DNA of 64,000 bases, from contig CM045762.1 in the NCBI GenBank assembly GCA_025200525.1, positions 87,920,717 through 87,984,716 of the forward strand. The letters run 5' to 3'. The notes beneath the pieces are model-generated. The model was not told where the DNA came from. It ran no database searches and worked only from the letters and a program-made list of their open reading frames with translations. Source of the DNA: Camellia lanceoleosa (taxonomy: Eukaryota > Streptophyta > Magnoliopsida > Ericales > Theaceae). Numbering within the stretch: the first letter of the stretch is position 1; the number at the start of each line of letters is the position of its first letter. Below, piece by piece: positions 1 through 64,000 of this stretch. The position numbers and the translations under genes are program-made.

Positions 1-408
1 AAAGCTTAGATAAAAATGCTGTGTATGACTGCATGCGTTATCCACAAGTAGACAGTATTCACGCAAACGTTACACGAAATTAGTATTCTAAAGCAACTCA
101 TTCCAAGAAAGTTAAACTCTGAATATCTGTGTTTACTTGCAAGTTGCATATTAATATTAACCATGGACAAAAGTTCAAGTTTATGATTTTTTACCGAAAT
201 GTTAGTTAGTTGGTCGTTATCCACTTTGACTATCAATGGTTAGATTTTGGATTTCTGATTGTTATTTGTATATCGTTATTGTACCTTAGATTCTAAATTT
301 CTACTTATACTTTGTCATGTTTAACGTGACCTTTAATAGTTAGATTTCAAATTTCTACTTGTAGTTTGTCCTATTGCTTGTGTTGTTTTTGAGTTAGATA
401 TCTCTAGA
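1..408. other. AT-rich flank, no gene seen
   Basis: No convincing coding region. The only structure is a weak duplication: TTAGATTCTAAATTT near 286 and TTAGATTTCAAATTT near 340 begin two similar stretches. The 76-codon minus-strand reading frame here has no recognisable domain and I treat it as chance. The last three bases, AGA (406-408), are one copy of the target duplication of the CACTA element that follows. Confidence 0.6.
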
Positions 409-1599
409 CACTACAACAAAAAACACTATTGGCGACTAAAAGGGCAAGTTTCGTTGCTAAAAGTAGTGGAATTGGCGACTAAAATGGATTTAGTCGCCAA
501 AAATGGTCACTTTTGCCGACTAAATAATTTTGGTCGCCGAATGCAATGGTTTTAGCGACTAAAAGTCTGTTTAGTCGCCAAATATAGGGGTTTTCGCGAC
601 AAAAAAAAATTTAGTAGCTAAAGGTTATGATTTTTGGTGACTAAAACCATTTAGTAGCCAAACGTTAAGGTTTTGGTGACTAAAAACCATGTTGGTCGCT
701 GACTGTACTTGTTTTGGCGACTAAAAAGCACTTTCGTCGCTGAAGGTCAAGATTTTTCGCTACTAAAAAAAATTAGTAGCTGAAAACGGTCAATTGGCGA
801 CTAAAATTCATTTTAGTAGCCAAAAGGGGACGTTTTTGGCGACTAAAAATAGGTTTGGTCGCCAAAAGGTGAGCTTTTTATGCGGAACAAATGTTTTTAG
901 TGACTGTTAATTTTTTTAGTAGCCCAAAATTGTACAATTGGCGACTAAATCTATTATTTAGTCGCCAAAAGTGAGCTACAATTTTTTTTAGGAAATAATT
1001 TATTTTTTACATAAATTATGTTGAATATATATAATTATATTTATATATATAGTGTTGTATTAATACCGGTCAAACTAATATATAAATAATATAAGTTGCA
1101 CATATTTTCACGTGATGGCTAAGTGGCAAGGTGGAGCGTACTGTGGTGTGAAGGTTTGGATCATGCAGGTCATAGGTTCGAAACACAGGAGGGCGGGTGC
1201 TCAGGCATAGAAGGAAATTTTTTTTTTTTTTCAAAAATGCTTTTGGCGACTAAAGAGTTTAGTCGCCGAAAGGTATAGGCTTTGGCGACAACAAGTTTAG
1301 TCGGCAAATGATTAATTAAAAAAAAAAAATAGTATTGGCGACTAAACGTTTAGTTGCGAAATGTGTAATTTCCAAAAATGGAATTTCATTTGGCGACTAA
1401 TTCTTTCGTCGCTGAAGACATTCAATATTGCCAACTAATAGGATTTTTAGTCGCCAAAGGTATCCCCGACCATTTATTGGCGACAACACCGGCGACTAAA
1501 AGTTTTTGTCGGGAAAAATGGAAAATCGACATTTGGCGACTAAAACAGGACTTTTGGCGACTAAAACTTTAGTCGCCAAAAGTGTTTTTTTTTGTAGTG
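409..1599. mobile_element. complete non-autonomous CACTA (En/Spm) transposon
   Basis: The left end CACTACAACAAAAAACACTA and the right end read in reverse complement, CACTACAAAAAAAAACACTT, belong to 32-bp terminal inverted repeats with two mismatches. Flanking AGA at 406-408 and AGA at 1600-1602 is the 3-bp duplication expected for CACTA elements. The element is 1191 bp and has no transposase. Instead it is filled with more than twenty degenerate copies of GGCGACTAAA or its complement TTTAGTCGCC, in both orientations and often as facing pairs that make local hairpins (472-500; 938-968 has perfect 13-base arms around a 5-base loop). In known CACTA elements such subterminal repeats bind the element's own protein; here they run almost through the whole element. 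An autonomous partner elsewhere must have moved it. Confidence 0.93.
1105..1222 (+). other. tRNA-like / SINE-like segment inside the CACTA element
   Basis: TGGCTAAGTGG (1116-1126) resembles a pol III A box and GGTTCGAAAC (1175-1184) a B box. The boxes are about 59 bases apart, close to the spacing in tRNAs with a long variable arm, and a T-run follows at about 1209-1222 as in some plant SINEs. The acceptor and T stems do not pair well, so this is not a functional tRNA gene. It could be a tRNA-derived SINE fragment caught inside the transposon, or chance similarity. Confidence 0.35.
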
Positions 1600-1602
1600 A
1601 GA

Positions 1603-1619
1603 TGAATGCTAAGATCATG

Positions 1620-1673
<54 letters not shown>

Positions 1674-1922
1674 TTTAAGTAGGAGATTTGACGAGTTGAT
1701 CATGTTGAATTGTGCACCAATTCAAGCAATCAAGATTTTAGAAAATAAACAAATCTATAATTTGTTGATCATGCAATTTGGGATATCTCAGAGAATTTGT
1801 TAGAATAGTTTTTGCACATATTGATATTTTTGGAAAGGACATGGCTCTCTTCGGACTTCCATTCGATTGAAAAGGTGTTGTTGGGCCTTATGGACTCAAT
1901 TTTAGATCTTGTTTCGATAATT
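1603..1922. other. spacer with (TTA)n microsatellite
   Basis: A perfect TTA trinucleotide run fills 1621-1675. The remainder up to the next element is AT-rich and shows no coding or structural signal. Confidence 0.8.
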
Positions 1923-1925
1923 TAA

Positions 1926-2955
1926 GGGCCTCTTTGGTAACGTTTATGTTTTCAGTTTATATTTATAAATATTTTATAAACTAGTTTTTGTTTATTTTTG
2001 AAAAATATAAACTACAAACACGTTTAATTTAGACAAAATGTTTAAAAATATAAAAAATAGTGAGAAATGGCAAGTGGTGGTGGGTGGTGGTGGAGACGAG
2101 TGGTGGCGGCGGAAGACGGTGGTGGAAAATGATGGTGGGTGGTGGTGGCGGAAGACGGTGGTGAAAAATGGTAGCAAGTGGATGGTGGTGGTGGTAGTGG
2201 TTGGGTGGGTGGGTGACGGTGGCGGGTGGTAGCAAGTGGGTGGTGGTGATGGTGACGGGTGGTGGGTGGTAGTGACAGGTGGGTGGCGGTGGTGGTGTCG
2301 GGTAGTGGTGGTGGAAGGTGGGTGGGTGACGGTAGTGGATGGTAGCGAGTGGGTGGTGGTGGTGGCGGATGGCGAGTGGTGGTTGGTGGTGGCGGGTGGG
2401 TAGTGGTGGCGGGTGGTGGTGTTGGGTGAGTGGGTGATAGTGGCGGGTGGGTGGTGGTGGTGGTGGCAGGTGGGTGGCGAGTGGGTGGTGGGTGATGGTG
2501 GCGGTGGTGGTGACGGGTGGGTGGCAGGTAGCTGGTGGCTAGTGGTGGCGGGTGGTGGATAGTGGTGGCAGGTGGGTGGTGAGTGGTGGGGGCGGGTGGT
2601 GGATGATAGTGGCGAGTGGTGGGTGGTGGCAAGTGGGTGGTGGGTGGTGGTGTCAGGTGGGTGGTGAGTGGTGGTGGTAGGTGGTGGTGGTAGGTGGGTG
2701 GTGAGTGGTGGTGGCGGAAGACGGTGGTGGAAAATGGTAGTGGGTGGTGATTAGTGTTGGGTGGTAAAAAAAAAAAAAAACTCAAAACTCAAAACGTAAA
2801 CTCATTTTTTGAGTTTATATTTTTTGACTAAATTTATAAACTGAGACCATTGATTTATAAATCAAAAATTTATCAAATAAGTTTTTATTTGAGTTTTTAA
2901 AATTTTTGTAAATATAAATTGAAAACTGAAAACGTAAATGTAACCAAACGGCACC
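1926..2955. mobile_element. Tourist-like (PIF/Harbinger) element with long AT-rich arms
   Basis: The ends are GGGCCTCTTTGGTAACG and, in reverse complement, GGTGCCGTTTGGTTACA, flanked by TAA at 1923-1925 and TAA at 2956-2958, the duplication typical of Tourist/PIF elements. The similarity continues inward for well over 40 bases (GTTTTCAGTTT in both arms), so the element can fold back on itself. No transposase is present. Its centre is a G-rich minisatellite, annotated separately. Confidence 0.8.
2069..2765. repeat. GGTGGTGGGTGGCGG minisatellite
   Basis: Nearly 700 bp of irregular GGTGG, GGGTGG and GGCGG units with extreme strand asymmetry: the plus strand is G-rich and almost free of C. The same block leaves several frames open, including a 247-codon Pro/Thr/His-rich frame on the minus strand, which I regard as a by-product. 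Four or more GG/GGG runs lie within short distance almost everywhere, so G-quadruplex formation is plausible. Confidence 0.9.
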
Positions 2956-2958
2956 TAA

Positions 2959-3633
2959 ACGTTCATATTTTAAAATTTATCGGGTACATTATATTTGCAA
3001 AACGTCAAGTTGATCGGATAATGACAACCATGTATTTGGATCAATTTTATATGAAAAAAAAATGAATGGTGAGAAAATAAATGATTCTTTAAAATTGATT
3101 CGAACACGTGATTTTTGTTATCTGATCGACTTGATTTTTTATAAGGATAATGTATTTGATAAGTATTAAAATGTGAACAGTTCGAATTATCAAAATGAGA
3201 AGCAAAAGTGAGCCCTTTTATTAAGATTTGCTTAAAGTGCATATTTCCCTTTGTAGTTTTGGAAAATTATAAATATCCTCTTATTACAATGTCATTAAAC
3301 AGAGTTGACAGAAGAAATAAAATTTTTAACTCTCTTCTTATACAATAATGAAAGTACCAGATATATTGGTAAGATCATTAAGAATTGTCAATTAACTTAA
3401 TGATTGATTAATGAAAAAGTTAATTATTATGTAATTAAAAATTTAAAAGGATGTTATATAATTTCCTTAACTATGTGAATGGTACATTTGTAATTTACTC
3501 CTTTTTCACGTAGTAGCATTACTGGATTGAATTGGGTTACAAGTTGATCATAGCTCCAAGGTAGAAAAAAAGGCATAGGAACACATCACAAAATTAGACA
3601 AAACTCTCTCATTTGAGGTGGGTGGGTTACTTA
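2959..3633. other. AT-rich spacer, nothing recognised
   Basis: No domain, RNA gene or terminal repeat recognised. A 90-codon minus-strand frame (2970-3242) has no identifiable similarity and a composition typical of chance frames in AT-rich DNA. Confidence 0.55.
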
Positions 3634-3900
3634 GGCCAAGTTTGGGTACTCCCAAATAATTTAAAAAGTCAAAAAGTTACTCAAAAAGTTAAAAAGTTAA
3701 TACTATTCACCAAAAGTCAACAATTACGGCAGTACAACTCCTAATTCAAATTTTCTTCTAAAAACCAATTTTTACAATTTTTTATTACACATTTTTCCAT
3801 AAAAAGTTAAAAAATTAACCCAAACATCCATATTTTCAACCCCAATTTTTTTGTCTAAAAAGACAAAAAGTGCACTTATTTAATCTTCCCAAACAAGGCC
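3634..3900. mobile_element. MITE, Tourist-like ends
   Basis: The left end GGCCAAGTTTGGG and right end CCCAAACAAGGCC form terminal inverted repeats of a 267-bp element filled with AAAAAGTTAAAAAGT-type sequence. The flanks are TTA (3631-3633) and TAA (3901-3903), so they are not an identical duplication, either because one has mutated or because the terminal repeat includes them. A related element lies at 11,772-12,553. Confidence 0.65.
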
Positions 3901-3929
3901 TAAGTTTTCTGAATTTTCTACTTACTATC

Positions 3930-4440
3930 CACTTACTATCCAAATCAACATGTCATGTACCGACTATCCACTTTGAAAATTAGTCCAAAGGAGGAAAAGC
4001 CTTTCACATCTTACACTGTTATATATTAATATATATATATATATATATAGTAGATGTTTCACTTTTACCATCAAAATGTGACATCTACTATATATATATA
4101 TATATGTATTAATATATACATTAATTATAATATTAAAAAATATCATATATTCATACTTCAACATCCAAGATTACTGAATCGTACAACCGACATGTCCATG
4201 CCTCTTTGACTTAAAAAGAAAATGCCCGTGTCGAAGATGTTAGTTGGTGGTTGTATTCCATGTTTCGTCTTCATTTTATTGTGGAACATAGTCAGTGGTT
4301 TCCCTTTTACCATCAAAATGTGACATCTACTATATATATATATATATATATATTAATATATAACAGTGTAAGATGTGAAAGGGTTTTCCTCCTTTGGAAG
4401 TGGATAGTAGGCACATGACACGTTGATTGGATACTAAGTG
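3930..4440. mobile_element. foldback element with (TA)n in both arms
   Basis: The left arm begins CACTTACTATCCAAATCAAC (3930) and the right arm, read in reverse complement from 4440, begins CACTTAGTATCCAATCAACG. Both continue through TGTCATGT, CTATCCACTT and CCAAAGGAGGAAAA, then TTACACTGTTATATATTAATA and a TA dinucleotide run (4021-4049; 4331-4352), and end in the sequence ACATTTTGATGGTAAAA. A third TA run lies at 4088-4106. This is an inverted repeat of about 130 bp per arm around a central unique piece; no coding capacity. Confidence 0.8.
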
Positions 4441-5711
4441 TAGGGATGACGATGGGGTTAATGGGGTAAATATTAATTCTTCATCCTCAATTTCCTATAA
4501 TTATTTTTCTCCATTCCTCATTCTCCATTCCCCATTCCCTGTGGGTACTACTCTCCCCATCTCTTAATCGGTCTGGATATTCCCCAATCTAACTTGTCCC
4601 CCGTTTTTTTTTTATTTTTTATTTTTTATTTTTTTTATTTTAATTTTAAGATTCACAACCAAGGCTAAATATAAATTCATTTTTTTTTAATGTTCACAAC
4701 TTTTTTTTTTTTTTGGATAAGATTCACGACCAAAGCTAAATATATATTCAATTTTTATTTTTTATTTTTTTTAAGGTTCACAACTTCTTTTTTTTTTTTT
4801 GGTGGTAAGATTCACAATCAAAGCTGAATATACATTCAATTATTTATTTATTTTTTTTTAAGGTTCACAACCATTTTTTTTTTTAAAGATTCACAACTAA
4901 AGCTAAATATACATTCAATTTTATTTTATTTTATTTGGCTTAACAACAAAATCAAATACACATTAATTAATATTGTTACATTATTCTTGTCAAATTTTAT
5001 ATATATCTAGAATTTTTAAAATTTATTTTGAAAAATTCAATCTTAACTATAGCTAAATATACATTCAATTTTTTATTTATTTTTTTATTTTTTTATTTTT
5101 TTAAGATTCACAACCATAACTAAATATACATTCAATCTTATTTTATTTTATTTGACTCAACAATAAAATCAAATACACATTAATTAATATTGTCACATTA
5201 TTATTGTCAAATTTTATGTATATCTAGAATTTTTTTAATTTATTTAGAAAAATTTTATTCCTACAAAAAAAAATTATATAGCCTTTTTAATTTTTTTTTT
5301 TATAAATTTTATGTATCTCCTTCTCCTCTCTAATAATTGATCTTCGATAATCTGAAGGTGAGTTATTGCTCTCGTTTCCATCTTCTTCTTTTTCTTTTTT
5401 TAAATTTTTATTTGTATTTATAGAATGAATTTTCTTGTTTCAATATCTCCTGCAATTTTTTTATCGGATTTATTTCTGATTTGATGGTAACCTTAGATTG
5501 AATTTTCCAATTTTCATCTTAACTAGTGATCGCTTTAATTGAAATTTTGTGCAATTTTGTCTTAAATTTCCATGTTTTGGTTATGATTAATTGTGCGTTT
5601 TTTTATCGACAGTCACAATCTTGTCACCGCTAGATTGTCGTCATTGCAAATTGCCGTTGTTGTACTGAGAGGATGAGAGAGAGTGAGAATTAGAACTCTA
5701 ATTGTGAATCG

Positions 5712-5868
5712 AGTAAGGATGGCAATGGATAGCCTATCATGTGGATATCCATGGAGACCCAACACAAATAGTTGGGTTTCTCCTTTTTTCTTGTTCGTTA
5801 GGTAGGGTAAGTGATGTTCTTTAAATCTCAACTGGTGATGGGTACCCACTAATTTCCCCATATTTTTT
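5712..5868 (+). repeat. dispersed short repeat, copy 1
   Basis: Runs from AAGGATGGCAATGG to CCCACTAATTTCCCCATA and then a T-run. Landmarks inside are ATCCATGGAGACCCAAC, GTAGGGTAAGTGATGTTC and GATGGGTACCC. The same order occurs at 7045-7205 (minus) and 63,722-63,892 (plus). It lies in the loop of the large foldback. Confidence 0.8.
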
Positions 5869-6229
5869 TTTGGATACATCGAAAAATAATTTCTCCAAAT
5901 GTTTTCATTACTCTGTTAACAATTAAAGTTCTAATTCTCACTCTCTCTCATCCTCTCACTACAACAATGATGATTTGCGATGACGACAATCTAACAGTGA
6001 CAATATTGTGATTATCGATAAAAAACGCGCAATCAATCATAACTAAAACATGAAAATTAAACACAAAAATGTATAAAATTTTAATTAAGGTGATCGCTAG
6101 TTAAGATGAAAATTGGGAAATTCAATCTAAGGCTACCATCAAATCAGAGAGAAATCCAATAAAACAATTGCAGGAGATATTAAAACAAGAAAATTCATTC
6201 TATAAATGCAAATAAAAATTTTTAAAAAA

Positions 6230-6264
6230 AGAAGAAGAAGAAGAAGAAGAAGAAGAAGAAGAAG
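6230..6264. repeat. (GAA)n microsatellite
   Basis: Uninterrupted GAA run in the right arm of the foldback; the left arm has the shorter complement TTCTTCTTTTTC near 5380, so this run expanded after the arms separated. Confidence 0.95.
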
Positions 6265-7044
6265 ATGGAAGCGAGAGTAATAACTCACCCTCATATTATC
6301 TAAGATCAATTAATAGAGAGGAAAATGAGATATATAAAATTAAAAATGAAATAAAAAAGAAGATGGAATTTTTTTGTAAGAATAGAATTTTTCTAAATTA
6401 ATTTAAAAAATTCTAGATATGCATAAAATTTGACAAGCATAATGTGACAATGTTAATTAATGTGTATTTGATTTTGTTGTTGAGCCAAATAAAATAAAAT
6501 AAGATTGAATGTATATTTAGCTTTGGTTGTGAATCTTAAAAATTTAAAAAAAAAAAAAAAGGTTTTGAACCTTAAAAAATAAAAAAAAGAAAGAAAAGAA
6601 AAAAGATTGAATGTATATTTGATTTGGTTGTGAATCTTAAAAAAAGAAAAAAGAAAAAAAGGTTGTGAACCTTAAATAAATAAATAAAAGAAAAAATATT
6701 GAATGCATATTTAGTTTTGGTTGTGAATCATATAAAAAAAAAAATGTTGTGACCCTGAAATAAATAAATAAAGATTGAATGTATATTTATTTTGGTTATG
6801 AATCTTAACAAAAAAAAAAAAAAAAATGGTTGTAAACTTGAATAAATAAATAAATAAATAAAAGAAAAAAAAATTGAATGTATATTATAGCTTTGGTTGT
6901 GAATCTTAAAAAAAAAAAATAAAAAAAATAAAAAAAAAATAAAAAAAAAATGGTTGTAAACTTGAATAAATAAATAAGTAAATAAAAGAAAAAAAAATTG
7001 AATGTATATTTTAGCTTTGGTTGTGAATCTTTTTTTAAAAAAAA

Positions 7045-7205
7045 TGTGGGGAAATTAGTGGGTACCCATCCCCGACCCATCCCTTTTGGATATTTAAAGA
7101 ATATAACTTACCCTACCTAATGGATAAGAAAAAAAAAGGAAAACCATGTATTTGGGTTGAGTCTCCATGGATACCCACATGATAGGTTATCCATTGTCAT
7201 TCCTA
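7045..7205 (-). repeat. dispersed short repeat, copy 2
   Basis: Reverse-complement copy of the repeat at 5712, with TAGGAATGACAATGG as its start (7205) and ACTAATTTCCCCACA then T-run as its end (about 7045). It forms the right edge of the foldback. Confidence 0.8.
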
Positions 7206-7230
7206 ACATTATACTCTAAACCTATTATAT

Positions 7231-7379
7231 AAGAGTCTTTTGGGGAGCTGATAAAAAGTTAGCTTGCACCTTTTTATCTATTTCGGTTCGCATCATCTTT
7301 CACATAACTTAATCACAAAATGACAAAATAAGTTAAAAAAGTCAAAAAATCAACTTTTTACCAAATTTCCAAAACACTC
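7231..7379. mobile_element. small MITE-like inverted repeat
   Basis: GAGTCTTTTGGGGAGCTGAT (7231) matches the reverse complement of the right side, GAGTGTTTTGGAAATTTGGT (7379), and both continue AAAAAGTT. About 150 bp, no coding sequence, target duplication not clear. Confidence 0.5.
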
Positions 7380-7383
7380 CATA

Positions 7384-7625
7384 GCCTCTGTTTAGGAAGT
7401 GGGTTGGTTTTTTGACTTTTTGACTTTTTTGGCTATTTTAGCCTGGGCTAAAAAACTTGATTTGGGAAGGGCTTTTTGGTTTTTTTTTTTTTTTTTTGTG
7501 GGAGAATAGTGTAATGATTATGGATTGGATATGATGTTTTGTTTTTTGTGGCTAAAATAGCCTATGTTGTCTTTTATGGCTAAAATAGCCAAAAAAACCT
7601 AGAATAGCTCTTTCCAAACGGACCC
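7384..7625. mobile_element. MITE-like element
   Basis: GCCTCTGTTTAGGAAG at the left and GGGTCCGTTTGGAAAG in reverse complement at the right are plausible terminal repeats of a 240-bp element, with GGCTATTTTAGCC and GGCTAAAATAGCC as internal mirrored blocks. Flanks do not give a convincing duplication. Confidence 0.5.
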
Positions 7626-8284
7626 TTATATAAATCTAATTTGAAAATATTTACAAATAGCCAGTTCATATATAAGGCTCCTTTAAATGTGATAGTATTA
7701 TTGATCACAACATAAGTTATAATGATGAGTGTTTCACTTTGAGATAAGATAATTGAAAAAAAAAAAAAAAGGAAAAAAAAAAAAGCCAAATCATTCTTAT
7801 GTGAATTTTGTATAAAAAATTTATTTGTATGTAAATATGCGAGCTTTGCTACTTGCGTATAATTGGATCAAGTGCAAGTAATCCTCACTTGAGGTTTAAA
7901 TTTTATGTTTGATTATCTTTTTATCTAAATATCACCTTCATTAGTTCTATTTGTTTTAGTTTTACTAAGGAAAAATCATGTCTTTAACTTCGTTGTTTTA
8001 AAACATAATAACAATAAAATAAATAAAATTCAAATGTGACTGAAGTATTAAGTTTGAAACGGCTTGGGAAAGAGTAGATGCTTGGGTCCTATTTTCATTG
8101 GGCCTAATCTAATAGATCTCGTTATTTATTTTTAGGGAATTGATCGAAAGTTGAGAAGATGAGTGTATAAATAAATCCTTTTGACTTTTTGATGTCAAAA
8201 AGTCATGTTCAATTTTAACTGTTAGTACAAAATCTAATTTTTTAAAACATTTTTTTAGTAGTTTTTGCATCCCAAAAAAAAAAA
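7626..8284. other. AT-rich spacer, nothing recognised
   Basis: No coding region, RNA gene or element ends recognised. Confidence 0.5.
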
Positions 8285-8450
8285 AAAAAATGTTACTAAT
8301 TATTAATTTATTGAAACAATTGAAAAATTCGTCAAAACAAAGTTACTAATTGTTAGTTATTAGTGACAGTTGAAAAATTCGTCACAAAAAAAGTCTCAAA
8401 TTATTAATTTTTAGTAACATATTTAAAAAATAGTCACAAAAAATATCCGT
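8285..8450. repeat. three diverged ~60-bp tandem units
   Basis: Units share ACTAATTNTTA...GAAAAATTCGTCA: GAAAAATTCGTCAAAACAAA, then GAAAAATTCGTCACAAAAAA, then a weaker copy ending ATAGTCACAAAAA. Confidence 0.6.
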
Positions 8451-8849
8451 CACACTTGTGAGACTTTCTAATCTATACAAACACTTATAAAACTTAATAA
8501 AGCACAAGTCGGTATAACAAACCGGTGAATAATTACCCCTTTAGTTTTTAATTTAAAGGGTGCCTACCAGTCGGTCTTAAATATCAGACTCGTTTATCTC
8601 TACTGCTCCTCTAAATTTAATTGTAATGTTATCACTACAAAAATATTTTATAATTCAACTATTTACACCTCTCATATAGTAATACAAACTAACAAAAATA
8701 AATTAAAACTAGGGAGAGTAACCGATAAGTTCTATATGTTAGAATTATGTATCTGTTTGTCCCATAATTTATTTTGTGATCTATTTAATCATTTTGGATG
8801 TGTAATGACTCACTTGTTATTATAATCTCTTTAATTGTTGCTTTTTGTT

Positions 8850-9215
8850 AGAGTGTTACATTTTGAAAAAATATACTAAAGAATTTTTAAACAAACCTTC
8901 AAAATGTATCCAATATCACATCATAGCTGCAAACATTAGAGTGTTACATTTAGAAAAAAAAAAATATATTAAAGAGTTTTTTTTTGGGAATTAGTGTTAT
9001 AATTGGAAAAAATACATTAAATTTTTTTTAGCAGACCTTCTAAATGTACCCAATGTCACATCATACCTGCCATATTTGAATGTTATAATGGAGTGTTACA
9101 TTAGCGAAAAATACACTAACTATAGTTTTCTTTTTTTTTAGAGTGTTACACTTTGAAAAAATATCCTAAATAGTTTTTTTTCCAATGTTATGTTGTACTT
9201 GTCACATTGAATGTT
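8850..9215. repeat. diverged ~130-bp AT-rich tandem repeat
   Basis: GAGTGTTACATTT or a variant followed by AAAAAATAYACTAAA recurs near 8851, 8939, 9081 and 9140. Two of the units also share AATGTAYCCAATRTCACATC with a following CATA. Three to four copies, no gene. Confidence 0.65.
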
Positions 9216-9402
9216 ACATTTAGGATAGACTAAAAAAAGTCTCGATATGATATAAAATAAATCTAAAAGGATCTCATAGAATACCTTTTAAAAATAATTA
9301 ATAGGACTTATGTGATCATAAGAGAGAAGGGGGGGGACGACTTATATAAATTAAATCTAAAAGGATCTCATGGCCTTTTGAAAACAATTAATTGGACTTA
9401 TT

Positions 9403-9419
9403 GGGGGGGGGGGGGGGGG
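9403..9419. repeat. run of 17 G
   Basis: A 17-base G homopolymer, with a shorter G7 run in the related preceding copy near 9334. The flanking AAATCTAAAAGGATCTCATRG is duplicated (near 9250 and 9354), so the G-run is in the second unit of a roughly 100-bp duplication. Confidence 0.9.
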
Positions 9420-10030
9420 AGGACTTTTTGATAAGGCAAAATAAATCACTGATAAATTTTTCGGTATCACAAAATATATTATTTCATTATAAAATGAGTT
9501 TAACATATAAAAGTTTTAGAGATTAATTTTTTTTTTAATTGTAAATTTTGAAACTTTTGATCCCTCAAAATTAGTAATTTATCACTAAATGTCTAATTTT
9601 GTCGTTAAAAATAAAATAATAATACTTTTGATGAGAAAAATATTTGGTTCCTAAATTTTTGTTTCTAAAACTTTAGTTTTTTGTAGTAAAAGGACAAATA
9701 CATTAAGGAAAAAAAAATAAAAAAATACTAAGAACTTATAAGTAAATAAGTTATCCTACTAGTAATTATGCCTTGTACATTTAAATTTATATCCCTTTGA
9801 GACGTGAATTGTATTTACGAGAGAGAGAGAGTTGAACGCTTATTTCATGTTTGAAGACAGTTTGGAGTCCAGATAAACGGGGATTTGTGTTGCCCTCATG
9901 AAAGCCTCTGCCTTTTGAGTATTTGATGTCCTTGGCATAGATGGATCAATTTATCAATTTGCACCGTTCGATCACTTTTGATGAAGATATGGGATGGATT
10001 ACTAAACAGCCAATCCTCAGTAGCATGATA
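9420..10030. other. spacer, nothing recognised
   Basis: AT-rich; a short GA run near 9819. No coding region or element ends recognised. Confidence 0.5.
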
Positions 10031-10785
10031 TTGTCCACTTTTGGATGTACCCTCATGATTTTGAAGATTTTGTTCTTTCCTTAGGAAAAGGCTTTGTGTT
10101 AATTTGAATGAGTTAGTTAACTTATGTAGCAGAGTGTGATTTCCTCACGGAACGATGCGCTCTCACATAGAAGTTAGTCAACTTATGTAATGGAGTGTGC
10201 TTTTCTTATAGAACGATGTGGGATGGACACCCATTGGAATTAGTCAACTTATGTAATAAAGTGTAGTTTCCTTATGAAGCAATGTGGGATGAACACCCAT
10301 TGGGCTCTCACATAGGAGTTAGTCAACTTATGTAATGGAGTGTGGTTTTCTTACGAAGCGATGTGGGATGGACACCCATTGGGCTCCCACATAGGTCCTT
10401 AGTTGACTGGCTTCCTGAGAAAGGAGTTACAATTTATGGTCAACTTATGTAGTGAGTGATGTGTGATGGACACCCATTGGGCTCCCACATAGGAGTTAGT
10501 CAACTTATGTAGTGGAATGTGGAGTATTGTGGAATGGACACCCATTGGGCTCCTACATAAGTCCCTAGTTGATTGGCTTCCTAAGAAGGAAGTTCCCACG
10601 GACGATGCCAAATGAAATAGTCAACCCCCCATTAGCACAATATTATCTGCTTCGGGCATACTCTCACGGTTTTGTTCTTCCCTTAAGAAAAGGCCTTGTG
10701 CTAATTTGAATGAGTTAGTCAACTTACATAGTAGAGTGTGGTTTTCTCGCACATTGATGTGGGATGGACACCCATTAAGTTTCCA
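10031..10785. repeat. tandem array carrying CGATGTGGGAT and CACCCATTGGGC
   Basis: Units of about 60-80 bp begin AGTCAACTTATGTARTGGAG, continue to a GTGTGGTTTTCTTAYGAAGC motif, then GATGTGGGATGGACACCCAT and TGGGCTCCCACATAGG. Starts are seen near 10,113, 10,175, 10,243, 10,321, 10,439, 10,499 and 10,717. A higher-order duplication of about 620 bp is also visible: GAAAAGGCTTTGTGTTAATT near 10,085 and GAAAAGGCCTTGTGCTAATT near 10,687. The reverse complement of CGATGTGGGAT is ATCCCACATCG, which fits the plant snRNA upstream element consensus RTCCCACATCG, but no snRNA body or correctly spaced TATA box was seen. Confidence 0.8.
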
Positions 10786-10789
10786 CAAT

Positions 10790-11377
10790 TACAATTTGAC
10801 ATTGTTCTTCAAATTCTTCCCCATATTTCTCCACATAATGGACCTAATTTTTGTTAGAGCTCACATACACGCGCCGTAGTTTGACCCAGCATTTTTTGGA
10901 AATGACTTAGCATTTCAAAATCTGTAGAAGGCAATTGAGATTCTCACTCTAGCTAACTCCAACATCCTTTGCATTTTTTGAGCTTTAGAATGGAATTGAG
11001 TTCAGTTTGTTTTTCATCCAATTGTATTTTTTTTTTTCAAGACAAGGAACCTCTCCAAGGTAGGTCTTCATTTACCCACTTTTGGAGAGTAAACATGAAT
11101 ATCTAGAATCACTCACAAATCACAAATATAATCAATTTATATAAATTAAATTTTAGAGTAATCACATAATGACATGTGTGTTTTGAGTGTTGTAAAATTC
11201 TAACAATATGAGAAAATAGTTTAAGAATTTAAGCCTCTAAAAGACCACAACCTTTTTACTTATACATTACTGTAGATAATTTTTATTTATTTATTTATTT
11301 ACATAATAGTACAGATTAGCAAGGAATTGTTTCAACTTCTTTTTTCAAATAGTATTTTCAACATTTTTTTTGGCTGA

Positions 11378-11412
<35 letters not shown>

Positions 11413-11771
11413 GTGTGTATTGTAAACAAATGTGAGGCTTGTCTAATCAATTTTGATGAATACAAAATTTTATACTTGGGTCTTTGGCCCGACTCACTTC
11501 AGCGCCCAGCTCGTCCTATAAAGATTTTAATTAGGAGTTTGTAACCTAAGCCCATTCATAAGCCTGCATCGGCCAACCCAACTTGACAATCCAATTAGTC
11601 AGTAACCTAGACCGTCCACTGAAAGAAATTCCTGGCAATCCTATACTTGTTTGAGCCCGTTATCATGATACTTAAAAAAATAAAAAATAAAAAAATAAGG
11701 CCCAAAAATGAATATTTAACTCGCAAGAGCCCACTTTCAAAACTCATTAAGGCACACGATCAAATGGCTAA
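10790..11771. other. spacer with (TTA)n
   Basis: No gene recognised. A TTA run lies at about 11,379-11,412. The stretch from about 11,460 (GGCCCGACTCACTTCAG) to 11,700 has a different composition, richer in G and C, with the look of a degraded dispersed repeat, but I cannot classify it. Confidence 0.5.
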
Positions 11772-12553
11772 GGGCGGTTTGGCATCCTTCAAAAAAGTTA
11801 AAAAGTCAAAAAATTATTAAAGAAATTAAAAAGTTATCACTATTTATCAAAAAATAAAAAATAAAAAAATAAATTTTACAAAAAAAAAAAAAAAAAAAAT
11901 ACAACTCACTTCTCACGTGAGTTGTACTTTAGCTGACTTTGGTTGGACAAAGGGAACAGGTGGGTGCATAAATAAGACGGTGCTGTTCGGCCTGTGAAGC
12001 CCATCACGAATCCCGTTTTGATAATCTGAACCATTCAATGTATAGAACTTGTCGAGTACTATATGTTTGTAAAAAATCATGTTGATCGGATATTACTAAC
12101 TACATAATCAAATCAGTTTTGTATAAAAAAAAAAGATGGTGTTATAGTTAACAGTTGACAAAAAACTAATCCGATCAGATAGCTATCAATATCCAATCAA
12201 CGTCATTTTTTACAAGCATATAGTACTCAACGAGTTCTACATATTCAACGGTTTTGATTAGCAAAACGGGAACCATGGTGAGCCCCTACGTGCCGAACAA
12301 CACCGTCCAATTCAATGCCCGAAAAGGAGGCAAGCATCTCTTATACACTACTCTGTACAATGCTGCTATTATACTGCCCACTGTACTGTCTACTCGCAAA
12401 AAACTTCTCCTATACACTAATTTATACAAATTTTTAATACACATTTTTTCGTAAAAAGTCAAAAAGTTATCTCAAACAATCATCTTTTTTTCCTTAACTT
12501 TTTAATCCAAAAAGTAAAAAAGTATACTTATTTAAGACATTCCAAACAACCCG
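11772..12553. mobile_element. Tourist-like element with nested insertion
   Basis: Ends GGGCGGTTTGGCATCC and, in reverse complement, CGGGTTGTTTGGAATG, flanked by TAA at 11,769-11,771 and TAA at 12,554-12,556. The outer parts (AAAAAGTCAAAAAATTATTA; AGTCAAAAAGTTATC) resemble the MITE at 3634. The interior is occupied by the foldback at 11,976-12,307. A 9-bp-stem palindrome, ACAACTCAC...GTGAGTTGT, lies near 11,902-11,926. Confidence 0.65.
11976..12307. mobile_element. foldback MITE nested in the Tourist-like element
   Basis: GACGGTGCTGTTCGGC (11,976) matches the reverse complement of the right end, GACGGTGTTGTTCGGC (12,307). The arms stay similar for about 130 bp, through CCCGTTTTG, AGAACT, GAGTACTATATG and TTGTAAAAAAT. 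The 66-codon plus-strand frame at 12,254 lies mostly in the right arm and is not a gene. Confidence 0.75.
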
Positions 12554-12822
12554 TAAATTTCATTCCAACAGCTATATTGATTATGTTACATGATTGATAT
12601 TTAATTTTATGAGAAATCGAAAAAAGGAAAGAAAAAAGTGAATGAAAATACTTGAAATATGTTGAGTACCAGACAAAAAGGAAAAAGAAAAAAAGAAATT
12701 AATGGAAATATTAAATGTCGGGAATGGAAAAAGTGTAGAAGGTGATAATATAAATTCAATGGTCTCAGCCTAGCCTGGCCCAACTTGATTTTAACCCGTA
12801 TGATTAGAGTCTATAATCGGTG

Positions 12823-15800
12823 TTAGTCCTGAGTTTTTCAGGCCCAAGGCGAAACATTAAAATGGGAGTCCTTTACATATAATGACAAAAAGAAAAAGAA
12901 AAAGAAAAAAACTGTGGGGAAATGAAAAGTACTTATATTACTAAATTTTACTTACAAAAAGACATGAAAAATCATTACAAAACCTCAAAAAGATAAAAAT
13001 ATAACACTGTCGCTTTATAGTTTAGCAAATTTAGTTTACAAAACCAAAAAAAAAAAAAAAAAAAAAAAAACTAAAGAAATTAACAATCAACTAAATATTA
13101 GTTTTCTTGCATTTTTAAATGCAAAAATACTAATTAAACTTGCACAATCTAGCTTATCAACCATATCTTTTTGAATAGATAAAATAGCCAATATGTTCAA
13201 TCTGTCTTGAGATATGGTTGATCGCAGATAAGATTTGATCAACTTTAACTGTGAAAAGCTCCTCTCTCTAGAGGCCATTATAACAAGTATAGCAACGATA
13301 TTCTGTAAGCAATCCATGCATTTGGAAATAGCCATTCAGTACACTTTCAAATAATTGACCAGTTCAATTGGCCTGTTGGTTTCTTTTGGTAAAACTTCTA
13401 TCATAACTTTCAATTCTAAACATAAATATGTCCCAGCAATATTAGAGCATCCATCATTTCTCAAAAAATCTTCAAGATTAATGCAATAACTCTTTAATCA
13501 TTCATCACTAGCAAAATTTAACTTCTTCAAATCAAACAAAATCCAAAAATTTCTTCATATTTTTAAATTGTTCAAACCTACTCTTCAGTGAAGAAAGATC
13601 TTGATCCACTATATATGTAAAGTAATTAACTCTAAAGGATTCTTCAGTTGACTGTGCCACCTCTTCACTTACATTCTCATCAAGTTGTTTCTTCCTCCGA
13701 TGGACATGTTTTTCATGAAATATAGATTCAATTTCCATTGTAATTGCAGCTTCTAGCTTCACTCATCGCCTCCACACAACTAGTTTCTCTATCCCTTTCA
13801 AGAAAGGTAATGAGTCCTTTTAATTGATTTACAACAACATATGCATATCTTCATTTTGAAAGGTCTTTCTAACAGAGTTGATAGCAAACAATAGATTATG
13901 CCAAATAATCATGCCAACCAAAAATTCAAAATTCTCAATTTCACAGGTTGCTAGGGACTCAGCTTCACTCTTTGTTTTGGGATCTTCATTAGTATTTACC
14001 AAATCAAGTAAAGCATCTCTTATTTGTGGGGCTTGGTATTCTATGGTTTTAACACTTTCAATGGAACTTTCCTAACAAGTTTGTGACAATGGCTTAAGTG
14101 TGAGACCTTCCACATTATCTTTAAAAACTTTCCACCACTTTTTAGAAAATGAAAACAAGAAATATATACGTTGTACCACACCAAAAAAAGAAATAGCTTT
14201 AGAACAAAAGAGGGCCACATCACAAAGTGCAAGGTTAAGATTGACAATCATATGGTTTGTAGAATGCTTTAAGATTTATTTCAAGTAGTTTTTTTCTAAA
14301 TGCCTTTGTGTTTCCCTTTCATATTAGAGCCATTGTTTTGTCCTTTTATGTCACTAATATCAAGTTGGAGTGTGCACAATAAAGAGTCACAACACCGATG
14401 TATCATACACCTTACAAAATTCTAAGAAGAACTCCTTGAACTTTATTGGACTTGTTGAAACATCCACACATTGTATTACAAGGGACATTTGTTCCTCATA
14501 ATTTATATTTGGTGTACAATCAAGTATAATTGAAAAATACTTGGCTTCTTTGATTCTTTGAACAATTGTACTTTTGATCACACCCGCTAACATTTGTATC
14601 AATTCATTTTCGATTTTGTAACCAACATAATGGTAATGAATTTCTTTCCTTTCAATACGCTGGATGTGTTCTTTCAATAATGAATCAAGATCAGCAATCA
14701 TTTCAATTAAGCTAAAAAAACTTTCCATTTCTCTTTTGATGAATCTTCTCATTGTCTCCACGAAATGCTATATTATTTTTAGTAAGAGTTTTCACAACAA
14801 CAACAATCCTTAGTAATACTTGTTTCCAATGTTCTCTGTCTTGATTGATTTGTTATTGCACACTTTTATCAATTGTTTCAATCTTCTACAATCTAACTTC
14901 CAATTCAATCCATTTGTTCATGCAAATAATGTGCTAATTGCTAGTTTCATGACTACCAAGCCTCTGACCGAGATTCTTCCAATCTTTAAATCCTACAATA
15001 GCCAGTTGAATATTGTTTTCATCTCACTTAAACAACTCACAACAAAAGAAAAAAATTTACAACAAAAGGGAAAAAAACTTTGTCTGAAGCATTAGAATAC
15101 ACTAGCCATTTTCTGTCTTGTTTCTCTATATTTGGTAAATGCTGGATATAATGTGTGGAGGAGAAATATCTAACAAATTCATCTTTTGGAAAATCCACAT
15201 CAGCACCTCTAATAGGACCTCTTTCTACCAATAAGTCTCTAAAATTTTGATCATCCTTGTCCCAATAGCTTGGATCATAAATGTTCAAGGGTCCACATTC
15301 TACAGTGAAATCTTTATTTTGTTTAGGTTCTTCATTCACTAACTCTTCATTATCATTATCATTCTCATTTTCATTCAAGTATTGATTTGGTTCTTCATTT
15401 TGCTTAGGTTATTAACTCACAAAATCTTCAAATTCTTCATTAATATTATCTTTATTATCAACTAAATCTAAAGCCTCTATTTATTTTCTGTGGGTAAAAA
15501 CTTATGAAGAGTTCCCGTTTGAGATTGAATTAATTTTTTTTACTTGTTGTTTATTTTTTCCTTTTTTCACATCCAAAGCTATAATTTCTAAGACCCATGA
15601 TGTAAAATTAATTCAAATTGAATAGAAATTCAATTTATTATTTACAAATTTTTCTCAATATATTTTGTATTCTAATTTAGACCATTGAATTTTTTTAGGG
15701 CCATTTTGTTTGGACTGTTTGTGAACTTAAGGAATATTGGGATGGGCATCAATTTTGGACTATTGGTATTATATGAACTTAATATATTTTGGAGTCCTTA

Positions 15801-15860
15801 AATTTTATTAAATTTTTGGGATGTAAGGTGGTGGTCTGGCTTGTCTTGGACCAGGGCCGA
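12823..15860 (-). mobile_element. degraded hAT element (approximate limits)
   Basis: The hAT-type transposase relic lies between two stretches that look like remnants of hAT termini: CCTGAGTTTTTCAGGCCCAAG near 12,828 and CAGGGCCGAGCCTG near 15,853. A 25-base A-run (13,046-13,070) sits just past the gene's 3' end. I could not find an 8-bp target duplication, so the limits are approximate. Confidence 0.45.
13087..15378 (-). pseudogene. hAT transposase-like (TTF-type zinc finger protein), broken
   Basis: Read on the minus strand, three parts of the TTF-type/hAT transposase family appear in the right order but in different frames. The N-terminal part (15,378-15,037) has an acidic start, then LNIYDPSYWDK, LLVERGPIRG and DRKWLVYS, which is the region ahead of and into the TTF-type zinc finger. 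The middle (14,761-14,387) has SLLKEHIQRI, EAKYFSIILDCTP and EEQMSLVIQCVDVS, as in DUF4371. The C-terminal part (13,335-13,087) has ASRERSFSQLKLIKSYLRST followed by LNILAILSI, the hAT dimerisation domain. A further fragment (13,762-13,532) fits between. Stops and frameshifts separate them, so no transposase can be made. Intact relatives are usually 700-800 residues in one long exon; this relic covers about that length. Confidence 0.88.
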
Positions 15861-15987
15861 GCCTGCATATAGGTAGGATGTGATTTCAATTTTCTGAACA
15901 ATCTTGGCCTCACCAAGCTTGTTGACTAGTCAAAGTTTGAGAGACTCAATTCATATATGAGACTTGGACACATTATTTGCAGTAAGG
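15400..15987. other. spacer beyond the hAT gene
   Basis: No gene. It may contain the 5' untranslated end of the hAT element. The last bases, TAAGG, precede the LTR start at 15,988. Confidence 0.5.
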
Positions 15988-16162
15988 TGTAGACACCCCA
16001 TTTTTTATTAGTCTTAAGACTTGGGCACTTTCTCTTGGGTACCCAATGATGAAAACAAGATGTGGTAGTCCTATTGATTCCTTGGATAGAAGTATAAGGT
16101 TTGAACTTTTAAACCAACCAAGCAACTGTTTTGGCTAAAACACTTTTCGACCAAATGAGAAC

Positions 16163-18378
16163 TGCAATGCCCCGAGTCCTTTTAAAGCAAAAATTGAGTG
16201 TATTAATTTGTAATTTCTGTCTTTTTTAGTGGTGTTCATCATTGTTAAGCCTTTTGAGTCTCGTGTTGTTATCTATTCTTCTTGTGATTGTTCCTGTATG
16301 TACATTTTAGTGTGTTCTGAGATGTCATCTTGTGCTTTTGGGTATTGGAGTGAAACCAGGAAGGCGGGAATGTGTTGAGGTTGTTTTGTCTCAGTTTCAG
16401 GTTGAGACCACTCGAGCAGTTATTTTGTCGCTCGGGCGGTGACATCGACCTTCCAGTATCTCATTTTGTAGTCTGAATTTCTAGGAGTAAGTGTTCTCTG
16501 CTTGAGCATCGCTGGAGTAGTCCTTTGCAGAAGGGGAAAAGAGATTATGGGAGTTGGTATTCTTCGCTTGAGCCCAGAATTGTTCGCTTAAGCGGTCCTC
16601 AAGTTTGAATTGTTTGTTCAAGCGTAGGTTTGGTCGCTCGAGCGGTTTGTTCGCAATTTGCTCCTAAAAATGTGTCCAGTCACTCAAAAGTTAAGCCCTT
16701 ACACACTTGTCTTTCACTTTTCACTTCACTCTCTCTCTACATGAACTTTCACTCTCTTTTATCTCATCTCTCTCTAGAAATCGTCTACCCATTTCATTTA
16801 TTTCCTTGATCTCTTCTTATCCATTGAGATTTGGAGCATAGTGCCTTCTTTGATTTTGGAGAGCTCATCAAGGGCTATGTTGTGTGCGGTGGAGATCGGG
16901 TTTTGACGCCGTTGATTTTGAAACTTTTCATCTTTTCTTTTCAAAGTCTTGAGGTAAGGAGTTTCTTTGAGTTATATATATGATTTTAGCATGTCTTATT
17001 CATTTCACTACAATTTCAAGTTTGGTTTTGGGTATTTAAAGTGTTGAATCTAAAAAATGTTAGAGAAATGGTGTCTTTTTTTTTTTTTTTTAAAGATTTG
17101 GTCTAAGATAAATTATTTTGTGAACTATGAACCATTTGGGGATGCATGCAAGAAGATATTTTGAAAATGAACGAAAAATCCTCTTTTGATCAAACCCTAG
17201 GTTTTGGGGCAATTTGGGAAAAGTGTATCCATGAAATTGATGTTAAATCCTTTGAGAAATTGAAGAAATCTTTCCTATTGTTGTTATGTGGTTGTGGTTG
17301 AGAAATTATGATAATATGTGGTGCGTATGTTTAGATTATGGAAAAATGGAAATGAATGTTGATTGTGAGCATGAGGGAATGCCATATGTCACATGGATTC
17401 GTATCTTGTCATGATTTTGAGAACTATTGAAGCATGGGAGTTACTTGAACAAGTGTTGAGAATTATGAAGAAATTGTACAAAGGAGATATCTAAATGAAA
17501 TTCTCTCTCATTTCAATCATTTGCATCATCTTGAATATTGTTCATCTACAGCTATGCCTTGGAAATTAATCCATTGTTTTGAGAAAACAATTGTTGTTAT
17601 TGAAACGTTTTGGGGTAAATACGTTTGGTAAGTTCAGTTAGGGGTGTAATTGGTATTGTTTAAGTTGGCCTGAGTGTTCAGGGTGAAAGATCGAAAACAC
17701 TTGTGGAGGTACCATGTGCTTTACGGTTAAGAGCTGGTAAAGTGAGTGATTGGTAGTGCTTGTTATGCGTACTTGGCAGACACCAGCCTACAGATTACCT
17801 AAATCGTATTTACTACCCCATTGTCTAAATTTGAATTTCATAAAGAAAATGAACTTTTGAATGGGACATTGCATGTATTTTCAAAAGAAATGCAAAACTT
17901 TGATATGTGAACATGGCATCGCATTGCATTCATGTATATGAGATTACTTAAACGTATATACTTTGTTAAGAAATCTCTACTAAGCTTTGTGCTCACTCCT
18001 AGTGGATCTGTTGCATTAAAGAATGTGGTGATCCTGCTTAGTTGAAGGTGTGGAGTGTATTGAGGACAAGAGGCTCTCATTTTGTGTGATTGTTGGCAAG
18101 CTAAGGGCTTAATATGCTTGGGTTTGACACCCTTTTTGTGTAACTGGGCTTAAGCCATGGAACTTGTAGCCTTTGGGTATTTACCTTGTTATCTCTTTTA
18201 CTTTTATGTGGTTACACATGCTATGGATTCATTCTTTTAGGAGCTTGAATATGTACTCCATGCGAACACTTTTGTGTACCTCTCTTATGAAATGAAATAC
18301 AAATTGAGGGAATTATTTAACCCAGGTTAGATCGTTTATTGGAAGATAATTATCATGTCTATTTTTTGGGGCGTTACA
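16163..18378 (+). mobile_element. solo LTR 'X' (TGCAATGCCCC...GGGGCGTTACA)
   Basis: Begins TGCAATGCCCC and ends GGGGCGTTACA, the short inverted ends of an LTR, and is flanked by AGAAC at 16,158-16,162 and AGAAC at 18,379-18,383. At 2216 bp with a 5-bp duplication it is a classic solo LTR. It contains a cluster of CGCTCGAGCGG-like palindromes (16,392-16,650) followed by a CT-rich stretch with TCTCTCTCTAC, which suggests a promoter. Removing it and one AGAAC rejoins LTR C. The 80-codon minus-strand frame at 17,838 is not a gene. Confidence 0.9.
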
Positions 18379-18513
18379 AGAACCTTTTTCAAAATGAGTT
18401 TAGTTGTGCAGTTCCAAACATTGTGAATATATCCTGAGGCTCATATTTTCAAAATCAAAGTGTTGTATTTTTTTAATTAGCCAGAGCAACAAATGCAGTG
18501 AAAATGAATGAAA

Positions 18514-18785
18514 GAGATGAAATCCTTTGAAATACGTGTTTCTCCTCTCAATTCAGACTAACGTTATCTTGTTGATCTAAATGATGTGCTTTTTGACTGG
18601 TCGGACAACATGTGATAGCTGATCAAAATTGCACTCAGCCGATCACCAAAGAGGTGAAATCCTTTGAAATATGTGTTTCTTCTCTCAATTTAGACTAACC
18701 TTATCTTATTGATCTAAATGATGTGCTTTCTGACTGGCTGGACAACTTGTGATAGCTGATCAAAATTGCACTCAGCTGATCACCA
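18514..18785. repeat. two tandem ~135-bp units in LTR C
   Basis: GATGAAATCCTTTGAAATACG and GGTGAAATCCTTTGAAATATG start two units, each continuing TCAATTYAGACTAAC, GATCTAAATGATGTGCTTT, GACTGG, GTGATAGCTGATCAAAATTG and CTCAGCYGATCACC. Confidence 0.85.
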
Positions 18786-18960
18786 AATGGAATGACGGGC
18801 AAAATGTTCTGCGTACAGAGCATTTTTGGGGATTTCAGCTTGTTCAACACACTTTACGTAAATATCTCAAATATTTAAGCCATGGGCACTCTAAATAGAG
18901 CTCGACAACCTCTTTCTAAGTGTTGAAAAAAATTGCCCAAGGCATATACAAGGATATTGA

Positions 18961-18961
18961 C

Positions 18962-19004
<43 letters not shown>
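18961..19004. repeat. (TC)n microsatellite in LTR C
   Basis: Nearly pure TC run. It lies about 70 bases after CTCTAAATAGAGC (18,890), a TATA-like site, in the place where B's LTR has its own CT-rich leader. Confidence 0.95.
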
Positions 19005-19007
<3 letters not shown>

Positions 19008-21359
19008 TTCCTACCTACCACCTTCTAACTTTAACAACAAAACACCATTAAAGCTTCATCTTAAGTTGCTAGCCAAGCTCTTGGACCTCTTAGGATAGAT
19101 CTAAAAGTTCTTAAGGGAACCAAGATAGAGTTTGTGGAACAATGGGACTCACCCTCTTTAAGAGGTGAATTTTTGCATCTTCAATCACTTTTCTCCTACT
19201 TTTTCTTCTGTGCTAACTCTATTTTCATCATGTAATTGTTGTAATTCCTCATGGATGTGGGGGGAGTAAAATTTAGCTACCTATTCATTGAGTCGATAGC
19301 TTTTTCTTTCCCTTCCTTGCTTTCTTTAGCTAAGTTTCATTGTTTTTACTCATTTGGATCCTTGTGGATGTGTTTGGGAGTAGCAACTAGCCATCCATTA
19401 ACAAGTTTGACATATAGACTAACTTTTCTTTTTTGTTTCACACTTACTCTTCACCTATCCGATCCCTTAAGGATATTAGCCTATGTGTGTCAACCTATGC
19501 TCAATGCTAATGAGTAAAAGGGTTGTCTCATAATAATACTTAGGGGATTCTTAGGATTTTATGGTGAAAGAGTTGTGTTTTCCTTTCTCGTTGATTGTTT
19601 TTGGAAGTAAAATAAGAGATTTTGGGTCAAAGAGTGTTGCAACCTCATTTCTCAATCATCTATGAACATAGAAAATGGTGGAGACATCCTTGTTCTATGA
19701 ATAGGAGAGGAGTTTTCAATGGCTTTGATGAATCCCTTATTTTGAAAGCAAAGCTTCCACTAAGAAATGATCTGCATTAATCTACATTCTCTGCGTAATA
19801 ACATTGATTTGGGTATTAATTTGTCCTTACTCAGAAAGAGATGATTTAGGTTCCCATTCATTTCTTAGGCTTGAGTTTGTTCTTGATTTGATCCGTTTAA
19901 CTTGTTAATTTTATTGCAAGATATTTGTTGTATATATCTGTTTATGCTATGGTTAAGGATTGGGGCCCATCTATGTCATCTCTAAGTTATTCTTGTGAGC
20001 AAATGGGATAGAAAGGATAAGCACCTCTCAGAAAGTGTCTTTGGCTTCTATTCTAGAAAGTCTGCACTAACCCAAATTCTGCCAGGAAAAAGAGTTCGGC
20101 CGGTCCATTTTCTATTCGGCCGGTCACTGTTATGCATAGTCGGCTAACTTCTCCAAGAACAGAGTAGACATCTTCTGCGAGGGTGGTCTCCTGGGTAATT
20201 CTGGAGCTGTTGGCTGAGTTATTCTATTTATTTAACATGATTTGTTAGATTTAACATTAATTTGGCTAAATCCATTCATTTTTGTACTAACTCCTCCAAC
20301 CCCACTTCATTTTTTTTTTTAATTATTATTATTCATTCAATTGTTATAATAATTTCCCCCCATTTTCTTCTCTCATCCATTCGAAATAATAACTTCTAAC
20401 CCCAAGTCTTTCTATCCTTTTTATTTACATGCTTTTTGTGTATGTTGTACACCATCACGTTTTATTTATCATACCCATGTTGTGCATCCATTTTCCATGC
20501 ATATGGATTCGATTTATTTGCAATTGTGGGTTTTATCAATTCAAAGGTGGTTCTATGCTCTATCTCATGTCCTGAAATGATACATGTGCTATGTGGCAGT
20601 AACTGAATCCTTAGTTGCATATTATGGGTGTCTCGCATTAGTTAGTTGTATATAAGATCATGCATGTATGCTAACCTATTATTTTGGCTCATCCCGGAGT
20701 ACTAGGTGAGCGTTTCTTTGCTTTAGCATACTATATTTGTGTGTTACTTATCATATTCATTGCTATACCATGAGGCTAAATGCTTAATTGAGATATATTT
20801 ATGAATGCTAGTGGATGGAGGTTGTGTTGCTCATATTAGAATGTAATTGATTCTTATGCTTCTGAGTTTGTACGAAAATGCTTTCCAAAAATTGCATGAA
20901 ATCAAAGCATAACCAAAATTAGTGACACAGTTTATATTTTGATTGCCTCAAATAGTAGTGTTAGTATTAATAATAATTGGAACCTGAATATATGTCGATT
21001 ATAAAAACTACATCATGGCTTAGTAAAGACTAATCTTTTATAGGGTCAGCGGAGGTACTTAATTAATGACTTTCCTCACTCATACCTAAGTTCTCAAGCC
21101 GAGACACTTTGGTTATAACATACAGTGGCCTTTGGCACGAGTTTCGAGTTTCCCAATTTTTCCAAAAGATTAGGTGGAAACTCTGAAATCTAGTGATATA
21201 GTCCATTCCTGACAAATGTTTTCCAATAAAATAGATTTTCTATAAAAGTTACCAGATCTAGACTCTCATTTTTCGTTTCACATTGCACTAGTGATATCAG
21301 ATCAGAAATCGAGAGTCTGAACTGTTGGGTGTGCTTGCTAACCCCAAAGGCATCCTACA

Positions 21360-21954
21360 CTGGGTAAGTCCAATTTAGTCCGTTGATCCAGCCCGTTGAT
21401 GACCCTATTTGTAAGTCAATAAAATTATAAAAATATCATATAATATTTTATTGTTAGTAGATTATATGCCATATTGCCTTTTACAACAAATGGATTAATT
21501 TTCATTACAAAATGGTTGGAAGGCTAAAACAATCCAACATTGTGTAATTAGCTTGACCTAATCATTGCATTTGTTTTTCTGCTATGACACATTGGATTAT
21601 TTTATTTTATTTTAGTTTTTCTGTCATTTGTTTGTTGTGATGGAAGTTTTTAATTAAGCGCTTTGCTAGGTATTTTGTATTTAGCAATCTTGTTAGACAA
21701 AACTCTTTTCAAATGTTATTGCATTATCACTTTTTCTTTTGTGAGTTTGTGTGTATTTAGATGCAGATCCAACCCAATTGTGATTTTTTCTATGTTATAT
21801 CATTGTTATGATTTGTTGTTGTGTGTTTGTAGATATAATTCAATTCTTGTTTCATTGGATTAAATATATGATTGTTTGTTTGGCAATTGTTGTTCATCGT
21901 TAAAATTGAATCCTAATTGCAAATCTCAATCTTGTAGGTTTTTAAGATTTTCAA
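21360..21954 (+). other. probable copia LTR end or leader
   Basis: No gene. Because a copia-type primer-binding site follows at 21,955, at least the right part should be the 3' end of a copia LTR. I could not fix where that LTR starts. The 66-codon frame at 21,663 has no recognisable similarity. Confidence 0.4.
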
Positions 21955-21975
21955 TTGGTATAGAGCAGGTCACTC
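21955..21975 (+). other. copia-type primer-binding site, decayed
   Basis: TTGGTATAGAGCAGGT resembles the TTGGTATCAGAGC site complementary to initiator tRNA-Met used by plant Ty1/copia elements, with one base missing. It lies shortly upstream of a copia gag relic. Confidence 0.65.
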
Positions 21976-22049
21976 AATCTTTATTTTTTCAAGGCTATAG
22001 AAGCGACATCTTGTTTGTTTTGTGATCTTGGATTCAATTCATGAGGGGA

Positions 22050-22935
22050 ATTCTACATTTTGACAACCCTTACTTGACGGATCTAATTACTCATTTTGAA
22101 AAGCTCGAATGAGCACATTTTTAAAAACTATTGATGGAAAAGTTTGGCAATTTGTCATGTATAGGTGGACTGAAGTAAGATTACTATTGATGGAACTACC
22201 TTTCCCAAATGAATATGCAAAGTGAGACACAACCGATTACCAAAATATTAGCTGGAATAGTAAAGCTATCAATTCCTTATTTTTGTGCCATTACACTTGA
22301 GGAGTTTAATCGTATTTGTATGTGTGAAGTTGTGAAAGAGGCTTGTGATATCTTAGAAACCATTCACAAAGGCACTTAAACGTTCAAAATTTCAAATGCT
22401 CACTTCTAGTTTAAAACCCTTTCCTTGGAAGACGACCTTTGATGATTTTTATGCCTAGATGAGTGATATCGTGAGTTCCAGCGTCAATTTAGGTGATAAA
22501 ATTTCAAAATCTAAGGTTGTTGGAAAAATTTTGAGATCATTGCCTGATTGGCTCCAACCAAAACTATTGAAGAGGCTTAAGATGTTGACAATTTCCAACC
22601 CTATGAAGCTTATTTGAATTTAAAAAATAAACAAAAAGGATGTTGTTGCGTTTAATAGCACTCATGGAGGTGGGAAGAAGTCCGATGAAGATTGTGAGTT
22701 TGATTATGAGATGATGAACACTTTTATAAAACGGTTTAAAAAGTCTTTTTGGAAAAGGAAGCCTAATCTTTTGGAATCAACTCACAAAGCTAAAGGTGAA
22801 GAAAATTTCAAAATTGATCCTACAACTGAGAACAAGAATGAAAAAAATGCAAGGGCATCCTTAAAGAATCCAATACTATGAATGCCAAGGTTTTGACTTC
22901 TTTGCTCAAGAATGCTCTAACTGTTTGAGGAAGAA
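22050..22935 (+). pseudogene. Ty1/copia gag relic 1
   Basis: Across several frames the copia gag (UBN2/DUF4219 type) is recognisable: LLDGSNYSF then KARMSTFLKTIDGKVWQFV (22,070 on), CAITLEEFNRICMCEVVKEA and CDILETIHKGT, FDDFYA, KVVGKILRSLPDWLQPK, then a Lys-rich tail and a worn zinc knuckle, YECQGFDFFAQECSNC (about 22,870), in which the first Cys and the His are lost. Stops (for example TGA in place of the Trp codon of SFW) and frameshifts break it. In life this protein forms the particle that packages copia RNA. Confidence 0.8.
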
Positions 22936-23099
22936 GAAAGCCTTTTTTGTCACTTGGACGATGAGACATATTTTAATAAGGATGAAAGTGACAACAAGGT
23001 TCATGACAAAGAAGGAAATGGAAAATTTGTTACTTTCATGGCGGTTTCTACAACCAATGGACAAATTGATTATGTCGAGGGACAAATTGATTATGCTCA

Positions 23100-23969
23100 T
23101 GGCCATAATGTCTCTCGCCCTCCCATCTTTGATGGAAATGAATATTCGTACTGGAGTGCATGAATGAGGGTGTACTTGTTGGCATTTAATATGAACCTAT
23201 GGAGGATCATAGAGGAAGGATTTGCGATGCTTTATGAAGTTGAGTTGGTATCAAACTTAAGAAATTTGAAGCCTGAAGAGTAATGATGTGAGCTTGAGTT
23301 GCAACACTTTAGATACAACTTGACAAAGATGAATATCAAGTTATCCACCAAACTTTAGTTGAGTAGAAAAGGGGAAAGATCAAGTATACAAGAGCTCTGG
23401 AAGGTCAAGCAGAAGCTAGTGTTCTCTAAAATGAACTGAAGTCTGTAATCACCAAGTTCTCCACATACGAAATGGAAAGAAACCAATTGTTTTATGCCCA
23501 AGATGAGTTGAAAGAGAAGAATGGTGATCTAGGAAGAGAGTTGGAAATTTGTTCAAAGTCTAGGAAAGAGTTCGAGGCAAAAATGACCTCACTGGAATTG
23601 GAGCTCAAAAGTGTCAAAGATACTTTGAAATCTTTGAATACTACTTCACAAAGTATGGATGTGGATCTTGGTCCTCAACAAATTATCAATGCTCAAGGAG
23701 GAGTTGGTGTCATCAAAGGACGTGTCTCAACTTCTAAAGCTTTAACTTCCAAAGATGAGAGCCCACATGGTTTCTTGGCTAGGGGTAATATCAATTCATC
23801 TTCTTCTTTGTCTCATGATTTAGTAGCCAAGAGCAAATTCATTTGTATTTGTCATAATTGTGGACTTAAGGGTCACATTAGACCTTATTATTTTGAATTG
23901 CTTGAAACCAAACATGAAGTGAGGATGGGTTCGGCTAGACCTTGGAATAGCAGGATTGTAACCTAGTAA
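23100..23969 (+). pseudogene. Ty1/copia gag relic 2 with coiled coil
   Basis: RPPIFDGNEYSYWSA (about 23,115) and MRVYLLAFNMNLWRIIEEG form a second gag N-terminus, broken by a TGA. From 23,472 an open frame gives a charged helical stretch (KEKNGDLGRELEICSKSRKE and onward), likely coiled coil, and then a zinc knuckle CHNCGLKGHIRPYYFE in which the last Cys has become Tyr. This is a different copia subfamily from relic 1. No protease, integrase or RT follows, so the pol region was deleted or lies elsewhere. Confidence 0.75.
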
Positions 23970-24792
23970 AGACATGTTTCCATTGGAGGAGAAGGGAATC
24001 ACAACGTGAAGACATCACCCAAGAATCGTGATTCACATAATTTTGTCCATACTAAAGTGGGTTGGGTGAGAAATCTTAACTTAGGTTGACTTGCTATTTG
24101 TTTGTTTTTTCTTGTTTCTTTTTATTTTGTGTCTTTGTTTTCTTTCTTGTTCTTAGTCTTTTCTTCCTTTGCTTATCAAAAATCTAAAAAGTATTTTTCT
24201 TGTATGATTTTGCTAGTTCGAAATTTTTGAGAAGTCTTTGCTAGTTTGGAATTAATGAGAATATCCATTACTTGATAATATGTGTGTTATCTATGCTCTT
24301 TACTCATTTCTGATTGTGTGAACATTGATTAGTAAGTCTCATTCTGTATACACTCTTGGATTAGCAAATACTGGACTCTTTTGCATAAGTGATCATTCTT
24401 TTCTATGGACTTCTAGTAGTGTTTCTTGTGTATTTCTTGAGGAATTGACCAATGTTAGCATATCTTGGGTGATATCGTTGAGTCTCTTACTCCCTTTCCA
24501 TCTTTTTGCACCTTCACTACTTACCCCTCTTTACATGTCTCTCAAGGCATGAGGAAAAAACTACCTCAAAGTCACGAACCATACTTTTTCCATCCTTATC
24601 ATGTTCGGTTTGCGTACTATTAAGCATGAAAACTACCGGTGATTCAAGAAAATGTTATCTATTGTTTGAGGGGTAGCATTCATGTTTACTTAACAAACAC
24701 CCCTTGATCACTAGAGGTTTGACTTTTCTCAGTCGCTTGCAGATTCTTTTGCTGGAGGTCTAGCCATCAGATTACTACCAAGATTTGACTCT
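23970..24792. other. T-rich spacer after copia relic
   Basis: No domain recognised; T-rich and possibly a non-coding part of the copia element. The 75-codon frame at 24,325 has no similarity I know. Confidence 0.45.
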
Positions 24793-25157
24793 TGTAATGC
24801 CCCAAAATTTTGTATATCCAACTCACCTTTATGTCCTTTAATTTATCATTCATTTCTCAATCAAGCATGAGGAAGTGATATTAATCTCATTCATTCGATA
24901 AATAAAGTATACTAAACACAACATTATAACCATGAACTTTTAAGCATAAATCCATAGTAAGCTAGTATTCATAAGAAACATAATACTATAATAAGTTTAT
25001 GCCTCAAAGATTACAAGTTCCAAGGCCTAGCCTGATTACATAGAAAGAGTGAGACATAAGCCCAAAACATCTAAGCCCATGGCTGAGCATAGAAAATATA
25101 AATAAGAAAGCGAGCTTTGAGCTCCATGATCCTCCCAAGTCAATCACAATGGCGGAG
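24793..25157 (-). mobile_element. truncated LTR X fragment, reverse orientation
   Basis: TGTAATGCCCCAAAATTTTG is the reverse complement of an LTR X end (GGGGCATTACA). Further in, the reverse complement carries GGGCTTA...CATGG...GGAACTTGTA, matching GGGCTTAAGCCATGGAACTT of X near 18,147. It is cut off by the LTR start at 25,158. Confidence 0.7.
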
Positions 25158-27285
25158 TGTAGACACCACATTTTGACCACCCTTAAGACTTAGGCACTTC
25201 ACTTTGAACACTCGATGATGAAATGTTACACCGTGCAATCGTTCAAAATGTTCAACAAAAGGACTCGGTTTCATGCTTCAAAACCTAAACCTTGCACCCA
25301 CTTTGGACCAAAATCTTATTTTTTTCTAGTGCGACTACTTAGAGAATAGTTGGCTAGCAAACAACCAACAAGCCATTTTGATTGGGCTGGCCGTATATCC
25401 TCATGGTTCGCCGGCTATGTTTAGCTTAGCAAATATTTTGACAGCTGCTAGCTACTCCCATGCACATGTTTTGGACTAGCTATCCGCTTTACAGATATTT
25501 CTAATGTAAGAAGTTGTTTTTCTATAAACACAACACCCCCTTTATGGTTTGGGGTTAGAAAAATTTCCCAAGAGTCTATAGCTTGCCCAACCATCTTCTC
25601 TACCCTCTTGCAATATAGATACACAATACATACACCTTACAAGCTCAAACTTGAAGCCTTTACTGAAATTCTTGAACACAATTTTAGCTCGTTGAGAGTG
25701 TTTAGCTTGTGGTTTGTGAACTAAGAAGAACATTCTCTCTTTCAAGACGTGATTTTTGAACTCTTTAACCATCTTTTCTCCATCTTTTTCTTGTATTTTC
25801 ATAGTAATTTCAGAGTTGTTTTTAAGATTAAAATGTAATTAAAACTTTGCTAAAAGTGAGTGAGCTAGCCATCATTTTATTGGCTAGTTCACTTGTTGTG
25901 CACCCCTTTGTTTTTCTTTCATTTTTTTTTTTGCTTTCTTTTCACTTCTTTTGGTTCAATTTCAGTACCTTTTAGCACTGTTTTAGGTTGTTTTTGTGTG
26001 ATATAAATTGAATATGGGCTTATAAAAGGGTCCTAGTCCTCCCCGCTACATGTGCTTTTACTTCATATGCTTAAAATATCCCATTTATGTTGCTGTAAGT
26101 CCTCTCAGATTTTGCGTGTTTAGGATATAGTGGCCAATCCATTGAGTTGATTGTTTTTAGCTTTCCTTATGTACCTTGGAACTTTGTGGTCATGGGAGGA
26201 TTAGAGCTTAGGCTTAGCCACGTCGCCACAAGTTCACTTATACAGTGTAAATTTCTTGCTTTCATATCATTGTTGTCTACCTTGAAGCTAGGTAGTAGCT
26301 TTTGTATTCAAAATGTTGAAAAACTTTCTTATCAATCATTTTTGAAACATGAAAATGGATGTCCCATCCTTGTTTCGTGAAAAAAAAGGAGTTGTCAACA
26401 ACTTTGGCAAGTTACGTGTTTAGGTTTTGATATATAGCTTGCTTTTTGTCTTTTTTCCGTACTTGCTTTGTTGCTCCTGAAGAGCTCTTTCTTAAGAAGT
26501 GTTGAAAACTCTCTACTAGTTTCAAATTGAAGTATGGAAATGGATGTTTCATCCTTATTCCATGAGTAGGGAGATGAGCTGACAACACTCTTGAGTTGTT
26601 ACTTTTGTTCATTTTGATTGCTCTATGATCATCATGTACTATCATGTGACTTGATGATTTGTGAGTTAAGCATGTCTACCTTTTCCTTGAATAAAGTTCA
26701 TAATAGGAAGGTGGTAAGGAGCATAGCACTTTTTTTTTGTGTGTTTAGCCAAGTCTTTCCCTTTTGTTTTCAAAGATCATCATGCAACAAATTTGGAATG
26801 GTTAATGATTTGGGTCCTCATGACAGAAGGGAGCAGGAAGGATGACTAGCTTTTGGAAACCCTCTGTCTTGCTCTGTTCCAGTTCTGCTACAACAGGGTA
26901 TTCTCCAGAAACAATGGCCTGTCGACCATTATTCTGTATGACAGTGGTTTTTTTTTTTCCTACAAAACAGAGAAGATTTTTGAGAACAAAACAAACATAT
27001 TTTCTAACTATAAACAGAGCAGCTTCTGGTAGTAAATAAAGAGGTTTCTGGAGGATGTTCTCGCTTGTGCACATGTGACTTGCCACTTATTCAAGTCCAT
27101 TCGTTTAGCTTCAAGATTCATATTATGTAATTAATTAGCTATTTTCATTCGAACTTGTAATAATTAATTAGTTCATTCGTTAGTGTTTGTAATAATTAGT
27201 TAATTAGGCCATTCGGACCCTCTTGTGCGAAGGCAAATTTGTAATATTTGTATGTCTTCCAACCCTTTTGACCAATTAGCCTAGC
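25158..27285 (+). mobile_element. 5' LTR of A, 3' part deleted
   Basis: Starts TGTAGACACCACATTTTGAC. The middle follows B's LTR distantly, down to ATTCGGACCC (27,212) and GTATGTCTTCCAACCC (27,250), which correspond to 34,406-34,480 in B. Just afterwards the sequence jumps to what is internal leader in B (36,075 on), so about 1.2 kb of LTR plus the primer-binding site are missing. It begins with the same CACCACATTTT variant as the 3' LTR of A at 63,894. Confidence 0.7.
25521..25530 (+). promoter_or_regulatory. TATA-like box in LTR of A
   Basis: TCTATAAACA about 360 bases into the LTR, about 90 bases after a TGGCCG/CGCCGGC cluster (25,385-25,432), the same order as in the other LTRs here. Confidence 0.5.
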
Positions 27286-27882
27286 ACATATAGTAAAGCT
27301 CTAGTGACTGTTCCAACATAGGACTGGATACTCACCCGTATTTAGGATTTTGTGGTCCTGCTTGTTTGAACTAGTGAAATTCTAGATCATGCCAAAGTTA
27401 GGACAGGGTAACCCTACCCCCTCATAGGGTTGTTTTGGCTCTCTTTACCTACTATGTGCTATACTCTAGATCTATACAGGGGTTCTTGAATTCAGATTAC
27501 TGGTTCAGTATCTGTTTGTGGGGGAGAATTCAGTTTTATCAGTAGGAAGTACGGTCATATAACTGTGATCATATCTGTTGCAAATTTGGGCCGAAGTGCT
27601 TTCCGATTTTTTATTATTGTTTTTATTTTTCTTTATTTCTTTGCTAAGTAGTCTTGAAATCATAACTTCAGAGAGACCTAATATCCCCTAAGTTTTGTGG
27701 ACTCGTGCCGGTAGGCATTGTAAAATTCGAGATCTAATTGATAGCCAGCCAGTATTAGTCTCTCTCCTAACAGTTGTTCCAAGGAGAAGAACCAGGTAGT
27801 CATCACCAGTACAGAGCACTTATCAGTCACCCGTTCGTTCCCACTCACTTAGTTCACTTGTATCTGACTCACCTAGATCTAT

Positions 27883-29640
27883 AATGGCATAAAGTGTAGA
27901 AGAAATTACAACTATGATGACAACATTCCAACATGCCATGGATATACTGAACTAGAGGATAGCTGTGTAGGATCCGACCATTGCTAAAATGTGACACCCA
28001 TCTGGGGCATCACCATCTACCACATATCTAGTCCCGGCTGCCCAGCCAAATCTTGATCCATCTTCGCTAGTTGAGAACCTTCAAGTTCCGAATCCCCAAG
28101 AAGTGTTAGCATAAGTTCAAGCTTTGAAGCCTCTAGCATAGCCTCACGAAAGGCTTCCTCTTTTCGACATCAATAACATCAATCCTGCCATGATAAAAAT
28201 CGTCAAGTTGAAGAAGATGCTTAAGAAATCTCAGGGCTTTAATTCCATCCTGGACATTGAAGACGGTTATACTGAGACTTCTGTAAGATTGCCAGAGAAG
28301 TTCAAAATGCTGCACATTGACAAATTTGATGAAAGTGGAGATCCTATCATCCAAGTTCGTCTCTTCTCAGATATCTTGAAACCAATAAGCTTGACACGGG
28401 CTCAAAAATTGTCATTATTCGAAAGGACATTATCAGAAGTGGGAGCCACCTAGTATGCCAAACTGGAAGACTCGACCAAGTGGAACTTGGAAAAACTATC
28501 TGAGGGATTTGTTAATCAATATTCTTATAATACTTACATGTAGGTAACGATCAACGAACTAGAGGCAACCTCTCAAAATCCCAAGGAATTCATTGCTAGA
28601 TGGAAAGAAAAGGAAACCTGAATGACAAACAGGCCTTCAGAGAGGGAACAAGTTCGATTTGTAGTTCAGAACCTTGAACCAGACATGTTACAAAGGATGA
28701 TAGTCACCCCACTATCTACCTTCGTAGCTTTACATGAATTGGGGGCTCAAATTGAGAGCGCTTTCAAGAAGGGAATCATCTAGAGAATAAGTGAATCGGT
28801 AAAGAGGTTGTTTACTAAAGGTACCAATGCTAGCAATAGCACTATTCTTAGGCCTGCCGAAATTAGTACTGTCACCACCATAGCCAAGATAGTCGATCCA
28901 TTCGCTGGCACAACCTCACAAACCAGCGGCCCAGTCCAAAACCAATTTAGAATCTTTACCCTCTTCACATGAGTCTAACTCGTGCTTTGAAGGTTCTGAT
29001 GGACAAAAGGCATCTTAAGTCCCTTGATCCTTAACCTCTCTCTGACCCACTTCTAAGCAAACATGATCCCACTCAATACTATATCTTCCACCAGCAGCAT
29101 GGTCACCCCACTGATCGTTGCTTTCGCCTTTATTATGAAATCTAGGATCTCATTGATAAGAAGATCATATCTCCACCCTCGAAGCCAAATGTAACCACCA
29201 ACAAACTCCCTATCCAAAACCGTGTCCCTTCACCCAAAAATATCAACCTCATCCAAACACTTTCGCCCACCTTCAATCCCAGCAAATACATCACCCCATC
29301 CTATTTGCCTAAACCTGAGGTGGTTATTCTTGAGGGCATGAACTTGTGCATAATGGATATAACACTTGAAACCCAACCAAAGCTTATGGTGGCAGCAGTT
29401 GAAGAGAATGAGAATTCACTAAAAGAAGGGTTGTCTGATACCCAGATTGCGAAGAAGGGACCATCACCCATGGAAGAGTATGATCCCAGTCAATATATTA
29501 TGGCTTTTGACCAACCAAAGCCAACTATCATACTATCAGACTCACTCTGCATCAATGCTGTTGTAGAAAATGGGCATGAACAAAGTCTTGATGACTTAGC
29601 AAAGATAGAGGAAGACTTAGAGAACCTCTATTTCTTTTGA
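27883..29640 (+). pseudogene. gag of element A, broken
   Basis: Equivalent to the open gag of B. Recognisable parts: SVEEITTMMTTF (27,898), the gag domain IEDGYTETSVRLPEKFKML, FDESGDPIIQVRLFSDILKP, YAKLEDSTKWNLEKLSEGF and QNLEPDMLQRMIVTPLSTF (28,190-28,740), a knuckle-like segment FHQQHGHPTDRCFRLYYEI (about 29,085) and an open tail to the TGA at 29,638. Several stops are TAG at sites that are Trp or Gln in B (for example 28,453 and 28,542), as expected from C-to-T decay of methylated DNA. The role in life is capsid and RNA packaging. Confidence 0.85.
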
Positions 29641-30396
29641 GGAAGAGGATGTGGGCAGTGTGTAGATCGGATGGTAGGATCTGCGTCAGCCTGAATCTAG
29701 CCATGGTTGGTTAAGTAGTGAAGAGGAATCTGACATAGAGGAACAGAAAGAAGGAGAAATTGATGGGAACAGCAAATCTGAGGACATAACCATCGCCGGA
29801 ACGGAACAAGTACTGGAACAGTTGCAAAAAAAGAGAATGGAGGAGATGTAGAGATAAAAACTAACCTAGGAGGAGGTAAAAGGAAAAGAAAAAGAGGATG
29901 TTGAGTCAAGGGAGAGCGACGTCAAAATTGAAGAAAAGTCCGAATGGGAATCTAGTAATAGAGAGAAGATGTCGAAGAAACTAAAACATTATTGAGAGGC
30001 AAAAATTGAGTCAACCTCAGAAAAGAAGCAACGTGTTGACAGAGTATGTACTCAAACAAGGGAGAAGGAGATCCTTTCAGGAATCTACCTAAACTCACCA
30101 TATCTACGTAATGACAGAAGGCACAATGTGAACATGATTCGGGTGATCCAGATAGTGGTCTAGCAATGACTGTGGAGGAATGGTAGGAGTATCATGATCT
30201 AAGCTTTGCTTATATCGATGAAGGATGGAGGACTAGCACCCCTGACAATATATGGTACATGAAAGAAATGAACCACATGACAAGAAGTGGTTGTTATTTC
30301 AAACCCCTATCCCTAGACCAAGGAGAACCCTCTAGGAAAGAGGCCGAGAAAATGAAAGACAAGGAGATAGAAGAAGATCTGGTGTTGAGGCAACTA

Positions 30397-31037
30397 AAGA
30401 AAATCTAGGCAGATATTTAGGGGCTACTGATTGTTTCCCAAAAACATAAGCAGGCCTTGTTGGAGGCGCTAAACAAGACCATGCTGCCCATAGACGTCAC
30501 GCCTGACCAATTGGTGTCTTTGGTCACATTTGGGGATGTTACTCCATTGTTGTCTTTCACAGACAAAGAGCTGCTACCTGAGGGGGCCAACCATAACAAA
30601 CCTCTGTATGTCAGCTTGGAAAGTCGAAAGAAGTGGATCTCGGTAGTGTTAGTGGATGCTGGCTTGGCAATCAATGTATATCCAGTGAAGACTGCTTATG
30701 CCATAGGCTTGAAGCCAACTAACTTCACGCCTACGACCCAAGCCATCTAAGCTTACGACAATACTAGCCACAATGTCATGGAAACCTTTAAGAGCCAGAT
30801 ACTGATTGGTCTATCCGAACATGAGATTGAATTCCATGTGATAGTTGTACCAGCAACCTTCAATCTACTTTTGGGTAGACCTTGGCTGCACCAAATGAAG
30901 GCGATTTCTTTAACGGTACACCAACTAGTGAAGTATCCATTCAAAGGGGAAATTGCGACTGTTTATGGCAATTCTTCAATTCACCCTCCCTTGGGAACCA
31001 CCACACCCTTGTTAGAAATATAGCATGGAGAAGAGGA
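30397..31037 (+). pseudogene. retropepsin-like protease of element A
   Basis: Two frames separated by a stop at 30,748. The first (30,457 on) has PLYVSLESRKKWISVVLVDA then GLAINVYP, where the retropepsin active site D-T/S-G is changed to D-A-G. The second has FHVIVVPATFNLLLGRPWLH, the second conserved part of Ty3/gypsy proteases (LLGRPWLH). It would cut the gag-pol polyprotein. Element B is inserted right after the last residues, TPLLEI. Confidence 0.85.
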
Positions 31038-31815
31038 TTGTAGACACCCCATTTTTGACCGCCCTTAAGACTTGGGCGCTACTGATGGCTTCTTTGGTGA
31101 TGAAAGTTGTGTAGTGCAAATGTTCGATTTCTCAGGCAAGAGGAGAGTCAAATCCTAACCTCACACCCAATTTTTGGGATAAAACTATTTTGAATGGTTT
31201 TTAGACCTTAAAACCCTCTCTTTCAAAATATTTTTGAAAAGAAGTTTCTACGATGTTCCGAGGCTCGTATTTCGTTAAATGTTGCGCTTTTTGGTAAATT
31301 GAGCAAGGACAAAGTGGAAATGAATGAAAGAGAGATGAACTCTTTGAAAAATATTTCAAAACACCTTGTTTAGGGGTTTGGTGTTGAAGAAAAGAGGAGT
31401 GGAGGGAAAAAACCTAGTTGAGGAAGAAGATGGGCATGAATCGCTAAGAGAGAGTCGAGCAGCCCTCGCTAAATCAGGCCTATCCTTTTGTATACTTGGA
31501 TTTAATCTATCAAGCCACCACCGTTGGAAATAAGACTTCTGGGGCTTCATTTTACACTCAAGAATCTCCTAAAGCCGAGTCCGGATGGGGGAGATATGGT
31601 TGGTTGAATTAGGGCATCAATCCGGTTGGACCGAAACTGAGCAGCCTTCACTAAAAGAGGGATATCTCTTAGCAAACTTGGAATTTTGAGGTGAGGCTGC
31701 CACCATTGGAAATATTACTTCTGGGGATTCATTTTAGAGACAAGAATGACCTGCAAAGGAGTCTGGATGAAGGAGTTATGCCCATTTGAAGTTGGACCTG
31801 CAGAGCAGAATTTGC

Positions 31816-31905
31816 AGTCGGCCACAAATGTGCACAGTCAGCCATGGAGATGGCCGGTCAGCCATCACAAGTAGCAGGTCGGCCCCAAAGATGGCCAGCT
31901 GGCCA
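31816..31905 (+). promoter_or_regulatory. GGCCGG/GGCC palindrome cluster 1 in B's 5' LTR
   Basis: AGTCGGCCACA, TCAGCCATGG, TGGCCGGTCAGCCAT, GGTCGGCCCC and TGGCCAGCTGGCC at about 15-25-base intervals, ending about 110 bases before the TATA box. The 3' LTR copy lies at 45,323-45,412. Confidence 0.6.
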
Positions 31906-32012
31906 AGAGTGACACAACTTCAGAATTTTTGAAGATATTTTGTCCTTCAGCTGTTTCCAGGTTGTGCCACCTGTCCTAGCTTAGATATTTTCGACCAAAT
32001 GCTTTCTTTTTG

Positions 32013-32020
32013 CTATATAT
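32013..32020 (+). promoter_or_regulatory. TATA box of B's 5' LTR
   Basis: CTATATATGAAG, followed within 60 bases by GCCTCTCTCTC, a CT-rich patch common at plant transcription starts. The expected start is near 32,045. Confidence 0.65.
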
Positions 32021-34011
32021 GAAGCTATATCTCATATATTCAAGGGGAGAAGAAAAAAACAATTTTGGGAGCCTCTCTCTCTAAAAAATTCCTCTCTCTC
32101 TAGAAATTTCAGAGCAAAATTTCAGCCCTTCTTTCTAGTTTGCTCTCTCTCTTGCCCTTTTGTGTATAGAAGTAGAGAAACATGCCTAGTTTGCCCATGC
32201 ATCCTTGATCAAAGTTGCCTATCTTTGGGAGGAGGTTGCTTGGAGTTTACTTGGGACTTTGTTTGAGCTCCAAAAGGTGATTTGAGCTCAGATTTTTGCC
32301 TGTTTTGGTGCCTGGCTTCAAGAGGTATAAACTCTCATCTATTGTATTTGTTTTGCACATTTGCTTCACCATCCTTTTTCCATTGTTTTGGGCTGTTTTT
32401 TGGGTTGGTGTTGAACTACAAAAAGGTTTGATTTTCAGTCCTAAAAATGTTGGTTTAAGCCTTGTTTGGCTAGGGGGTGTTTCCTCCTTTTTGCTCCTTA
32501 GCTTGTAAGGCCTTTTGAGCTATCTTTCAAGCTTTTGAAACAATCTTTGTTTGGCCTTTATACCACTGAAATCTAGTGGATTTTCAGTGGTAGAAAGGTG
32601 GTTTTGAGGCCCCAAATAGGAGGGGGTTGTCCCCCGCTCTCTTCTCTTGTTTACTTGTGTTGATGGCCCATCAAAAGGGCATGTATTTCTATCTTCTTGA
32701 GGCTTTGTTTGAGCACTTTTTTGTGACTTTTTAGACCTACCATGACTCTATTTTTGGTTGGTTTGGTCACCTCTTGCATGCTTCATGTACTTGTAGTGCA
32801 AATCTTGCTTACTAGCCTTGCATGCTTGATGTTTTGGCTCATTATTCTAGCTCATTTTGGCTATACTCCAGCATGCTTTTATTCATATTTTGGCATGCTT
32901 TATTTCTGTTTTGAGCCTTCTTGGTTGTATGATGCTTGTTGTGCATGCTTGTAGTGCAATAGCCTTGACTAGTTTCGAGGTTTGAGGTATCTTGCATGCT
33001 TGGCTTGAGGTATTTGCATGCTTTGGCATCATTTGGCATGGTATTTTAGAGCATATACTTCCATCATACACTTCTATATATTGCTATTTACGTGCTTTTA
33101 AGAGTTGAGCCTTATGCCTCGTTTATGAGCTAATGCATGAACATCATTTTCTTGGTTTTCATGCTATCTTCTCGGTTCATTTTAGCCATTGTTTTGGCTT
33201 GCTATAGCTTTTTTTGGGCTGGTTTAATCATTTGAGCATTGTATGGCATGCTTCTAGTGTAATGCACTTCACTAGCTTTGGCGTTCTTAGCTCTAAGCAT
33301 ATCTTGCATGCATCGTTTTCATGTTTCGATGTCATTTAGCATACTATTTCAGTGCTGGAATGTATATCGTTGCATGCCATCTTTCATTTGTTGTATCACT
33401 TTGAAAGAGGTCTTAAGCCCCTTGTTGGCTTGAGCATGGAGTTGAGGCTCCCATGCCTAATGATTTTAGCCTTCTCTTGCGGGTTTCTACTAACCAAAAG
33501 CATAAGACTTCTTCCATGCTCAAGGTGCTTGTGGCTTAGATCCTCTTTCAAAATTAGAGGGCTCTCACTTTTGGACTTAACCGGTTAAAGGGCTTATTGG
33601 TAATCTAAAATGAGTAAACAAAATGAATCAAAGTAAAACATGCTAAGATAACATGTTTGTGTTGCATTGCATGTGTTTAGATCGGACGTTAATACAAACA
33701 CAAGAAATGAGAGACGTTTCGTACTTGAAGTGATGAAACGTGCCTTATTTCTTAGTCACCGACACCCTTGATCGTGGATGATAGGGTGGAAGTTTCATCG
33801 AGTCTATTTGTGCATTCATTGACTTGTACACATTTGGCTTCCCAGCCATCGTGCATTATGATGCTCAGTTGGTGGTCCGAGAGTCGAGCACCACACTTTT
33901 TTGAGCTTGAGATATGATAAGGAGTGTGGTGGTACGCACATTTCCTTGCAAATACACTGCCATGCCTTTGTTTGTGCTCTATTGCAGCAAAAGTAGAAAT
34001 TGCAAGAAGCA

Positions 34012-34121
34012 GTGGTCGACCGGCCATCAATCTGTCGACTGGCCACCAAGGCTGCCGATCGGCTATCAGAATTGGCCGATGGCCATCAACTTTGGCCGAT
34101 GGCCATCATTCTTGGCTGACC
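34012..34121 (+). promoter_or_regulatory. GGCC palindrome cluster 2 in B's 5' LTR
   Basis: TCGACCGGCCATCAA, GTCGACTGGCCACC, GCCGATCGGC, TTGGCCGATGGCCATC twice and TTGGCTGACC. It is about 2.2 kb after cluster 1, and the 3' LTR pair has the same spacing (45,323 and 47,522). Confidence 0.55.
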
Positions 34122-34412
34122 ATCTCTCAAAATGTTCCTAAGGTGGGTCAGAAACTTTTTGGAAGTTGGCATAATTTTCAGAAGTACAAAAGTGTGCAAA
34201 CAGAGGCATCAAGAGGCACGGTAGTGGATTTCCGAGCAAAGCTGATCGAGCATACATGTCCCTCATCCTTAAGGCCATTTATCTGCTTTTGTTAACTTAG
34301 AATAAGTTAGCTATTTTATTCAAATTCGGTTTGTAATTAATTAGTTAAAGTAGTTAATTAGTTTATCTATAATAAGTAGCTTAGCTTAGCATAGCTTACC
34401 CTATTTATTCGG

Positions 34413-34446
34413 ACCCTCCGTCAAGAGGGCGAACTATTGTAATAAG
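34413..34446 (+). promoter_or_regulatory. CCCTC-loop-GAGGG hairpin with AATAAG downstream
   Basis: ACCCTCCGTCAAGAGGGC can form a 5-bp stem, followed about 10 bases later by TGTAATAAGCG. The same pair occurs at 47,924-47,955 and, reversed, at 51,409-51,427; a decayed version is at 27,213-27,235. Possible 3'-end formation signal of the LTR transcript. Confidence 0.45.
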
Positions 34447-34968
34447 CGTGCGTGTCTGTAATGCATGTCTTCTAACCCTATTTGTTTCTCCCTTTTGCTT
34501 ATCAGCTTTTGATGATTAGTTTAGGGCATCTTTCAATTAGCATACTTATGCTAGCATGTTTGCATCCATTCATCTGTCTTGCATGCACCGGGCTCGGCGC
34601 ATCATACAAACTGTATTGTATTTCAATACCAATTTGAATACATGTTATCTAGTTGCATTCACATGACATCTTATAATAGCCGAGCCTATCTTAGTTGCAT
34701 TTTGTATGTGTTGCATTAGGCATTCTTGACATAGCTAGGGTTATCCATTGATTTCTAACATAGCTTTTGTTTTGGCACAGAGTACTAGGTAAGCTTTTAC
34801 GCTTTATCATCTTGCATGTGTGTAAGTGACTGCCATGATAGCATGCTTGCCATGAGGCTAACTACTTAAGTGTTTAACTACATGAATGCCTGTAGATGAA
34901 GGCTTCATTGCTTGAATTGGAATGATTTATCAAAATGTGCGTTTTAAGCCCACTTTGAGGAGTGGCAA

Positions 34969-35208
34969 TAAGACATACCTTCTCGAGTACCTCTTTGGTA
35001 CCCAACCCATTTAAAGAAAGGATTCTGAAAAGACGGGTAACTTAGTCCCGCATAATAACGAAAGTAAATCTGTCGTGTTTGGGGGGGTTCGGCTCCGGAG
35101 CAGGAGAAAGGTTTAGATCAATAAGCGGTCGTTGCGAAGGGCCTGCGCCGCTTCCACCGCTTCTGATGGAAAGAGGCAGGTTCCCCATTGCAGACAGAAT
35201 AAAATCCA
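34969..35208. other. foreign 240-bp insertion in B's 5' LTR, possibly mitochondrial
   Basis: The reversed solo LTR reads straight from GTGGCAA to ATCATGTTTT (near 50,850-50,860, complement). In B these are separated by 240 bp of different character, with GGGGGGGTTCGGCTCCGGAG and GGGCCTGCGCCGCTTCC. The minus strand is open with MGNLPLSIRSGGSGAGPSQ and PLIDLNLSPAPEPNPP. The composition recalls plant mitochondrial open frames, so a nuclear copy of mitochondrial DNA is my best guess. I cannot search to prove it. Confidence 0.55.
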
Positions 35209-35808
35209 TCATGTTTTCTAAGCTCACTTTGAGGGTGGCAAATCCGTGTCTGAACCTACATGCAAGTAGCAACTTCAAACCATTTTCAAAAAACAAACAT
35301 GAGATGTTTTGTTCCAATTCTTACGATTGAGTCTATACTTGTATGCTGTGCGCATCACATAGTAAGCTAGCTAATAAACTGGAATAAGAACATATGTGTT
35401 TTCAACAATAACATATCATGTTAGTAGAGGCCGATCCTTTGATCGGGTGAGCGGGGGTGCTCATTTCAGGACTTTCCCCTCATGTACCCAAGTTCCCGAG
35501 CCGATGCAACTTTGGTGATGACGGACACGTGGCCTTAGGCATGAGTTAGGGTTTCCTAAATTTCCCAAAACAAAACATTTAGGTAGTGACTCTGAAATCT
35601 GGCAAAGCAGTCCATGTTTGGCACTTCTTGATTAAAATCGATTTTCCAAAACGATTTGCCGGATTTGGACTCTTTGGTGATTTATCAGTCTTACATTGCA
35701 CTTTGTGAGATTAGATTCAGAACCGTGACAGGAGTCCAAACTGTAGTAGCTAAGAACTACAATCCGCGCCCTCGCGCGCAGAGCGGAGTTCGGGCGGTCT
35801 ATAGTTTT

Positions 35809-35826
35809 TGGCGACTCTGCTGGGGA
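35809..35826 (+). other. primer-binding site of B
   Basis: TGGCGACTCTGCTGGGGA directly after the LTR resembles the tRNA-Arg-complementary site known from Ogre elements (from memory). It marks where minus-strand DNA synthesis starts. Confidence 0.75.
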
Positions 35827-36627
35827 TTTTGAGAACTTGACTCGAACTCATGATATGTTGTTTTATCTACACTTATGTGTTTCTTTGCATTGCATTTGCA
35901 TTGGTACGCCTAAGTCACAGTGTTTGCCATTAGCTATTCCTGAACGGTCTGCCGGAGGCTTGCTTTGAGAAGCGTGCCATAAGACTGACCGGTTACGGGC
36001 TCTGCCACGATGGGAGCACAAACCTTGATTTTTACCGAGGCACCCTTTTCGACCATTCGACCTAGTTGCATATCGGAAGCCATAGTGACCATTCCAAACT
36101 AGGACAGGTTGCTTACCCGATTGTAGGTTGTTTGAAACCGCTGTGTGCGTAGTGAAACCCTAGCTCCTGACAAGATAGGACAGGGAAACCCTGCCCCACC
36201 ATAGGGGTGTTTTGGCTTTTACTTGTGTGGTATGTGCTATTAGGGTGTGTCTCTATAGGATGGTATGTATTAGTTGCAAGTTTGAGTATCGGCCTGAGGG
36301 TATCAGTTTACAAGCAGAATTTTGGACATAATTCAGTAAAGAGTGTAGTCATTCAGTTGTGCTCATATCTGTTTTGGTGAAATCAGGCTGAGATGCTGTC
36401 TGTTTTCTCTTTTGCAAGGTAGTTTTGGAACCATAGCTTCAGAAGGGTCCAACATCCCCCGAGTACACGAAACTTGTGTTGATAGACTTTGTCAGGTTAG
36501 AGATTCAATTCAGGGGCAACCAGTGTTTCCCTTGCTGAGGCAAGGAAACAAAGGCCAGTCAGGGCTCACCAGTTTGACTAATCCGACAATCACCAGTCAC
36601 ATCACCTTTGTTCAAACTCAGCAGACC
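35827..36627 (+). other. leader between primer-binding site and gag of B
   Basis: No coding domain. GGACAGGGAAACCCTGCCCC (36,181) is a near-palindrome also present in A (27,408). The frame of gag stays open back to 36,412 but has no ATG before 36,628 and the homologous part of A is full of stops, so I treat it as untranslated. Confidence 0.6.
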
Positions 36628-37746
36628 ATGATGGAACAGGGTTCAGAAGAAGTTGTGGCCATGGTAGCAGCATTAAATCAGGGAACTACTATGAAAGATG
36701 AGACCAATGCTGAAACGCAACGCCCATCTGGGGTATCTGCCACACATCTAGTCTCGGGACCCCAGCTGAACGTTGACCCACTTCCACCAGCCGAAGATTT
36801 GCAGGGTCCAGATTCTCGAGAAGGGTTGGCTCAAGCTCGAGTTTTCAGACCCCTGGTGCAGCTTAAGGAGAGGCTTTATTCCCTTGATATTAATGAGCTC
36901 GACCCAACCTCATTAAAAATTGCTAACCTTGAGAAGCAATTCAAAAAGGCACAGGGCCTTAACTCCATTCCCGACATTGAGGATGGGTACCTCGAGGTTG
37001 CCATACGACTCCCAGATAGATTCAAAATGCCATATATTGACTGTTTCGACGGGTTTGGAGATCCTATGGTACATATCTGGCTTTTCTTGGATGTCCTGAA
37101 GCCGATGGGTCTGACTAAGCCACATAAACTCTCTCTGTATGGAAGAACCCTGTCGGGTGTAGCAACCACTTGGTACGCTAAGTTGGAGGATAAAGTGAAG
37201 CAAAACTGGGAAGAACTGGTTGAGGCCTTTGTTGATCAGTATTCTTACAATACCCAAGTTGAAATAACCACTCAAGACCTAGAAACTACCCACCAGAGTC
37301 CTACAGAGCCTTTCGTGGAATTTGTTGCGAGGTGGAGAGCAAAGGCAGCACAGATGACAAATCGCCTTTCTGAAAGGGATCAAGTGCAGATAGTTGTGCA
37401 AAACCTCGAGCATGAGATGTTGCAAAAGTTGATAGTCGCTCCACTATTCACTTTCAAAAGTTTGCATGAACTGGGGGTTCAGGTCGAGAATGCATTCAAC
37501 AGTGGGATCATTCCCAGAACAAGTGAACCGATAAGGAGGGTTTTTGCAGGGAGTACCAATGTTGGTAGTAGCACTATTTCCGAACTCACTAGAATCAATA
37601 CAGTCGCCACAGTTGACCCTTTTGCCAAACCAAGCCTACAAATAGCTGGCCCGACTCGAGCTCAGGGTAGAACTTTCACCTCTCTATATGAGCCTAACCA
37701 GCGCACTAAAAGTCTTGATGGAAAGAGGGTATCTCAAACCCCTTGA
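36628..37746 (+). CDS. gag: gag polyprotein of element B (372 residues)
   Basis: The longest intact frame in the window. I chose ATG 36,628 (MMEQGSEEVVAMVAALNQGT) because the homologous region of A begins at the matching place; the frame upstream has no ATG. Residues 1-130 are low-complexity spacer. About 140-290 is the retrotransposon gag (capsid) domain, with FDGFGDPMVHIWLFLDVLKP, SLYGRTLSGVATTWYAKLED and WEELVEAFVDQYSYN, then RWRAKAAQMTNRLSERDQVQ and QNLEHEMLQKLIVAPLFTF. The stop at 37,744 comes before the zinc-knuckle region, which follows in other frames, so the protein is shorter than a full Tat gag. It would assemble the virus-like particle in the cytoplasm. Expression and function are unknown; in a nested non-autonomous element it may merely not have decayed yet. 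Confidence 0.85.
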   Translation: MMEQGSEEVVAMVAALNQGTTMKDETNAETQRPSGVSATHLVSGPQLNVDPLPPAEDLQGPDSREGLAQARVFRPLVQLKERLYSLDINELDPTSLKIANLEKQFKKAQGLNSIPDIEDGYLEVAIRLPDRFKMPYIDCFDGFGDPMVHIWLFLDVLKPMGLTKPHKLSLYGRTLSGVATTWYAKLEDKVKQNWEELVEAFVDQYSYNTQVEITTQDLETTHQSPTEPFVEFVARWRAKAAQMTNRLSERDQVQIVVQNLEHEMLQKLIVAPLFTFKSLHELGVQVENAFNSGIIPRTSEPIRRVFAGSTNVGSSTISELTRINTVATVDPFAKPSLQIAGPTRAQGRTFTSLYEPNQRTKSLDGKRVSQTP

Positions 37747-38660
37747 TCCTCAACCTCTACCTGACCCACTCTCTACCAGACATAACCCCTCCAAATACTA
37801 CATGTATCATCAGTAGTGTGGTCATGGCACCAATCGTTGCTACCGCCTTCGTCATGAGGTCCAGAATCTCATCAACAACTGGAAGATAGCTCCACCTCCA
37901 GACCCCAATGACTAAATATCTCCTTCCTACCTCAACCTCATCCATACACAACCATCCGGTTACAACTCGAGTATATACATCACCCCGGTCCATCTACCCA
38001 AGCGCGAGGTGTTCGTTCCAATCAACATGGACTTATGCATGATGAATGCACCTGAACCCCAATCATCTCAAACCCGTGAACCCTCGGCAACGTGAAGGCA
38101 AGTGGTAAGAACAAGGTAGGGGCAGGCATTGGTCCCCATGAACACCTTCAGTGGGCTGTTGAGGCTCTGAAAGTCGAGGGACTGGACAAATAGCAAGTGC
38201 TGGCAGTTGTTGCAAAGACTTGGATGACACCTTTGCTACTCAGAATGAGAGCAGTTTGAATCAATGGGCAAGTCGAAAAAAGGGATGTTGTTCTAGAAGT
38301 GTTCCTTTCAGCTCTAATCCTGTACTCGGAAGAGATCAGCAAACCCAGTCAGCGCCTACCAATCCTTTTGCTGGTACATCCAGCAAAACTCCACAAACCT
38401 CGAAGTACCCACCCCGAGGCCAGAGGGTCTTCAATCCCTTTTACATGACTTTGTCCAAAGCTTTCTAAATCCTTATAGGACAAGGCCATCTCAAGCCCCT
38501 GGAGCCGCGACCATTACCAAATAAGCTTCCTCTCTCCCATAACCCGGCTAAGTACTGTGCCTTCCATCAATAAGCCGGCCATGACACTGACATGTGTTTT
38601 CGTTTTTGCCATGAAATACAAGATCTGATTGATAAAGAGGTCATTGTCGCGCCAGGTCTT
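37747..38660 (+). pseudogene. gag C-terminal region of B, duplicated and broken
   Basis: Two copies of the same gag tail occur one after the other. Copy 1 (about 37,750-38,090): KYYMYHQ, stop, CGHGTNRCYRLRHEVQNLI, then YITPVHLPKREVFV. Copy 2 (about 38,360-38,660): NPFAGTSSKTPQTSK, FNPFYMTLSKAF, KYCAFHQ, stop, AGHDTDMCFRFCHEIQDLID. The segment C-x-x-H...GH-x-T-x-x-C is the knuckle-like motif of Tat gags. A has only one copy, so B underwent a partial tandem duplication or was formed by template switching. Confidence 0.7.
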
Positions 38661-39302
38661 GCAAATTCTATTGGCACTGAGTCTGTGAACTTGGGGGATA
38701 ATGTGATCATTTGATCGGGGGATGAACTAGCTGCCGATGGCACTCATTTTACTCCGAATGTGGGGATGGCACGCACTATTTTGAGAAATGTGCAAATGCT
38801 GTTTATTTTATTTTCTGACTTGGGTATCGGGTCAGTTTTGTTGTGTTGTATTGTATTGTGTCACCCTTTTTGTATTGAGTCAATTGTGTCTATCATGTTG
38901 TATCAAGTCAGTCCTGTTGTGTCAAAGTCGCGTGATTTCGGGGGTGTTACCTCGGACATCACTGTCTTTTTGTGTTTATCTTTTACACTCTTTCTTTTGA
39001 GTCTGTTTCTGCCATGAGGCCAGTTGCACTTGAAGATTTGAATGAAACAGCAGTGATTTTCGCACTTCTGAGTTTGTTTCTGCCTTGAAGCCAATTGTGC
39101 TAGAAGATTTGAATGAAACGGAAGTGCTTTTTACCTACTTTTTGGTGCCTTGAAATCGTTGCATTGACTTGAGTTTTTCAAAACTTTTTGAACACTGTGA
39201 TGAAAACAAAGAGGAAGGAATTGCTCGGGATTTGTAAAAATTTGATCATTTGAGAGAAAGAGAGACATGCTAAGCCCTTAATGAATGAGATCATGCTTGT
39301 TA
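38661..39302 (+). other. gag-pol linker of B, protease missing
   Basis: GGGGATAATGTGATCATTTGATCGGGG (read from 38,696) matches GGGGATAGTGTTACTATCTTTGTGATCGGGG of A (48,436), so sequence equal to A's protease and GLGYEP segment was removed between gag tail and this linker. Two tandem copies of CTGAGTTTGTTTCTGCC / GAGTCTGTTTCTGCC with GAAGATTTGAATGAAAC (38,998-39,120) are seen. No domain. Confidence 0.55.
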
Positions 39303-39530
39303 ACGTGAGTACTAAGAAGGATCCTGGCTTGATCTAGATTGGTTCTACACTGTTTTCAGCGCGAGCGATTTGTCGCTTTCTTAAAAGATTTCAAAAAATG
39401 TTTTGCGTGGTCTTACGAAGACCTGTGTGGAATCACTCTTGAGATTGTGCAGCATAGGATCGCTCTCAGCCTTGAGACTCAACCCCTTTTGCTTTCAAAC
39501 TTTGAACTTGGATTCAGAATGTTCAAAGGT
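39303..39530 (+). pseudogene. start of RT of B, truncated
   Basis: ERFVAFLKDFKKCFAWSYED and then EIVQHRIALSLETQP match ERLIALLKDFKDVFAWSYVD and EIVQHRIPLDSKARP of A (48,970-49,110). The catalytic part of RT, both RNases H and most of integrase are absent from B. Confidence 0.8.
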
Positions 39531-39739
39531 CAACCATAATGTAAGGCTTGTATGGCCAGATCAGAAGCAAACCTTGGACTAGGGGCAAGAAGGTCATATA
39601 TGATCAAAAGAAAGCTTGCAAAGCTGGATGAGAAGCAGCCCTTGAACTAGGAGCAAAAAATGTCAGATGTGCTCGAAGAGTTAAAAATTGGGACATTTCT
39701 CAAGCTAATGAAGATCAACAAGAATGCCAAATCCCAGAA

Positions 39740-39910
39740 GGGAGGAAAGAAGAAAGTATTGCTGAAGGACAATTGAGTTCCTATCTACAACACTGGGGGT
39801 AATTCAGACCCTGCTGGATGGACTCCTACATCATCATTGAACAACAACCATTCTCCTAGATTCAGATGGCTTCAAGATCCTAAAACCATTCGACATCGAC
39901 AGGTTACACT
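39740..39910 (+). pseudogene. integrase C-terminal remnant of B
   Basis: VLLKDN-like AAGGACAATTGAGTTCC, FRPCWMDSYIII and the equivalent of DLDG (39,867) correspond to FQPNWTGPYIIKS and DLDGLE at the integrase end of A (55,950-56,070). It marks the 3' edge of the internal deletion. Confidence 0.65.
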
Positions 39911-39968
39911 TTTCTACCCTTGAGAGGCTCGCTGGGCCGAAAACCCGGAAAGGCGACCCAAGCAAAAG

Positions 39969-40125
39969 TTAGAGCAAAGAAAAGAAAAAAAGAAAAAGAA
40001 AAAGAAAAAAAATGAAGTAAATGAAAGATGAAAAGAAAAGAAAATGAAAAAATGCAAAGAAAAAAACAAAAGAAGATGAAAAGAAAGAAGAAAAAAAAAA
40101 GAAAAGAATTGAAAAGAAAAGAAGA
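39969..40125. repeat. purine (GAAAA)n tract
   Basis: Almost pure A/G on the plus strand. It separates two copies of the module GAAAACCCGG...CAAAAGTTAGAGC (39,940 and 40,145); A has the same two modules (56,150 and 56,230) with a much shorter purine spacer. Confidence 0.85.
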
Positions 40126-40221
40126 ACATAGCTCGCAAGGTTGAAAACCCGGAAGGGCGGCCTTGGCAAAAGTTAGAGCGCAAAAGGAGAGGTTAATACC
40201 CGAGTGTACCTTAACCCGGAA

Positions 40222-40258
40222 CTACGTCAGGCTTGATTCCCATTTTCGGGATACGTAG
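40222..40258 (+). other. CTACGT...ACGTAG hairpin, B copy 1
   Basis: CTACGT pairs with ACGTAG, and inside, ATTCCC pairs with GGGAT. It lies about 0.3 kb after the end of pol. Related copies: 44,367-44,402, 56,306-56,343 and 63,542-63,577. Confidence 0.7.
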
Positions 40259-40810
40259 GCAACTTCATTCTGAAGTCCAGCCATAAACACTTCAAATTCA
40301 ACTGTCCTGTCTATGAGATTGAACGGGTCATCATTGTTGTTTTTATATCCAAGAGTTTGGTTGTGATCGTCACTTTGAGGACTTATTACAGTGCGCTGTG
40401 GTATCATTCAAACAAGGGGCAACTTTCCGTAGCTGTGTAGTGTCATTTGGGCAAGGGCAATTTTCCATTGTTTTGGATCTGAGGTTGTGCATCTCAAGAG
40501 TAAATTCTGTGTTGGTCGAGGAGTGACCATTTGTAAAAATAGTTTTTGAGAATTTTTAATGAGGTTGACTAATTTTCTCTCGAAAATTATTCTATTTTTC
40601 CAAAACTGGACCATTTCTTGGACCCGAAAAAGGAAAATTTTAGTGTTCATAGCCTGACTTGCATGATTTCAAATCAAAAAGTTGAACAAGTATGTTAATC
40701 TAACTCTCATATTGGTCAAAATTGTTTTAGTAGAAAGCCAAAACAAAAAATGGTCAAAATGATGAACTATGGGCACAATTGAGTTAGGCTTCCTGTCTTT
40801 TCCCCGTTGT

Positions 40811-40876
40811 CAATGCATTTGCCTGAAAGGGCACCATACTTGTCGGAAAGGGCACTGTATTTGCCAGAAAGGGCAC
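40811..40876 (+). repeat. three 25-bp units GCCNGAAAGGGCAC
   Basis: TTGCCTGAAAGGGCACC, TTGTCGGAAAGGGCACT and TTGCCAGAAAGGGCACA in tandem. A has a single unit (56,921). Confidence 0.8.
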
Positions 40877-42064
40877 AACAGAAGGTAACAACAAAGGGTT
40901 GAAAGCTCTTTCATCCTCAAAGCAGTGAGGTATCAAGCTAAGTGCGAATCACAGACTGGAATGGATCAAGATATTCCACTCCCTCATCTGGACAGGTCTG
41001 ATCACATCCGAGTTAGCCAAGCGCATCATCAACCGATGTTAGTTGTTGATCTGCTGCACATCCAGTCGCACCACAACCCCTTTGCGGGAGAAGCTCACTG
41101 TTCTGAGCGGAAGAATAAAAATCTAGCAGAATGCTAGGGGCAAGAGCTTGCAACTTCGTACTTATCCATCAACCACCCAGGGGAGGGATTAAAAAAAAAA
41201 AAAGAAGAGAGATTGAAGAATAGAGAGATGTGCGTGGAGAGAAAAGTGAAAAAATGGCTTTTCAGAAAAATAGAGATTGAGTGCCAGAGTGATGTGAGTA
41301 TCACAAATGAGAAAGGGTGGGAAGCACTACCCGAAGAAACTGGCTCTTTGTGAACTGAGAAGTCTCCCACTGGTGGTATACATCCGAGTGTTGTGTTTGT
41401 TGTTTTTGTTTGTTTCGATTCTTGTTTTGAGTCGTTTTGAGTGTCAATAGATGTGTTTAGGTTGTTTACCTTGTCTTTCCTCTTTGTTGAGTCGTTTTGG
41501 CTGTGGTCAGTCGTAGGCTCAATACCCAGTTTAGAACTCATTTCTTGATTTCATTTCAAAAAGGAATCGTTTTGTGCTCAGAGTGCTATGCCATTCTCCA
41601 CGTATGTGCAAAACAGGATCCTTTCTTTCATGAACTGTAGGGTTCAACCCAAGTCATGTGAGAATAGTAGAACAAGGACCTATTTGAAGCTATATAGGTC
41701 TGGACTGCAAATCAAAAGAAAAGAGGGAAAATTTGGAGCATCTTAGTGTGTTTCAACTCCAGCAAATTCCAAGATTGCATTCTAGGTGCATCTTGTTAGG
41801 CCTCGCCTTTCTCTGGAGTATGAGTGTATCTCGACCCCAAGCTTAAGCCTGCTTCAAGTTAGAATGGAAATTAAAGCAGTAGCAGATGTTATCTCTCTCC
41901 AATATGAACAGGGTGTACCCTTTTGAGCTGAGTATGTTGCAAAGTCCTCTGAGAGGTAAATTAGAGGCACCGAAGTACATATTTGATGCCGCTCTCTTGA
42001 ATAGAATATGCATTTTCATATACACTTCTGTTGCATGTGTGCCGCGCATCGTTCATGATTCTTG

Positions 42065-43150
42065 CATATAATATGCTTTCAGTGTAGCATAGAATATGCT
42101 TTCAATGTTGCATAGAATATGCTTTCAATATTGCATAGAATGTGCTTTCAAAGTTGCATAGAATATGCCTACTTCATGCATAGAAAATGCACTCTTCCAT
42201 ACTTGCATAGAAAATGCTCGTATCTTTTGCATAGAAAATGCTCATATCTCTTGCATAGAAAATGCATTCTTCCTCATTTGCATAGAAAATGCATTTTATT
42301 GCACTTTCTTGTGCATTTTATCTCACTCGCACTGTCTTGTGCACTTACACTTTGTGTCTCACTCGTGCTTTCTTGTGCATCACACTATCATGTGCATTCT
42401 TTGGTCTGTGAGACCTTAAAATCCTGCATTTACACTCACACTGTTTAGCGCATCGCATTGTTTACTGCATTTCAAATCATTCATGCTGTTCAGCGATTGC
42501 ACTATCTAATGCATTTCAAATCACTCGTGCTTTCTTGCGCGTCGCACTATTTTGTGCAGTTTACACTCGCACTTTCTTGCGCATCGCGCTGTTTTGTGCA
42601 GTTTACACTCGTGCTTTTATGTGCATCGCACTTTCTTGTGCACTTGTGCTTTCTTGCGCATCGCACTATTTTGTGCAGTTTATTACTCGCGTTTTCTTGC
42701 GCATTGCACTATCTTGTGCCTTTCATTACATGCTCTTATCTTGCATAGAAAAGGCTTGTAGCACTTGTTAGTGCATTGCATCGTGCTATCTTGCGCACCT
42801 CACCTGCACATGTTAGTGCATTGCTCGCATTGTTTTGCGTACCTTTCTTGCACCTGTTAGTGCATTGCTCGCGCTGTTTAGCGCACCTTTCCTGCACCTG
42901 TTAGTGCATTGCTTGCGCTGTTTCGCGCACCTTTCCTGCACTTGTTAGTGCATTGCATCGTGCTGTTTTGCGCACTTTACCTACACTTGTTAGTGCATTG
43001 TATCGCACTGTCTTGTGCACAACCCTACATAGCACTGTCTTGTGCACCTGTTTAGCACTGTCTTGTGCATTTCAACTTGCATCGCACTGACTTGTGTACC
43101 TGCATTGCACTGTTTTGTGCATCTTGTTTTTTTTTTTTTTTGCGCATTGC
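42065..43150 (+). repeat. array of short hairpins GCAT...ATGC / GCAC...GTGC in B
   Basis: Several dozen 13-14-base units, each a 4-bp stem with a 5-6-base loop. The first block (42,065-42,300) is GCATAGAAAATGC with flanks TT; the second is GCACTGTCTTGTGC, GCGCTGTTTAGCGC, GCACCTGTTAGTGC, GTGCTTTCTTGCGC and similar. Stem bases vary together (GCAC/GTGC, GCGC/GCGC, GCAT/ATGC) or through G.T pairs; a minority are mismatched. The Cys-rich frames in all three plus-strand phases come from this array. Confidence 0.85.
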
Positions 43151-44366
43151 AGCATCTTGTTGTCTTGTTTATGCTCTTATATACGCATTCACTTGCCTTG
43201 TCTTGTGCACTCACTGGTCTAGGAGACCTTAAATCCTCTAAAGGTGCAATTCCTTTGGTGTTTGTCGTGCCGAAACAACTTCCAGTGGTCTGGTATATCC
43301 ACCTGTCCGTGTTTGCGGTGAGTTCCTAGGCGATCAATTGAGATGGTAGAAACTAGAGTTTGAATGGCTCATGCCTAGAACGCAAAGGTTTGGGATTTCC
43401 GAGACTAAAGTTTGGTTTAAATACCCAGGGGTGTATCCTCAGCTTGAAATCTGTATGGCAGCCCCATAGATTGAGATAGCATATGTATGCGCCTTAATTC
43501 TGGATATTGAATTAACCTAGTCTGTCACCCTGTTGGAGAATAGGGAAAGCTGCGACCATAGTCAGGGAGAAAAGTAGTACCTGTGGTTCGGAAATGCAAG
43601 ATGCAGAAGAGGAAGATCCCTAGCAGCATAAGGTGAGTCATTGCCGATTGCCCCTGTAAGGTACTTTCGAGAGCATCGCTTCCTAGCTGCATCATCGTAT
43701 CTATCATAAGTGTTGCATAACATCTATCACATTGCATATAGTATCTATCGCATGCATTTACTGCATTGTCCGTTGCATCATGCATCATTTCCATGTTAAG
43801 CTTAGTCTGGCATGTGCCCATACTTTTCATGTTAAAGCATGGTTCTGTGATTTTGTGTACGTGCCTATTCCACTAAGAGAATTGTGGTCTGAGGGTGTCG
43901 GCACCTTTTCTGTGTTAGACGTGGTCTGTTTTGTGTCTATGCCTTTTCTAGGCAAAATGTGGTTTGGCCGTGTGCCTTATTCACTTCATCCATTGCATCC
44001 ATTGCATTGTAATTTGTTTTGTTGCATTCAGCATGTAGGATCACGATCTTTCCTTAGCAGATCATTCCTCACTTATATCATCCCATCCAATTACTTGTAT
44101 TCTTTCTGCGAAACACATAGTTCTGCATGTGCATGCACCTATTCCACTAAGATAATTGTGGTTAGAATGCTCCGGCACCGTTTCTATGTTAAACGTAGTT
44201 TGGTTTTGCATCTCCATTCCTTTGTGATATTTGTGTGGTTTTGTACTGCTTATGGTTTGATGATTCACTTACATTGCATATCATTTGCATTGTTTTCATT
44301 ACATTGTATATCATTTACATTGTTTTGTTTTGTTATATTGTGTATCATTTGCATTCCGCCCCTGAA
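43151..44366 (+). other. rest of B 3' region, scattered hairpins
   Basis: No gene. From about 43,795 looser units recur: CATGTTAAAGCATGG, CTATGTTAAACGTAG and TTCCACTAAGANAATTGTGG twice (43,868 and 44,132), with GTGCC before and GCACC after; each can fold into a small hairpin. This matches the position of the 39-bp array in A. Confidence 0.55.
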
Positions 44367-44402
44367 CTACGCTAGTTTGATTTTTTGCAAAAGGATACGT
44401 AG
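44367..44402 (+). other. CTACG...CGTAG hairpin, B copy 2
   Basis: CTACGCTAGTTTGATT and GGATACGTAG, 130 bases before the polypurine tract. A weaker version of 40,222-40,258. Confidence 0.6.
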
Positions 44403-44530
44403 GTAGCCTGTGGGCCTAACCATTTATTTATCTGCATTTTGTTTGTTTGTCCAAGTCTTCGGCCTTGTCAAAAATGGGTCGTCTCTGGGCTTTGACATTC
44501 ACTCACGTCACTTCATGACTCTGAGCTCTG

Positions 44531-44545
44531 TCAAAGAGGGGCAAC
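44531..44545 (+). other. polypurine tract of B
   Basis: CAAAGAGGGGCAAC directly before the LTR start TGTAGACACC; primes plus-strand synthesis. A has CAAAAAGGGGTAAC at the matching place. Confidence 0.8.
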
Positions 44546-47500
44546 TGTAGACACCCCATTTTTGACCGCCCTTAAGACTTGGGCGCTACTGATGGCTTCT
44601 TTGGTGATGAAAGTTGTGCAATGCAAATGTTCGATTTTTTCGGCAAGAGGAGAGTCAAATCCTAACCTCACACCCCATTTTTGGGCTAAAACTATTTTGA
44701 ATGGTTTTTAGACCTTAAAACCCTCTCTTTCAAAATATTTTTGAAAAGAAGTTTCTACGATGTTCCGAGGCTCGTATTTCGTTAAATGTTGCGCTTTTTG
44801 GTAAATCGAGCAAGGACAAAGTGGAAATGAATGAAAGAGAGATGAAATCTTTGAAAAATATTTCAAAACACCTTGTTTAGGGGTTTGGTGTTGAAGAAAA
44901 GAGGAGTGGAGGGAAGAAACCTAGTTTAGGAAGAAGATGGGCATGAATCGCTAAGAGAGAGTCGAGCAGCCCTCGCTAAATCAAGCCTATCCTTTTGTAT
45001 ACTTGGATTTAATCTATCAGACCACCACCGTTGGAAATAAGACTTCTGGGGCTTCATTTTACACTCAAGAATCTCCTAAAGCCGAGTCCGGATGGAGGAG
45101 ATATGGTTGGTTGAATTAGGGCATCAATTCGGTTGGACCGAAACTGAGCAGTCTCCACTAAAAGAGGGATATCTCTTAGCAAACTTGGAATTTTGAGGTG
45201 AGGCTACCACCATTGGAAATATTAGTTCTGGGAATTCATTTTAGAGACAAAAATGACCTGCAAAGGAGTCTGGATGAAGGAGCTATGCCCATTTGAAGTT
45301 GGACCTGCAGAGCAGAATTTGCAGTCGGCCAGAAATGTGCACAGTCGGCCATGGAGATGGCCGGTCGGCCATCACAAGTAGCAGGTCGGCCCCAAAGATG
45401 GCCGGCTGGCCAAGAGTGACACAACTTCAGAATTTTTGAAGATATTTTGTCCTTCAGCTGTTTCTAGGTTGTGCCACCTGTCCTAGCTTAGATATTTTCG
45501 ACCAAATGCTTTCTTTTTGCTATATATGAAGCTATATCTCATATATTCAAGGGGAGAAGAAAAAAAATCAAATTTGGGAGCCTCTCTCTCTAAAAAATTC
45601 CTCTCTCTAGAAATTTCAGAGCAAAATTTCAGCCCTTCTCTCTAGTTTGCTCTCTCTCTTGCCCTTTTGTGTATAGAAGTAGAGAAACATGCCTAGTTTG
45701 CCCATGCATCCTTGATCAAAGTTGCCTATCTTTGGGAGGAGGTTGCTTGGAGTTTACTTGGGACTTTGTTTGAGCTCCAAAAGGTGATTTGAGCTCAGAT
45801 TTTTGCCTGTTTTGGTGCCTGGCTTCAAGAGGTATAAACTCTCCTCTTTTGTATTTGTTTTGCACATTTGCTTCACCGTCATTTTTCCATTGTTTTGGGC
45901 TATTTTTTTGGGTTGGTGTTGAACTACAAAAAGGGCTGATTTTCAGTCCTAAAAATGTTGGTTTAAGCCTTGTTTGGCTAGGGGGTGTTTCCTCCCTTTT
46001 ACTCTATAGCTTGTAAGGCCTTTTGAGCTATCTTTCAAGCTTTTGAAACAATCTTTGTTTGGCCTTTATACCACCGAAATCCAATGGATTTTCAGTGGTA
46101 GAAAGGTAGTTTTGAGGCCCCAAATAGGAGGGGGTTGTCCCCTATTCTCTTCTCTTGTTTACTCGTGTTGATGGCCCATCAAAAGGGCATGTATTTCTAT
46201 CTTCTTAAGGCTTTGTTTGAGCACTTTTTTTGTGACTTTTTAGACCTGCCTTGACTCTGTTTTTGGCTGGTTTGGTCACCTCTTGCATGCTTCATGTACT
46301 TGTAGTGCAAATCTTGCTTACTAGCCTTGCATGCTTGATGTTTTGGCTCATTATTCTAGCTCATTTTGGCTATACTCCAGCATGCTTTTATTCATATTTT
46401 GGCATGCTTTAGCTCTGTTTTGAGCCTTCTTGGTTGTATGATGCTTGTTGTGCATGCTTGTAGTGCAATAGCCTTGATTAGTTTTGAGTTTTGAGGTATC
46501 TTGCATGCTTGGCTTGAGGTATTTGCATGCTTTGGCATCATTTGGCATGGTATTTTAGAGCAGATACTTCCATCATACACTCCTATATATTGCTCTTTAC
46601 GTGCTTTTAAGAGTTGAGCCTTATGCCTCGTTTATGAGCCAATGCATAAACATCATTTTCTTGCTTTTCATGCTATCTTCTCGGTTCATTTTAGCCACTG
46701 TTTTGGCCTGTTGTAGCTCTATTTTAGGATGGTTTAATCATTTGAGCATTGTATGGCATGCTTCTAGTGTAATGCACTTCACTAGCTTTGGCGTTCTTAG
46801 CTCTAAGCATATCTTACATGCATCGTTTTCATGTTTCGATGTCATTTAGCATACTATTTTAGTGCTGGAATGTACATCATTGCATGCCATCTTTCATTTG
46901 TTGTATCACTTTGAAAGAGGTCTTAAGCCCCTTGTTGGCTTGAGCATGGAGTTAAGGCTCCCATGCCTAATGATTTTAGCCTTCTCTTGCGGGTTTCTAC
47001 TAACCAAAAGCATGAGACTTCTTCCATGCTCAAGGTGCTTGTGGCTTCGATCCTCTTTCAAAATTAGAGGGCTCTCACTTTTGGACTTAACCGGTTAAAG
47101 GGCTTATTGGTAATCTAAAATGAGTAAACAAAATGAATCAAAGTAAAACATGCTAAGATAACATGTTTGTGTTGCATTGCATGTGTTTAGATCGGACGTT
47201 AATACAAACACAAGAAATGAGAGACGTTTCGTACTTGAAGTGATGAAACGTGCCTTATTTCTTAGTCACCGACACCCTTGATCGTGGATGATAGGGTGGA
47301 AGTTTCATCGAGTCTATTTGTGCATTCATTGACTTGTACACATTTGGCTTCCCAGCCATCGTGCATTGTGATGCCCGGTTGGTGGTTTGAGAGTCGAGCA
47401 CCACACTCCTTTGAGCTTGAGATATGATAAGGAGTGTAGTGGTACACACGTTTTCTTGCAAATACACTGCCGTGCCTCTGTTTGTGCTCTATTGCAGCAA

Positions 47501-47979
47501 AAGGAGAAATTGCAGGAAGCAGTGGTCGGCCGGCCATCAAATTTGTCGACCAGCCACGAAGGCTGCCGATCGGCTATCAGAATTGGCCGATGGCCATCAA
47601 CTTTGGCCGATGACCATCCCTCTTGGCTGACCATCTCTCAACATGTTCCTAAGGTGGGTCAGAAACTTTTTGGAAGTTGGCATAATTTTCAGAAGTACAA
47701 AAGTGTGCAAACAGAGGCATCATGTGGCACGGTAGTGGATTTCCGAGCGAAGCCGATCGAGCATGCATGTCCCTCATCCTTGAGGCCATTTACTTGCTTT
47801 TGTTAACTTAGAATAAGTTAGCTATTTTATTCAAATTCGATTTGTAATTAATTAGCTAAAGTAGTTAATTAGTTTATCTGTAATAAGTAGCTTAGCTTAG
47901 CATAGCTTAGCCTATTTATTCGAACCCTCCGTCGAGAGGGCGAATTGTTGTAATAAGCGTGCGTGTGTGTGATGCGTGT
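44546..47979 (+). mobile_element. 3' LTR of B, truncated
   Basis: Nearly identical to 31,039-34,475, with a few scattered substitutions and small indels. Identity stops after GTGATGCGTGT, where the 5' LTR continues CTTCTAACCC but this one runs into A's pol. The missing 1.3 kb includes the LTR 3' end and the second target-site copy. TATA box at 45,520. Confidence 0.88.
45520..45528 (+). promoter_or_regulatory. TATA box of B's 3' LTR
   Basis: Same CTATATATGAAG as in the 5' LTR. It would transcribe outward into A's pol remnants. Confidence 0.55.
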
Positions 47980-48330
47980 GGAAGGTAGGGAAATACTGTT
48001 ACTAAAGAAGTAAGCCATAACCTCCATGCTTTTGGGTTGGGGTATGAGCCGATGACAGAGGATTAGAAGAGGAAAGGAGACAAATTGAATGAGAGAATTA
48101 AAGCAGAGAAAGCCAGGAGGCAATTTGAGTTGGTCCATAAGCCGATCAAAGGGATCCTAAATGGACATTTTGTCCATGAAGTAAAAAACTTCCTTTTCTG
48201 TGGATTCCTGAACCATGGGTCAAGCGAGAAACGAAGAAGAGAAACCTTGGGTTTGAGATCTTTTTCAATCACTAGTTGTCAGAAAACAAAAAGGAGCAGA
48301 TTGACCCACACATCAGTATAGGGCAAGACA
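47980..48330 (+). pseudogene. pol segment of A between protease and RT (GLGYEP motif)
   Basis: TKEVSHNLHAFGLGYEPMTE, a stop, then RIKAEKARRQFELVHKPIKG and ILNGHFVHE. Tat-type polyproteins have such a G-patch-like segment after the protease. It continues A after the B insertion. The frame then shifts. Confidence 0.65.
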
Positions 48331-48939
48331 GAAGTGCAAGCTCGGATAGCTATGGAGAGGAACTATTGAGGATAATACTGGCTGACCTCCTGGTGAATTC
48401 TAATTCCGAGGCTGAGCCTCTTAACTTGGGGATAGTGTTACTATCTTTGTGATCGGGGATAAACCAGCAGTGGATTACATTAATCTCATTATGGATGCAG
48501 CCGAGGCTCCACGCCTAGTTTGGCAATTCTAGAGGGGCTCTATTGATAGTTCTAAATTGGATGATGAGCCTAAGTCTGATTCCATCAAGTTTGTTCAGTT
48601 GGAGTCAGATTTGAGTCAGTCTGAGGAGTTTGAGTCTGGCACTTCCGGGGGTGGTAACTCGGGTGTCAAAGTCCTGTCTAGGTCTTATATCAGTTTTTCT
48701 TTTGAGTCAACTGTAACGGAGGACCTTGACTTTATCAATGTAAATGCAGTAGACTTCGCTTACTTCTTTGTGCCTTTAGTTTGCTGCACTGATAACGATT
48801 TCAAAAGTTTGACTTAAATGAGGAGGAAGAAATTCCTTAGGCTTTGAAAAACTTGATTGACCAAGAGGAGGAGAGGCGTGATGAGCCTTGCATGGATGGG
48901 ATCATTGCAATTAATGTGGGTAGTGAGAAAGATCCACGC
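48331..48939 (+). other. pol linker of A, acidic
   Basis: An open frame at 48,557-48,817 is acidic (ESDLSQSEEFESGTSG) and matches the linker kept in B at 38,690. No known domain. Confidence 0.55.
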
Positions 48940-49903
48940 TTACTCTAGATTGGTTTCACATTGTCTTCAGAGGAACGAGAGCGTTTAATCGCTTTGTTAA
49001 AAGATTTCAAAGATGTTTTTGCGTGGTCCTATGTAGACATGCCTGGAATTAATCCTGAGATTGTACAACACAGGATCCCTCTCGACTCCAAGGCCCGACC
49101 AGTCAAACAGAAACTTTGCAGAATTTGTCCAAATTGGGTTGGACACTGAAAATTAAAGAGGAAGTTACCAAACAGATCGATGCAGGATTCCTGATGGTAT
49201 CTGAATATCTGACTTAGTTGGCCAATACTGTTCTTGTTCTAAAAAAAGACGTTAGAATTAGAGTTTGCGTCGACTTCAGGGATTTGAATAAGGCTAGTCC
49301 GAAGGACAAGTTTCCGTTGCCACACATTGATGACTTGGTAGACTTCACGGTCAGCCATGCCTTGTTATCATTCATGGATAGATTTTCGGGGTATAACCCA
49401 ATCTTAATGGCACCTGAGGATAGAGAAAGGACTGTGTTCACCACGCCATGGGGTACCTACTGCTACAGGATCATGCCATTAAGATTGAAGAATGCCAGGG
49501 GTACATATCAGAGGGCTGCAACCACAATATTGCAAGACATGATCAATAAGGAAGTTGAGGTGTATATAGATGACATGATTATAAAATCCAAAGAGCGAGA
49601 AGGCCACTACATCGCGCTAGAGAAGTTCTTTGAGAGGATTAGAGAGTACATATTGAGGTTGAATATGTAATAGTGCACTTTTGGGGTGACTGCTGGGAAA
49701 ATGTTGGGTTTTCTGATTGCACAGAAGGGAATTGAAGTAGATTTATCCAAGATCAAGGTCAACTTAGAAATGCCACCATTAAGGACTGAAAATGAGGTGT
49801 GCGGCTTTTTGGAAAAAGTGCAATTCATAAGACGGTTTATCTCTAAATTAACCTTGACTTGTGAACCACTATTTGGTCATTCGAAGAAGGGAAATAAGTT
49901 TTA
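48940..49903 (+). pseudogene. reverse transcriptase of element A, broken
   Basis: Ty3/gypsy RT in three pieces. 48,961-49,149: RERLIALLKDFKDVFAWSYV, EIVQHRIPLDSKARPVKQKL. Frameshift, then KQIDAGFLMVSEY and a stop. 49,218-49,670: RVCVDFRDLNKASPKDKFPL, PHIDDLVD, FMDRFSGYNPILMAPEDRE, TPWGTYCYRIMPL, and the catalytic YIDDM. 49,686-49,904: GKMLGFLIAQKGIEVDLSKI and the thumb/connection. The active-site Asp pair is kept but stops and a frameshift inactivate it. It would copy element RNA into DNA. Confidence 0.9.
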
Positions 49904-50257
49904 GTGGGACGATCGATCTCTGTTTGCCTTCGTACAAGTCAAGTAGTACTTTCAGAATTCGCTTGTATTGTCGCCACTAGAGTTGGTGAAGCCACTGATT
50001 ATGTACCTGTTGGTAACATAGTCATGAGATGCATACTAGCACAAGAATCAGAAGCTAAGGTGGAAAAGGTCATTTACTATCTGAGCAAGAAGATGTTAGA
50101 TTATGAGACCTGCTACACTCCTTTGGAGAAGGCTTGTTTAGCTTTGGTTTTGGCAACTAGGAAGTTGAGACAGTACTTGTTAGCCCATTTCGTAATTCTG
50201 GTTTTGAGATTGGATCCCATTAAATATCTCTTGGAGAAACCGACACTTACGGGTAGG
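49904..50257 (+). pseudogene. RNase H of element A, 5' part (split by solo LTR)
   Basis: VIYYLSKKMLDYETCYTPLE and DPIKYLLEKPTLTG are typical of the Tat RNase H. The frame breaks at 50,258 where the solo LTR begins and resumes at 54,273 with LAHWLLFLSEFDLKYVT. GTAGG (50,253-50,257) is the left target-site copy. Confidence 0.85.
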
Positions 50258-51369
50258 TGTAGACTGCCCGAACTCGCTCCGCGCGCTCCCCATTTGGAGA
50301 GGGCGTGAATTTTGTTCTAGCTACTACAGTTCAGACTCCTGTCATGGTTCTGAATCTAGTCTCACAAAGTGCAATGTAAGACTGATAAATCACCGAAGAG
50401 TCCAAATCCGGCAAATCATTTTGGAAAACGGATTTTAATAAAAAAAAGTGCCAAACATGGACTGCTTTGACAGATTTCAAAGTCGCCACCTAAATATTTT
50501 ATTTTCGGGAAATTTAGGAAACCCTGACTCGTGCCTAAGGCCACATGTCCGTTATCACCAAAGTTGCCTCGGCTCGGGAACTTGGGTACGAGGGGGGAAG
50601 GTCATGAAATGAGCATCCCCCCTTGCCCGATCAAAGATCAGCCTCTACTAACATGATATGTTGTTTTTGAAAATACATGTGTTCTTATTCCGGTTTATTA
50701 GCTAACTTACTACGTGATGCGCACAACATACAAGTCTAGACTAGATCACCTAAATTGGAACAAAACAATTCAAAGTTTGTTTTTTTCAAAAATGGTTTGA
50801 AGATGCTACTTGCCAGTAGGCTAAAATGCGGATTTGCCACCAAAAAAGGTGGGCTTAAAACATGATGATTTGCCACTTCAAGTAGGCTTAAAACTCACAT
50901 TTTGATGAATTGTTCCAATTTAAGTAATGAAGCCTTCATCTACAAGCATTGATGCAGTTATATCATTTAAGCAAATAGCCTCATGGCAAGCATGCTAAAC
51001 ATGGCAATCACTTACACGCATGCAAGGATGCTAAAGCATAAACACTCACAGTGTACTCCATGCCAAAACAGAAGCTAGTTAGTAATCAATGCATGATCCT
51101 AACTATGTTAAGTGCCTAATGCAACACATACAAAATGCAACTAAATAGGCTCAGCTATCTAAAATGGCATATGAATGCAACTTGATAACATGTATTCAAA
51201 TAGGTGTTGAAATACGATGCAGTTTGAATGATGCACCGAGCTCGGTGCATGCAATACGAATGAATGATGCAGACATGCATAGCATAAGGTATGCTAATTG
51301 AAATATGCCCTAGTCTAACCACCAAAAGCAGATAAATAAAAGGGAGAAAGACGTGAGGTTGGAAAACAT

Positions 51370-51393
51370 GCACACACACACACACACGCACAC
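51370..51393. repeat. (CA)n microsatellite in solo LTR
   Basis: Short CA run, matching GCGTGCGTGTCTGT in B's LTR, from which it probably expanded. Confidence 0.85.
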
Positions 51394-53800
51394 TTATTAC
51401 AACATTTGCCCTCTCGACGAAGGGTCCGAATAAAAGGCAAGCTAATCTAAGCTAAGCTAAGCAACTAATCTAATAATCTAATTAGACTAATTATTACACA
51501 ACCAAATTGAATAATAAGCAATCTGCTTACTAATTATTACATCACTTCAACTACTTAACAAATTAGCTAATTAAATTACAAATTGAGGCTAACTAACAAG
51601 TAAGCATTAAACCAAGTTGCTCCATCTCTACTCGAAGAAGTAAAAGATGCATGCTCGGTTTCTGCCCCGAAAAGCTCTCTGGTTTGCTCTCTTGAGGCTC
51701 TGTTTGTAGGGTGTCTCCAAGAACCTTCTGCTGAATCTTACCAAAACAATGCTGGAGAGTGCACCAGTGGCCTGCTGGCCATGAAAGGTGGCTGCTGGCC
51801 ACCTGCCGGCCAAGAGTGGGCCTCTACCGGCCAAGGATGGAAAGGTGCCAGCCATCAATGTGGCACTGCCACCCACTGGTGTGCTGTGACACCATTCTGT
51901 AACAGAGCACAAAAACAGAAGAAATGAAGGGTCTCCCTAGGGTATGTATGTACTGTGCCACCCCATATCACCTCAAAACATCAAGGGAGAGGCATCATTG
52001 GATCCAAGACCATCAATCAAGCATGCAATGCTTGATGGCCAAAGATCCAATCTTGTACACATTCAATGAATGCAATGCAAACAAGACTCTAAGACCATGG
52101 CCTTATCATGAGAGGTCAAAGGCAATGGAGGCAAAGGGGATTGGCTCACTTTCATCACTTTGAGTATCAAGTGGACCAATCCACCTCGTGTTCAACATAA
52201 CATCTGGTTGAACACGATACAATGCACACAAACAACATGCGAATCTTGGCATGAAACACGAGACTTTAACACACAAACAACGTATATACAACATGTTAAG
52301 AGAGTTAAGCGTAAAAAAACTAGCAAAAGATACAACACTAGGACCATGCAATACAATGCTCAATAGACAGAACCAGCCCCAAACAGTCCTCATCCATGCC
52401 AAAATAGTGGCTGAAATGTGATGAAACTTAAGCACAAGAAGCAAGAAAAGCATGCTAAAGTTATGGCTCGTCAACAAGGCATGAAACTCAGCTCTCAAAC
52501 ACAATTAATGAGTGATATACATGAGAGTATGTCAAGGCTATATGCTCTGAAATAATATGTTAAATGATGCCATATCACATAAACATCGCAAATAAGGCAT
52601 GCTAGAGGGCTTAAAGCATAAGGCTAGCAAAGGGCTCTACACAAGAGGCATGCAATACATAGCACAAATGACCAAACCAACAATGGACAGACCTCAACCA
52701 TGCCAAAACAAAGGCCAAAACATGCTGAAATGGTAGCCCACAAACTTAGACAAGCATGCATACATATTAGCTTATAAACAAGGCATAAGTCACATCTCTC
52801 AAAAGCATTAAAAGAGTAGAACATGTGAGAGTGTGACTACACTATACACACTGAAATCAAGTAAGAAATGAGGCTAAGGCATGCAATCATCACATTCAAA
52901 GCATGCTAGAGATCCCAAACACAAAGCTAGTGAAGTCCAACTACACTATAGCTATACAAAGCTAAGCATATATGACCAAGACCACTTAAAATAGACCTTA
53001 AGCATGCTAAATCAGTGGCAAAAATATGCTGGAGCAAAGCTAACACATGCTAGAATGATGAACCATAAGCGTGAAGCATGTTAGGCCAACAAGCATGATT
53101 GCACTACAAGTACCAAAAGCATGCAAGAGGTGACCAAACCATGCCAAAACAGAGTTATGGCAGGTCCAAAAGGTTATAAAAACATGCTCAAACTGAGCCT
53201 CGAAAGGGTAGAAACACATGTTCATTGATAGGTTAATCAACACAAGCTAGCAAGATACAAAAGGGGGGGACCACCCCCACCTATTTTGGGTCTCAAAACC
53301 CACTTTCCACCACTGAAATTCCTCTAGAATTCAGTGGTGAAAAGGATAAACAAAGGTGATCTCAAAGGCCTTAAAGGATAGCTCAGAGCAAGGCAAAATA
53401 AGGCACAAAAGGGGGTAAACCCCCCCTAACTCAAACAAGGCCTCAAACAAACATCTTAAACACTTAAAAACAAAATTTTTTGTACTTGAGAGTAAGGCCT
53501 AAAAGAGCATGCAAGGATGGCCAAATACTTAAGCAAAACAAAGCTTAAAGAGGATAACTACTCACCCTTGAAGAACCACAGCAAAACAGTAACTTTTGAG
53601 GTAAAAACCAGCTTTTTAGAACCCAAGTATGACCTCCAAGAACCTCAGCTCAATGATGGTGGTGTTTTACTAGGTGTTTGTGTACAAAAGTATGAAGAAA
53701 CAATACTTTTGAGTCAATATATATATATAGAAATATAGAGAGAGAGTAAATTTTTGTTCTCCAAAAGTTCTAAACCCTAGAGAAGGGAGAGGCACCTCCC

Positions 53801-53810
53801 CTTATATAGG
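53801..53810 (-). promoter_or_regulatory. TATA box of the solo LTR
   Basis: CCTATATAAG on the minus strand, followed by GGGGAGG and CTCTCCCTTCTC. A GGCCGGCCGGCC cluster lies about 130 bases upstream in the LTR's direction. Transcription would run through A's RT region in antisense. Confidence 0.65.
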
Positions 53811-54272
53811 CAATGCAAGCAAAAGCTTGCTTGACAAGCTTAAACTTGCCTCTATCCATCCATACACGTGTATGAAGGATGGTTTAGTGAGCCACAGCTG
53901 GCTCAAAATATCTAAAATACTATCTGTTGAAACACGGTGGCCGGCCGGCCATTAGTGGTGGCCGGCAATTCCTCATTGATGGCCGGCAGCCCTTGATTAT
54001 GGCCGATAGTGCACTAAAACAATCAAAAGGGAGGGATCAAAGCATGGTCCAAAGATAGGGCAGAAATGAAACAGGGTTTGGAAATCTCAAACTTGTGACG
54101 TTCCGCTGCGAAGTTTGAATGCTCGGTGAACAACCAAACTTGTTGCTGGATGTACCTGTGAGGTCCCGCTGGGAAGTTCGAATGCTCGATGAACAACCAA
54201 ACTTGTTGCTGGATGTACCTGCAAGCACAACCAAGTCTTGAGGACGGTCAAAAATGGGGTGTCTACAGTAGG

Positions 54273-54442
54273 CTAGCTCATTGGTTGCTTTTTCTCTCTG
54301 AATTTGACCTTAAGTATGTCACTTGCAAGTTGGTCAAAGGAAAGTAGAATTTTTGGCAGGCCACCTAGTGGAAGGAGAGAAAGAAGTAGAGTACCTATTC
54401 CCAGATGAGAAGATCCTACAGGTAGAAGAGGAGACGTAGAAA
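54273..54442 (+). pseudogene. RNase H of element A, 3' part
   Basis: LAHWLLFLSEFDLKYVTCKL continues the frame of 50,252, then GHLVEGEKEVEYLFPDEKIL leads to the second RNase H with a TAG at 54,439. Confidence 0.8.
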
Positions 54443-54733
54443 ATGTACTTTGATGGAGTGGCTAATCAATATGGTTATGGGATAGGCGCGTTGCTTATAA
54501 CACCTGATGATTCCTATATACCCCTAGCTTTTAACCTTCGGTTCAAAGTATCCAACAACGAAGCAAAGTACGAAGCATGTATTGGTGGATTAGAAGTTGC
54601 CCTAGAACTAAGGGCAATAAGGTTGGACGTCATTGGAGACTCGAACCTGGTTATTTCTCAAGCCAATGGACGTTGGAAGGTCAAAGAAGATAAAATGAAA
54701 GTTTATCACCAGGCCTTAGACATTCTGAACTGA
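54443..54733 (+). pseudogene. second (archaeal-type) RNase H of element A
   Basis: MYFDGVANQYGYGIGALLIT, SNNEAKYEACIGGLEVAL and DVIGDSNLVISQ keep the Asp, Glu and Asp expected for catalysis. A second RNase H between the first one and integrase is a mark of Tat-lineage elements. The domain itself is open but sits in a broken polyprotein. Confidence 0.88.
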
Positions 54734-55038
54734 CATTTACATACTTGCTAAGTGAGAACAATAGGTTTATTCATGCACTAGCAACTCCATCCTCTATGGG
54801 AGACATACCAATTGGGGTTAAGATAAGTCTGATTATCATTGAATATAAGTGTGGTTCCACTTATGAGATAATAGTCGCAATAGACGAGGTTCAAGACCCC
54901 CCTTAGTATCATGACATTTGTAACTTTCTAGAGAAGGATGAGTATCCACCAGGGGCAAATGCCAAGGATAAATGGGGAATACGACATCTAGCCATCTGGT
55001 TCATCATATGTGGAGGAACGTTATACAAAATAGGACAT

Positions 55039-56125
55039 CTAGAAATGCACAAGTTCTGCATTGAAGAGGAAGAGTCAAAACGCCTCATGGAAGCCATTCA
55101 TGGGAGAAAGTGTGGTGCACACATGAATGGTGTGATGTTAGCTAGAAAAATCCTCAAGCAAGGCTACTATTGGTTAACCATGGAGGATGATTGTATCAAC
55201 TTTGTTTGGCGATGCCACAGATGTCAAATCCATGCTAATTGCATGAATATCTCACCGTTAAAGTTTTACAATATGACTTCACCATGGCCTTTCTTAGTCT
55301 GGGCAATTGACGTCATCAGAGTGGTCTCGCTAAAGGGCTCGAATGGACACGAGTTCATTTTATTAGCAATTGACTATTTCACCAAGTGGGTTGAGGCGTT
55401 TTGTGTTGAACGCGTGCATGTGGCCAAGTTCATCAGAAATAACATCATCTGTAGGTATGGAGTGCCAAACGAGATAATATCGGACAGTGGCTCGCACTTC
55501 AAGAAAGAGGTAGTGGATTTGCTTGAGAAGTACAACGTGGCTTTTCACAAGTCATCAACATATAGGCAATAGACCAATAGAGCCATTGAATCTGCAAACA
55601 AGAATATGAAGAACATTCTATGAAAGATGGTGGAAACCTACAAGGAGTGGCCAGACAAACTGCCTTTTGCACTTTGGGGTTATAGAACGTCAATTTGAAC
55701 ATCTACAGGGACAACCCCCTACTCTTTGGAATTTGGGATGGAAGCTATTTTCCCTATCGAAATTGAGGCACTGTCACTGAGAATTATGGCCAAGTTACAG
55801 AGACATAATGGCAGCAAAACAGGTTTGAAGAATTGATGTTGTTTGATGAGAGGAGGTTGAAGGCATTATATCACATCCAGGGATATCAGGGTAGAATCAC
55901 CAGGGCCTTCAATAAGAGAGTCAAGTTCAAAAACCTCGAAGAAGGAGATATGGTGCTCAAAGACAACTGAGCTTCCATCCATGACCCTAAGGGCAAGTTC
56001 CAACCCAATTGGACTGGTCCCTACATCATCAAATCTATCTAGTCAGGAGAAGCCATCATCCTCATGGATTTAGACGGCTTGGAGTCCTCACAAGCAATCA
56101 ACATGGACACGCTGAAGAAATAATA
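55039..56125 (+). pseudogene. integrase of element A, broken
   Basis: Zinc-binding HGRKCGAH ... CHRC (His-Cys type), then the catalytic core with WAIDVI, ISDSGSHFKKEV and AIESANKNMK giving the D, D, E triad, GYRTS, and the C-terminal FQPNWTGPYII and DLDGLE. TAG at 55,570, TGA at 55,621 and others interrupt it. It would insert the element's DNA into chromosomes. Confidence 0.9.
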
Positions 56126-57520
56126 TCATTGAGTGGCTCGCTAGGCCAAAAACCTGAAAAAGCGACCTAGGCAAAAGTTAGAGCATGAAAAATTAGAAAT
56201 AAAAAGAAAATTAGAGCTTGCAAGGTTGAAAATCTGAAAGAGCTGTTTTGGTAAAAATTAGAGTGCAAAAGGAGAGAGTTAATACCCAAGTGAACCTTAA
56301 CCGAACTACGTAAGGCTTGATTCCCATCTTTGGGATATGTAAGTAACTTCTTCCTGGAGTTCGGCCCTAACCATTTTTAACTCAACTATCCTATCTATTG
56401 TTTGATCGGTCCATATCACCATTTGTTGGCTTGGTTGTTTTACCTCTATTTGGAAGAAGATCTAGTTACAAAATGAAGCAAGGGGCAGAACAATAGAAAG
56501 GGAAAATGCAGTTATGGGCAGTTATGATCTTCGTGATTTGGGGCTGTACATCTTAAGGATTGATTCCATGTGCATCTGGTATTAACTTTTTGTGAAAATA
56601 TGTTTTGGAAAGTTTTAATGAAGCTGACGTTCTTAAAATTTTACTTTTTACAACACAGACTATTCTTTGGACCAAGAAAGAAAATTTTCAGTAATCACAA
56701 CTTTAATTACATGATTTCAACACAAGTACACCCTCAAACTCTCAAGTTAAATCAAAGTTGCTTTTACATCATAAAAATTGAAAAGAAAAGTCAAAGAAAT
56801 AAACTAGGAGCACAGACAAGTCAGGTAGTGGTCCTCTGCCTCCTGTTCGCACTTGCAGAAGTCTTTGCCATCAAGGATGGTTCGACCTATGTCTCATCCT
56901 CAAGCTAGGCCAAACACTTGCCTGAAAGGGCATAACTGCAGCTAGTAGCAAGGCCCAAAACCTCCCTCATCCTCTATGCAGCGAGGTATCAAGCCAAGTG
57001 TGAAACACGAACTGGAAATGGAGTAGGGTATTCCACCCCCTCATCTGGACAAGTCTGATCACACCCAAATTAGCATCTGAGCCATAATGGGAAGTAGAAA
57101 ATACAGTGTGTGAGGTCGATCAACTATACACCTGGCTGGCGCGACATGCTATAGCTCATCTCGGACAAGTTAAGCTTGGTGTATTGCCAAGTGTTGTCAG
57201 TCGCGGATCTGCTACACATCCAGTCGCACCATAATCCCTTTGTGGGAAAGCTTACAAGCTATAGGCGAAAGAAGTAGGATTTGGCCGAATACTCAGGGCA
57301 AGGGTCCACCACTTTCAGCTTATCCATCAACCATACTTAGGGAGGGATAAAAAATAAGAGATATTAAAGAATAGAGAGATGTGCGTTGAGGGAAAAGTAA
57401 GGAAAGGGCTCTGAGAGAAATAAAGATTGAGTGCCAAAGTGATGTTACAAATCATAAATGAGAAAAGGTGGGAAATAATACCTGGAAAAACAATGGACTC
57501 CCCGTAAATAGAGAAGTCTC
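56126..57520 (+). other. 3' region of A before the antisense genes
   Basis: No gene on the plus strand. It follows B's 39,911-41,385 closely: GCTCGCTAGGCCAAAAACC, CAAAAGTTAGAGC modules, the CTACGT hairpin, CTCATCTGGACAAGTCTGAT and CCAGTCGCACCATAATCCC. A minus-strand frame at its end (57,524-57,327) parallels a minus-strand frame of B (41,541-41,134), but I see no domain. Confidence 0.6.
56306..56343 (+). other. CTACGT...ATGTAA hairpin, A copy 1
   Basis: CTACGTAAGGCTTGATTCCC and GGGATATGTAAG, the same place relative to pol as 40,222 in B; the outer stem has one changed pair. Confidence 0.65.
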
Positions 57521-58057
57521 TCACTGATGGAAAGCATCCAAACGCATTATGGTTTCGGCTAATGCTAAGCCTATACAGCTTTGGCCCTCTTTAAGACGTT
57601 GAGCCATTTCGATCAATCGGATGTTGACTCCATTGCCACTGGGGGCAAGAAGATAATGGATGAGCAAGTAGATGCAAAGAGCATGTTGGCGATAACCTCG
57701 CCAAAGAAGATCATGCCTATTGCCAATGTCAGAAAAATGGTGAATCAGGCCAAGAGTGTTCAACTCCCCATCATGGGCCAAAGACTTAGCCTCGTTGAAA
57801 GAGAGGCCACATATTCGTTTAAGAGCTTGAGCATAGCCAAAGAGGGGTTGCGACATAAATTCTTCATTATACTGAGACTCCATTAACGCTTGAAGCTTTT
57901 CAAGAGTGCGACACATCTCTTGCGAGTCGAAGCAAAAAACATGAGTAACCGGGTCCCAACAGCGGGCAGCAGCATGGAGGAATGGAAAACAAAGTGAAGT
58001 ATGGCTCAAGGAAAAAAGAGCATTTATGTTGAAACAGCTGAAATTTACCTTTTTCAT
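57521..58057 (-). pseudogene. antisense gene 2: DUF7745/plant-mobile-domain-like, truncated
   Basis: A 178-codon open frame. After a hydrophobic start it reads CWDPVTHVFCFDSQEMCRTL, LQALMESQYNEEF, ALKRICGLSFNEAKSLAHDG, LLWRGYRQHALCIYLLIHYL and IGLALAETIMRLDAFH. The W-DP...F-F...M/L-x-T-x-E pattern is that of DUF7745-type plant proteins related to transposon-borne mobile domains, usually far longer; here a stop ends it. It has its own TATA box (58,151-58,160, minus) and GGCC cluster (58,200-58,280). The whole piece, about 57,540-58,310, is absent from B, where the flanks join directly near 41,395. Function unknown. Confidence 0.6.
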
Positions 58058-58150
58058 GCCATCTAATCCTTGAGCCTCTCAACAAGGAAAATCTCAGTTT
58101 TTAGAGAAAACTGCAAAAAGATGATATATCGTAGAAGCAGCAAGAGAATA

Positions 58151-58160
58151 CCTTTATAGA
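58151..58160 (-). promoter_or_regulatory. TATA box of antisense gene 2
   Basis: TCTATAAAGG on the minus strand, about 95 bases before the ATG at 58,057, with the GGCCGGCTGGCC cluster 58,200-58,280 just upstream. Confidence 0.5.
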
Positions 58161-58199
58161 AGATAAGGGTGTGTGAGTGTTTGAAAGTTGTTGCTAGCT

Positions 58200-58280
58200 G
58201 TCCAGCCACAGGTCTTAGTCGACCGGCCACTTCACCAGCCGACCGTACATTCAATTGGCCAGCCGGCCAAGTATGCCGAC
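58200..58280. promoter_or_regulatory. GGCC/GACCGG cluster upstream of antisense gene 2
   Basis: TCGACCGGCCACTTC, CAGCCGACCG, TTGGCCAGCCGGCC and ATGCCGAC within 80 bases, the same kind of cluster as upstream of the LTR TATA boxes. Confidence 0.55.
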
Positions 58281-58649
58281 TAAACAACTTGATAGCAGTA
58301 TTATCTCTGCCCTCTTCGTTTTTGAGTCTTGTTTTGAGTTTTTTGTTTCTGGCGAGTGTAAATAGGTTTGTTTAGGTTGTTTTTACTTTGTTTTTTCTTT
58401 GTTTAATTTTTTTTTTTTTTTGTATTTTGGTAGGTTGTAGGCTCAATATCTGATTAAGAACTCGTTCAAATATGATTATTCTCAGTTTCAAATTCAGATA
58501 TAATTATTTTTTATGCAAGTGTTGTGCCATTCTCGAGATGTTACGTGAAGAAAAAATTTCTTCTTTCATAAATTGCAGGGTTTGACCCCGATCATATTTT
58601 TTACAAAAGAGAAAATGCAAGTTTTCAAAATCAAAAAGTAAAGAACCTA

Positions 58650-61314
58650 TCTGAAGCTATATAATTTCTTTACTACAAAACAAAAGAATAGGAAAAAAGA
58701 GGAGTCCATAAGCAATGTCCGCCAAGTCAAGTGTGTCGGGAAGCCCTCTTTGTCCTCTTACGAAGATGAGACTAAGGATCATTGTTGCCATCAACATCGC
58801 TATCACTAGAAGAATGTGACTTCGACCCCGATCATTATCCACATCCTCTGACTCGGAGTGCTCACTCATAATCTCCTCGATGTCTCTAGTCTCAGTATAC
58901 ATGCTAGTCAAGGTCCTCTCAACGAACGAAGAAGTCCCCTACACTCGGGACTCGCTGTCTCCACTCTAACTCTGGCTCCAGCTCTGGGCACCTATGCCCC
59001 TACCCTACCTCTGCTTTCATCCCTACCGCATACAGGGGCCTATCTGTCTCCCCTCCCTGTAGCTGGATGGGGTGCCACGGGTGCCACTTGTGCAAACATA
59101 GGTTAAAATGAGTTTGCAAGAAATAGAGCATTAGTACAGTTTGGTGTAGAAATAGTATTAATACAGAAAAAGGAAATTAGTGCGTGTCAAATGAGAAAAA
59201 TGAGGTACCTGATGACCGTGGTAGGTAAGCAGGGCCTCTCTCCTCCGTACTATGTGGACCAGGGAGTTGATCAATTGAAGAAAGCCGTCCACATAATCCA
59301 CCAGCACCTATAAGTGAGTTTGAACATTAGTATACAAAAAAGGAAATATGAAATAGAAACTGCAAAACAAAGTGCATACATGCTGTACGTCGGGGTCCCT
59401 GACGTACTCGCACTCGTCTGGGTGCTCAACTGGAATCTGATGGGCTGCCCTGTTTGGCCGCCATTATGTGATTGTAGTTGGGATCACGAGGAGACTGGCG
59501 ACATGAATGCCAGGGGCAACCCTTCCAACATCAGGCTCAACCGCACGAGCGACACCTTTGGTAGTGGGTACATTTGTAGCTCCACCTACACAAGCTCTGG
59601 TCAAAGGCAGCATAAGATGGGTCTGGATAAAGGCAGTGTAGTCCCTAACTCCACAGAATAGATTGGCATCCTGCCTCGCTATGAACTGATGATAGCCTCA
59701 ACAAGAAGACTATTGGTAGTCCTTATAGATAGTGGATGGGGAGCAGGAGCAATGGGGTTAGGTAGACCCAGGGTCTGGTGTACAAAGTGCTCTCTTAGGT
59801 ACCTAGTCCTGCAATAGGATTCGTAATTGGAAGGTATCCCAGGACCCAACGTACTCATCCCTCATCCTCACAAGCATGACCACCTACGGCTGCCACATAA
59901 CCTACAAATAGAGGATACATAGTTGAAGTCAGTTGTCAAAGTATGGAATGAAATCAGTAGAGATAGAATGGAATGGGTATGAGTTTCAAATTACCTCACA
60001 TGCCATCGCTGCATCGAAGAAGCGGCGATAGTACGCAAAGGTGGTTACAATGTGACGCTGAGAGTAGCATATGCCATCATATAACCTCGAGTGAGGCACA
60101 ACTGTTGCCACATTATCTCTCGAAACTGGGGCAAGAGCAGGAAAGTAAGCATATACCTAGAGCTGCAAGAAGAGAACAGTTTGTGAGTCAACAGGTTGTA
60201 AATAGAAATAAAGGTAGAAAATGCAAAGTAGAAAGCATGGTTTATGACAAAATTTGAAATAGAAGCGCAGGACATACCTTCTAGGCTCCCCAGTAACCAC
60301 TAATCGTGTTCCCCTTCTTGCGGGAACCAAAGCTCATGTAGGCATACAGGGTGGTGAGGCCAACACCACTCCAGTCATAGTAGCACACTTGGGGCAACAC
60401 AACAAAAGCGCTGTGCTGATACAAGCCCACGATGTTTCACCAGTTCACGAACAAGGTGGTCCCGACAAGATAGATCAAGAATCTGTGGGTGTACTGCTTC
60501 ATCTGCTCGTTTGTCTCTGGCCGGCTCCCATGAAAGTGGTCGTAAAACCAGCTATAGCGTACCATAGTCGACCTGTCTAAAGGGGGCGTGCTCCAAGCAG
60601 ATAGACCAGGTGGCCTACCACTGGCCCATGTCTAGATCAAAGTGGATCAAATAACCCCCTACTCGTAGCCCTGTGATCATGGAGAAGTCGTAGGGCGTCA
60701 TCGTCATCTCCCCGGTAGTAGAGAAATGGAAAGAGTTGGTGGTCTCCCACCACCTCTCCACCAGTGCGCCGAGCAATGGCTGACTCACATACCTCATCCA
60801 CCATCTCTTGGATTCAACTAGGGAGCTCCTAGTACCAGTCCCTCACTATCACCTCGCCGTAACCTTTCCAGGTATATGTGTCACTCTGTGTTGAAAGAAG
60901 AATTTGTTGAGTGCATGACCAGATGAAAGGTTGAAATAAATGTCAAAGCAAGCAAAGTGCATGAAAATGGATGAAAGTTCTTACATCAGAAGCATCATAG
61001 GAGAAGTGCGAGGTGCACTCTCGCAAGAGGAAGTCCTCAGGCATGCCCCGAGTAAAATCCTCAAACTACAACGTCCTACCAGGGGCCATCGCATATGTAC
61101 GTAGGTGGTAAGTGCCTGGGTCGAATGGCCTCACCCTTAATGGTGGTAACTCGGGCTAAGGCTTTGGAGGGTAAATCTCTTCTGTGGCGTTGTCAGCGAC
61201 TATGTCCTCTATCGCCCCGTTGGCCTCCTCTATCATCTGATCCTCTATACCTGTGTCAGGTGGAGAAATAGGTACCTCGGGAGGGGAATCATCACCTGGA
61301 ATATCATCAGCCAT
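58650..61314 (-). pseudogene. antisense gene 1: plant-mobile-domain gene with introns, decayed
   Basis: Minus-strand gene between integrase and 3' LTR. Exons by reading GT-AG borders: 61,314-60,985 (MADDIPGDDSPPEVP start), 60,885-60,278, 60,162-59,995, 59,911-59,380 and 59,307-59,209, the last with VLVDYVDGFLQLINSLVHIV. Exon 2 has FHFSTTGEMTMTPYDFSMIT and GLRVGG, KQYTHRFLIYLVGTTLFVN, DWSGVGLTTLYAYMSFGSRK and SGYWGA; exon 3 has YAYFPALAPVSRDNVAT. These are the hallmarks of the plant mobile domain (PF10536). Stops and a frameshift in exons 1, 2 and 4 make it a pseudogene; the part below 59,209 is uncertain. Introns could survive because they are antisense to the element's RNA. Such genes are known in Tat elements; their role is unknown. 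B lacks this whole block. Confidence 0.8.
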
Positions 61315-61551
61315 GGAGAATATGGTGGGTGGTGAGAGAAAAATAGCAAAAAAGAGGAAAATAGGCACACAAAAAAAAAAAAAAAACCCAAAACCAAGCC
61401 CTAGAAGAGAGAAAGTGAGGGAAAAAGTGAAAATGCGAGAGTGAGTACACCAAAACCAAGGAAAACCCGTGAAAAACAAGCAAAAAACAATTAGAAAGCC
61501 CAAAACTCAACCAAATCAAAATCCAATCGGTTCAAAATGTAGAGGGCCAAA

Positions 61552-61570
61552 AGGGTCTTATAAATAAAGT
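61552..61570 (-). promoter_or_regulatory. TATA box of antisense gene 1
   Basis: TTTATTTATAAGACCC on the minus strand, about 240 bases before the ATG at 61,314. CTCCCTCTCTCTAG lies just upstream, and a GGCCGGCC cluster at 61,721-61,773. Confidence 0.5.
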
Positions 61571-61720
61571 TTGCGTGGGTTGTTGGGTAAAGCGAGTAAA
61601 GTAAAAATCTAGAGAGAGGGAGAAGTTTTCGGTTGGTTTATGTGAGAAACAAAGGGCCAAAAATGTGTTTTTAATGAGTCACAGGTGTGAAAACCCCTAA
61701 CTTCCCCCGACGTCAATTTA

Positions 61721-61773
61721 ATGGCCGGCCGACCAATATATTGTACAAACAACCCATCTTTTGGCCGGCTGAT
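61721..61773. promoter_or_regulatory. GGCCGGCC cluster upstream of antisense gene 1
   Basis: ATGGCCGGCCGACC and TTTTGGCCGGCTGATT about 40 bases apart. Confidence 0.5.
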
Positions 61774-62375
61774 TGTTCTGAAGTGTTCCAAAGTGTTTTG
61801 CTGGACTTTTGCGTAGTTTTGGGGCATGGTTGTTCTGGTGTTCATCTTGAAAAGTGGAAAATTAAAGTATTTGAGTTTGCTTCAGTTAAAAAAAGAATTC
61901 TAAAATTCTATTTTAGATGCACCGTTCTGTGTCCCGGCATTTCTCTGAAGTGTGAATGTGCCTTGACCTCGAGCTCAAGTAGGTTTTATCCTCTTTTCAG
62001 CATGTGAGATCCTTTGGCTGTGAATTGAAGGTAGGAGTTTAAAAAAAAAAAAAAGAAAAAAAAAAGGAAAAAAAAAAAGAGGAAGATCCCCGGAAAAACA
62101 AAGTTGTCCATCATCATTTCCCCATGTGAGGTCTTTTTTTAATCCATCCCTTTTTGTTTATCTTTTCTATTATGTTGCATGTTATGTTGCATGGAACATG
62201 CATTGCATTGTATATCGCGTCAATTACAACAATTATCTTGCATCCATGTGCATCGTGTCTATTCATCATATTGTGTCTACCCTTATCACCCGATGTTTTG
62301 ATTTGGCTTGTTGCATGCATTAAGCTTATTCATCACTTCTATGTGAGGCATAGGTCAGCTTTTATTTCTCTTTCA

Positions 62376-62945
62376 CCCTTTTTACGCGAAGCATAGTTCG
62401 ATTTGCATCTTCCATCCTTTCTGCGCGAAGCGTAGTTTGGCATAGAGCTTTTACCCTTTTTACATGAAGTGTAGTTTGGCTTGTACCCCTTTTACCCTTT
62501 CTGTGCGAAGCGCAGTTTTGCTTGCACCCTCCATCCTTTTTGTGCGAAGTGTAGTTTGGCATGGAGCTTTTACCCTTTCTACGCAAAATGCAGTTTGGCT
62601 TGCACCCTCCACCCTTTCTGCGTGAAGTGTAGTTTGGCATGGAGCTTTTACCCTTTTTGCACGAAGCACAATGTGGCTTGCAGCCTTTACCCTTTCTACG
62701 TGAAGTGTAGTTTGGCATGAAGCTTTTACCCTTTCTGTGCAAAGTGCAGTTTGGCTTGTAGGCTCTACCCTTTCTGCGTGAAGCGTAGTTTGGCATGGAG
62801 CGTTTACCCTTTTTGTGCAAAGCGTAGTTTCGCTTTCGCCCTCCACCCTTTCTACGAGAAGTGTAGTTTGGCATGGAGCTTCTACCCTTTCCATGTGAAG
62901 CGTGGTTTGGCTTGCATCTGTTCACCCTTTCTACGTGAGACGTAG
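62376..62945 (+). repeat. 15 x 39-bp hairpin array in A (78-bp higher-order unit)
   Basis: Units read CCCTTTCTGCGCGAAGCGTA then GTTTGGC plus a variable tail. The G of the GAA loop, or its equivalent base, stands at 62,388, 427, 466, 507, 546, 585, 624, 663, 702, 741, 780, 819, 858, 897 and 937: steps of 39 except one 41 and one 40. From unit 4 on, tails alternate between GGCATGGAGCTTTTA and GGCTTGCACCCTCCA, making a 78-bp dimer. Each unit holds a six-base stem around GAA or a variant: CTGTGC/GCGCAG, CTACGT/GTGTAG, CCATGT/GCGTGG, CTACGT/ACGTAG. The Cys/Lys/Arg-rich frames on both strands (for example 62,925-62,362 minus) exist because 39 is a multiple of three. Confidence 0.93.
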
Positions 62946-63541
62946 TTTGCTAACCTTCCCTCTCTCTCTGTATAAGATACGGTTAGATATGTCTGTTGGT
63001 TATGCCACCTTTGTACTCATTTCACGTGAAACGCATTAGGATGTTGTTTTACCTGGCTAACTTTCCCTCTCTCCATTTGAAATATGGTTAGATATGCCTG
63101 TTGGTTACACCACCTTTGTACTTTTTTTGTGTGAAACATGTTAGGATGTTGATTTACTTGGTTACAACCTTCCCCCTCTCTATATGAGATACGATTAGAT
63201 ACACTTGTTGGTTGCACCACCCTTCTCTCTTTTTACGTGAAATGCATTAGCATTTTGATTTGAAATCAGTTCGAACCTTCCCTCTCTCCGTATGAGTTAT
63301 GGTTAGATACGCTTGTTGGTTACACCATCTTTCCTCCTTTCGCGTGAAATGTGTTTGGAATCAACGTTTGCTTACTGCTTTTTGTGTGAGGCACGGTTGG
63401 ACATGTTTGGATTTAGGCGTGAGGCTTGTTTTTGTCATCTATTTATTACTCATTGCATTGTCTTGCATGATCATGGATTTTAAAAATAATCGGCTTCACG
63501 AAGCATGCAAGTCGAATTTCCAAGTGTATTTTGCGCTTGAA
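62946..63541 (+). repeat. longer-period units after the 39-bp array
   Basis: About 80-90-bp units: CCTTCCCTCTCTCNNTATNAGA, TAYGGTTAGATAYGCYTGTT and GGTTACACCACCTTT, then TTTTTCACGTGAAAYGCATT and GGATGTTG, four times between 62,955 and 63,350. ACGTGAAACGCAT and CGCGTGAAATGTG keep the stem-GAA-stem layout. No gene. Confidence 0.75.
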
Positions 63542-63577
63542 CTACACTGGTTTGATTCCTTGCAACAGGATACGTAG
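63542..63577 (+). other. CTAC...GTAG hairpin, A copy 2
   Basis: CTACACTGGTTTGATTCCTT and AGGATACGTAG, with TCCT/AGGA as inner stem; about 125 bases before the polypurine tract, the same place as 44,367 in B. Confidence 0.65.
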
Positions 63578-63703
63578 CCAACTCTCAGGTTCAACCAATT
63601 GCATTTACATTTTGTTTGTTTGCCTAAGTCTTACGGCCTTGTAAAATGGGTCATCTTCGGGCTTTGACATTCACTCAAGTTATGAAATGACTTCGAGCTC
63701 TAT

Positions 63704-63717
63704 CAAAAAGGGGTAAC
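63704..63717 (+). other. polypurine tract of A
   Basis: CAAAAAGGGGTAAC, preceded by GGGCTTTGACATTCACTCA as in B (44,478-44,516), and followed by TGTA, the first bases of the 3' LTR. Confidence 0.8.
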
Positions 63718-64000
63718 TGTACATTAGGGATGGCAATGGATAACCTACCTTGTAGGTATCCATGGAGATCCAACCCAAATACATGGGTTTTTCTCTTTTT
63801 TTTTTGGTCCATCGGGTAGGGTTAGTGATGTTCTTTAAATTTCCACTGGGGATGAGTCGGGGATGGGTACCCACTAATTTCCCCATATGTTTCTGTAGAC
63901 ACCACATTTTTGACCGTCCTCAAAACTTGGACGTCATCTTTTGAACACCCGATGATTTCGCATGCTAGTGTTCATTTTGAGTCTCTGAAGGTCTTGGCTG
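63718..64000 (+). mobile_element. start of the 3' LTR of A, interrupted; continues past the window
   Basis: TGTA (63,718-63,721), then the 171-bp insertion, then TGTAGACACCACATTTTTGA from 63,894. It shares the CACCACATTTT variant and TTGAACACCCGATGAT with A's 5' LTR (TTGAACACTCGATGAT at 25,206). Confidence 0.75.
63722..63892 (+). mobile_element. dispersed 171-bp repeat, copy 3, TSD CTGTA
   Basis: Runs from CATTAGGGATGGCAATGG to CTAATTTCCCCATATGTTT and is flanked by CTGTA at 63,717-63,721 and CTGTA at 63,893-63,897. This copy has clean borders, unlike those at 5712 and 7045. It has no clear terminal inverted repeats. The 5-bp duplication and lack of inverted ends leave its class open (SINE-like or a small non-autonomous retroelement). 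Confidence 0.8.

Follow-up and report, generated by a model that had tools for sequence, protein, structure and literature searches.

Does a dense row of short hairpins persist in a retrotransposon because its structure is of use, or because a palindromic unit was copied many times over? The question is raised by a 64,000-nucleotide stretch of Camellia lanceoleosa (the window), plant DNA with nested Ty3/gypsy elements, two of which, A and B, carry arrays of short repeated units ahead of their 3′ LTRs. An initial annotation had proposed that it is structure, and not sequence, that is maintained in both. We confirmed that the array of B is real and that its hairpins are denser than chance, also beyond mere repetition for 32 of its 43 units. 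As a whole, however, it looks like an array grown by copying rather than a structure demonstrably kept by selection.

Element B and its array

Element B (31039–47979) appears to sit inside A, between the gag and RT of the latter, since B aligns with A on both sides (B 37004–38065 with A 28284–29379, and B from 39112 with A from 48737); no clear target-site duplication was seen around B by eye. The domains of A found 3′ of B are RT (49218), RNaseH (49898), RVT_3 (54440–54730, a second RNaseH-like domain) and integrase (54907–55569). Also within A, at about 50260–53484, there is an inverted fragment, made up of LTR and 5′ sequence, of a third element that resembles B. The gag of B has 81 homologues, 72 of which carry a source name, Camellia in all 72; the best-scoring one shows 76% identity at 86% query coverage. 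Further downstream, homology to the start of RT (39112–39467) is followed, from 39715, by homology to the post-integrase sequence of A. Searches of B by tblastn with the RT, RH, aRH and INT pieces of A found none of this core, the lone trace being an aRH stretch (E = 0.80) in the deletion zone. Lacking the RT–RNaseH–integrase core, B is, as judged from its sequence, a non-autonomous element. By eye, no primer binding site starting TGG was found in B after 34468. The purine run ahead of the 3′ LTR is the presumed polypurine tract (PPT).

The domain order in A is RT, RH, RVT_3 and INT, with RVT_3 taken as aRH by interpretation; according to the accessible part of PMC6317226, the order RT, RH, aRH, INT belongs to the Ogre and Retand clades, and in 57% of Ogre elements an additional ORF encodes a plant mobile domain. 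An antisense plant-mobile-domain piece (PF10536, 60615–60842, E = 5.5e-10) lies in the region between pol and the 3′ LTR of A. The six antisense ORF pieces of A that were scanned gave this domain (E = 5.5e-10 and 0.07), DUF6141 (E = 0.063) or nothing, and a further antisense piece, at 62362–62949, had no domain match; B is without the stretch that corresponds to the plant-mobile-domain region. Because the aRH-bearing part is missing from B, its lineage is placed by homology to A, with which it is assigned through gag, the flanks and the PPT region. On this footing B is provisionally classed as a Ty3/gypsy element of the Tat lineage, and it is probably Ogre-like.

Table 1 Coordinates of the features of elements A and B in the window
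Feature	Position	Strand	Remarks
5′ LTR of B	31039–34468	+	96.4% identity (3306/3428 aligned) with 44546–47979; begins TGTAGACACC
gag ORF of B, 465 aa	36349–37746	+	Pfam Retrotrans_gag, E = 3.4e-09
Deletion zone of B	39112–39715	+	Based on a blastn comparison of B with A and on tblastn with four domain pieces of A
Type I sub-array of B	42064–42292	+	10 units, GCATA-GAA-TATGC / GCAT-AGAAA-ATGC; starts 22–27 bp apart
Type II sub-array of B	42301–43120	+	33 units, GCRC-N6-GYGC; starts 17–56 bp apart
Stray decayed type I unit	42743–42755	+	GCATAGAAAAGGC; within the type II sub-array
Degenerate copies in B of the 39-bp unit of A	43788–43815, 43945–43968, 44102–44129, 44176–44206	+	
Presumed polypurine tract of B	44533–44545	+	AAAGAGGGG + CAAC, ahead of the 3′ LTR; read from the sequence
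3′ LTR of B	44546–47979	+	Pair of 31039–34468
gag homologue of A	27662–28960		46% amino-acid identity with the gag of B
Array of A	62370–62949	+	15 units of 39 bp (stem-GAA-stem)

The array of B comprises 43 units, 10 of type I and 33 of type II, between the pol remnant and the PPT. Dozens of 13–14-nt units had been reported here, and they are present: the proposed pattern, GCRY-N5/6-RYGC, starts at 34 places within 42065–43150, although one of the examples given for it, GTGCTTTCTTGCGC, departs from that very pattern. The array had also been placed between the integrase end and the PPT, which is right in so far as its flank is homologous to the post-integrase sequence of A, but B itself has no integrase. 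Type I units 1–5 have 5-bp stems with a GAA or TAA loop (one stem has a G·T pair), units 6–10 read GCATAGAAAATGC with the fifth pair gone, and the unit positions leave no space for an overlooked unit in this row. For type II, 41 matches to GCRCTNTYTTGYGC were obtained at up to four mismatches of which the 33 with up to three make up the set used here; the counts leave out one decayed unit, noticed by eye near 42484. Type II is partly organized in two-unit repeats of 42 bp and 44 bp, in which the spacers were copied together with the hairpins. Two blocks of such repeats alternate between subtypes alpha (mostly GYGC…GCGC) and beta (mostly GCAC…GTGC). Tandem Repeats Finder (TRF) returned 12 rows for the array, whose periods span 17–120 bp, and B has the tandem repeats between pol and the 3′ LTR by which a hypervariable 3′UTR array is recognized.

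The arrays of A and B had been described as lying at matching places. Both do lie between pol and the PPT, but by alignment the counterpart of the array of A is elsewhere in B, at 43764–44202. With the array of A masked, four of the five top matches of a 15-unit nhmmer model of A in the window fell in B 43788–44206 (E = 0.00035 for the best and 0.022–0.11 for the other three), and in blastn pieces of B 43592–44202 aligned with A 62062–62949 (E = 6.7e-05 and 4.9e-04). The array of B lies between B 41847 and 43592, whose equivalents in A, 61979 and 62062, are 83 bases apart. Since weak, degenerate homologues of the A unit are found downstream of the array of B, the two arrays are neighbours and not counterparts. 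Array sequence differs between the two related elements compared, A and B. Other features of the window include a single GCATG-GAA-CATGC hairpin in A (62189–62201), which is like type I of B (the second-best match outside the array, E = 0.32), and a second array of A at 62950–63400, with a period of ~105 bp and stem-GAG/GAA-stem motifs, some weakly like the 39-bp unit. An insertion of ~170 bp at the PPT/LTR junction of A (63714–63892) resembles copies near 5714–5870 and 7037–7206 and looks like a small dispersed element. A low-complexity GTG-rich tract at 2067–2765 has strong GC skew and overlapping long minus-strand ORFs.

Hairpin excess and stem pairing

Comparison with shuffled sequence bore out a high hairpin density in B: GCRY-N5/6-RYGC occurs 34 times, compared with 2.9 ± 1.5 in dinucleotide shuffles and 6.0 ± 2.2 and 7.7 ± 2.3 in shuffles keeping three- and four-letter words, and none of 200 shuffles in any of the three sets reached 34. 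Perfect 4-bp stems with 5–6-nt loops were likewise in excess (30 versus 9.9 ± 2.8), whereas 6-bp stems tolerating G·T pairs were not (8 versus 9.4). When the 64 kb were divided into 255 half-overlapping 500-base sections, the top five for hairpin excess all lay in 41751–43250. Outside the array, too, 4-bp stems can outnumber those of dinucleotide shuffles, as in the 5′ LTR of B (72 versus 60.4, reached by 5 of 200) and in 43160–44540 (30 versus 21.8, 0 of 200); gag and 41000–42060 show no such surplus.

Because plain shuffles break up repeats, nulls that keep them were also used, on six copies of the 44-bp, five of the 42-bp and ten of the type I repeat, 21 copies that hold 32 of the 43 units. 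Permuting columns identically across copies, which does not preserve dinucleotides, left 9.3 ± 3.2 hairpins against 26 observed (0 of 1,000). By repeat set, this gave P < 0.001 (44 bp), 0.019 (42 bp) and 0.055 (type I) for 4-bp stems, and P < 0.001, 1.0 and 0.005, respectively, for 5-bp stems. When the consensus was dinucleotide-shuffled and then repeated, P was 0.006–0.033 for the type II units and 0.25–0.53 for type I; the common descent of the 42- and 44-bp units makes the joint result (20 versus 7.5, 0 of 1,000) an overstatement. None of the five consensus units of A and B had a longest perfect stem beyond chance level (P = 0.16–0.89), and consensus fold energy was below that of shuffles in the 44-bp unit (P = 0.020) but not in the other four (P = 0.21–0.38). 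For comparison, 11 arrays of the window were scored as controls; the stem P came to 0.014 in one and 0.062 in another, and fold energy had P < 0.05 in three. As these controls score alike, single units of A and B are ordinary among minisatellites on both measures.

The array of A gave no comparable excess over nulls that keep the repeats. Its 4-bp stems, G·T pairs allowed, do exceed plain dinucleotide shuffles (25 versus 16.2, 0 of 200), but there is no excess over column-permuted repeats (P = 0.12 and 0.48 for Watson–Crick stems, 0.48 and 0.21 with G·T), and stem pairing is at the permuted level (84 versus 82.0 of 90 cells, P = 0.17). The stem columns of A are the more variable ones (0.31 and 0.17 transitions per cell versus 0.08 and 0.05 elsewhere), with 43 transitions and one transversion in stems compared with 26 and 28 outside. 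At three sites CG became TG or CA, never TA, and CTG/CAG triplets stand at the outer stem, for which reason we interpret the stem changes, mostly CpG/CHG, as probable cytosine methylation decay. As a sign of selection for pairing, the 25 G·T against 5 A·C cells in A were set aside, since arm permutation gives nearly the same numbers (27.1 and 7.0) and the stem changes are transitions, mostly CpG/CHG.

The stems of B had been said to change together, with imperfect ones mostly G·T. In the 33 type II units, 124 of 132 cells are paired, 111 by Watson–Crick and 13 by G·T pairs, and the remainder are seven A·C and one other, so the statement on imperfect pairs is true, though the effect is weak. 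When the right arms were re-dealt among the 33 units, 102.7 Watson–Crick cells (P = 0.002) and, with G·T included, 120.3 cells (P = 0.009) were expected; with the 25 distinct units, P rose to 0.02 and 0.07. A covariation count on the distinct rows found 92.0% paired versus 89.6%, a level reached by 33 of 500 shuffles, and changes on both sides in one of the four stem pairs. The Watson–Crick fraction is 0.84 within a unit, 0.73 between an arm and the next unit, and 0.82 and 0.80 with the unit after next; this good pairing with the unit after next and poor pairing with the next reflects two alternating founders. When arms were permuted within alpha, beta and the rest, 111 Watson–Crick cells stood against 109.9 (P = 0.245) and, including G·T, 124 paired cells against 123.9 (P = 0.655). 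As no excess is left within subtypes, the covariation is one double change between them (A–T versus G–C at the third pair) plus the difference between types I and II, and no independent compensatory changes were found among the copies within the single array of B. Together, these results show that the two alternating subtypes explain the concerted change of the stems.

Persistence and origin of the hairpins

Statements on selection are based here on copies inside one array, with one copy each of A and B. Differences per column in the 44- and 42-bp repeats of type II are 0.15 and 0.14 in arms, 0.18 and 0.18 in loops and 0.22 and 0.22 in spacers, so that the hairpins are no better conserved than the spacers (P = 0.22 and 0.19, respectively). 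In type I, by contrast, arms diverge by 0.08 per column (0.03 in the last six units) and spacers by 0.56 (0.50), a difference with P < 0.0001 for all ten units and P = 0.0003 for the last six. The spacers of type I units 1–4 have plainly been copied; those of units 5–10 show hardly more similarity than shuffled sequence does (P = 0.03), in an alignment that is gapped and uncertain. The type I hairpins that outlast their spacers are the best sign that something may keep or re-copy the hairpin. The view that structure is what is maintained thus finds a footing in type I (P ≤ 0.0003) but not in type II (P = 0.19–0.22) and, with the covariation gone within subtypes, it is not supported for the array at large. 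In type II, moreover, an unpaired A after the right arm, a column outside the motif by which units were chosen, is invariant in 31 of 33 units, and the first and fifth loop T, both of which belong to that motif, in 30 and 31. Unpaired columns fixed as firmly as the stem count against a pure structure reading.

Folding of the RNA gave a mixed picture. Compared with shuffles, plus-strand pieces 42296–42720 and 42750–43130 had z-scores of −3.82 and −3.53, and the latter, the single piece folded on both strands, reached −3.69 in antisense; folds of the type I region (42062–42300, z = −1.24) and of the array of A (z = −1.51) were unremarkable. In the minimum-energy folds the mini-hairpins are mixed with pairing between units. 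A search of 41000–44600 against Rfam gave no match above threshold, the lone match reaching 20.6 bits where the gathering score is 100 (E = 0.65).

We favour, with a probability of about 0.63, the reading that this is a hypervariable 3′UTR tandem array of a non-autonomous Tat (Ogre-like) element, its palindromic unit multiplied by copying. A short palindromic unit would have arisen in the 3′ untranslated region of B and have been multiplied by unequal duplication, most likely through strand transfer and slippage in reverse transcription, with unit pairs duplicated later; the palindrome itself may have helped, in that a hairpin in the template could make the copying enzyme pause and jump. The location, the TRF periods, the copied spacers, the subtype-bound covariation and the type II hairpins that vary as much as their spacers argue for copying, as do the first four type I spacers and the unpaired flanking column as fixed as the stem. 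We infer from these that copying built the array and that no function dependent on pairing is at work. Against plain duplication stand the ten consecutive type I hairpins, kept while, after the fourth unit, the spacers diverge in both sequence and length; the hairpin excess over repeat-preserving nulls, the better pairing within a unit than with the next, and the lean in A to changes that keep plus-strand pairing (25 G·T against 5 A·C) also speak against the copying explanation.

A rival reading is a selected RNA module, in which many hairpins of the genomic RNA would act together, for example in docking Gag or a host RNA-binding protein. Such a module would serve a non-autonomous element that needs packaging in the particles of a partner, as B, without RT to INT, might, and the hairpin excess over repeat-preserving nulls, the conserved type I hairpins and the two plus-strand folds (z = −3.8 and −3.5) are in its favour. 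We nevertheless consider it unlikely, given that covariation is absent inside subtypes with double changes in one of four pairs, that the antisense fold of the one piece tested on both strands is equally strong, that the type I region folds weakly, that the stems measure 4–5 bp, that type I and type II loops are wholly different, and that the array of A is at the level of the repeat-preserving nulls and has an unremarkable fold. Its more specific form, a multi-copy docking platform by which the mini-hairpins of an Ogre-like non-autonomous element boost RNA capture into the particles of an autonomous partner, is a long shot; if true, array size and hairpin count, not sequence, would decide transposition success. 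Paired stems could also arise and persist without selection if a polymerase or reverse transcriptase switched template in quasi-palindromes, so that both arms are perfected in one step or the loop is inverted. The process is documented (PMC8794818, in its accessible part, has template switching able to create and repair hairpin arms), and the between-subtype double changes are compatible with single events. The loops offer a hint: in a list of perfect stems drawn up blind to the loop, all nine type I loops are purine-rich (ATAAT, AGAAT, AGAAA), whereas no type II loop has a purine majority, all being pyrimidine-rich or even. At the border of the types (42253–42345), the unit after a loop AGAAA has the loop TTTCTT, which is the reverse complement of AGAAA with one T added; the last type I and first type II units have a common right flank, ATTTTAT. 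The seemingly reverse-complementary loops are a lead only, as the match may be due to composition (P = 0.40 for AGAAA, 0.012 for TAGAAAA and 0.66 for GAA against letter-shuffled loops). Within type II the loop-blind list holds no inverted loops; the motif-picked list fixes loop letters, and inverted type II loops would escape it. We regard template switching as quite unlikely to be the main cause. Least probable of all is that the units are DNA dyads bound by a dimeric protein, for instance one encoded antisense in the element or one supplied by the host: the short spaced dyads with their conserved flanking A and the antisense plant-mobile-domain piece of A would fit, but the stretch carrying that piece is absent from B, the spacing is irregular (17–56 bp) and the half-sites vary at their middle positions.

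Relation to known arrays

Protein searches for relatives of the array with two translated stretches gave nothing significant among 9 and 57 candidates, and a gag-based scan of viral contigs found no copies of it. One viral-contig match to the DNA pattern was dismissed as chance, no array being present in the 221 of 1,833 bases examined. Among the top matches listed from literature outside subscription, none described a hairpin array in a plant LTR element. The tandem arrays that Tat elements carry in their 3′ tails are a source of plant satellite DNA. With its palindromic unit, hairpins outlasting spacers in one sub-array and seemingly inverted loops between two, B offers a concrete test case, for which hairpins that make the copying enzyme jump and hairpins kept for use predict different things.

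According to the available portion of PMC7004042, such arrays are common in Tat elements; it cites Macas 2009 for hypervariable 3′UTR tandem repeats of Tat/Ogre elements, as well as a proposal that strand transfer within the particle can be abnormal. The array of B resembles these in lineage, place and monomers that differ between elements; it differs in that its monomers hold 13–14-bp palindromes and its spacers vary in length, and neither ‘hairpin’ nor ‘palindrom’ occurs in the main text of that paper as available. In PMC11963269, as far as available, roughly half of the recent Retand elements, those of Camellia included, carry arrays, whose origin and function that paper gives as unknown. 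Like that of B, these lie between POL and the 3′ LTR, Camellia clusters included, and occur in non-autonomous copies, with repeats of 8–100 bp as a further likeness; Retand LTRs measure 315–1,194 bp, compared with 3.4 kb in B. In the main text of the same portion, ‘hairpin’ is absent and ‘palindrom’ appears in a reference alone. Gmr9/GmOgre, a soybean Ogre, carries minisatellites between the coding region and the 3′ LTR, as does B, with a function described as unknown in the accessible part of PMC3305785, the main text of which has no occurrence of hairpin, palindrome or stem-loop. The repetitive hairpin elements of sponge mitochondria (PMC2800124, as far as available) are mitochondrial and outside retrotransposons, and a common origin is not implied; like the array of B, they comprise many short hairpins that are also copied in larger blocks.
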